From Hellea sp. (lineage in GTDB: Bacteria; Pseudomonadota; Alphaproteobacteria; Caulobacterales; Maricaulaceae), in NCBI GenBank assembly GCA_020629545.1, contig JAHDDC010000006.1:44782-80148 (forward strand): a stretch of DNA of 35,367 nt, written 5' to 3'. Positions 1 to 35,367 of this stretch are shown piece by piece (positions within the stretch are counted from its first letter, which is position 1; each line of letters starts with the position of its first letter). The notes below the pieces were generated by a model, which was not told the origin of the DNA, ran no database searches, and was given only the letters and a program-made list of their open reading frames with translations. A program made the translations under genes and the position numbers.

Positions 1-4
1 CATA

Positions 5-385
5 CTATTCTATTCCCAATTCTTCCATGACTTTTCGCGCAGCTCTGAAACATTCAAGTGATTGCGGAACGCCGCAATAAATTGCAATTACATGAATAAT
101 GGCGCGAAGTTCATCCTTGGTTACGCCATTCTTAAAGGCGCCTTTGCAATGAAGTTCCCATTCATGCATTTTGCCGAGCGCGCCGATCATGGACAGGTTC
201 ATCATAGAACGCGTTTTGGGATCAATCACGTCATCTGACCAACCAAAGCCCCAACACCAAGCCGTCATTGCCTCTTGAAATGGGCGGGAAAACTCATCGG
301 CAGACGCAAGATTGGTTTCCACATATTCTGCCCCCAAAACGGATTTTCGCTTCGCTAGTCCTTTTTCAAAGAGATCATTGTCCAT
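5..385 (-). CDS. carboxymuconolactone decarboxylase (CMD) family protein
   Basis: A complete 126 aa frame with its stop at 5-7 and ATG at 383-385. The pattern is that of the PcaC/CMD (AhpD-like) fold: DPKTRSMMNLSMIGAL at about residues 56-70, H74-E-W-E-L-H79, GVTKDELRAII at 87-97, then YCGVPQSLECFRAA near 103-116. The length matches stand-alone 4-carboxymuconolactone decarboxylases. Family members are small helical oligomers that do decarboxylation or thiol-peroxidase chemistry. There is no CxxC pair as in AhpD, so a peroxidase role is less likely. It is transcribed away from the aldehyde dehydrogenase operon, sharing a 172-base intergenic region that holds a palindrome at 427-439. No other protocatechuate-pathway gene is in view, so the substrate is unknown; family call firm, specific activity not. 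Confidence 0.85.
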   Translation of the reverse strand: MDNDLFEKGLAKRKSVLGAEYVETNLASADEFSRPFQEAMTAWCWGFGWSDDVIDPKTRSMMNLSMIGALGKMHEWELHCKGAFKNGVTKDELRAIIHVIAIYCGVPQSLECFRAARKVMEELGIE

Positions 386-557
386 GCTATCATCCTCTTG
401 TTACGTATAAGAAGGGTAGCTGATTCCAGCAATTTGCTGTAAGGAATTATTTACATCAATATTACTGCGAATTCCCCTCTATTAGAATGCATGATAATGA
501 AACCATTGTCTTGCTTGGACGCTCTCCGGAAACTAGGCAGTGAAAAAGGATAAAATT
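386..557. other. intergenic region, CMD gene / aldehyde dehydrogenase operon
   Basis: 172 bases, AT-rich, shared by two divergent genes. Apart from the palindrome at 427-439 I see no convincing promoter pair, small gene or RNA. Confidence 0.5.
427..439. promoter_or_regulatory. perfect inverted repeat, candidate operator
   Basis: CAGCAA-T-TTGCTG, 6-base arms with a one-base centre, lies between the divergent CMD-family gene and the aldehyde dehydrogenase operon. It has no run of T after it, so it does not look like a terminator. A shared operator is inference only; no regulator is encoded next to it. Confidence 0.35.
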
Positions 558-1994
558 ATGATACCCAAAACCTATGGTAGCTTGATCAATGGCGAATGGC
601 TCAAAGGCGGCGCTGAAAGCAAGAACATCAATCCATCAGATATTACTGATGATCTGGGTTCAATGATGAGCGCAAGTTCAAGTCAGGTTGTTGACGCTAT
701 ATCAGCGGCGCGGGCCGCGCAGCCGGCCTGGGAAGCTGTGAAACTAGAAGAAAAGAAAAACTTGTTACACGCGATTGGGCAAGAATTAATTGATCGCTGT
801 GATGAGATAGGAACAATATTATCTCGTGAGGAAGGTAAACCATTTGCTGAAGGTCGCGGGGAAACATTTCGCGCAGGTGAGTTCTATCAATATTACGCGG
901 CAGAATGTTTGCGCCAAATCGGCGAAAGCGCCGCTTCTGTCCGCCCTGGCGTCAATATAGATATCTCTCGCGAAGCCGTTGGGGTAGTAGGCCTTATAAC
1001 GCCTTGGAATTTTCCAATAGCAATCGCCGCATGGAAAATGGGCCCTGCGCTTGCTTACGGAAACACAGTGGTTTTGAAGCCATCTGAGGTCACACCGGCA
1101 ACTGCACACTTGCTAGCAGAGGTCCTTAACAAGCATCTTCCGGACGGCGTATTTAATATGGTTCAAGGCGGCGGCGAAGTTGGAGCTGCCCTTTCATCGG
1201 GTAAAATAGATGCGGTCTCATTTACAGGGTCGGTATCAACAGGTCGGAAAATCGCGTCCGCGGCTATTTCCAATATGGCACGTGTACAATGCGAAATGGG
1301 AAGTAAGAATCCGATCGTTATTATGGATGACGCCGATATGGATGTCGCTGTAGCTTCGGCCCTTCATGGTGCATTTGGCGCGTCTGGGCAAAAATGTACG
1401 GCAAGTTCGCGATTAATCGTTCACAAAGATGTCCATGACGAGTTTGTTTCAAAATTTGTAGAAGGCGCGGAGGCCAAGAAGGTAGGTCACGCCTTAGCAG
1501 AAGGAACCGAGCTTGGACCAGTGGTCTCAGAAAGCCAAATGAACAAAATATTGGGCTATATGGAAACCGCCAAGGAAGAGGGCGGAGAGCTTGTGACGGG
1601 CGGCAAGCGCTTGGAGCGCGAAACGGAAGGTTTTTATCTCGCGCCAACAATTTATACTGGCACCAAAAATGATATGACCGTTAATCGCGAAGAGGTCTTT
1701 GGCCCGATGACCTGTGTTATGAAAGTCGACAGCTATGAGGAAGGGCTGGCACTCGCAAACGATACTGATTTTGGTTTGTCTGCGTCTATCATTACTCAAT
1801 CCCTCAAACATGCTGAGCATTATAAACGTAACGCAAAATTTGGATGTGTGCTTGTTAATCTTCCGACAGCTGGGCTAGATTATCATGTTCCGTTTGGAGG
1901 GCGAAATGCCTCAAGCTATGGCCCAAGAGAACAAGGCGAACACGCTAAAGACTTTTACACAATTATGAAAACGGCATACACGAATCCAGGCTAA
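558..1994 (+). CDS. NAD(P)-dependent aldehyde dehydrogenase
   Basis: ALDH superfamily enzyme, 478 aa from the ATG at 558. It oxidises an aldehyde to the carboxylate in the cytoplasm. Visible landmarks (478 aa numbering): TPWNFP with the oxyanion Asn151, the cofactor-binding VLKPSEVTP and FTGSVSTGRKI segments, the general base Glu246 in CEMGSKNP, and the nucleophile Cys280 in GQKCTASSR. A GTG at 540 opens the same frame six codons earlier, but AGG sits only two bases before it, whereas AAAAAGGA lies seven bases before ATG 558, so I prefer 558. The sequence is of the broad succinate/ketoglutarate-semialdehyde and betaine-aldehyde type; substrate cannot be assigned. It heads an operon with the M19-like protein (4-base gap). 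Possible substrates given the context are formaldehyde-level, betaine or semialdehyde compounds; this is inference. Confidence 0.92.
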   Translation: MIPKTYGSLINGEWLKGGAESKNINPSDITDDLGSMMSASSSQVVDAISAARAAQPAWEAVKLEEKKNLLHAIGQELIDRCDEIGTILSREEGKPFAEGRGETFRAGEFYQYYAAECLRQIGESAASVRPGVNIDISREAVGVVGLITPWNFPIAIAAWKMGPALAYGNTVVLKPSEVTPATAHLLAEVLNKHLPDGVFNMVQGGGEVGAALSSGKIDAVSFTGSVSTGRKIASAAISNMARVQCEMGSKNPIVIMDDADMDVAVASALHGAFGASGQKCTASSRLIVHKDVHDEFVSKFVEGAEAKKVGHALAEGTELGPVVSESQMNKILGYMETAKEEGGELVTGGKRLERETEGFYLAPTIYTGTKNDMTVNREEVFGPMTCVMKVDSYEEGLALANDTDFGLSASIITQSLKHAEHYKRNAKFGCVLVNLPTAGLDYHVPFGGRNASSYGPREQGEHAKDFYTIMKTAYTNPG

Positions 1995-1998
1995 ATAT

Positions 1999-2973
1999 AT
2001 GTTGATCATTGATGCGCTCCAATATGTAAATTGGACCCGGGATTTGTTTCTTGAGGCAAGGGATGGCGGCGTGAATGCCATCCATGTCACAATCGCTTAT
2101 TGGGAAAATCGCAGGGACACGCTTGAAAATATTGGAGACTGGCGTCAACGCTTCAGAGACCATGGCGATCTGATAATGCCTATACGCCAGGCCAGCGACA
2201 TCTTAATCGCCCAAGAGCAAAATAAAGTCGGCATTATTTTCGGGTTTCAAAATTGTTCACCGATTGAAGACGATTTGCGTATGGTCGAGACTATGTATGA
2301 TATGGGCGCCCGTATCATGCAGCTGACCTATAATAATCAAAGCCTATTGGCCACAGGATGTTATGAAAGCGGCGATAGCGGAGTCACGCGTTTTGGCAAG
2401 GAAGTTATCAAAGAGATGAATCGTGTTGGAATGATAATCGACATGTCTCACAGCGCCGAATTGTCTACCTTGCAAGCTATAGAGCTCTCAGAACGACCAA
2501 TTTGTATTACGCATGCCAACCCATCGCGATGGCACGAAGCCTTAAGAAACAAGTCTGACACTGTTTTGAAAGCCCTTGGCGAAACGGGCGGAATGCTAGG
2601 GTTTTCGATGTACCCTTTCCATCTCAATAACGGGCCGGAATGCACTTTAGATGACTTTTGCGGAATGATCATGGATACGGCTGAGCTCATGGGCATTGAT
2701 AATATTGGGATCGGTTCTGACCTTTGCCAGAATTGGGGCTATGATACCCTTGAATGGATGCGTTCGGGTAAGTGGACATTTAAGCCGGATTACGGAGAGG
2801 GCAGTGCGTCCAATGCCAATTGGCCTAAACAGCCAGATTGGTTTGCGTCGTCAAAGGATTTTAGAAATATCGCCGACGGGCTTGAAGCCAAAGGTTTAGC
2901 CCAAGTGGATATCGAAAAAATTATGGGTCTCAATTGGTATAATTTCTTTGATCAAGGTTTCAAACCAGCGTGA
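1999..2973 (+). CDS. M19 membrane-dipeptidase-family protein with altered metal site
   Basis: 324 aa protein of the M19 (renal dipeptidase, amidohydrolase TIM barrel) family. Recognisable parts are GIIFGFQN (78-85), MGARIMQLTYNNQ (102-114), IIDMSH with His151, ITHANPSR with His172, and GIGSDL with Asp241. The usual N-terminal D-x-H-x-D zinc motif is replaced by D5-A-L-Q-Y9, and the bridging Glu of classical members is Gln84. A classical binuclear zinc dipeptidase is therefore doubtful. As I recall, M19 proteins lie next to the dimethylglycine genes of Pseudomonas aeruginosa (PA5396 beside dgcAB) and share the GFQN feature, which suggests a subfamily tied to betaine catabolism. There is no signal peptide. 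Four bases follow the ALDH stop, and its own stop overlaps the next start as GTGA. Confidence 0.85.
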   Translation: MLIIDALQYVNWTRDLFLEARDGGVNAIHVTIAYWENRRDTLENIGDWRQRFRDHGDLIMPIRQASDILIAQEQNKVGIIFGFQNCSPIEDDLRMVETMYDMGARIMQLTYNNQSLLATGCYESGDSGVTRFGKEVIKEMNRVGMIIDMSHSAELSTLQAIELSERPICITHANPSRWHEALRNKSDTVLKALGETGGMLGFSMYPFHLNNGPECTLDDFCGMIMDTAELMGIDNIGIGSDLCQNWGYDTLEWMRSGKWTFKPDYGEGSASNANWPKQPDWFASSKDFRNIADGLEAKGLAQVDIEKIMGLNWYNFFDQGFKPA

Positions 2974-4652
2974 GTATTCAGTCGCCTATAATACCTTGTC
3001 GACCTGTCAGTACAGTAATGGATCTGGAGCGTCTTGGCACTCTGTACCCTTATCCTTTAAGTTTCATGCGATGTCTAGTCCGGCGTCTCATGACCGAAGG
3101 TTGGCATGTTTCTCGCGACAAGTTTGATCTGGATGCAGATGGCTATGGCGAGGCAGTCTACAAAATAGACGCCGGGACGGCGAATTACAATTTTGTTGTC
3201 TTTTCACATTATTTGAACCCGGACGAGCGCAGCGATAGGGTCATTGCTGAAAAATGGGATATGACCGCAACCTTGTGTGCGGGTGAGTTGACCGAAGCGC
3301 GAATGCAAAACCTCCGGGAGAATGTGCCTGTTCAAGAAGCCGGTCGTGTTGATAGTAATTGCATGGTTTTGACTAGGGCTAATAAAAGCAGCCGAAACTT
3401 CAATTATGTCGTTGATTGTCTTGTAAGAGGCGTTCAGCCAGATGTCGATGTGATAGCAAAGGTTGGATATCTTTTCCGTACCACGGCTGTTTACGGAAGC
3501 GGGAAATTTGGCATGGCTGATTGGGAGAAACTATGTTCGCGTTTTCCCGATTTTGCGCGTCCGTTTATGGCAGAAATGATGGCCTGTTTTCTAATCCGGG
3601 ATTTTTCCTTAAGGGTGACGGATCACGTCGCGGCTCATAAATCGAGCGATGCTGTAAAATTAGCACCCGAAATTAAGCGCTATATTGGAATTGGAAATGC
3701 AACTGGTCTGGGTATGGCGCCTTACCTTATCAATCACCCTAGATTGATTGCTAATTGGATCCATATCAAAGAAATCGCTTTGGCCAAAATACTCGAAGCT
3801 GATGATATTGATCCGGACAAATTAGATGAGTTTTTGCGTATCGGTGCAAAGGCTGTTCAGCATCTACATGAGATTTCGACAGATAATGAAGATCAGAACA
3901 CTTTGAATGAGCGCGCTAGAATTAAGACCAAAGAAATTTTGTCTTGGGCGGAACGTACGAATCCAAAAACTTGGTATGATTTAATTGAGCACGCTTCCGC
4001 GAATTATGGCCTCGAAACACAGGAGCTCATTAATTCGGTCCTTCTCGAGACCTATAAAGACGATATTACTTCACTTGAGACAGAGCTTTGCGTTGATGAA
4101 ATTTATCCGCTGCGTCCAGAAATGAAAGTTTCTGAAGCCCTGGATTTGATTAAGTCCAACTATGGTTGGGCGCTAACAATGGATTATTCCAGGGATGCTT
4201 CTTTCGATACATTTTGGTATCGCTCTGAAGAAAAAATGGAACCCCGACTTGGGCAAAGATCAGTAGATGCGGGCGCTGAAAAAGAGATGCTTATCGGTAT
4301 GGCTTGGGCGGTGCAGTGTTGTTTCGATGACTTGTCTGTTCACGCCCTTGAACATGAAAATGAAACCGTGGCTCATTTCGTATTCCACTATCCCAAACAC
4401 CGATATATATTGCGGAGAGTTCAAACTATGTCTGAAACGGCAATGGGTGAAATTCGCGCAAATCTTCTCGATGAAAACGTCTTGCCGATACAGCTTTTAC
4501 GATGCAAACTTTCCTTCTTTGGCGTTGGAAAATTTGATCCAAAGTCAAAGCTTTGGGTTCGTAATACGATGTTTCAGGGCGCACCCCTTGTCGACGATAT
4601 GGGCGGAGAATTCGCCGATGATTGGTGTTTTCCCGTCAAACCTAATGTCTGA
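2970..4652 (+). CDS. conserved hypothetical protein, about 560 aa
   Basis: I do not recognise a family with certainty. The GTG start at 2970 overlaps the TGA of the M19 gene (GTGA), which fits translational coupling. The Shine-Dalgarno match is weak and the next Met is residue 17. The protein is soluble-looking, with no signal peptide and no clear transmembrane segment. It contains scattered Cys, Arg/Trp-rich stretches and two parts: an N-terminal region ending near residue 375 and a C-terminal region with acidic and aromatic residues. Runs such as YPYPLSFMRCLVRRL (27-41), ATGLGMAPYLINHPRLI (about 245-261) and HFVFHYPKHRYILRRVQTM (near 470-488) look conserved-protein-like rather than random. 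It ends overlapping the DUF3726 gene by 8 bases. The constant pairing suggests that the two products work together; function unknown. Confidence 0.85.
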   Translation: MSIQSPIIPCRPVSTVMDLERLGTLYPYPLSFMRCLVRRLMTEGWHVSRDKFDLDADGYGEAVYKIDAGTANYNFVVFSHYLNPDERSDRVIAEKWDMTATLCAGELTEARMQNLRENVPVQEAGRVDSNCMVLTRANKSSRNFNYVVDCLVRGVQPDVDVIAKVGYLFRTTAVYGSGKFGMADWEKLCSRFPDFARPFMAEMMACFLIRDFSLRVTDHVAAHKSSDAVKLAPEIKRYIGIGNATGLGMAPYLINHPRLIANWIHIKEIALAKILEADDIDPDKLDEFLRIGAKAVQHLHEISTDNEDQNTLNERARIKTKEILSWAERTNPKTWYDLIEHASANYGLETQELINSVLLETYKDDITSLETELCVDEIYPLRPEMKVSEALDLIKSNYGWALTMDYSRDASFDTFWYRSEEKMEPRLGQRSVDAGAEKEMLIGMAWAVQCCFDDLSVHALEHENETVAHFVFHYPKHRYILRRVQTMSETAMGEIRANLLDENVLPIQLLRCKLSFFGVGKFDPKSKLWVRNTMFQGAPLVDDMGGEFADDWCFPVKPNV

Positions 4653-5385
4653 GACGATAACACTATCAATAAATGAATTCCGAGCTTTGTTCAGTAAAGC
4701 TTTCGAAGGACTATTCAGTCATGACCATGATTTTTATGAGTTGGCAAACCTTGTGATTTGGCTGGAATGTCGCCAATTACATGGTGTTAAAACTTTTCTT
4801 AACGCTGAGGAAAAAATGCTGGAAGGCATAAAGCCGGTCCTCTCAAAGAATCCTAAACATGAATACTGTGTTGATGGAAGTGGCCTCTCATTGTTGGCGT
4901 ATAATGACCTTGTATGTGATTTGGCAATCGCGCGGGCACAACTTGACAAAACAGGTGTTGTTCACGTCTCGAATACCTCCAATCCAGAGGTGATTATAGC
5001 TAGCGTGGCAAGATGCGTTAGGTCGGGTTTGGCCGCAGCTGCATGGTGGCCCGACAAAAACCAGGAAACGGTGAACATTGCCAGGCAATCCAAAGCTGAC
5101 GAATCGCCTTTATTGGCCAAGGTGGTATTACCGCCAGGCAAAACGTTTCAGGACGTCACATTAATCAGCGCTCAAAACATGAATTCTATAGAGACGCAAT
5201 TTTCGGAATGGTTTGAATTTCAGGGTGACAAGGTTACGGAAATTGGCGCTCTGGCCGATAACTTTAAGCGTTCATTGGACCACGGAATAGAACTCGCCAT
5301 AGATGACTATCGTCAAATCTGCCGCTGTGCCGAACGTATATTAGTTGAGGCGACCGAAGCTTCTAGGCGAGGGGCGGGGGCTTGA
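4645..5385 (+). CDS. DUF3726 domain-containing protein
   Basis: 246 aa from ATG 4645, eight bases inside the end of the upstream gene. The open frame extends back to 4267, but that part lies within the upstream gene and is rejected. The N-terminus (SETITLSINEFRALFSKAFEG, then HDFYELANLVIWLECRQLHG) resembles what I know as DUF3726, a family of unknown function found in alphaproteobacteria. The middle has [30 protein letters not shown], suggestive of a small-molecule or NAD-like pocket, but no catalytic motif is evident. Its TGA overlaps the TTG start of the MobA-like gene, so the 2970 gene, this gene and the 5382 gene are likely co-translated. The family name is from memory and of moderate confidence; that the gene is real is well supported by frame and overlaps. 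Confidence 0.75.
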   Translation: MSETITLSINEFRALFSKAFEGLFSHDHDFYELANLVIWLECRQLHGVKTFLNAEEKMLEGIKPVLSKNPKHEYCVDGSGLSLLAYNDLVCDLAIARAQLDKTGVVHVSNTSNPEVIIASVARCVRSGLAAAAWWPDKNQETVNIARQSKADESPLLAKVVLPPGKTFQDVTLISAQNMNSIETQFSEWFEFQGDKVTEIGALADNFKRSLDHGIELAIDDYRQICRCAERILVEATEASRRGAGA

Positions 5386-5945
5386 TAGATTTGCCCGTTG
5401 TAGTTTTGGCTGGCGGAAAGTCGGTTCGAATGGGGCACGACAAGGCGGAGCTCGTAATAGGCGACAAACGTATGATCGATTGCGTCATCAATCGTGTTTC
5501 GAATCTGTCGCAAGAAATTTATATCTCCGGGCCTCATGATTATGGGACGGGATTGCAAACCATACAAGACGTTTCATCTGGTCCTAGGGGACCGGTAGCA
5601 GGAATTTATGCAGCCTTTAGATACTTCAAATCCTTGAATGGAGGTTCAGGCTTTATCACTGTTCCGGTTGACGCTCCGTCTATGCCTTTGAATTTGATTG
5701 ACCGGCTGTTTAGCGAAAACTCAAGTCGTTTTGCGTGTGGCCCAGATCGCTCACATCCTGCGTTTGCCTGGTGGCGCCTGAAAGATCTTGCCATAGGCTT
5801 TAGGGGGCTTGATTTTATGCAGTCTATTAGCCTCCATTATATGGTGGAGCGTTTAGATGCGGAAAAAGTCATTTGGACGTCAGAGAAACCATTTTACAAT
5901 ATTAATACTCCTAATGATGTGATCGAGTATTTGACCCTCAATTAA
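5382..5945 (+). CDS. mobA: MobA-like molybdenum cofactor guanylyltransferase
   Basis: 187 aa. The N-terminus VVVLAGGKSVRMGHDKAEL matches the nucleotide-binding signature of MobA/GlmU-type nucleotidyltransferases (LAGG-x-S-x-RMG-x-DK), and FITVPVDAPSMP near residue 88-99 supplies the metal-binding Asp. MobA joins GMP to molybdopterin to make MGD. The start is TTG at 5382, overlapping the preceding TGA, with a strong GAGGGGCGGGGG purine tract upstream; no ATG fits the N-terminus. The length is close to E. coli MobA (about 194 aa). The window encodes a molybdenum formate dehydrogenase (FdsA) that needs bis-MGD, so this gene could serve it, although it is far away and sits in another operon. A related MocA/CofC-type nucleotidyltransferase specific for another cofactor is the alternative. 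Confidence 0.8.
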   Translation: MIDLPVVVLAGGKSVRMGHDKAELVIGDKRMIDCVINRVSNLSQEIYISGPHDYGTGLQTIQDVSSGPRGPVAGIYAAFRYFKSLNGGSGFITVPVDAPSMPLNLIDRLFSENSSRFACGPDRSHPAFAWWRLKDLAIGFRGLDFMQSISLHYMVERLDAEKVIWTSEKPFYNINTPNDVIEYLTLN

Positions 5946-5963
5946 CGACGCGATTATAGGCTG

Positions 5964-5977
5964 ACTAACCAGTTAGT
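5964..5977. promoter_or_regulatory. inverted-repeat operator before the TetR gene
   Basis: ACTAAC-CA-GTTAGT is a perfect 6-base inverted repeat with a 2-base centre, followed directly by a further GTTAGT-like TTAGT. It ends 24 bases before the TetR ATG at 6002. Position and symmetry are those expected for an autoregulatory TetR-family operator; binding by the adjacent regulator is inferred. Confidence 0.6.
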
Positions 5978-6001
5978 TAGTAAGGCTGAAAGCTGATTCA
6001 A

Positions 6002-6598
6002 ATGACCGCCAAACGCGCATATAATGAAACATCCCTATCGATTATCGATAGTGCGATAGCTGTTATGGCTGAGACGGGCCTCCGTAATCTGACTACTAAA
6101 CTCGTAAGCCAAAAAGCTGATGTTTCGACGGCTTCTATTCACTATTTTTTCGACACGAAAGAGCGTCTTATTCAAGAGAGCTTTGCGATTGTAATGGATA
6201 GAATGTGGGAAGAGCTCGCCGCTGTGGAGGTTAACCATGATGATCCTCATCAGGCCATCCAAGATCTGCTTCATGTTTTTTATATCGATGCGCAAGTCAA
6301 TGATAGGACTTTGAAGATTTGGCCAGAAATTTGGCTTCATGCAAGCACTGACAAGGGTACAGGCGAGCTGTTCAAAAATTACAATAACAAAGTGATTGAG
6401 CTATTTACATCTCTACTCGTGAGCGCAGGCCTCAAACCAAAAGTTGCGCGGTTATATGCATTTCGATTGAATACCTTGCATCGTGGACTTTGGATCGAAC
6501 TCAATGTCGGCGGTTCTATGAATGCCGAGGATGCAAGAGACGTCATTAACGCAACCATGATTACAATACGAAAAGAAATAAAGGGGGAACTCGGATGA
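6002..6598 (+). CDS. TetR/BetI-like transcriptional repressor
   Basis: 198 aa TetR-family protein. The N-terminal helix-turn-helix covers about residues 10-57 (LTTKLVSQKADVSTASIHYFFDTKERLI), and the rest is a helical ligand-binding domain with KIWPEIWLHA near 101-110 in the manner of BetI-like members. BetI-type repressors respond to choline-related ligands; here the ligand is more likely betaine, dimethylglycine, sarcosine or a C1 product. The gene comes first in the operon, and its stop overlaps the start of the flavoprotein gene (ATGA). A palindromic site lies just upstream at 5964-5977, so repression of itself and the sox genes is the simplest model. The ribosome-binding site before ATG 6002 is weak, fitting low expression of a repressor. 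Confidence 0.88.
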   Translation: MTAKRAYNETSLSIIDSAIAVMAETGLRNLTTKLVSQKADVSTASIHYFFDTKERLIQESFAIVMDRMWEELAAVEVNHDDPHQAIQDLLHVFYIDAQVNDRTLKIWPEIWLHASTDKGTGELFKNYNNKVIELFTSLLVSAGLKPKVARLYAFRLNTLHRGLWIELNVGGSMNAEDARDVINATMITIRKEIKGELG

Positions 6599-9042
6599 GT
6601 GACATTAAACCAACCGCAAAGGCGGTCGTCATTGGTGGCGGGGTTGTGGGCGTTTCAACGCTCTATCACCTTGTGAAAAAAGGCTGGTCCGATTGTATGC
6701 TATTCGAACGGAAGGAGCTTACCTCCGGATCGACATGGCATGCGGCCGGCTTATTGCCGCTGTTTAATATGAGCTACTCTGTTGGACAGTTACACAAATA
6801 TTCTGTTGAACTTTATAAACGTCTTGGTGAGGAAACAGGAATGGATGTCGGTATTCGTCCGGTATCCAATATTCGATTGGCGACTAATCAAGATCGAATG
6901 GATGAATATCATCAATATGCAGGTGTTGCGCAGACAATCGGAGTGCAGGTTGATTTCCTTACCCCTGAAGAAGTTGTCGATATTTGGCCATTTGCCGTTC
7001 CAGATGGACTTATTGGCGCCATTCGTCACCCGGAAGATGGCTATGTGCAGCCTGCGGATCTAACTCAAGCTTTAGCGACAGGTGCGCGCGCTGGTGGCGG
7101 AAAAATTCATCGACACACAACGGTTTTATCGATCGAGCAGCTAGAAGACGAGCGCTGGAAGGTAGTGACAGACAAAGGTGAGGTCATTGCTGAACATGTG
7201 ATTTCTTGTACGGGTTCGTTTGCTCGGCGAACAGGTGAAATGATTGGGCTCGATATTCCCGTGGTTCCTGTTGAACATCAGTATATTGTCACCGAAGCGC
7301 ACCCGGATATTATAGCACGCAGAGAACGCGGAGAGCCTGAACTTGGTGTCTTAAGAGAGTCTGACGGTTCTTGGTATATGCGTGAAGAAGCTGGTGGTTT
7401 GATCCTTGGGCCATATGAACACGGAGCACCGGCCTGTTATGTTGACGGACCTGATCCGAACTCAGAGTATGAACTATTTCCAGAGGATGTTGATCGTCTG
7501 ATGCCGCATATTGAGAGCGCGTTTCACCGCGTTCCGATTTTCGCCGATTTAGGAATCAAGAAAGTGTATAACGGAGCGATTGCCTACACTCCTGATGGCA
7601 ACCCAATTGTCGGGCCAGCATGGGATAAAAAGAATTTCTGGCTTAATGAAGGCCATAGCTTTGGCATCACGGCGGCAGGTGGTGCTGGCTGGCAATTGGC
7701 AGAGTGGATTGTCGAAGGCGAACCTACCGTTGACATGCTCGGCGTTGATCCAAGGCGTTTTGGACCATATGCAACAAAGTCATATCTCATCGAGAAAAAT
7801 GAAGAAGCTTATGCAGATGTATTCACCGTGCATTACCCTGATGAGGAACGGGCGGCTGCAAGGCCGCTTCGGACCGCGCCTTGTTATGATCGATTAAAGG
7901 ACCGTGGCGCCGTATTTGGTCAATTGTTCGGGTGGGAACGGGCGAACTGGTTTGCGCCAGAAGGCGTTGAGCAGAAAGACGATTGGTCATTCCGTCGTTC
8001 GTCTTATTTCGAGCATGTCGGAAATGAGTGTAAGAACGTTCACGAAAATGTGGGTGTTCTTGATATGACAGCTTTTGCCAAGTGCCGTATCCAAGGGCCG
8101 GGAGCTCGTAAGTTCCTAAATTGGGTATTAGCGCAAAAAATGCCCGTCACTCCTGGCCGTTTGGCTTTGTGTCACGGACTTACATCCAAAGGCGGCGTGC
8201 ATTCCGAGTTTACAGTACAGCGCGAAAGCAAAGACAGCTTCTATCTAGTTTCTGCTGGGGCGCTGCATCGATTAGATCATGATTGGCTTCGTAAGCACAT
8301 GCCAAAGGATGGATCTGTGCAAATGACTGATCTTACCAACTCTATGGGTGTCTTGGTCGTCGCTGGACCTAAATCTAGGGATCTATTGCAGCCGATTTGC
8401 GGATCCGATTTGTCAAATGAAGCCTTTCCATGGCTAACAGGTCAAGAAACCTATGTCGGTCACGCACCATGCAAACTGTTACGGGTGAACTTCGTCGGAG
8501 AACTCGGCTGGGAAATCCACCATCCAATAGAATATCAAAACCATATTTTTGATGCTTTATTTAAAAATGCCGACAAACACGGTCTTAAGCCTTTCGGAAT
8601 TCGGGCCATGAATTCGATGCGCCTTGAAAAATCATATCGATTGGTCGGTACAGAAATGTCGATTGAGTATTCGGCCTATGAAAGTGCGCTGCACCGGTTT
8701 GTGTCACTCAAGAAGAAAGGTGGTTTTTTGGGCAAGGATGCGTTGCTGGAATGGGAAAAGCGTGGCTTTGAAAACGCTTTTGTCACGCTAGAAGTCATGA
8801 ACGTAGATGATGCCGATGTCATTGGAAACAACCCGATCTATCATGATGGAAAAGTTTGCGGTAGGGCTACAGGCGGCGGTTTCGGTTGGCGTCTGAACAA
8901 GTCGATGGCACTTGCAATGGTCCATCCGTCAAAGTCTGAAGTTGGAACGGAGCTTGAAATCGAAATACTTGGTAAACGTTATGCTTGTCGAGTTCTCGAG
9001 GATAGCCCATATGACCCGGCGAATGAAAAACTAAGAGCTTAA
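6595..9042 (+). CDS. dimethylglycine/sarcosine dehydrogenase-type flavoprotein with GcvT domain
   Basis: 815 aa, the usual length of the DMGDH/SARDH family. Residues about 9-385 form a DAO-type FAD domain: dinucleotide-binding [16 protein letters not shown] (11-26) and [10 protein letters not shown] with His49, the position where family members bind FAD covalently. A bridging region with RTAPCYDR follows, then a GcvT-like tetrahydrofolate domain from about 435 to the end ([47 protein letters not shown]). Such enzymes remove an N-methyl group from dimethylglycine or sarcosine and pass it to THF as 5,10-methylene-THF. The presence of SoxBDAG right after favours dimethylglycine as the substrate here, with Sox taking sarcosine; this is inference. 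A strong AAGGGGGAA precedes the ATG, which overlaps the TetR stop. Confidence 0.9.
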
Positions 9043-9055
9043 TTCCGAGACTATT

Positions 9056-10306
9056 ATGAAATTCTCAGCCCGCTCGCTTTTTGCGAATGCTTTGTCAGGT
9101 CACCAAAAGTGGCCTGAGCAGTTCCCAAATAAAGAGCCCAAAAAAGAATATGACGTCGTCATCGTTGGCGCTGGTGGTCATGGATTGGGCGCCGCTTATT
9201 ACTTAGCCAGCAAATACGGGATCACAAATGTTGCGGTTGTCGAAAAGGGTTGGCTTGGTGGAGGAAACACCGGTCGAAATACGACAATTATTCGCTCTAA
9301 TTATTTATTCGATGAGAGTGCTGGGATTTATGATCATGCTGTCGACTTGTGGGATGGTTTATCACAAGAACTCAATTACAACGTAATGTTCTCAAAACGT
9401 GGTGTGCTTATGCTTGCTCACAACGTACATGATGTTCAGAGCTTTCAGAGACACGTTCATGCTAATCGCCTAAATGGCGTCGACAATAAATGGCTGTCGC
9501 CAGAAGAATGTCAAAAATTTGTTCCTATACTCGATATATCGCAAAATAGACGTTATCCCGTCATGGGAGGCGCGCTTCAAATGCGTGCCGGCGTTGCTAG
9601 GCATGATAGCGTTGCCTGGGGTTATGCACGCGCCGCTTCAAAACTCGGTGTTGATATCATTCAAAACTGTAAAGTTATCGGGATAAGACGCGGAGCAGAC
9701 GGCGCGGTTGAAGGTGTAGAAACAGAAAAAGGTTTCATCGGAGCCAAAAAAATCGGTGTCTCCGCCGCAGGTAATACGTCAGTTGTGATGGAAATGGCGG
9801 GATTGCGTTTCCCTCTCGAAAGCTATCCGCTGCAAGCGCTTGTCTCTGAACCGGTTAAACCGGTTGTACCTTGCGTTATTATGTCGAACGCTGTGCATGC
9901 CTATATCAGTCAGTCCGATAAGGGAGAATTAGTCATCGGTGCTGGTACCGATCAATATACATCCTATTCTCAACGCGGAGCGCTGCATATTGTTGAACAT
10001 ACTTTGTCTTCCATATGTGAGTTGTTTCCGATCTTTAAACGAATGCGAATGCTGCGAAATTGGGGCGGCATAGTCGATGTAACGCCGGACCGTTCACCAA
10101 TAGTGGGTAAAACACCTGTTCAGGGCCTGTATGTAAATTGCGGCTGGGGAACAGGCGGTTTCAAAGCCACACCGGGCGCGGCTGATTTACTGGCATATAC
10201 CATTGCGCATGATGCGCCTCATAAAATCAATGCACCGTTTAATCTCGATAGATTTGTTGGTGGGCGTCTAATCGACGAGGCCGCTGCGGCTGCGGTCGCA
10301 CATTAA
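9056..10306 (+). CDS. soxB: sarcosine oxidase beta subunit
   Basis: 416 aa, as usual for the beta subunit of heterotetrameric sarcosine oxidase. It carries a DAO-type FAD domain ([19 protein letters not shown] at 32-50) and the segment [17 protein letters not shown]; His183 there matches the His that binds FMN covalently in known SoxB. SoxB holds the site where sarcosine is oxidised to an imine, with electrons passing to FMN and O2. The gene lies 13 bases after the flavoprotein and is followed by soxD, soxA and soxG, the standard order soxBDAG. These Sox genes are unrelated to thiosulfate-oxidising Sox. Product: glycine plus a methylene group transferred to THF on SoxA. Confidence 0.95.
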
Positions 10307-10318
10307 AGAGAAGAAAAC

Positions 10319-10639
10319 ATGTTTTTAATTCATTGCCCCTGGTGTGACGAAGAAAGACCAGAAATTGAATTTGCCTATGCTGGCGAAGCCCATATCATTC
10401 GCCCAAATGCGGAAGAGCAAGCCAATATGGACGATGCGGAGTGGTCCAAATTTATGTTTATTCGAGACAATAAACGCGGCGACCATTGTGAACGTTGGTG
10501 GCATGCAAATGGATGTAATATGTACTTCAATGCCGTTCGCAATACCGTTACCGACAAATTTATCAAGTCCTACAAAATCGGTCAGAAGAGACCAACTGAA
10601 AAGCAGATAGAAAACTGGAAGGCGGCTAAGAATGGCTGA
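10319..10639 (+). CDS. soxD: sarcosine oxidase delta subunit
   Basis: 106 aa zinc-binding small subunit. The CPWC pair (Cys6, Cys9) and W-H62-ANG-C66 give the four zinc ligands known in SoxD. It plugs into the heterotetramer and is needed for stable assembly. The spacing is 12 bases after soxB, with a purine-rich AAAGAGAAG before the ATG. Its end overlaps the soxA start by 8 bases. The Arg/Trp-containing core (RGDHCERWWHANGC) is well kept, so the subunit should be functional. Confidence 0.95.
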   Translation: MFLIHCPWCDEERPEIEFAYAGEAHIIRPNAEEQANMDDAEWSKFMFIRDNKRGDHCERWWHANGCNMYFNAVRNTVTDKFIKSYKIGQKRPTEKQIENWKAAKNG

Positions 10640-13595
10640 ATTTCGTAAATCTGGACGCGGCCATATTAACCGCGATGTACCTATACGTTTCAATTTTGAT
10701 GGAAAACCATATGAGGGTTTTGAAGGCGATACCGTAGCCAGTGCTCTATTGGCTAATGGTGTCCATCTTATGGGGCGGAGTTTCAAATATCATCGTCCAC
10801 GTGGACCTGTGGGTCTCGGAAGTGAAGAGCCCAATGCGTTAATTACAGTTTCTCGTGCAGCAGACCGGGTAACCCCAAATCTTCGCGCGACAATGACGGA
10901 AATCTATCCAGGTCTTGATGCACAGAGTCAAAATCGTTGGCCAAATCTAGGCACCGATATTGGAACATTTAATAATACATTTTCAATGTTCTTCCCCGCT
11001 GGCTTCTACAATAAAACGTTTATGTGGCCAAAAAGCTTTTGGGATAAAGTCTATGAGCCGTTTATCAGAAATATGGCAGGCCTTGGCCCGGCTCCGACTG
11101 AGCCGGATCCCGATGTTTACGCTTCTACCTATGGTCATTGCGAAACACTAATCGTTGGGTCAGGTCCGGCTGGAATTGCTGCAGCCATAGCGGCCTCTAA
11201 AAAAGGCGGGCGTGTAATACTAGTGGATGAAAATCCGAAGCTGGGCGGGAGTTTATTATCTGACCCTCATGCGATCATTGACGGCAAACCAGCAAGTGAG
11301 TGGCTCTCCAAAGCCCTCAGAGGGTTGGAAAAAGCCGACAATGTGACGTTGATGAGGCGAACCACAGCTATTGGGTATTATCACGACAATTTCATAGCTT
11401 TGGCCGAAAGTCTTACAGAGCATATCCCGGCTGCGAAAGTCGGAGTATCGAGAGAAAAACTCCACCGCATAAGAGCGGGTAAGGTTATTCTAGCACAGGG
11501 CGCGATTGAGCGGCCATTAGTGTTTAACGGAAACGATAAGCCTGGTGTGATGTTGGCCTCAGCAGCCCAAGGCTATTTGAATAAATATGGAGTTGCCGTC
11601 GGTAAAGAGGTTGCGCTGTTTACGGCACACGATAGTGGTTATGCTGCAATTTTTGACATGGCTGATGCCAATGTAAGAGTTTCTGCCATAATTGACGCGC
11701 GTGCCGATTTACGTGCCGATCTAAGGGCTGCGGCAGAGAAACGCGGAATAGATATTCATTTGGGTTCAGTGGTTTCACGGACCAAGGGAAATAAACGGAT
11801 TTCGAGCATTGAAGTTTTCAATCCTACAACGAAAGAGAAAAAAGTTGTATCATGTGATGCTTTGATGATGGCCGGAGGGTGGACCCCAAGCTTGCATCTT
11901 TGGTCTCATTCAAAGGGTTCAATCAAATGGGATGATGAAACATCGGTCTATTTGCCGGACGTCGCCAATGAAAATTGCGTTTGCATAGGCGCGTCAAATG
12001 GCGACTTCGGTATAAAATCAGCTCTTGATGCCGGGAGCAAAGCCGGCGGTGGCCGTAAGACTTACACGGTTGAGGAGGTCGAATTCGGTTCAGGCGAAGT
12101 CTTCGATCATTTGCCTAATTATATTAAGCCTACAAAACAAAAAGCTTTTGTAGATTTTCAAAACGACGTGACCGAGAAAGACATCAAACTGGCCGTTCAA
12201 GAAGGCTTTAAATCCATTGAGCATGTCAAACGATACACGACGAATGGAATGGCGACAGATCAAGGCAAGACTTCCAATCTGAATGCGCTTGAAATCGCAG
12301 CCAAAGCTTTAGATAAACCCGCGCCTCAAGTTGGGCTAACAACATTCCGACCGCCTTATACACCTACAGGGTTTGGGACGATCTCAGGATATAGAACGGG
12401 CGACCTGTTCGAAGTCACGCGCAAAACAGCCATTGATCCATGGGCGGAAAAGCAGGGGGCGGTTTTCGAGCCTGTCGGTATTTGGCGTAGAGCCTGGTAT
12501 TTCCCAAAGGACGGCGAAGATATGCATGCTGCTGTCGCTCGAGAATGCAAAGCGACCCGAGAAAGCCTTGGAATATTTGACGCCTCAACACTTGGTAAAA
12601 TCGAAGTAGTCGGCCCCGATGCCGCTAAGTTTATGAATATCATGTACACAAATCCGTGGAGCAAACTCGGCGTAGGCGCTTGTCGTTATGGCCTTATGCT
12701 TCGTGAGGATGGGTACATTTATGATGATGGTGTTGTTGGACGGCTTGCCGAAGACAGATTTCATGTAACGACCACAACGGGCGGGGCCCCGCGCGTATAT
12801 CGCCATATGGAAGATTATCTCCAGACCGAGTTTCCGGAACTTAATGTCTGGCTTACGTCGACTACAGAACAATGGTCGGTCATCGCACTTAATGGACCGA
12901 ACGCCCGTAAATTGATCGCGCCGCTAGTCGAAGGAATTGACCTGTCGCCTGAGGCCTTTCCCCATATGGCGGTCCGGGAAGGTAAAATTTGCGGTGTACC
13001 AACCCGCTTATTTAGGGTTTCGTTCTCAGGTGAACTCGGGTTCGAAATTAATGTTCCATCACATTATGGCCGGGCTGTTTGGGAGACTTTGTTTGAGGCT
13101 GGCAAAGCCTATGACATTACGCCCTACGGGACCGAAACCATGCACGTCTTGAGAGCTGAAAAAGGCTTTATCATTGTTGGGCAAGATACCGATGGAACGG
13201 TCACGCCTCATGATGCGGGAATGAGCTGGATTGTTTCCAAGAAAAAGAAAGATTTCGTAGGTAAACGCTCGCTTGGACGACGGGATTTAATGGCCGAGGG
13301 CCGAAAACACTTGATTGGTTTGTTGACGGAAGACCCTGAAACCGTTTTGGAGGAAGGTGCCCAAATCGTAGCAGATCCCAATCAACCTGTTCCGATGGAT
13401 ATGTTAGGGCATGTCACATCCTCGTATTGGAGCGAAGCACTGGGTAAGTCTATTGCTATGGCCTTGGTCAGAGACGGATTCAACCGGATGGACGAAACCC
13501 TTTACATTCCAATGCCGGGCGGCGTCGTGCATAAGGCCAAAGTCGTCAAGCCGATGTTCTATGATCCCAAAGGAGAGCGTCTCAATGTCGTCTGA
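10632..13595 (+). CDS. soxA: sarcosine oxidase alpha subunit
   Basis: 987 aa, the usual size for the alpha subunit. Domain order: an N-terminal 2Fe-2S-ferredoxin-like fold that lacks the cysteines (about 15-90, GKPYEGFEGDTVASALLANG), a nucleotide-binding flavoprotein-like domain (TLIVGSGPAGIAAAIAAS at about 172-189) that binds NAD+, and a C-terminal GcvT-like THF domain from about 600 (VGIWRRAWYFP, FRVSFSGELGFEINVP, LRAEKGFIIVGQDTDGT). This last domain receives the imine produced on SoxB through an internal tunnel and makes 5,10-methylene-THF. It overlaps soxD at the start and soxG at the end (11 bases), so the subunits are translationally coupled. Nothing suggests truncation. Confidence 0.95.
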   Translation: MAEFRKSGRGHINRDVPIRFNFDGKPYEGFEGDTVASALLANGVHLMGRSFKYHRPRGPVGLGSEEPNALITVSRAADRVTPNLRATMTEIYPGLDAQSQNRWPNLGTDIGTFNNTFSMFFPAGFYNKTFMWPKSFWDKVYEPFIRNMAGLGPAPTEPDPDVYASTYGHCETLIVGSGPAGIAAAIAASKKGGRVILVDENPKLGGSLLSDPHAIIDGKPASEWLSKALRGLEKADNVTLMRRTTAIGYYHDNFIALAESLTEHIPAAKVGVSREKLHRIRAGKVILAQGAIERPLVFNGNDKPGVMLASAAQGYLNKYGVAVGKEVALFTAHDSGYAAIFDMADANVRVSAIIDARADLRADLRAAAEKRGIDIHLGSVVSRTKGNKRISSIEVFNPTTKEKKVVSCDALMMAGGWTPSLHLWSHSKGSIKWDDETSVYLPDVANENCVCIGASNGDFGIKSALDAGSKAGGGRKTYTVEEVEFGSGEVFDHLPNYIKPTKQKAFVDFQNDVTEKDIKLAVQEGFKSIEHVKRYTTNGMATDQGKTSNLNALEIAAKALDKPAPQVGLTTFRPPYTPTGFGTISGYRTGDLFEVTRKTAIDPWAEKQGAVFEPVGIWRRAWYFPKDGEDMHAAVARECKATRESLGIFDASTLGKIEVVGPDAAKFMNIMYTNPWSKLGVGACRYGLMLREDGYIYDDGVVGRLAEDRFHVTTTTGGAPRVYRHMEDYLQTEFPELNVWLTSTTEQWSVIALNGPNARKLIAPLVEGIDLSPEAFPHMAVREGKICGVPTRLFRVSFSGELGFEINVPSHYGRAVWETLFEAGKAYDITPYGTETMHVLRAEKGFIIVGQDTDGTVTPHDAGMSWIVSKKKKDFVGKRSLGRRDLMAEGRKHLIGLLTEDPETVLEEGAQIVADPNQPVPMDMLGHVTSSYWSEALGKSIAMALVRDGFNRMDETLYIPMPGGVVHKAKVVKPMFYDPKGERLNVV

Positions 13596-14157
13596 TATTA
13601 CGTTTGATCAAGGATTAGAGATTCCTGAATCCCTGCAGTCTGATGCGCTGAAGGTAATGCTTTTACCTGAACGAGTTAGGTATAACATTCGTGCGGCTAA
13701 AACCGATTTAACCGCTATTGAGAAGATGGCTGGAATAAAGTTACCGCGTAAAATCGGGGCCTCAAACATGAAGCCTGATATGTTTTCAATGTGCCTGGGG
13801 CCGGACGAATGGTTTATAATCGCTGATCCGAAAAATAAGTCCAAACTTGAGACAGCATTCGCAAAGCTTGAAAAATCTTTCACGGTTAGCATTGTAGATG
13901 TTTCGCACCGGAATGTATGCTTTGGGATAATGGGTGAGAAATTTAAGGAAGCTGTTAACATTGGGTGCCCACTTGATCTTTCAATAGATGCATTTCCTGT
14001 CGGAAAGTGTACGCGAACAATTTTTGAAAATGCGCCAATTATTCTGATGCGTACTGGCGAAAACCATTTCGGAATGGAATGTTGGCGCTCTTTTGCGCCT
14101 TATATAGCAGGATTCATGGGGCGTTACGCAACCGATCTTGCGGCTGAGCAGAGATAA
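13585..14157 (+). CDS. soxG: sarcosine oxidase gamma subunit
   Basis: 190 aa from ATG 13585. The frame is open back to 13411, but that part lies inside soxA; GGAGAG upstream of 13585 serves as ribosome-binding site. SoxG is a GcvT-like fold without catalytic function that pairs with SoxA. Visible family features are MCLGPDEWFIIAD (near 72-84), IVDVSHRNVCFGIMG and the C-terminal FGMECWRSFAPYIAGFM. It overlaps soxA by 11 bases and is followed 10 bases later by the FolB-like gene. Sequence conservation in SoxG is low in general; order and length make the call firm. Confidence 0.92.
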   Translation: MSSDITFDQGLEIPESLQSDALKVMLLPERVRYNIRAAKTDLTAIEKMAGIKLPRKIGASNMKPDMFSMCLGPDEWFIIADPKNKSKLETAFAKLEKSFTVSIVDVSHRNVCFGIMGEKFKEAVNIGCPLDLSIDAFPVGKCTRTIFENAPIILMRTGENHFGMECWRSFAPYIAGFMGRYATDLAAEQR

Positions 14158-14167
14158 ACAGAAAACC

Positions 14168-14518
14168 ATGGCAGATCAGATATTTATCGAGGCGCTGACC
14201 CTTGACGCCTACATCGGTGTTTTCGAACACGAATATGAACGTACGCAACGCGTCCGGATGGATCTCGATATTGATATATCTCCACTGGGCTCGGAGGAGG
14301 AGTACACGACAAGCAATATAGTACGCTATGACTATGTCGTTCGAGATATACGAGCTTTGATCAAAGCTGGCCACATTGATCTGGTTGAGACTCTGGCCGA
14401 GAATATCGCGGAAATCGTATTAGGCTATGAAGGCGTAGAAAAGGTAGCCGTTCGAGTGTCTAAACTTTCTGCGATATCCGAGGCTGATGGCGTTGGAGTT
14501 AAGATCACACGGCCTTAG
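14168..14518 (+). CDS. folB: dihydroneopterin aldolase (FolB) family protein
   Basis: 116 aa from ATG 14168, an earlier in-frame ATG at 14138 lying within soxG. The tunnelling-fold pattern is clear: IEALTLDAYIGVFEHEYERTQ (with the pterin-anchoring region), YDYVVRDIRALI, VETLAENIAEIVL with the pterin-binding Glu, and VRVSKLSAISEADGVGVKI with the catalytic-type Lys. FolB cleaves dihydroneopterin in folate synthesis. At the end of a sarcosine oxidase operon it would help supply THF for the methylene acceptor; a specialised paralogue of the housekeeping FolB is likely, since no other folate-synthesis gene is here. Its last four bases overlap the convergent dmdA gene. Confidence 0.85.
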   Translation: MADQIFIEALTLDAYIGVFEHEYERTQRVRMDLDIDISPLGSEEEYTTSNIVRYDYVVRDIRALIKAGHIDLVETLAENIAEIVLGYEGVEKVAVRVSKLSAISEADGVGVKITRP

Positions 14519-15639
14519 CTAATGGGATCAAATGGGAGCGGACCTACGGTTGCGCCCCTTGATCCATTTTGAGTTCTTACCGTTAATTCGGTTCCATGGT
14601 CCCAATGATCATTGTCGACCATACCAATTGCCAGATTTGCATTATAGTCTGGTGACCAGGTGGCTGAAGTTACCTGACCGACAAGCTTTCCATCTTTTGA
14701 GGTCAGCAACCAGGGCGATGTGCAGCTTGGAACGCGATCGCCATCAATTGTGATGCCTCTGATCATTTTTTTCGACCCATTCTTTTTTTCTGCGAGGAGA
14801 ACATCGCCGCCAATACAAATTTCCATCCCCGCTCTGTGACAATATTTGCCTAATCCACACTCCAAAGGTGTATTCAGGTTATTCATATCATTTCCATGAG
14901 ATAATAGCCCGCCTTCGATACGTTCAATTCCATTCGGGCATCCAGCTCGAACGTCATATTTCTCGCCTTTCTCAAATAGAAGGTCCCAAATCGGTTCACC
15001 GTTGTCTGTACCATCAACATAGATTTCAAATCCGCCTTGTTTTGACCAGCCAGACCTTGCGATCAGATATGATTTGCCATTGATCTCATAATTTCGGTGA
15101 CGGAAAAAACCCAGACTACGAATGTCGTCGCCGACAATCTCTGCCATCAGGTCATCAGATTTGGGTCCTTGGACGCCAAGCGGAGATACATCAGGTTCAA
15201 AAACATCAACGTTCAACCCTTTGCCGATTGCTAATCCTTTTAACCAATACAGCATGTCGGAATCTGCCAAAGAAACCCAAAATCTGTTGTCGGAGATTTT
15301 GATTGCAATGGGGTCATTTATCATTCCGCCTTTCTCATCAATCATAGGAATATAATAACACTGATCATCCTGCATTTTTGCCATGTTACGGGGAGTTACC
15401 CATTGAATAAGCATTGCTGCATCGGGGCCGCTGACCTCAACCTGCCTTTCGCAAGATACGTCCCAGACCTGAACGTGTTTTTTGAGATGATGATAGTCGG
15501 CTTCGACACTTTCAAATACCGTGGGTAAAAGCATGTGGTTATAGACTGTGTAGGCCTTTACACCTGCTTCTGTTACTCGCCGCGTAAACGGTGTTGAACG
15601 CGTACGGCGCGATACAGATAATAACGGGGCTTCACTCAT
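14515..15639 (-). CDS. dmdA: dimethylsulfoniopropionate demethylase
   Basis: 374 aa, GcvT fold. It converts DMSP and THF to methylmercaptopropionate and 5-methyl-THF. The sequence follows DmdA rather than aminomethyltransferase: RRTRSTPFTRRV (11-22), YTVYNHMLLP (30-39), ADYHHLKKHVQVWDV (47-61), NDPIAIKI, VQGPKSDDLM and ARSGWSKQGGFEIYV (194-208), all of which I recall in the SAR11 and roseobacter enzymes; W198, E205 and Y207 sit in the substrate-facing strand. The length also matches (about 369 in SAR11). GGAG lies eight bases before the ATG. Divergent from a LysR regulator; the intergenic region has a strong inverted repeat. Its product methyl-THF needs the MetV/MetF and FolD/Fhs route encoded nearby. 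A DmdA-like paralogue using another methyl donor is the main alternative. Confidence 0.85.
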   Translation of the reverse strand: MSEAPLLSVSRRTRSTPFTRRVTEAGVKAYTVYNHMLLPTVFESVEADYHHLKKHVQVWDVSCERQVEVSGPDAAMLIQWVTPRNMAKMQDDQCYYIPMIDEKGGMINDPIAIKISDNRFWVSLADSDMLYWLKGLAIGKGLNVDVFEPDVSPLGVQGPKSDDLMAEIVGDDIRSLGFFRHRNYEINGKSYLIARSGWSKQGGFEIYVDGTDNGEPIWDLLFEKGEKYDVRAGCPNGIERIEGGLLSHGNDMNNLNTPLECGLGKYCHRAGMEICIGGDVLLAEKKNGSKKMIRGITIDGDRVPSCTSPWLLTSKDGKLVGQVTSATWSPDYNANLAIGMVDNDHWDHGTELTVRTQNGSRGATVGPLPFDPIS

Positions 15640-15714
15640 TCTGAGTCTCCGACATGAGGATCTTTAAATGGGCAGTTACGCTATTCCCGAAAGAAAGTTC
15701 AAGATCGTTATACT

Positions 15715-15738
15715 TATAGGAAGAATTAAATTCCTATA
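15715..15738. promoter_or_regulatory. 24-base inverted repeat upstream of dmdA
   Basis: TATAGGAA and TTCCTATA are perfect 8-base arms around GAATTAAA. The site is 76-99 bases upstream of the dmdA start codon. A minus-strand TATAAC hexamer (15707-15712) abuts it, so a factor bound here would cover the -35 area. It is a likely operator for the divergent LysR protein, whose family favours interrupted palindromes with a T-N11-A core; binding is inferred. Confidence 0.5.
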
Positions 15739-15841
15739 TTGTTTAGATTTATCTTAGAAGCCTGTCGTGAACCTATCGGAATAAGTACCGCTGATATGGT
15801 CTCTTAATTTTCTCGTAACATTAATAATGGCTTGACTGATA

Positions 15842-15871
15842 TTGGCTCTTCCATTGCTATATTCTTATGAT
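15842..15871 (+). promoter_or_regulatory. possible sigma-70 promoter of the LysR gene
   Basis: TTGGCT (15842-15847), 18 bases, then TATGAT (15866-15871). The -10 matches the consensus at five of six bases and the -35 at four. It would start transcription about 30 bases before the GTG at 15910. Confidence 0.35.
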
Positions 15872-15909
15872 AAAGGGAGCTAATAATAGTTTGAATTTAG
15901 GGGGTCTCA

Positions 15910-16908
15910 GTGAAAATACCCAGCAATTTCGATCTAAGATCGTTACAGGTTTTTGTTGTGACCGCGGAGCAGGGCGGAATGACGCAAAGCGGCAAGGTTT
16001 TGCATCTTACCCAGTCAGCCGTTTCTCAGATTATAGCAGGCCTGGAAGACTCCCTTGGCGTAAAGCTGTTCGATCGGTCAGTTCGACCTATCGCGTTGAC
16101 AACAGCGGGGCGAATTTTACTTGAGCGTGGGCGCCAAATTATTAGAGACACGAAAGAAGCGCTTAGAGAGACTCAAACCTTGGAGCGTCGTCGTTTAGCG
16201 TCACTAACGATAGCCATGACGGACAGTATGTCCGCTGTATTAGGTCCGCATCTTTATACAGAAATGCACGAACTTTCTGGCTATTGGCGTCTCTGGAGCG
16301 GTTTATCGCCTTATCACCGCGAAGAATTTCTTTCCCATAACATTGATATAATTTTGGCAACTAGCAATATAATGGAAGAGCTATCGGGCCTGGTCAGGCA
16401 CAAAGTATTTCAAGAGCCTTACATTCTTATATTTCCTAAAGATTACGACGGAGACACGGAGCTTCATTCAGGTGTAAGAGACATTCCATTCCTACGTTTT
16501 TCACTTCGTTCTGCAATGGGGCTGCGAATCGAACGTCAGCTTAATCGATTGCGATTAAGATTTCCGGAATTGGTTGAGTTTGATCGCGGCCCTGCTCATA
16601 CGATGGCTGTTGCCCAGGGCATGGGTTGGGGCGTGACTACGCCCCTTTGTCTTCTAGAGAAGCCTGACATGCTTGACGATATTCAAATTCGGCCGATTTC
16701 CCGCGGAGCATTTAGCCGACATTTCGACTTGATCGCCAGGGAAGAGTTTCTTGGTGATCTACCCACCGAAATGGCGGCAAGATCTAGAAATATTCTCCGA
16801 GAGAAATGTCTACCGCCTCTTTATGAGCGGGTGCCTTGGCTGGAAGAAAAGTTCCGATGGGAAGAATATGAGGAACTGGATCAACCAGAAACCGAGGAAA
16901 TTGAGTAG
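15910..16908 (+). CDS. LysR-family transcriptional regulator
   Basis: 332 aa. A winged helix-turn-helix occupies residues 5-65 (FDLRSLQVFVVTAEQGGMTQ, then LTQSAVSQIIAGLEDSLGVKLFDR), followed by the usual linker helix and a substrate-binding domain of periplasmic-binding-protein type to about 300; the tail is acidic (EEYEELDQPETEEIE). It starts at GTG 15910 with GGGGG five bases upstream. It is divergent from dmdA and lies 109 bases before the Rieske oxygenase gene in the same direction, so dmdA, the oxygenase, or both are candidate targets. The ligand is unknown. The regulatory assignment rests on position only. Confidence 0.9.
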   Translation: MKIPSNFDLRSLQVFVVTAEQGGMTQSGKVLHLTQSAVSQIIAGLEDSLGVKLFDRSVRPIALTTAGRILLERGRQIIRDTKEALRETQTLERRRLASLTIAMTDSMSAVLGPHLYTEMHELSGYWRLWSGLSPYHREEFLSHNIDIILATSNIMEELSGLVRHKVFQEPYILIFPKDYDGDTELHSGVRDIPFLRFSLRSAMGLRIERQLNRLRLRFPELVEFDRGPAHTMAVAQGMGWGVTTPLCLLEKPDMLDDIQIRPISRGAFSRHFDLIAREEFLGDLPTEMAARSRNILREKCLPPLYERVPWLEEKFRWEEYEELDQPETEEIE

Positions 16909-16923
16909 TTTGCCGCTTATCAT

Positions 16924-16939
16924 GAACGTTTAAATGTTC
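16924..16939. promoter_or_regulatory. palindrome between LysR and Rieske genes
   Basis: GAACGTTTAAATGTTC is symmetric except for one G/T pair. A second small palindrome, ACTCT-CT-AGAGT, lies at 16986-16997, just before the ribosome-binding site of the oxygenase gene. Neither is followed by a T run. They may be operators, but there is no independent support. Confidence 0.3.
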
Positions 16940-17017
16940 TTATGAATGAAGAGATAGCTTGAGTATTGCGGGTCTAGTTATTACGACTCTCTAGAGTTCC
17001 AGCGTAAAGAGGTCCTC

Positions 17018-18148
17018 ATGGATTTGACAGCCGTATTGAAACCTATTGAGCAAGCCAGAGGGCTACCAAACGCGTGTTATGTTTCAGCTGAGTATTACCA
17101 ACACGAACGTGAGCACATATTTTTTCCAAATTGGGCTGCCGCGGGATTTACAAGCGACGTCCAAAACCCAGGAGATGTTTGTCCGATAGATTTTCTGGGG
17201 ATGCCATTATTGTTGGTCCGCAATAAGGCCGGCGAGATAAAGGTTTTTCAGAATACCTGCAGGCACCGCGGCATGATTCTAATCGATAAGCCCGGTCATC
17301 TTAGAGGTCCAATTCGTTGCCCTTATCATAGTTGGAGCTATGATTATGATGGTAACTTAGTCCGAACACCTTATGTGGGTGGCGTCGGTATTGATGATCA
17401 TGAAAACATTTGTCCAAATGATTTAAGTTTGTTTGAGATAAGAAGCCATATTTGGCAGGGCGTCGTCTTTGTAAATGTTTCCGGAACGGCTCCAAAGTTT
17501 GAAGAAGCGCATGCGGAACTGATTGGCCGTTGGGCTGAATTTGATAAGCCATATCATATTGGAGGGTCGTTGAGCCGATTTGATATGACGCTCGACACAA
17601 ACTGGAAACTGGCCGTCGAAAACTATTGCGAGTCCTATCATTTGCCTTGGGTCCATCCGGAACTAAATGAGATTTCACCCATAGATGTGCATTATCATAT
17701 CGAGGATCATCCAAATTATGCGGGCCAAGGCAGTAAAAACTACAGACAGCTAGTCGGAGAAAACGGCGAAAAGTTTCCGGATTTTGATGGCCTTAAAGAT
17801 ATTTGGGATACGCAGGCCGAATATGTCGCCTTTTTTCCTAATGTATTGCTAGGCGTTCACAGGGATCATGCTTTTGCTATGCTGCTAATGCCGCAAGGTC
17901 CGGAAATCACGCTTGAACGCGTAGCCCTTTTCTATGCTGATGCTGAGATTGATCGTCCTTCAACTCAGGAAATGCTCAAAGAAAATGCCCGTATTTGGAG
18001 AGAAGTGTTCGCTGAAGATATCGGTGTTGTTGAGGGCATGCAAAAAGGTCGTCATGGCATAAAGTTTGACGGCGGAAAATTTTCTCCGGTTATGGATGGA
18101 CCCACCCATACCTTCCATAAATGGGTCGCGCGGCAATTATCGACTTAG
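17018..18148 (+). CDS. Rieske non-haem iron oxygenase alpha subunit (GbcA/CntA-like)
   Basis: 376 aa. The Rieske 2Fe-2S site is C81-R-H83 ... C101-PY-H104. The C-terminal catalytic domain shows NYCESYHLPWVHPEL with iron ligands His208 and His213, and Glu205 in the bridging position; a C-terminal Asp in EDIGVVEG near 330 may complete the facial triad. The closest functional types by motif and length are quaternary-amine oxygenases (GbcA for glycine betaine, CntA for carnitine, stachydrine demethylases), which split off a methyl as formaldehyde or cleave a C-N bond. In this setting glycine betaine to dimethylglycine is the attractive reading, feeding the operon at 6595-14518. No reductase partner (GbcB-like) is in the window. 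AGAGG precedes the ATG. It ends overlapping folD tail to tail by four bases. Substrate not proven. Confidence 0.88.
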   Translation: MDLTAVLKPIEQARGLPNACYVSAEYYQHEREHIFFPNWAAAGFTSDVQNPGDVCPIDFLGMPLLLVRNKAGEIKVFQNTCRHRGMILIDKPGHLRGPIRCPYHSWSYDYDGNLVRTPYVGGVGIDDHENICPNDLSLFEIRSHIWQGVVFVNVSGTAPKFEEAHAELIGRWAEFDKPYHIGGSLSRFDMTLDTNWKLAVENYCESYHLPWVHPELNEISPIDVHYHIEDHPNYAGQGSKNYRQLVGENGEKFPDFDGLKDIWDTQAEYVAFFPNVLLGVHRDHAFAMLLMPQGPEITLERVALFYADAEIDRPSTQEMLKENARIWREVFAEDIGVVEGMQKGRHGIKFDGGKFSPVMDGPTHTFHKWVARQLST

Positions 18149-19026
18149 GAGAGCCATCCCGCTTCTTTTTGTTTTTCAAACGCGGTTATAGCATTTCTCA
18201 TTAAAACTGCGACGGTGACAGGCCCGACGCCGCCCGGTACTGGTGTTACCCAGCTTGCGATCTCCTTGACGGCCTCTGTGTCGACGTCTCCGATTATGGC
18301 CGTGCTGCCATCTTTTTCAGTGATCTGATTAATGCCAATGTCAATGACCGCGGCGCCTGGCTTGACCATGTCCGCGCCAATCAAATGCGGTTTGCCCACG
18401 GCGACGATCAATACATCAGCGCGTCTGGAGTGCGCTGCGACTGATCGGGTCATGTGATGACAAACTGTAACTGTTGCACCTTCAGCCATTAGTAAAAATG
18501 CTGCGGGTTTTCCGACGATTGCAGAATGCCCGACCATGACGACTTCCAAGCCTTTTATATCCATGCCTGTTGCTTTGAGCATTTCGACGGATGCGGCCGC
18601 TGTGCAGGGGACAAGCGCGAGGTCATCATAAACAATATTGCCTATCGATGCCGGATTCATTCCTTCAACATCTTTGAGAGGGTGGATGGCTGATTGCAAT
18701 GATCGAACATTAATGTGCTCTGGTGTTGGGCGTTGTAAAATTATTCCCAGTACATCATTGTCATCATTCATAGCGACGATGCGTGACTTGGCTTCATTTT
18801 GAGAGGTGTCAGCGGGCCAAATTTGAGGGTCAAACGGAATGCCAAGTTTTTGCGCCGTGCGCGCTTGATTGCGAATATAAACGTCTATGTCATCCTGCTG
18901 CCCAATTGAGATGGAAACCAACCGTCCGAGTTCGTGAGTTTTCTTCGCCGTTTTTATGCGGGATCTAACATCTGCAAGTATTCGCTTTCGCACGGCTTTG
19001 CCTGTCAACATTCTCGGATCGGACAT
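18145..19026 (-). CDS. folD: FolD-family methylene-THF dehydrogenase, altered cyclohydrolase site
   Basis: 293 aa, a full-length FolD. The NAD(P)-binding domain is typical (VMVGHSAIVGKPAAFLLM, ADVLIVAVGKPHLIG, WVTPVPGGVGPVTVAVLM). The THF-binding domain keeps Tyr50 and Gln98 (GIILQRPTP) but has Gln54 where nearly all FolD proteins have the catalytic Lys (Y-x3-K), and Glu121 where the motif KDVDG has Asp (here KDVEG). The Lys is needed for the cyclohydrolase step, and a Lys-to-Gln change in the human enzyme kept dehydrogenase but lost cyclohydrolase activity, as I recall. So this may be a dehydrogenase-only version. Role: oxidises methylene-THF from Sox, DMGDH-type and MetF reactions. Divergent from fdsG. 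Confidence 0.9.
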   Translation of the reverse strand: MSDPRMLTGKAVRKRILADVRSRIKTAKKTHELGRLVSISIGQQDDIDVYIRNQARTAQKLGIPFDPQIWPADTSQNEAKSRIVAMNDDNDVLGIILQRPTPEHINVRSLQSAIHPLKDVEGMNPASIGNIVYDDLALVPCTAAASVEMLKATGMDIKGLEVVMVGHSAIVGKPAAFLLMAEGATVTVCHHMTRSVAAHSRRADVLIVAVGKPHLIGADMVKPGAAVIDIGINQITEKDGSTAIIGDVDTEAVKEIASWVTPVPGGVGPVTVAVLMRNAITAFEKQKEAGWLS

Positions 19027-19125
19027 AACTCATCTCTCTTATTGATTCATCTTCGTCGAATATAGAACACGTTTCCAAAATCCACCTTTCATTGAGGCAT
19101 TTGTGAACAAAATGCTCTCCATAGC

Positions 19126-19146
19126 TAACACTTATACAATGTGTTA
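19126..19146. promoter_or_regulatory. inverted repeat in the folD-fdsG divergent region
   Basis: TAACAC and GTGTTA arms flank TTATACAAT, 66 bases before the fdsG start and about 100 before folD. The TATACAAT inside resembles a -10 element. The position suits a shared operator for the two divergent formate/C1 genes; the regulator is unknown. Confidence 0.4.
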
Positions 19147-19211
19147 TACCTTGAAGTCGGACCTCAGAAGCCGCAAACCGCAATTAACAAATCCGTTTCG
19201 GGGAACCTTGC

Positions 19212-19688
19212 ATGGTTACATTATTAAACACGATCGAAGATCCAAAGGCTCGCAATATTTGTCGTGATCATGGTGATCGACCTGATGAGCTCTTGGAAAT
19301 TCTCCATAAAGTACAAGAGGCCAAGGGGTTTTTATCCGATGGTGCGTTAAGAACAATTGCGGATGCACTCAATATATCGCGAGCCGAGATCCATGGCGTG
19401 GTCAGTTTTTACCATGATTACAAACGCAAAAAAGGCGCGAAACAAACGATAAAAATTTGTCGGGCCGAAGCTTGCCAAGCGGTAGGCGCCAACGCCCTAA
19501 TTTCGAATGCAGAAGAGGTTTTCAGAACTAAGCTGGACGAAGACAGCATTACTGTCGCATTAGAATCAACTTACTGCCTTGGAAACTGCGCTCTTGGCCC
19601 TGCGGTGATGGTTGACAACGAGTTGTACGGGCGAGTCGACATTGAACGTTTGAAGGCAATTTCCAATGCACATAAGGAAAAATCATGA
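19212..19688 (+). CDS. fdsG: NAD-dependent formate dehydrogenase gamma subunit
   Basis: 158 aa, NuoE-like thioredoxin-fold subunit. One 2Fe-2S cluster is bound by Cys83, Cys88, Cys122 and Cys126 (C-x4-C and C-x3-C). The N-terminal helical part has FYHDYKRKKGAKQTIKIC. It is first in the order G-B-A-C of soluble, oxygen-tolerant Fds formate dehydrogenases, rather than part of complex I, because FdhD follows and no other nuo genes are present. The ATG has GGGGA seven bases upstream, and its stop overlaps the fdsB start (ATGA). Confidence 0.93.
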   Translation: MVTLLNTIEDPKARNICRDHGDRPDELLEILHKVQEAKGFLSDGALRTIADALNISRAEIHGVVSFYHDYKRKKGAKQTIKICRAEACQAVGANALISNAEEVFRTKLDEDSITVALESTYCLGNCALGPAVMVDNELYGRVDIERLKAISNAHKEKS

Positions 19689-21223
19689 GCGTTACGGTCT
19701 ATATTCCTTGCGACGCGGCAGCGCTATCTATGGGTGCAAACGATGTCGCTATCGCATTGGCTGAAAAGTCTAAAGATGTGAAAATTATACGCAACGGATC
19801 CCGCGGCATGCTGTGGCTCGAGCCTCTGGTCGAAGTTGAAACTGAGAAAGGTCGTATCGCTTATGGACCTGTGACGGCCTCGGACATTGATAGTTTGATT
19901 GAAGCAGACTTTTTATCTGGCGGCGATCATGATCTGTGTCATGGACCCACAGAAGACATACCATATTTTGCCAATCAAGAACGCCTGACCTTCGCGCGCG
20001 TCGGCATTATTGATCCGCTAGATCTCGATGCATACGCAAAACATGGCGGCTTAATCGGTTTGGAAAAGTCTCTTAAAATGGAACCAGCGAAAATCGTTGA
20101 AACCGTTTTGGACTCCGGGCTTCGAGGCCGAGGCGGCGCAGGGTTTCCAACGGGTATCAAATGGAAAACAGCCCTGGCACAGCCTGACGGCCAAAAATAT
20201 ATGTGCGCCAATGCCGATGAAGGCGATAGCGGGACATTTGCGGACCGTATGTTGATGGAAGGTGATCCGTTCACTTTGATCGAAGGCATGATCATTGGGG
20301 GGCGCGCAATTGGGGCTGATACTGGATATATCTATATACGTTCGGAATATCCACACGCGATTAGAACCATGCGTAAAGCCATTAAAGTCATGGAAGATGC
20401 TGGTTGGTTGGGCGAAGATATTAAAGGCTCAGGTAGCTCTTTTAATCTCCATATTCGTGTTGGCGCTGGGGCTTATATTTGCGGCGAAGAAAGCTCTATG
20501 CTGGAAAGCATAGAAGGCAAAAGAGGTCAGGTTAAAGTCAAGCCGCCAATCCCTGCGATTAGCGGATTATTTGGCAAGCCGACGATTGTGAATAATGTCC
20601 TTACGCTCGGAACTATTCCCTATATCATGTCAGAAGGCGCAGAGGCCTATGCAATCTTTGGTCAGGGCCGCTCAAAAGGAACACAGCCTTATCAACTGGC
20701 TGGTGATATAGCGCGGGGCGGATTAGTGGAAAAAGCTTTCGGTGTTACGCTTGGGCAATTGGTTAATGATTTTGGCGGAGGAACACATTCTGGACGCCCT
20801 GTCAAAGCTATACAAACCGGGGGGCCGCTCGGCGGTTATGTAACGCCAGAACACTATGATGTTGATATGGATTATGAACATATGGCTGAAGCTGGGTCAA
20901 TGATTGGACATGGTGGTCTGGTCGTTTACAATGACACAACTGATATGACACAGATGGCCAGATACGCGATGGAGTTTTGCGAGATCGAATCTTGCGGAAA
21001 GTGTACGCCGTGCCGAATCGGTGCCGTTCGCGGAAAAGAAACAATTGATAAGATCGTGGCAGGCGAAAATGTCGAAGATAATCTCGAAATTCTTGATGAT
21101 CTATGCGCGCTGATGGAGGATGCATCATTGTGCGCAATGGGAGGGTTAACACCGCTTCCGGTTAAAACGGCAATTAAACATTTTCCAGAAGAATTTATGG
21201 GCCGAAAAGAAGCGGCGGAGTAG
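19685..21223 (+). CDS. fdsB: NAD-dependent formate dehydrogenase beta subunit
   Basis: 512 aa, NuoF-like flavin subunit. It binds FMN and NAD+ through GLRGRGGAGFPTGIKW, CANADEGDSGTFADR and GAGAYICGEESSM, and holds a 4Fe-4S cluster at Cys437, Cys440, Cys443 and Cys483 (ESCGKCTPCRIG). The first 120 residues form an extra N-terminal domain, as in Fds beta subunits. It passes electrons from the formate-oxidising alpha subunit to NAD+. AAGGA lies before the ATG; five bases separate it from fdsA (stop at 21221-21223). Confidence 0.94.
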   Translation: MSVTVYIPCDAAALSMGANDVAIALAEKSKDVKIIRNGSRGMLWLEPLVEVETEKGRIAYGPVTASDIDSLIEADFLSGGDHDLCHGPTEDIPYFANQERLTFARVGIIDPLDLDAYAKHGGLIGLEKSLKMEPAKIVETVLDSGLRGRGGAGFPTGIKWKTALAQPDGQKYMCANADEGDSGTFADRMLMEGDPFTLIEGMIIGGRAIGADTGYIYIRSEYPHAIRTMRKAIKVMEDAGWLGEDIKGSGSSFNLHIRVGAGAYICGEESSMLESIEGKRGQVKVKPPIPAISGLFGKPTIVNNVLTLGTIPYIMSEGAEAYAIFGQGRSKGTQPYQLAGDIARGGLVEKAFGVTLGQLVNDFGGGTHSGRPVKAIQTGGPLGGYVTPEHYDVDMDYEHMAEAGSMIGHGGLVVYNDTTDMTQMARYAMEFCEIESCGKCTPCRIGAVRGKETIDKIVAGENVEDNLEILDDLCALMEDASLCAMGGLTPLPVKTAIKHFPEEFMGRKEAAE

Positions 21224-21227
21224 GACT

Positions 21228-24059
21228 ATGGCAATATTAAAAGAAATAGATTACGGAACACCGGCGGTTAAATCTGACAAGTCCGTTAGCCTCGAAATTG
21301 ATGGCCATTCGATCAGTGTTCCCGAAGGAACATCGGTTATGCGGGCCGCAATGGAAGCCGGTATTCCAATCCCTAAGCTATGCGCAACCGATAGCGTCAA
21401 TGCTTTCGGCTCTTGCCGATTATGCGTTTGTAAGGTCGAGGGTAAACGCGGCACTCCCGCTTCGTGTACTACAATTGCAGAAGAGGGCTTGAAGGTCACA
21501 ACGCAAGATAGTCAGCTTGCTAAAATTCGCAAAGGCGTGATGGAGCTTTATATTTCTGACCACCCGCTCGACTGTTTAACATGTTCGGATAACGGCGATT
21601 GTGAGTTACAAGATATGGCCGGTGCAGTGGGGCTTCGCGAAGTGCGCTATGGCTATGATGGCGAAAATCACAACTATGCGCCCACTGATAATAGTAACCC
21701 ATATTTTAGCTTTGACGAAAGTAAGTGCATCGTTTGCTCTCGTTGCGTCAGAGCGTGTGATGAAGTTCAAGGAACACTAGCGCTTACTGTTGAAGGCCGT
21801 GGGTTTAAGTCGAAAATTTCGCCTTCAATGGGCGAGAGTTTTATGGAATCAGAATGTGTTTCCTGCGGGGCTTGTGTCCAGGCCTGCCCAACAGCAACAT
21901 TGCAAGAGAAGTCTGTTATTGAGCATGGTGTACCTGATCGTACCGTTTTGACGACTTGCGCCTATTGCGGCGTTGGATGCTCGTTCAAAGCGGAGCTCAA
22001 AGGTGATCAAGTTATTCGCATGGTGCCTTATAAAGACGGTAAAGCCAATCATGGACATTCATGTGTAAAAGGTCGTTTTGCGTTTGGATACGCGACCCAC
22101 AAAGACCGCATAACAGAGCCTATGATCCGTGAAAACATCACCGATCCTTGGAAAAAGGTTAGCTGGGAAGAAGCGTATACGTTTGCCGCAGACAAGTTAA
22201 AGGCCACACAGAAGAAATATGGTATCAAGTCAGTGGGCGGGATTACATCCAGCCGTTGTACCAATGAAGAAGTCTGGTTAGTTCAGCGCCTCATTCGTCA
22301 AGGCTTTAAAAACAATAACGTTGATACATGTGCAAGGGTTTGTCACTCGCCAACCGGCTATGGTCTTAAGCAGACCTTTGGGGAGTCTGCGGGAACGCAG
22401 AATTTTGATTCTGTTATGTCGGCTGATTGCATCATGATCATCGGTTCAAACCCGTCTGATGCTCACCCCGTTTTTGCGTCACAAATGAAGCGGCGATTAC
22501 GTCAGGGGGCGAAGCTCATAATTGCGGACCCACGCGCGATTGAGCTTGTAAAGACGCCCCATATTAAGGCCGACTATCACCTACCACTTCGTCCCGGAAC
22601 TAACGTTGCGCTTATTAATGCGTTCGCTTATGTTGCGGTTAAAGAGGGGCTTATTGACGAAGAATTTGTCAAAGAGCGGACGGAAAACTTTGATGAGTGG
22701 AAAAATACCATCTCAGACGAAGCCAATTCTCCGGAAAGTGTCGCGAAGATTACGGGCGTGCCAGCAGAGGACATTATTGCGGCCGCTAAAATGTTTGCGA
22801 GCCATAACAATTCAGCAATTTACTATGGGCTTGGCGTAACTGAACACTCACAAGGTTCAACAATGGTTATGGGCATGGCAAATCTGGCTATGGCCACTGG
22901 GAATATTGGCCGTCCAGGCGTTGGTGTTAATCCAATGCGGGGCCAAAACAATGTTCAGGGGTCCTGTGATATGGGGTCTTTCCCGCATGAATTTTCGGGC
23001 TATCGTCCAGTTTCTGATGATACTGTTCGTGGCTTGTTCGAAACCCAGTGGAATGCGGAACTTGATGGTGTGCCGGGATATCGCATTCCGAACATGTTCG
23101 ATGAAGCGGTTAACGGCACATATAAAGGAATGTATATTCAAGGTGAGGATGTGGCGCAATCTGACCCTAACATTCATCATGTTGAAGCTGCGCTAAAGGC
23201 GCTAGATATTCTGATTGTTCAGGATCTTTTCCTGAATGAAACGGCTCGTTTTGCACATGTATTTTTACCGGGAACTTCATTCCTGGAAAAGGATGGTACA
23301 TTCATCAATGCAGAGCGCAGGATTAATCGCGTTAGGCCCGTCATGAAATCCGCCACAGGGAAGCAAGAATGGGAAGTTACGCAGGATTTAGGCCGAGCGC
23401 TTGGTTTTGATATGGGTTTTAACTCCGCCTCAGAAATCATGGATGAAATAGCGAAGTTAACGCCAACTTTCACCAATGTGACCTTCGATCTTCTTGATGA
23501 AAAAGGAAGCTTGCAATGGCCGGTCAATGATGACCACCCTGACGGAGCGGAAGTCATGCATGTGGGTGAATTTGTACGTGGCCTTGGAAAATTTGTGCCA
23601 ACTGAATATGTTCCAACGACCGAAAAGACTAATCGGAAATTCCCGTTATTACTCACGACAGGTCGCATCTTGTCTCAATATAATGTTGGCGCTCAAACTC
23701 GCCGAACCCATAACTCAGATTGGCATGAGGAAGACGTTCTCGAAATTCATCCTTCAGACGCTGAGGCACAAGGTGTCCAAGATGGTCAGTGGGTATCGCT
23801 CAAGTCGCGTAAAGGTGAAATTACGCTTCGCGCTCGTCATTCAAGCCGCATGCAGCCCGGTGTTGTCTATACCACTTTCCATCACCCTGATACCGGCGCT
23901 AATGTTGTGACAACTGAAAATGTCGATTGGGCGACTTCTTGTCCGGAGTATAAAGTGACTGCGGTTGCCATTGCGCCCGCTAATCACAAATCCGATTGGC
24001 AGAAACGTCACGAGGCTGAGAGCGACGGGTATCGCCAGATATTCGAACCGGCTGAGTAA
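21228..24059 (+). CDS. fdsA: NAD-dependent formate dehydrogenase alpha subunit (Mo)
   Basis: 943 aa catalytic subunit that oxidises formate to CO2 at molybdenum bis-MGD. In order: 2Fe-2S ferredoxin domain (Cys52, 63, 66, 80), His-ligated 4Fe-4S (His112, Cys116, 119, 125), two 4Fe-4S ferredoxin motifs (Cys167/170/173/177 and Cys210/213/216/220), the 4Fe-4S of the catalytic domain (Cys244/247/251/279) and the Mo ligand Cys372 in ARVCHSPTG. Because Mo is held by Cys and not selenocysteine, no UGA recoding is needed. The C-terminal dinucleotide-binding domain runs from about 820. This matches FdsA of aerobic bacteria in length and cluster set. It is the end of the C1 oxidation route in the window. 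Confidence 0.95.
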   Translation: MAILKEIDYGTPAVKSDKSVSLEIDGHSISVPEGTSVMRAAMEAGIPIPKLCATDSVNAFGSCRLCVCKVEGKRGTPASCTTIAEEGLKVTTQDSQLAKIRKGVMELYISDHPLDCLTCSDNGDCELQDMAGAVGLREVRYGYDGENHNYAPTDNSNPYFSFDESKCIVCSRCVRACDEVQGTLALTVEGRGFKSKISPSMGESFMESECVSCGACVQACPTATLQEKSVIEHGVPDRTVLTTCAYCGVGCSFKAELKGDQVIRMVPYKDGKANHGHSCVKGRFAFGYATHKDRITEPMIRENITDPWKKVSWEEAYTFAADKLKATQKKYGIKSVGGITSSRCTNEEVWLVQRLIRQGFKNNNVDTCARVCHSPTGYGLKQTFGESAGTQNFDSVMSADCIMIIGSNPSDAHPVFASQMKRRLRQGAKLIIADPRAIELVKTPHIKADYHLPLRPGTNVALINAFAYVAVKEGLIDEEFVKERTENFDEWKNTISDEANSPESVAKITGVPAEDIIAAAKMFASHNNSAIYYGLGVTEHSQGSTMVMGMANLAMATGNIGRPGVGVNPMRGQNNVQGSCDMGSFPHEFSGYRPVSDDTVRGLFETQWNAELDGVPGYRIPNMFDEAVNGTYKGMYIQGEDVAQSDPNIHHVEAALKALDILIVQDLFLNETARFAHVFLPGTSFLEKDGTFINAERRINRVRPVMKSATGKQEWEVTQDLGRALGFDMGFNSASEIMDEIAKLTPTFTNVTFDLLDEKGSLQWPVNDDHPDGAEVMHVGEFVRGLGKFVPTEYVPTTEKTNRKFPLLLTTGRILSQYNVGAQTRRTHNSDWHEEDVLEIHPSDAEAQGVQDGQWVSLKSRKGEITLRARHSSRMQPGVVYTTFHHPDTGANVVTTENVDWATSCPEYKVTAVAIAPANHKSDWQKRHEAESDGYRQIFEPAE

Positions 24060-24060
24060 A

Positions 24061-24855
24061 ATGGAAGTTACTTTTCACGGAAGCGCTCAACCTGCCTCCC
24101 GTGAATTCGATCTCTCGGGGGAGAGAACAAGGGCTCGCTGGCATATTCCAACGGAAATGCCGGTGGCCTTTGTTTTTAATCGCCGCAACTATTCCGTCAT
24201 GATGGCAACGCCTGATGATTTGGTGGACTTTGCCATAGGTTTTTCTTTAACTGAAAACGTCATAAAAAGCCCAAAGGACATCATCAGTTTAGACGTCATC
24301 ATGAGTGAGCAGGGCGCAGATCTTCGTTTCAAAATTTCAGATGATTGTTTAGAGCGATTGGACGTAACTCAGAGACGACGAAATATGGTAGGCAGCGCTA
24401 GCTGCGGTCTTTGCGGGCTTGAGAGTGCAGATGTTTTATTTCGATCTTTGCCAAAGGTATCAGAGGTTCCGGTTAATCCGGATATTGCTATTGTTACCAA
24501 AGCTATTGCCTCGCTGAGAAATCACCAGCCTCTTAATCAATTGACACGAAGCGTACATGCAGCTGCATGGGTCGATAAAACAGGTGCAATTAAATTTGCC
24601 CGAGAAGACGTTGGGCGGCACAATGCCCTCGACAAGCTCTTGGGCGCTATCGCCCAGTCTGATGTCGATATTGGCGATGGATTTGTTTTGATGTCTAGCC
24701 GATGTTCTTACGAAATTATTGAAAAGGCAGCATCTCAAGGCGTAAAAATGTTAGTTTCCGTCTCAGCGCCGACCGCTTTTGCCTTGCGCAAAGCCCAAGA
24801 GGTGAATATGGCGATTTTCGCCAAATCAGGCGAAGGCGCAGTTCGGCTGCTTTAA
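24061..24855 (+). CDS. fdhD: formate dehydrogenase sulfurtransferase
   Basis: 264 aa from ATG 24061, one base after the fdsA stop; an open frame back to 23965 lies in fdsA. FdhD (called FdsC in fds operons) moves sulfur from a cysteine desulfurase to bis-MGD to activate formate dehydrogenase. The hallmark C-x2-C is seen in SASCGLCG (about residues 116-123), with later family segments REDVGRHNALDKLLG and LMSSRCSYEIIEKAA. It is coupled to fdsA, which fits its maturation role. The next gene is a transporter 12 bases away; the small FdsD subunit that usually follows is not seen. Confidence 0.93.
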   Translation: MEVTFHGSAQPASREFDLSGERTRARWHIPTEMPVAFVFNRRNYSVMMATPDDLVDFAIGFSLTENVIKSPKDIISLDVIMSEQGADLRFKISDDCLERLDVTQRRRNMVGSASCGLCGLESADVLFRSLPKVSEVPVNPDIAIVTKAIASLRNHQPLNQLTRSVHAAAWVDKTGAIKFAREDVGRHNALDKLLGAIAQSDVDIGDGFVLMSSRCSYEIIEKAASQGVKMLVSVSAPTAFALRKAQEVNMAIFAKSGEGAVRLL

Positions 24856-24867
24856 AGGATTAAATCA

Positions 24868-26106
24868 ATGCGGGCTGTTCTAACCTCAGTCGGTGCTCTT
24901 TTGATTTCAGCTGCTATCCTCCTAGCAGGGGGCGGACTTTTGAGTACGCTTATCGCAGTGCGTGCCAAGCTCGAGGGCTTTCCATTATTGTCAATTGGGT
25001 TACTGACTTCGGCATATTATGCCGGGTTTATTCTTGGATGCATTTATACGCCGCATCTGGTTAAGCGTGTCGGCCATGTCCGCGTCTTTGCGGCGTTGTC
25101 CGCGTTAACGGCGGCGGGCACGCTAATCCATGTTTTAGCCGTCAATATTCCCATTTGGATCGGGCTTCGTTTAGTCATTGGGTTTAGTTTTGCTGGTCTG
25201 TATGTTTTGATTGAGAGCTGGATAAACGAACAATCGCCGAACGAACAGCGCGGACAGGTTTTATCGTTTTATCGGATGGTGGATCTAGCAGCCGTAACAG
25301 CCGGACAGTTTATGTTGAGTATGGCTGACCCCGAGAGTTTTGTGCTGTTTTCAGTAGTTGCGATTTGCATTTGCCTGGCAATTTTTCCAGTTTCAATTTC
25401 TACATCTCAATCGCCCAAACCTGTTACTCAGACATCACTCAATCTTAAAAAGCTCATACGGGTTTCACCGCTGGCATCGTTTGGTTGTTTCGCAGTTGGT
25501 ATGACAAATGGTGCTTTTTGGGGTGTTGCACCAATTTTTGTAACAGAGCTAGGGCATTCTGTGCTGATGGTGTCTACATTTATGAGCGTAGTCATATTTG
25601 CGGGTGCTATGCTGCAATGGCCGACGGGCTGGTTGTCAGATAAATTCGGTCGACGGATCATGATCGCTTTGATCTCGGTTGGTGGTATTGGCGCTGGATT
25701 ATTTCTTTGGCTTTTCGCACCTGAAAACAAAGTCATGATGCTGATTGGTGGTGCTCTTTATGGATTCTTTGCGATGCAAATATTCGGCTTATGCGCCGCC
25801 CATGCCAATGATCGGGCGGAACCGCACGAGTTTGTCGCTATCAGCGGCGGACTCTTACTTATATATGGGTTAGGGTCAATCCTCGGACCATCGGTTGCAC
25901 CCATATTCATGACGGAATTCGGCCCCGAGGCACTGTTCGTTTATACCGCCGGTGTTCACGCCAGTTTGGTATTATATACAATAATAAGATCCATTCGGGT
26001 AAATGCTCCGCTGGATAATGCGGATTACGTGACGATTGCTCGGCCCCGCTCTATGGCGTTAATGCGCAGGATTGATCCGAGAGTTCGTCGTAAGAAGAAG
26101 GTCTAA
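24868..26106 (+). CDS. MFS transporter, YcaD-like
   Basis: 412 aa membrane protein with about 12 hydrophobic segments by eye, starting with LLISAAILLAGGGLLSTLIA. The conserved loop between segments 8 and 9 is GWLSDKFGRRIM (near 252-263), and the general layout recalls YcaD-type MFS carriers. The Lys/Arg-rich end (RRIDPRVRRKKKV) is cytoplasmic. It lies 12 bases after fdhD with AGGA before the ATG, so is probably the last gene of the fds operon. Substrate unknown; its place invites a C1 or organic acid role, but I do not claim it. It ends 13 bases from the convergent AraC-family gene with no visible hairpin. Confidence 0.85.
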   Translation: MRAVLTSVGALLISAAILLAGGGLLSTLIAVRAKLEGFPLLSIGLLTSAYYAGFILGCIYTPHLVKRVGHVRVFAALSALTAAGTLIHVLAVNIPIWIGLRLVIGFSFAGLYVLIESWINEQSPNEQRGQVLSFYRMVDLAAVTAGQFMLSMADPESFVLFSVVAICICLAIFPVSISTSQSPKPVTQTSLNLKKLIRVSPLASFGCFAVGMTNGAFWGVAPIFVTELGHSVLMVSTFMSVVIFAGAMLQWPTGWLSDKFGRRIMIALISVGGIGAGLFLWLFAPENKVMMLIGGALYGFFAMQIFGLCAAHANDRAEPHEFVAISGGLLLIYGLGSILGPSVAPIFMTEFGPEALFVYTAGVHASLVLYTIIRSIRVNAPLDNADYVTIARPRSMALMRRIDPRVRRKKKV

Positions 26107-26119
26107 GTCTCTAAAAAGA

Positions 26120-27085
26120 TTACTTGCTTTCGCGTTCTTGTTTAGGCGTAACGCCGTATTTCGATCTGAAAGTTTTAGAGAAGTATGACGTAGAGCTAAA
26201 GCCCGTGGCATATGCGATTTCCGATAGATGCATCGTCGTTTGGCGAAGTAATATTCGGGCGCGTTCAAGGCGAAGATATTGATAATATCGAGCGGGTGTC
26301 TCTTCGAGTTGGGCTTGAAACAAGCGTTCTAATTGCCGTGTCGAAAGCCCAATTGATTTGGCCAGTTTGGCGATAGAGATCGGCGACTCGATATAAGCCT
26401 CCATATACCCAATAGCTGCCAAGAGCTTTGGATGCGTTATTCCAGTACGTTTTTCAGCGGCCATACGCTGGAGATCTTCCGGTTCTCGGATAGAAGCATA
26501 TAAGAGCTGATCCGCGACCTGCATGCTTAAATCTCGGCCATAATCCTGTTTGATTGAATAGATCATCATATCCAGAGCCGCCATGCCCCCCGAGCAGGTA
26601 AAGCGATTGCGGTCAGCCTCAAATAGAGTCGCAGTAATAATAAGTTTGGGGTAACGCTCGGCCAGGCTCTCAATGTTCTCCCAGTGTATAGTGCAGCGGT
26701 AACCATCCAGAAGACCAGCTTCGGCCAAGGTGATTGTGCCGGTACACATACTACCCAAAGGCGTGCCATTTCGCGCAAGGCTTCGTAAGACATTAGAGGT
26801 CTTGCTATTGAGGTGGTCGTAAGCCCTTACGCCTGAACATACAAAAAGGATGTCGCATTTTGTTTTATCGGTGAGCATGCCATCGGGGTTGAACTCAACG
26901 CCGTTGCTGGCCTTGACAGGTTTTCCGTCGATTGAATACAAATCCCAGCTAAATATGGTTCTTCGTGCAACCCGATTAGCGGAACGAAGCGGTTCGATGG
27001 CTGAGGTAAACGCGATCAAAGAAAACTGCGGTGTCAGTAAAAACCCCACATGTTGTGTGTCTTTTATAGGCTGACGACCGAACAT
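26120..27085 (-). CDS. GATase1-type AraC-family regulator (GlxA/GbdR class)
   Basis: 321 aa from ATG 27085. The open frame extends to 27328, but that part overlaps the DUF1289 gene and is rejected. The N-terminal DJ-1/PfpI-like domain (about 10-190) has VGFLLTPQFSLIAFTSAIEPLRSANR, FVCSGVRA and MCTGTITLAEAGLLDGYRCTIHW. The C-terminal AraC domain runs from about 220 to the end, with two helix-turn-helix units (SIAKLAKSIGLSTRQLERLF and LSEIAYATGFSSTSYFSKTFR). This class includes GbdR (glycine betaine, dimethylglycine), CdhR (carnitine) and SouR (sarcosine). It is last in the dddP operon. Three ATGTCGT elements in the dddP-fhs intergenic region resemble half-sites bound by this class, so it probably controls dddP and fhs. 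Ligand unproven. Confidence 0.88.
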   Translation of the reverse strand: MFGRQPIKDTQHVGFLLTPQFSLIAFTSAIEPLRSANRVARRTIFSWDLYSIDGKPVKASNGVEFNPDGMLTDKTKCDILFVCSGVRAYDHLNSKTSNVLRSLARNGTPLGSMCTGTITLAEAGLLDGYRCTIHWENIESLAERYPKLIITATLFEADRNRFTCSGGMAALDMMIYSIKQDYGRDLSMQVADQLLYASIREPEDLQRMAAEKRTGITHPKLLAAIGYMEAYIESPISIAKLAKSIGLSTRQLERLFQAQLEETPARYYQYLRLERARILLRQTTMHLSEIAYATGFSSTSYFSKTFRSKYGVTPKQERESK

Positions 27086-27089
27086 GTAT

Positions 27090-27356
27090 TTAGTCTGTTT
27101 TGGCCGCGCGTCTACGTTTGTTGACGCGTCTGCGTTTTCGGCGTTCTTCGAGTTTTGCCCGCAGTGGCGGCATACGGCCTGGAAGATCCGCCAATATTTG
27201 GTCTCGTTCTTCCTTGGTTTTTTCAGTCCAATAGGCGATCTCATCCGGTGTACGGCCACACCCAAAACACATATTGCTTTCTTTATCCATTGAACAAATG
27301 AGCTGGCACGGACTATCCGTGGGCTCAAACTCTGAGAGATCTACGTCATGGGCCAT
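27090..27356 (-). CDS. DUF1289 domain-containing small protein
   Basis: 88 aa. The family signature is visible: SPCQLICSMDKESNMCFGCGRTPDEIAYW, with four cysteines (C-x3-C, then C-x2-C) that may bind metal, followed by an Arg/Lys-rich C-terminal tail (LEERRKRRRVNKRRRAA). Its ATG directly abuts the dddP stop (TAA ATG), and its own stop lies four bases before the regulator start. Function unknown; DUF1289 proteins are common and often neighbours of unrelated genes. The gene is certain by motif and fit. Confidence 0.88.
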   Translation of the reverse strand: MAHDVDLSEFEPTDSPCQLICSMDKESNMCFGCGRTPDEIAYWTEKTKEERDQILADLPGRMPPLRAKLEERRKRRRVNKRRRAAKTD

Positions 27357-28649
27357 TTATTTTCCTAACAATCGGCTATCATATGGGTAAGTTGTTAGAT
27401 TTTCAAAGCCAGTTTCTGTGACTAAAACTTGGTTTTCAAGTTTGACGCCTTCGCGCGCCCCCTGTTTGCCAGCAAAGACTTCAACACAAAGAACCATTCC
27501 CGGCTCAAGATGATAATCAAAAGCACCTTCGATGTAACTATCCGGATAATATATACTTGGAAATTCATCGCATAGACCAACCCCATGCATTTTCACGCAA
27601 TATTTATTAGCCTGATATTCATCCGGTAAAACGTGCCCTTTATAAGTCAGGTCTCGCATGGAAACGCCAGGAGCGAGTAGCGTCATATTGGTCTCAACAT
27701 GCTCGTGAGCAATCCGGTAGGTCTCTACTTGTTCGGCGGTAGCATCGGCATCACCAACCAACCAAGTGCGAGACGTATCGACGCAAATGCCAAACAACCC
27801 GATCATATCAGTATCAAAGCCCATGATATCGCCAGTATTCATTATCCGTCCGCTCGCCTCACTCATCCAGGGATTAGTTCTGGGGCCAGATGCCAAAATC
27901 CGAGTCTCGATCCACTCTCCACCCTGGGCTATATTCTCTTTGTGTAGGACAGACCAGAGTTCAACCTCTGCCATGCCGGGCTTCATTGCTTTTTCCATTT
28001 CTGCCATTGCCATTTCGCAGCCAGCAACAGCGCAGCGCATCGCCAAAATTTCGTCAGGAGATTTTATAACTCGCGCATGTTCCATAACGGTTTGTGCATC
28101 AATGATATTGAGATCCGTCGCGAAAAAGGCTTTTGCGATGGTGGTATCCATTCTATCTATCCCGATTGGACCTGACAGCTTGTGTATTCTCAATACGTCC
28201 TGAACTTCGTTGCAAAAGGATCGAGCCTGTTTTCCCACAGTGTCGCCAAACTCGAAATAGAAAGACCCCGCAACCTGACGGACTTCGTTTATACGCGATA
28301 AGTGTTCGGTCATGTGCCGACAATTTGTAAAGTCCCAAAGAATCATATGTCCGGTGACGGTTACAATCGCAGCCCGAGCTAAGTTGTGAGCTGTCCACAG
28401 CTGCATATTCGAGCTATCCGTAGCATAACGTATGTTGAGGGGATCAAATAATAATAAGGCGTCAACTTCACGCTTTTCCATTTCAGAGAGAATGCGTTGA
28501 CGTCGATAAGCTCGAATAGATTCGAGGTTCGGAAGCTCAAGCCCCATTGCCGTCAATTGACTAGTCATTGCCGGTGTAACAAAAACTTCATTCGGATCAT
28601 AATGATGAATGTGTTCACCCGAACGCGCCAGTGGCGTGATTTTTGTCAT
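27357..28649 (-). CDS. dddP: DMSP lyase, M24-peptidase-like
   Basis: 430 aa from ATG 28649 (GGAG six bases upstream; an in-frame ATG at 28661 has no ribosome-binding site). It belongs to the M24/creatinase fold and reads as DddP, which splits DMSP to dimethylsulfide and acrylate. Characteristic segments: FDPLNIRYATDSSNMQLW (68-85), EWIETRILASGPRTNPW (245-261), GICVDTSRTW, MHGVGLCDE. The metal and catalytic residues of DddP align at a constant offset: Asp279, Asp281, Asp291, His355, Glu390, Glu405 and the catalytic Asp361 (295, 297, 307, 371, 406, 421 and 377 in the Ruegeria enzyme as I recall). Ordinary Xaa-Pro peptidases lack the extended DddP segments. It heads an operon with DUF1289 and an AraC-type regulator, divergent from fhs. 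Confidence 0.88.
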   Translation of the reverse strand: MTKITPLARSGEHIHHYDPNEVFVTPAMTSQLTAMGLELPNLESIRAYRRQRILSEMEKREVDALLLFDPLNIRYATDSSNMQLWTAHNLARAAIVTVTGHMILWDFTNCRHMTEHLSRINEVRQVAGSFYFEFGDTVGKQARSFCNEVQDVLRIHKLSGPIGIDRMDTTIAKAFFATDLNIIDAQTVMEHARVIKSPDEILAMRCAVAGCEMAMAEMEKAMKPGMAEVELWSVLHKENIAQGGEWIETRILASGPRTNPWMSEASGRIMNTGDIMGFDTDMIGLFGICVDTSRTWLVGDADATAEQVETYRIAHEHVETNMTLLAPGVSMRDLTYKGHVLPDEYQANKYCVKMHGVGLCDEFPSIYYPDSYIEGAFDYHLEPGMVLCVEVFAGKQGAREGVKLENQVLVTETGFENLTTYPYDSRLLGK

Positions 28650-28720
28650 TTCTGGCTCCATATACGTTATTTGAACCTGAACGATATCTCTGCATAAAAC
28701 TTCAAACGCGTCTCTAAAGC

Positions 28721-28731
28721 TTTTACGACAT
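28721..28731 (-). promoter_or_regulatory. ATGTCGT element facing dddP
   Basis: On the minus strand the site reads ATGTCGTAAAA, 72 bases before the dddP start. The identical 11-mer occurs in opposite orientation at 28810-28820 facing fhs. TGTCG is the core of half-sites of the ArgR/GbdR group of AraC-family regulators, one of which is encoded in this operon. Confidence 0.5.
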
Positions 28732-28809
28732 GCAAAAAACTTATTGTGCGAATAAGCCCCTTTATATGTAAAATGCTATAGCAAAAGGCTTCAATAAGAT
28801 ATTGAATCT

Positions 28810-28852
28810 ATGTCGTAAAAGTGATGCAAAATGTCGTTTTAATGATATCGAT
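28810..28852 (+). promoter_or_regulatory. tandem ATGTCGT direct repeat upstream of fhs
   Basis: ATGTCGTAAAA (28810-28820) and ATGTCGTTTTA (28831-28841) are direct repeats with a period of exactly 21 bases, two helical turns. That is the tandem half-site spacing of ArgR/GbdR-class AraC regulators. A TTTAAT at 28864-28869 could be the -10 element, so the second half-site would overlap the -35 region, as expected for an activator. The promoter itself is inferred. Confidence 0.5.
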
Positions 28853-28899
28853 TAACGTCGCCATTTAATAGCTAAATCCACAACAAAGGGGAAGAAAGC

Positions 28900-30600
28900 A
28901 TGATTGAACAAAACTTACCCGCTCCCGGAGCGCCCGATATTGAAATAGCACGCGCTGCGAAGATGACGCCGATATTGCCGCTGGCAGAAAAAACCCTGGG
29001 GATTCCAGCTGAAGCTCTTGTGCCTTATGGTCACTTCAAGGCTAAGTTGTCTTTGGAGTATATCGACGAGATTAAGGGGCGCCCGAATGGGAAGCTAGTT
29101 TTGGTCACTGCGGTGACACCGACACCCGCGGGTGAAGGTAAAACGACTACAAGCGTTGGTTTGAATGACGGACTAAACCGCATAGGTGTTAAATCCATGG
29201 TTTGTCTGCGAGAGCCATCCTTAGGCCCTTGTTTCGGAATGAAAGGCGGAGCCGCGGGAGGTGGCCGTGCTCAAGTCCTCCCGATGGAAGATATCAATCT
29301 TCATTTTAATGGTGACTTTCACGCTATCACATCAGCTCATTCACTAATATCGGCTATGCTCGATAACCATATGCAGTGGGGTAATGAGCTTGATATCGAT
29401 CCGCGCCGGATTACATGGCGCCGTGTGGTCGACATGAATGACCGGGTTCTTCGGAATATCGTTATTGGGATGGGTGGTCCTACGCAAGGTGTTGTCCGTC
29501 AGGATGGTTTTGATATTACCGTAGCGTCTGAGATTATGGCGATTTTCTGTTTGGCGACGGACCTGAAAGATCTGCAAAAGCGGATTGGCGATATTATACT
29601 AGGTCAGACCCACGCAAAGAAGCCTGTTACAGTTAGAGATATTGGTGCTGACGGCGCTGTGACGGTTCTGCTCAAAGATGCATTCCAGCCGAATTTGGTT
29701 CAATCTATTGAACATAATTTAGCATTCATACATGGCGGACCATTTGCGAATATCGCTCACGGCTGTAATTCCGTGGTTGCGACTCAAACCGCTTTGAAAA
29801 TGGCTGACGTTGTTGTCACTGAGGCCGGGTTTGGTGCGGACCTAGGCGCCGAGAAGTTTTTGGACATCAAGTGTCGGCAGTCTGGTTTGAGGCCTGATGC
29901 TGTTGTTCTGGTTGCGACTGTGCGGGCGATGAAGATGCAGGGCGGTGTTGCCAAAGGCGATCTGAGTGAACCGAACGCGGCGGCAGTTGCCGAGGGCGGC
30001 GTTAACTTACAACGTCACATTCAAAATATGAAAAAGTTCGGTGTTCAGCCTGTCGTGGCATTGAATCATTTTGTTCACGATACGGCGGATGAAGTTGCTG
30101 AAATTCAAAAGATTTGCGACTCAGAAGGCGTTCAGATGTGTTTGTCAAAGCATTGGGCAGAAGGCGGCGCCGGCGCCGAGGATCTGGCTAAGGCGGTTAA
30201 AGGCATACTTGATGGTCCAAAGCCTGATGTCACGTTAATGTATTCTGACGACATGAAGCTCAAGGCAAAGGTAGAAGCTGTCGCCAAAGAGATCTACCGT
30301 GCAGATGGTGTCACTTTTAGCGGCGAAGCGTCTAGCGCAATTCGAAAAATCGAAAAGATGGGTTTTGGTCATCTCCCAATTTGCATCGCCAAGACGCAAT
30401 CTAGTTTTTCAACGGATGCGAAGAAACTTGGTGCAACCAGTAATCATACGGTTGAGGTCCGGGAAGCGACTCTCAATGCAGGTGCAGGATTCGTAGTTAT
30501 GGTATGCGGCACGATCATGCGTATGCCTGGGCTGCCTCGTCATCCGGCAGCATTGGATATTGGGCTGGATGAGGATGGACAAATAGTAGGATTGGCTTAG
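28900..30600 (+). CDS. fhs: formate-tetrahydrofolate ligase
   Basis: 566 aa, normal for Fhs. It has the nucleotide-binding loop [16 protein letters not shown] (73-88) and the conserved [19 protein letters not shown] (104-122), which holds substrate. The reaction formate + THF + ATP to 10-formyl-THF is reversible; in a demethylating aerobe it can run toward formate and make ATP, feeding the Fds formate dehydrogenase. AGGGGA lies before ATG 28900. It is first of a same-strand run through 35367, 50 bases before the corrinoid protein gene. The upstream region carries the tandem ATGTCGT elements shared with dddP. Confidence 0.96.
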
Positions 30601-30650
30601 GGAATTCATGCTAGCGTATCGTGAGTCGAGCCTAATCGTGAGGAAATGAA

Positions 30651-31340
30651 ATGAGTGATCAAGACGAAGAAATCATCCTGAAAGATTTGGATGACAATGA
30701 GTTAGTCCAGCAAATGCAGGACGACCTATATGATGGTATGATCGAAGAAGTTACCGAGGGAACACAAATCCTTTTAGACCGTGGATGGGATGCCAATATG
30801 GTTCTCAATGATGCGCTAGTTGAAGGCATGCGCATCGTGGGGATTGATTTCCGTGACGGAATTTTATTCGTTCCCGAGGTTCTGCAATCCGCTAATGCTA
30901 TGAAAGGCGGGATGGGGCTATTGCGTCCGATTCTGGCCAATAGTGACAATAAATCCAGTACCGGAACCTATGTTATTGGAACCGTTAAAGGCGATATCCA
31001 TGATATTGGAAAAAACCTTGTTGGTATGATGCTTGAAGGTGCAGGTTTTGAGGTCCATGACCTTGGAATCAATACTTCGGTAGATGAGTATCTCGAGGCA
31101 ATCGATAAATATCAGCCCGATATTTTAGGAATGTCAGCTCTGCTCACGACAACTATGCCGTATATGGGAGTTGTTATCGAAGAGCTCGATAAGCGTAACA
31201 TCCTTAAGGAGCTTCCAGTCATGGTTGGCGGTGCGCCGCTCAATCAGGAATTCGCAGATGCGATCAACGCTCACACATATGGACGTGACGCGGCAATGAG
31301 TTCGGAGCTCGCAAAAGCGATCGTTGGTAAAAACCGGTAA
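30651..31340 (+). CDS. corrinoid (B12-binding) methyl-carrier protein
   Basis: 229 aa with the two-part layout of MtgC/MttC/MtbC-type corrinoid proteins: a helical cap domain (about 15-95) and a Rossmann-type cobalamin domain (105-229). The lower-ligand motif D115-I-H117-D-I-G120 is intact, followed by SALLTTTMPYMG (about 164-175) and VMVGGAPLNQEFAD. It would carry a methyl group on Co between a substrate-specific methyltransferase and the pterin methyltransferase at 33469. No MttB-family substrate methyltransferase is present in the window. AGGA six bases before the ATG. Acidic N-terminal tail (SDQDEEIILKDLDDNE). Confidence 0.93.
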   Translation: MSDQDEEIILKDLDDNELVQQMQDDLYDGMIEEVTEGTQILLDRGWDANMVLNDALVEGMRIVGIDFRDGILFVPEVLQSANAMKGGMGLLRPILANSDNKSSTGTYVIGTVKGDIHDIGKNLVGMMLEGAGFEVHDLGINTSVDEYLEAIDKYQPDILGMSALLTTTMPYMGVVIEELDKRNILKELPVMVGGAPLNQEFADAINAHTYGRDAAMSSELAKAIVGKNR

Positions 31341-31345
31341 ATGAA

Positions 31346-31975
31346 ATGCAAGGCCCTCAGGATCAAGACCAGCCAAAAACGCTGATACTGGCCTGCGGGG
31401 CATTGGCAAAAGAGATTTTGGTCCTCACTGAGCAATTGGGGTCAGCTGCTGACCTCCAATGTTTGCCTGCAGGTTACCACAATTTTCCGGAAAAGATTGT
31501 TCCCGCGCTTCGCGCCGAACTTGATAGCCGACAAGACGATTATGACAATGTTCTAATCGGGTATGGCGATTGCGGGACGGGAGGCGGTCTTGATCGTTTG
31601 TTAAAGGACTATCCAAAAGCGTCGAGATTGCCAGGCGCCCATTGCTATGCCTTTTATGCTGGGCTTGATGTCTTCGACGCAATGATGGAAGATGAACTTG
31701 GGACGTTTTTCTTGACTGATTATCTTGTCCGTCATTTCAATACATTGATCGTCAAGGGGTTTGGAATGGATCGGTTTCCCAATCTGAAGGACATGTATTT
31801 CGAACACTACAAAAAGCTTGTATATCTGGTTCAGGATCCCTCACAAAACCTGTCCGAGAAAGCGCTAGAAGCTGCCAAATATCTGGGCCTCGAATATTCT
31901 GAGAAAGTAGTGGGGTATGGTTTGATGGCGGATCACATCGTGAAACATTCAATTGCCGAGGCTAACCATGTATAA
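31346..31975 (+). CDS. DUF1638 domain-containing protein
   Basis: 209 aa. The family is recognised from LILACGALAKEI (13-24), IGYGDCGTGGGLDRLL (71-86) and PGAHCYAFYAGLDVF (96-110). Conserved-looking Cys17, Cys76, Cys100 and His45 could bind a metal or cobalamin, but no function is established to my knowledge. DUF1638 genes are repeatedly seen beside corrinoid proteins and their methyltransferases, which is the arrangement here: 5 bases after the corrinoid gene, 8-base overlap with metV. A role as accessory or chaperone for the corrinoid protein is a guess. No ribosome-binding site is obvious, which suits coupling to the upstream gene. Confidence 0.85.
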   Translation: MQGPQDQDQPKTLILACGALAKEILVLTEQLGSAADLQCLPAGYHNFPEKIVPALRAELDSRQDDYDNVLIGYGDCGTGGGLDRLLKDYPKASRLPGAHCYAFYAGLDVFDAMMEDELGTFFLTDYLVRHFNTLIVKGFGMDRFPNLKDMYFEHYKKLVYLVQDPSQNLSEKALEAAKYLGLEYSEKVVGYGLMADHIVKHSIAEANHV

Positions 31976-32435
31976 AATTCGCCTCTTTGCCATCAGACAT
32001 TCCAGGTTCTTCGAAGGGCTCTATAACGCCGTGAATCCCATAATTGTCAGTTCTTTGAAGGGAATTGATAAAGTTTTCGGAAAATCACTCGACGGACCAA
32101 TTACAGCTGCAGAAGCTGGCTTAAAAGGGTTGTTGTTTGATTGCAAAATGTGCGGAAATTGCGCTTTGTCAAAAACCGGTATGAGTTGCCCTATGAATTG
32201 TCCAAAAACAATTCGCAATGGCCCTTGCGGTGGCGTTCGAGCGGACGGTACGTGCGAAGTTAAGCCAGAAATGAAATGTGTATGGGTGCAGGCCTGGGAT
32301 GGTGCGTCCCGCATGAAGGCTGGTGAAGATATCAAGAATATCGAGTTTGCGGTTGATAATCGTGACAAAGGTAAATCGACTTGGCTGCGTATAGCTCGAG
32401 GTGAAATTGCGGAGAAGGTCAATGATCGACATTGA
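31968..32435 (+). CDS. metV: MetV-type methylene-THF reductase cysteine-rich subunit
   Basis: 155 aa from ATG 31968. The core is a cysteine-rich block: Cys59, 62, 65, 74, 78, 87, 96 and 104 (CKMCGNCALSKTGMSC, then PMNCPKTIRNGPCGG), matching the MTHFR C-terminal domain that in acetogens is the separate MetV subunit of MetVF. These cysteines bind Zn and/or an iron-sulfur cluster in that family. MetV passes electrons to or from the flavin of MetF and determines the electron partner. It overlaps metF by 14 bases, so the two are surely made together. In proteobacteria MetF usually works alone, so the presence of MetV is notable. N-terminal 45 residues are helical and hydrophobic-poor, without a signal peptide. 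Confidence 0.88.
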   Translation: MYKIRLFAIRHSRFFEGLYNAVNPIIVSSLKGIDKVFGKSLDGPITAAEAGLKGLLFDCKMCGNCALSKTGMSCPMNCPKTIRNGPCGGVRADGTCEVKPEMKCVWVQAWDGASRMKAGEDIKNIEFAVDNRDKGKSTWLRIARGEIAEKVNDRH

Positions 32436-33459
32436 TGCGATGCAAAACCCCGAAAAAGTAGGGACTAATCCTGGAGATCCTCTTCCGCGTCTGGAGGGAC
32501 ACGTTTCTCACGGTCGTTTTGAACAAGTTCTGCGCGCGGGCCATTTTGCAGTCACAACTGAAATTGCGCCGCCTGACTCAGCTGACCCAACAGAGGTCCT
32601 GAGGCGAGCGTCTTTGTTTGACGGCTATGTCGATGCGATTAACGCAACTGACGGTTCTGGTGCGCATTGCCATATGTCGAGCCTGGCCGTTTGCGCCATT
32701 CTAACGAGAGCTGGGTACTCGCCGATTTTACAGGTTTCTTGTCGGGATCGAAATCGCATCTCAATTCAAGGCGACACACTTGGCGCCGCCGCGCTAGGGG
32801 TTTGTAATGTCTTGTGTTTGTCCGGGGATGACGTAGGGGCAGGTGATCACCCTGAGGCAAAGCCAGTCTTCGATTTGGATTCGATTTCATTAGCAAAAAC
32901 GATACGAACGATGCGTGACGATGGTCAGTTTTTATCCGGGCGAAAGCTCGATTTAGCACCAAGAATGATGATAGGGTCTTCGATTAATCCTTTTGTTCCG
33001 CCTATCGCCAATCGAGCGGATCAACTTGCGAAGAAAATTGCCTCCGGAGCTGAGTTTATTCAGTCGCAATACTGTTTCGATATGCCTATTCTACGAGATT
33101 TTATGGCCAGGGCTCGAGATCTGGGCCTAACGGAAAAGGCTTATATCATAATCGGAGTGGGAATTTTGCCTTCGGCGAAAACTGCCAGATGGATGAGAGA
33201 TAATGTTCCCGGTGTCCACATTCCGGATGAAGTTATAAAGCGGCAGGAGCAAGCTGATAAGCCCAAGCTAGAGGGCCGAAAAATTTGTTCAGAAATCATG
33301 CAGCAAATTAAAGAGATCGACGGTGTCGCAGGGGTGCATGTTATGGCTTATCGACAGGAAAAATGGGTCGGTGATGTCGTTAAGCGATCAGGCGTCTTAG
33401 ACGGACGTCAACCTTGGGCGCCTGAAAAATCATTCGCAGATATACAAGCTATTACATAG
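32422..33459 (+). CDS. metF: methylenetetrahydrofolate reductase
   Basis: 345 aa from ATG 32422 (the frame opens at 32401, but GGAGAAGG precedes 32422). MetF TIM-barrel fold with FAD: VTTEIAPPDSADP (43-55) contains the catalytic Glu, VDAINATDGSGA is the usual second strand motif, and VSCRDRNRISIQGDTLGAAALGV and GAEFIQSQYCFD follow. Converts methylene-THF and methyl-THF. Paired with MetV it resembles the MetVF complex rather than the NADH-dependent E. coli MetF. In this window it would oxidise methyl-THF made by DmdA and by the corrinoid methyltransferase, a direction that needs an acceptor more positive than NAD; the acceptor is not evident. Nine bases before the next gene. Confidence 0.93.
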   Translation: MIDIDAMQNPEKVGTNPGDPLPRLEGHVSHGRFEQVLRAGHFAVTTEIAPPDSADPTEVLRRASLFDGYVDAINATDGSGAHCHMSSLAVCAILTRAGYSPILQVSCRDRNRISIQGDTLGAAALGVCNVLCLSGDDVGAGDHPEAKPVFDLDSISLAKTIRTMRDDGQFLSGRKLDLAPRMMIGSSINPFVPPIANRADQLAKKIASGAEFIQSQYCFDMPILRDFMARARDLGLTEKAYIIIGVGILPSAKTARWMRDNVPGVHIPDEVIKRQEQADKPKLEGRKICSEIMQQIKEIDGVAGVHVMAYRQEKWVGDVVKRSGVLDGRQPWAPEKSFADIQAIT

Positions 33460-33468
33460 GAAATCATA

Positions 33469-34380
33469 ATGGCCAGAACCGTATTAACATCCGCTTCCAA
33501 AGAAGTTGTCATTGGCTTTGATCAGCCCTTTGCCATGATCGGCGAAAGGATCAATCCAACGGGACGGAAGCTTTTCTCTAAAGAGCTTAAGGAAAAGAAT
33601 TATTGGCGCGTAAAAAAAGAAGCGCTTTCACAAGTGGAGGCCGGCGCGCAAATTTTGGATGTCAATGTGGGTGTCCCTCTCGCTGATGAGCCTGCCATTA
33701 TGGCCGAGGTCATTCCTCTTATTCAAAGTCTGACCGATGTCCCGTTATGTATTGATAGTTCTATTATTGAAGCGCTTGAATCTGGCTTGTCCGTGTATAA
33801 AGGTCGTCCATTGGTCAATTCTACAACGGCTGAAGAAGAAGTCATGGAACGTGTTCTGCCGCTTGTGGCGAAATATGATTGTGCAGTCGTTGCGATCTCT
33901 AATGATGACACGGGGATATCTGAAGACCCAGATGTTAGATTCGAAGTCGCTAAACGTATCGTAAATCGAGCATCAGATTACGGTATTAAAGCAGAAGATG
34001 TTGTGGTGGACCCTCTGGTAATGCCTATCGGTGCAGTGGGGACTGCGGGTACGGATTGCTTTAAGCTAATCGGAAGACTTAGAAATGAGTTGGGCGTTAA
34101 TACCACTTGCGGGGCGTCTAACATTGCGTTTGGATTGCCCAACCGTCACGCGATCAATAATGCATTTCTACCAATGCTAGCTTGTGCGGGCATGACCTCA
34201 GCTATCGTCAATCCACTTCACGAAGGCCTAGTTCCAGCTGTTAGAGCCGCAGATGTTTTGAATAATAATGATGCCAATTGTGCTAATTGGATAAAACACT
34301 ATCGCCCAGCACCAGCAGCGGGAGATGAAGGCGGGCGCGGCGCACGGGGTAATCGTAGACGCAAACGGTCTGCTAGTTAG
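33469..34380 (+). CDS. methyltetrahydrofolate:corrinoid methyltransferase (MtgA/AcsE type)
   Basis: 303 aa, pterin-binding TIM barrel of the DHPS-like group. GERINPTG (26-33), AGAQILDVNVG (58-68), CIDSSIIEALE, VNSTTAEE, VVVDPLVMPIG and TTCGASNIAFGLPNR are the expected strands and Asn/Asp contacts. It moves a methyl group between the corrinoid protein and THF. The length is somewhat more than AcsE/MtgA (about 260-270) because of a basic tail of about 20 residues (EGGRGARGNRRRKRSAS) that could contact a partner or nucleic acid. It sits in one operon with the corrinoid protein, MetVF and a reactivase, and overlaps the next gene (TAG/GTG, one base). Confidence 0.93.
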   Translation: MARTVLTSASKEVVIGFDQPFAMIGERINPTGRKLFSKELKEKNYWRVKKEALSQVEAGAQILDVNVGVPLADEPAIMAEVIPLIQSLTDVPLCIDSSIIEALESGLSVYKGRPLVNSTTAEEEVMERVLPLVAKYDCAVVAISNDDTGISEDPDVRFEVAKRIVNRASDYGIKAEDVVVDPLVMPIGAVGTAGTDCFKLIGRLRNELGVNTTCGASNIAFGLPNRHAINNAFLPMLACAGMTSAIVNPLHEGLVPAVRAADVLNNNDANCANWIKHYRPAPAAGDEGGRGARGNRRRKRSAS

Positions 34381-34787
34381 TGGGCGAGGTATATACAGGG
34401 TCATGCCTTTGCGGTTCGGTCACCTTTGAGGCGGACGGACTCTCCGACATATGGTACTGTCATTGTAAACAATGCCAAAAGCTGACGGGGTTGTATATTT
34501 CCGCGGCTGGCGTCGAGAAAGACAAGTTGACGATTTCCGGAACTGTAAATTGGCTCCCAATTTCTGGGAAATCACAATCTGGACGTTGTGCCGATTGTGG
34601 AAGTTATATGTTTTGGGACATGCATGGTAGCCCTTCGATGTCCGTGTTAACGGGTTGCGTTGACGACACCTCGGGGCTTACGGTTAGAGGTCATATTTAC
34701 GTTGAGGAAAAGCCGTCACATTACGAAATAACAGATGGCCTCCCGCAATATAAAGGATATCCGGAAGAGGGTACACGCAGCACTTAA
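34380..34787 (+). CDS. GFA-family (glutathione-dependent formaldehyde-activating-like) protein
   Basis: 135 aa. The zinc pattern of the GFA/Mss4-like fold is complete: Cys9-L-Cys11, Cys27-H-Cys29-x2-Cys32 and Cys70-x2-Cys73. GTG start overlapping the preceding TAG as TAGTG; no ATG is available at this end. The family was named for S-hydroxymethylglutathione formation, though most members have unknown substrates. Between a pterin methyltransferase and a reactivase it might deal with formaldehyde from the Rieske oxygenase or serve another thiol role; not proven. One base overlap with the next gene (TAATG). Confidence 0.88.
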   Translation: MGEVYTGSCLCGSVTFEADGLSDIWYCHCKQCQKLTGLYISAAGVEKDKLTISGTVNWLPISGKSQSGRCADCGSYMFWDMHGSPSMSVLTGCVDDTSGLTVRGHIYVEEKPSHYEITDGLPQYKGYPEEGTRST

Positions 34788-35367
34788 TGACTACGCATAC
34801 TGTCATATTCACGCCGTCCGGAATTAGGGCGGAAGCTCAAGATGGTCAAACTGTCTATGATGTTGCGCTGGATGCTGGCGTGGATATCCAGTCGATTTGC
34901 GGCGGTAAAGGATTATGCAAGCGATGCCAATGTGAGATAGACACAGGGAAACATGCTAAGTTTAACCTTGATGTCAAAGCTGATCATGTTGGCAAGCTGA
35001 CACCTACTGAGAAAAAGGCTATTCACGATGGAGAGCTTTCTGAAACCAGAAGACTAGCTTGCCGGGCCAAGATCCGCGGAGCTCTTGTCGTTGATGTCCC
35101 GAGCGATGCCCGTGAAGCTGAAAGCTCTATTCAAAAGAAAAGCACGCCGATCGATGTGCCTGTCAATCCCGCCATCACGCTTCATATGGTTCAATTACCT
35201 GTCCCGACGCTTGAGGATAACCCGAGTGACGGGGAGGCACTTGTCGCTGCCTTGAAACAGCATCACCAGTTAGATGTTCGCCCATCACATAGAATGCTGA
35301 TCAAGCTTCAGGCTATTCTTAAGGAACACGAACGCACCGTCATCTCGGTTGTCAGAAACAACGATAC
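34787..35367 (+). CDS. RamA/RACo-like corrinoid reactivase, 5' part (cut by window edge)
   Basis: 193 complete codons are visible from ATG 34787, the frame staying open to the last base. Residues 1-100 form a 2Fe-2S ferredoxin domain: Cys38-x5-Cys44-x2-Cys47 and Cys92, with GGKGLCKRC. This N-terminus followed by a linker and a central region (TLHMVQLPVPTLEDNPSDGEALVAAL) is the layout of ASKHA-domain DUF4445 proteins (RACo, RamA, RamQ-like) that use ATP to reduce inactive Co(II) corrinoid. The ASKHA part itself is beyond the window, so the assignment rests on the ferredoxin domain, the linker and the operon with a corrinoid protein. It would reactivate the protein at 30651-31340. Confidence 0.82.
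   Translation, partial: MTTHTVIFTPSGIRAEAQDGQTVYDVALDAGVDIQSICGGKGLCKRCQCEIDTGKHAKFNLDVKADHVGKLTPTEKKAIHDGELSETRRLACRAKIRGALVVDVPSDAREAESSIQKKSTPIDVPVNPAITLHMVQLPVPTLEDNPSDGEALVAALKQHHQLDVRPSHRMLIKLQAILKEHERTVISVVRNND

Follow-up and report, generated by a model that had tools for sequence, protein, structure and literature searches.

The 35,367 nt of Hellea sp. DNA analysed here (assembly GCA_020629545.1, contig JAHDDC010000006.1, 44,782-80,148 of the forward strand; hereafter the window) ends in an operon which very probably encodes an aerobic corrinoid methyltransferase system of the MtgBCD type, coupled to tetrahydrofolate (THF)-linked oxidation of methyl groups. Eight genes, from fhs to a corrinoid reactivase, lie on one strand (Table 1). 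With metF taken to start at 32422, they are spaced in order by a gap of 50 nt, a gap of 5, overlaps of 8 and 14, a gap of 9 and two overlaps of 1 nt. Open reading frames and family identities both confirm this arrangement, with no gap above 50 nt, as given in a preliminary description of the window. The gene order is also kept in relatives and is therefore not a matter of chance.

Table 1. Features of the window, with positions counted from its first nucleotide.
Feature	Position	Strand	Evidence
fhs, formate-tetrahydrofolate ligase, first operon gene	28900..30600	+	PF01268 855 bits; NF010030 876 bits, cut-off 652
mtgC-type corrinoid protein, B12 cap and B12-binding domain	30651..31340	+	PF02607 and PF02310
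DUF1638	31346..31975	+	PF07796 95 bits
metV-type small Cys-rich subunit, methylene-THF reductase	31968..32435 (ATG; alternative start TTG 31953)	+	PF12225 88 bits
metF-type methylene-THF reductase subunit	32422..33459 (alternative start GTG 32401)	+	PF02219 92 bits; start codons
mtgD-type methyl-THF:corrinoid protein methyltransferase, pterin-binding	33469..34380	+	PF00809 98 bits; NF005719 355 bits, cut-off 259
GFA family protein	34380..34787	+	PF04828 66 bits
ramA/RACo-type corrinoid reactivase, first 193 codons	34787..35367 (window end)	+	Fer2, RACo linker, middle and C-terminal domains
folD, methylene-THF dehydrogenase/cyclohydrolase	18145..19026	-	PF02882 199 bits; PF00763 90 bits
NAD-type formate dehydrogenase, three subunits (19212-19688, 19685-21223, 21228-24059)	19212..24059	+	PF01257, PF01512, PF10589; TIGR01591 893 bits, cut-off 666
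fdhD, formate dehydrogenase accessory protein (start approximate)	24055..24855	+	PF02634 201 bits
Dimethylglycine dehydrogenase-like flavoprotein with folate-binding domain, named by domain make-up	6595..9042	+	DAO, FAO_M and GCV_T
Sarcosine oxidase: soxB 9056-10306, soxA 10632-13595, soxG about 13480-14157	9056..14157	+	TIGR01373 696 bits, TIGR01372 1459 bits, both over cut-off; PF04268 35 bits
dmdA, DMSP demethylase	14515..15639	-	NF009133 565 bits, cut-off 410; PDB 3tfh 356 bits
DddP-family DMSP lyase-like M24 protein, divergent from fhs	27357..28661	-	PDB 4rzy (which we take to be DddP) 435 bits; NF043017 508 bits, below cut-off 600
GlxA-type AraC regulator, DJ-1/PfpI and HTH (start uncertain)	26120..27328	-	Domain profiles

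The corrinoid protein stands alone and carries DxHxxG, SxL and GG, which we take to be the cobalamin motifs of such proteins. The residues concerned (D115, H117, G120, S162, L164, G193 and G194) are invariant in all ten rows of alignment A1, and cobalamin binding is predicted from the motifs. The NCBIfam MtgC models are not reached, the protein scoring 194 bits against a cut-off of 370 with NF047996 and 155 against 310 with NF047995. In DUF1638, which published genetics (PMC12478193, PMC5764234) make a partner in reactivating cobalamin, C17, H45, C76, H99 and C100 are invariant across 47 rows. CobN was not found in the Hellea sp. genome, so that cobalamin would need to be imported or made by some other route; with completeness at 92% and contamination at 7.5%, this assembly gives weak evidence for any absence. 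The GFA protein is a facultative member of the operon, present near MtgC in eight of 80 named loci.

MetV has seven invariant cysteines and another conserved in at least 90% of the 25 rows aligned, and in 29 of 32 MetV loci a MetF lies no more than 300 nt away on that strand. Iron-sulfur-type cysteines beside MetF fit a Type II MetVF, with a predicted cluster content. A second MetF-family gene elsewhere in the genome scores far higher with PF02219 (292 bits) than does the operon's MetF. MetVF may be a dedicated methyl-THF dehydrogenase and would presumably run oxidatively in this presumed aerobe. No electron acceptor for it was recognised among the operon's genes. Of seven MetV stretches examined for amphipathicity, only those within 12-37 stood out.

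The window stops inside the reactivase gene, at a run of 100 N that marks an assembly gap. In the extended locus (L003), which reaches past the window's right end (80148), the whole gene occupies L003:568-2343, 591 codons with Fer2 and RACo domains across it. Aligned separately to the reactivases of three relatives, its two halves both match, and in order; between the aligned flanks these relatives have 93, 95 and 93 residues (about 90 when a few unaligned residues of the Hellea protein are counted) against 33 X here. The halves therefore belong together and the join is sound, the 100 N probably being a placeholder length.

Only 18 nt after the reactivase comes a gene of the MttB superfamily (L003:2362-3894, equivalent to G000:C135:81362-82894). 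The preliminary description rightly found no such gene in the window and suspected that the operon might continue to a substrate methyltransferase; extending the contig rightward places one directly after ramA, 1.2 kb beyond the window. Its 510 codons contain no in-frame stop, and hence no pyrrolysine, and it matches PF06253 with 721 bits. Against solved structures it scores 675 bits with 4yyc, 431 with 2qne, 430 with 9yce and only 102 with the trimethylamine methyltransferase 7xcl. The entry 4yyc is listed as 'putative trimethylamine methyltransferase'. Both 2qne, named MtgB in PMC9842639, and 9yce are glycine betaine methyltransferases, the nearest solved structures named for a tested function. 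The genome holds a second MttB; among 54 MttB copies near MtgC, found with the operon's MttB as the query, 50 are more identical to the operon's copy. The locus so extended combines an MttB lacking pyrrolysine, a corrinoid protein, a pterin methyltransferase and a RamA-like reactivase with DUF1638, the make-up of an MtgBCD demethylase.

MetVF, FolD, Fhs and formate dehydrogenase, all encoded within 16 kb, together cover every step from methyl-THF to CO2. The MttB beyond the window would serve as MtgB and demethylate a quaternary amine, with glycine betaine as the likeliest substrate, loading the methyl group onto the cob(I)alamin of MtgC; MtgD would pass it on to THF, and the RamA-type reactivase, aided by DUF1638, would rescue oxidised cobalamin. 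These roles for MtgC, MtgD, RamA and DUF1638 are taken from relatives, for which genetics and proteomics in Ruegeria pomeroyi (PMC12478193) and work on Phaeobacter inhibens (PMC5764234) have been published. MetVF would then oxidise methyl-THF to methylene-THF, which FolD, Fhs and formate dehydrogenase would take to CO2, and leftover dimethylglycine would go to the products of the upstream dimethylglycine dehydrogenase-like and sarcosine oxidase genes. An oxidative corrinoid methyl path in an O2-using organism had been put forward in the preliminary description: the path, the sarcosine oxidase and Rieske genes and the tie to methylated osmolytes hold up, and we infer the direction of flow and the substrate. 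In published work on P. inhibens grown with algae, an MttB-annotated gene and the THF ligase rank in the top 20 metabolic genes by transcription (PMC11306105). The GlxA-type AraC protein, whose cluster comprises 18 of 91 sequences, the window's own copy included, is a candidate regulator of the locus. The Rieske gene (window 17018-18148) scores 110 bits with the NCBIfam model of the glycine betaine monooxygenase GbcA, whose cut-off is 670.

It is rather unlikely that MttB takes its methyl group from something other than glycine betaine (carnitine, gamma-butyrobetaine, choline, proline betaine or a sulfonium such as DMSP) and feeds the same downstream chain. Genes for degrading dimethylglycine and sarcosine adjoin, and among the solved structures compared the nearest one of tested function is a glycine betaine methyltransferase. 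Such a substrate would nevertheless suit the known diversity of the superfamily, which includes enzymes for carnitine, gamma-butyrobetaine, proline betaine and phosphocholine (PMC12478193), as well as the dmdA and dddP-like genes of the same locus, the shortfall of the corrinoid protein with the MtgC models and a best structural match, 4yyc, listed without a tested function. The earlier suggestion that the module might serve DmdA is compatible with a DMSP demethylase above its NCBIfam cut-off in the window, another source of methyl-THF that could enter the same MetVF-FolD-Fhs-formate dehydrogenase chain, and relatives have dmdA-like genes near the operon (L045, L055) or a dddP-like gene (L046). 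That this should be its main service, with the corrinoid part secondary, is improbable: since DmdA needs no corrinoid protein to make methyl-THF, mtgC, mtgD, ramA, DUF1638 and MttB would be left unexplained.

A split B12-dependent methionine synthase, as in P. inhibens, draws on the same corrinoid, pterin, RamA-like and DUF1638 families, and two relatives, G108 and G024, apparently employ theirs in this way; for Hellea sp. we hold it very improbable, since both MetH parts, MetH1 and MetH2, are in the genome and the operon has MttB, MetVF and Fhs but no homocysteine methyltransferase gene. A side role in methionine synthesis is possible, given four other S-methyltransferase homologues elsewhere in the genome; a BHMT/MtgE-like gene lies on contig C5. 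The preliminary description had spoken of an acetogen-like methyl branch. The families do match (Fhs, FolD, MetVF, an AcsE-like methyltransferase and a RACo-like reactivase), but the closest comparison is with the aerobic MtgBCD demethylase and split methionine synthase (PMC12478193, PMC5764234). Because MetH and the second MetF are present and the acetyl-CoA-synthase family PF03598 has no match in this one genome, 92% complete, the operon most likely works in catabolism, in the oxidative direction, and not in acetogenesis. The sarcosine oxidase and Rieske genes and the published oxidative role of the homologous set likewise argue against a reductive branch, which is scarcely conceivable.

Among the 80 named loci, MtgC has as neighbours DUF1638 (72), MtgD (69), RamA (66), MttB (53), MetV (32) and MetF (31). 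In one relative, G163, a BCCT transporter adjoins ramA, scoring over the BCCT family cut-off and below that of the betaine-specific model. Three relatives from the same family keep MtgC-DUF1638-MtgD-RamA without MttB, and two of them also lack MetH. In the tree these three branch inside the demethylase clade, a position suggesting that the catabolic form gave rise to the methionine-synthase one. A first tree constraint was rejected very strongly and was too strict, since it excluded G153b as well; two fairer constraints were run after it. Our tentative picture, a little more apt to fail than to hold, is that in this family the methionine-synthase form arose when a catabolic demethylase operon lost MttB, MetVF and Fhs, that the operon of the window shows the older state, confined to catabolism, and that its MetVF is a dedicated dehydrogenase passing electrons to a possibly membrane-bound acceptor.

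The published aerobic glycine-betaine/methionine corrinoid system can now be placed in a Hellea/Robiginitomaculum-like lineage, as one compact and probably catabolic operon, with DMSP genes and all the steps to CO2 encoded nearby. Demethylase-type, methionine-synthase-type and duplicated versions all occur among close relatives, which makes the family a natural test case for the coupling or separation of demethylation and methionine synthesis. The family is also suited to asking which acceptor takes the electrons of MetVF in aerobes.

The Hellea operon, from a marine-type alphaproteobacterium, is a compact example of an already published system, not a new one. According to the main text on R. 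pomeroyi DSS-3 MtgBCDE (Mausz et al. 2025, PMC12478193), that system shares the MttB-family MtgB, corrinoid MtgC, MtgD, RamA, DUF1638 and an extra MetF (MetF2), and likewise oxidises through THF and has dimethylglycine and sarcosine steps. As described there, however, the genes do not all lie together, and demethylation and methionine synthesis share a single MtgC. In Hellea sp. the genes form one operon that starts with fhs and includes metV and GFA, and MetH is kept. The pairing of MetF with a Cys-rich MetV and the MttB-less relatives in the family go beyond that main text. Colocated MtgBCDE genes also occur in a Sinorhizobium laboratory strain. The P. inhibens split methionine synthase, as published (Price et al. 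2018, PMC5764234), shares the B12-binding, pterin-binding, RamA-like and DUF1638 proteins; it differs in its homocysteine methyltransferase, where the Hellea operon has MttB, MetVF and Fhs. In Desulfitobacterium hafniense MtgABC, as related in PMC12478193, an MttB-superfamily glycine betaine methyltransferase likewise feeds a corrinoid protein and then THF, but this is an anaerobe, and the same account places MtgC apart from its corrinoid protein, a placement that covers the roseobacter protein and not that of Hellea. The Type II MetVF of acetogens, as described in PMC8760232, also pairs MetF with an adjacent Cys-rich MetV and has no RnfC2 or HdrCBA/MvhD gene in its operon, whereas Hellea sp. 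is a presumed aerobe in which the enzyme would presumably run oxidatively.

The preliminary description had read a run of genes on the plus strand from position 28900 as an oxidative corrinoid methyl path, with its substrate methyltransferase missing from the window. The gene run was right: fhs, the corrinoid protein gene (mtgC), DUF1638, metV, metF, the pterin methyltransferase gene (mtgD), a GFA-family gene and the start of a RACo/RamA-type reactivase gene (ramA) follow one another, never more than 50 nt apart and in several places overlapping. Extension to the right, as then proposed, brought to light an MttB-superfamily gene after the reactivase (see table), and next an O-acetylhomoserine sulfhydrylase-like gene. 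The window spans 44782-80148 of contig C135 in its genome, G000. At the window end the assembly (3.59 Mb in 155 contigs, completeness 91.6%, contamination 7.5%) contains 100 N, beyond which the reactivase carries on to position 2343 of the extended locus, L003. Its left and right parts, aligned separately, match the reactivases of three relatives (G078, G014 and G163) in order, the residues between the aligned flanks numbering 93, 95 and 93 in these and 33 X in the window's own. Both sides therefore belong to one reactivase gene, and the 100 N are probably a placeholder length.

Features of the window, of its rightward extension (L003) and of a second locus (L004) in the same genome (G000)
Feature	Position	Strand	Remarks
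560-residue open frame	window 2970-4652		without Pfam match; directly after membrane-dipeptidase family gene
dmdA, DMSP demethylase	window 14515-15639	-	over cut-off
Rieske oxygenase alpha subunit	window 17018-18148		nearest carnitine monooxygenase 106 bits, GbcA 110 bits (cut-off 670)
DddP-family DMSP lyase-like gene	window 27357-28661	-	under NCBIfam cut-off; 435 bits to 4rzy
MttB-superfamily gene	L003:2362-3894 = contig 81362-82894		comes after reactivase
Second betaine-type locus, L004	G000:C5:30001-50000		MttB, BHMT/MtgE-like gene, HD-domain protein, TauD-type dioxygenase

Conservation of the module was assessed within the order and among named relatives. A corrinoid-protein search over 200 genomes of the same order gave matches in 198. 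Among the matches listed, a stand-alone homologue of 65-100% identity is seen in nine genomes including the window's own, at 10 loci; the remainder, at 30-41% identity in frames of at least 550 residues, are taken to be MetH. The suggested comparison of synteny finds the operon order kept whole, as fhs-mtgC-DUF1638-metV-metF-mtgD-GFA-ramA-mttB, in G078 and G014, and G153 shares it without ramA. In G163 the run from fhs to ramA lacks GFA and is followed by a BCCT transporter; an MttB lies on the other strand, around 4 kb beyond. With the BCCT family model the transporter reaches 438 bits, above the cut-off of 408, and with the betaine-specific model 508 bits, below the cut-off of 650. Of the module, three relatives (G108, G168 and G024) have only mtgC-DUF1638-mtgD-ramA, and the G151 stretch shows mtgC alone. 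Operon neighbours in relatives also include dmdA-like genes, at two loci (L045 and L055), and a dddP-like gene at another (L046).

Among the best 80 of at least 593 confirmed named relatives, the closest are MAGs of Hellea (92 and 90%), Novosphingobium (83 and 82%) and Robiginitomaculum (79%). Neighbours of MtgC at these best 80 of at least 593 loci, many of them truncated, are DUF1638 (72), MtgD (69), RamA (66), MttB (53), MetV (32), MetF (31), an MtgE-like protein (15), Fhs (11) and GFA (8). Where the sequence extends 8 kb or more leftward and 9 kb or more rightward from the MtgC start (44 loci), RamA is present in 42, MtgD and DUF1638 in 41 each, MttB in 34, and MetV and MetF in 21 each. 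A small protein of about 100 residues accompanies the module in relatives' loci L061-L133, near DUF1638, MetV and MtgD. Its cluster has members at 60 of these 80 named loci (again the best 80 of at least 593) and in none of 11 other sequences clustered alongside; a tested member, from L112, matches PF13769 (‘Virulence_fact’). Neither the window's operon nor its genome yielded this small protein, and PF13769 has no match in that genome.

The likeliest substrate would be glycine betaine, since a DMGDH-like gene and sarcosine oxidase genes lie within the window; counting against it, the corrinoid protein falls far under the cut-offs of both NCBIfam MtgC models. Among solved structures, 4yyc (‘putative trimethylamine methyltransferase’) is the best match of the operon's MttB at 675 bits; the glycine betaine methyltransferases 2qne and 9yce follow with 431 and 430 bits, and trimethylamine methyltransferase reaches 102. 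Of these, 2qne is named as MtgB in PMC9842639. A second MttB on contig C5 is 50% identical to the operon's, with 4yyc likewise its best match (566 bits). In its locus, L004, the BHMT/MtgE-like gene scores 475 bits with NF005718 (cut-off 338), and the dioxygenase is near the TmpA and gamma-butyrobetaine dioxygenase models, under both cut-offs. Two DMGDH-like proteins and a FolD-like gene there were named by eye or on weak family scores. A search with the operon's MttB located 54 MttB copies near MtgC in the named loci, of which 50 share higher identity with it than with the second.

As to methyl oxidation, the window holds Fhs, FolD, a three-subunit formate dehydrogenase and FdhD. A second MetF-family gene in the genome, scoring 292 bits with PF02219 versus 92 for the operon's, is perhaps the biosynthetic one. 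MetV is single, with seven invariant cysteines and one conserved at 90% or more (25 rows). Its helix at residues 12-37 exceeds shuffled sequences in amphipathicity in all 25 rows, two other helices in 1 of 25 and 0 of 24. Since the seven stretches tried were picked after a weak model, and amphipathic helices are frequent in soluble proteins, docking of MetV at the membrane through this helix is only an idea. PMC8760232 assigns MetVF without RnfC2 or Hdr subunits to type II, in which MetV carries iron-sulfur clusters and no NADH site is conserved; the methylene-/methyl-THF potential is taken there as -200 mV, so that oxidation would call for an acceptor of higher potential. No electron acceptor for MetVF was recognised among the operon's genes.

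In DUF1638, the invariant residues C17, H45, C76, H99 and C100 (47 rows) suggest a metal site; a structure search with its confident model gave no clear relative. CobN (PF02514) was not found in the window's own genome, so the organism may import cobalamin, though the operon would depend on it.

Across nine genomes searched, an S-methyltransferase homologue is universal. Six of them carry the MetH activation domain, PF02965 (the window's own, G078, G163, G014, G168 and G151), which was not found in G153, G108 and G024; MttB is likewise present in six (the window's own, G078, G153, G163, G014 and G151) and was not found in G108, G168 and G024. The window's own genome, G078, G163 and G014 thus combine MetH with a full or nearly full module. 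The second MetH part of the window's own genome is apparently split over two contigs (the end of locus L012 on C1, and C137:408-1232). G108 and G024, with the stripped module and neither MttB nor the activation domain found, have the make-up expected of a split methionine synthase. That reading leaves G168 unexplained, where the stripped module accompanies MetH. G153 has two mtgC copies (at L046 and L047), one in an MttB operon without ramA and one directly beside ramA.

The concatenated sequences of MtgC, DUF1638, MtgD and RamA gave a tree (21 taxa, the two G153 copies, G153a and G153b, with missing genes) in which the stripped trio is nested in the demethylase clade, the surrounding two splits having support of 95 and 97. 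When the trio is constrained to lie outside the six nearest sequences, the AU (p 0.009) and KH (0.015) tests reject the tree and SH (0.077) does not; with nine sequences in place of six, AU (0.001), KH and SH all reject it. The trio sits on a long branch, support along its part of the MtgC-only tree is weak, and placements of G153b conflict, beside the trio (72) in the MtgC tree but beside G153a (97) in the concatenation. These results suggest that the methionine-only form may have arisen from the demethylase.

The oxidative reading first proposed remains the best one, and the system is already in print. In Ruegeria pomeroyi, gene deletion shows that MtgC and MtgD are required both to make methionine and to grow on glycine betaine, and proteomics finds two MttB-family proteins, MetF2, RamA and DUF1638 up on N-osmolytes (PMC12478193). 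The same source reports mtgC in SAR116, SAR324 and SUP05, often located together with glycine betaine genes, and notes groups containing genomes that have metH as well as mtgBCD. In Phaeobacter inhibens with algae, an MttB-annotated gene and a THF ligase are among the most transcribed metabolic genes (PMC11306105). Compared with the R. pomeroyi system, the window's operon and adjoining MttB supply MtgB, MtgC, MtgD, RamA, DUF1638 and a MetF. The operon is a new, tidy member of this published system, and some of the points made here go beyond the main text of PMC12478193.
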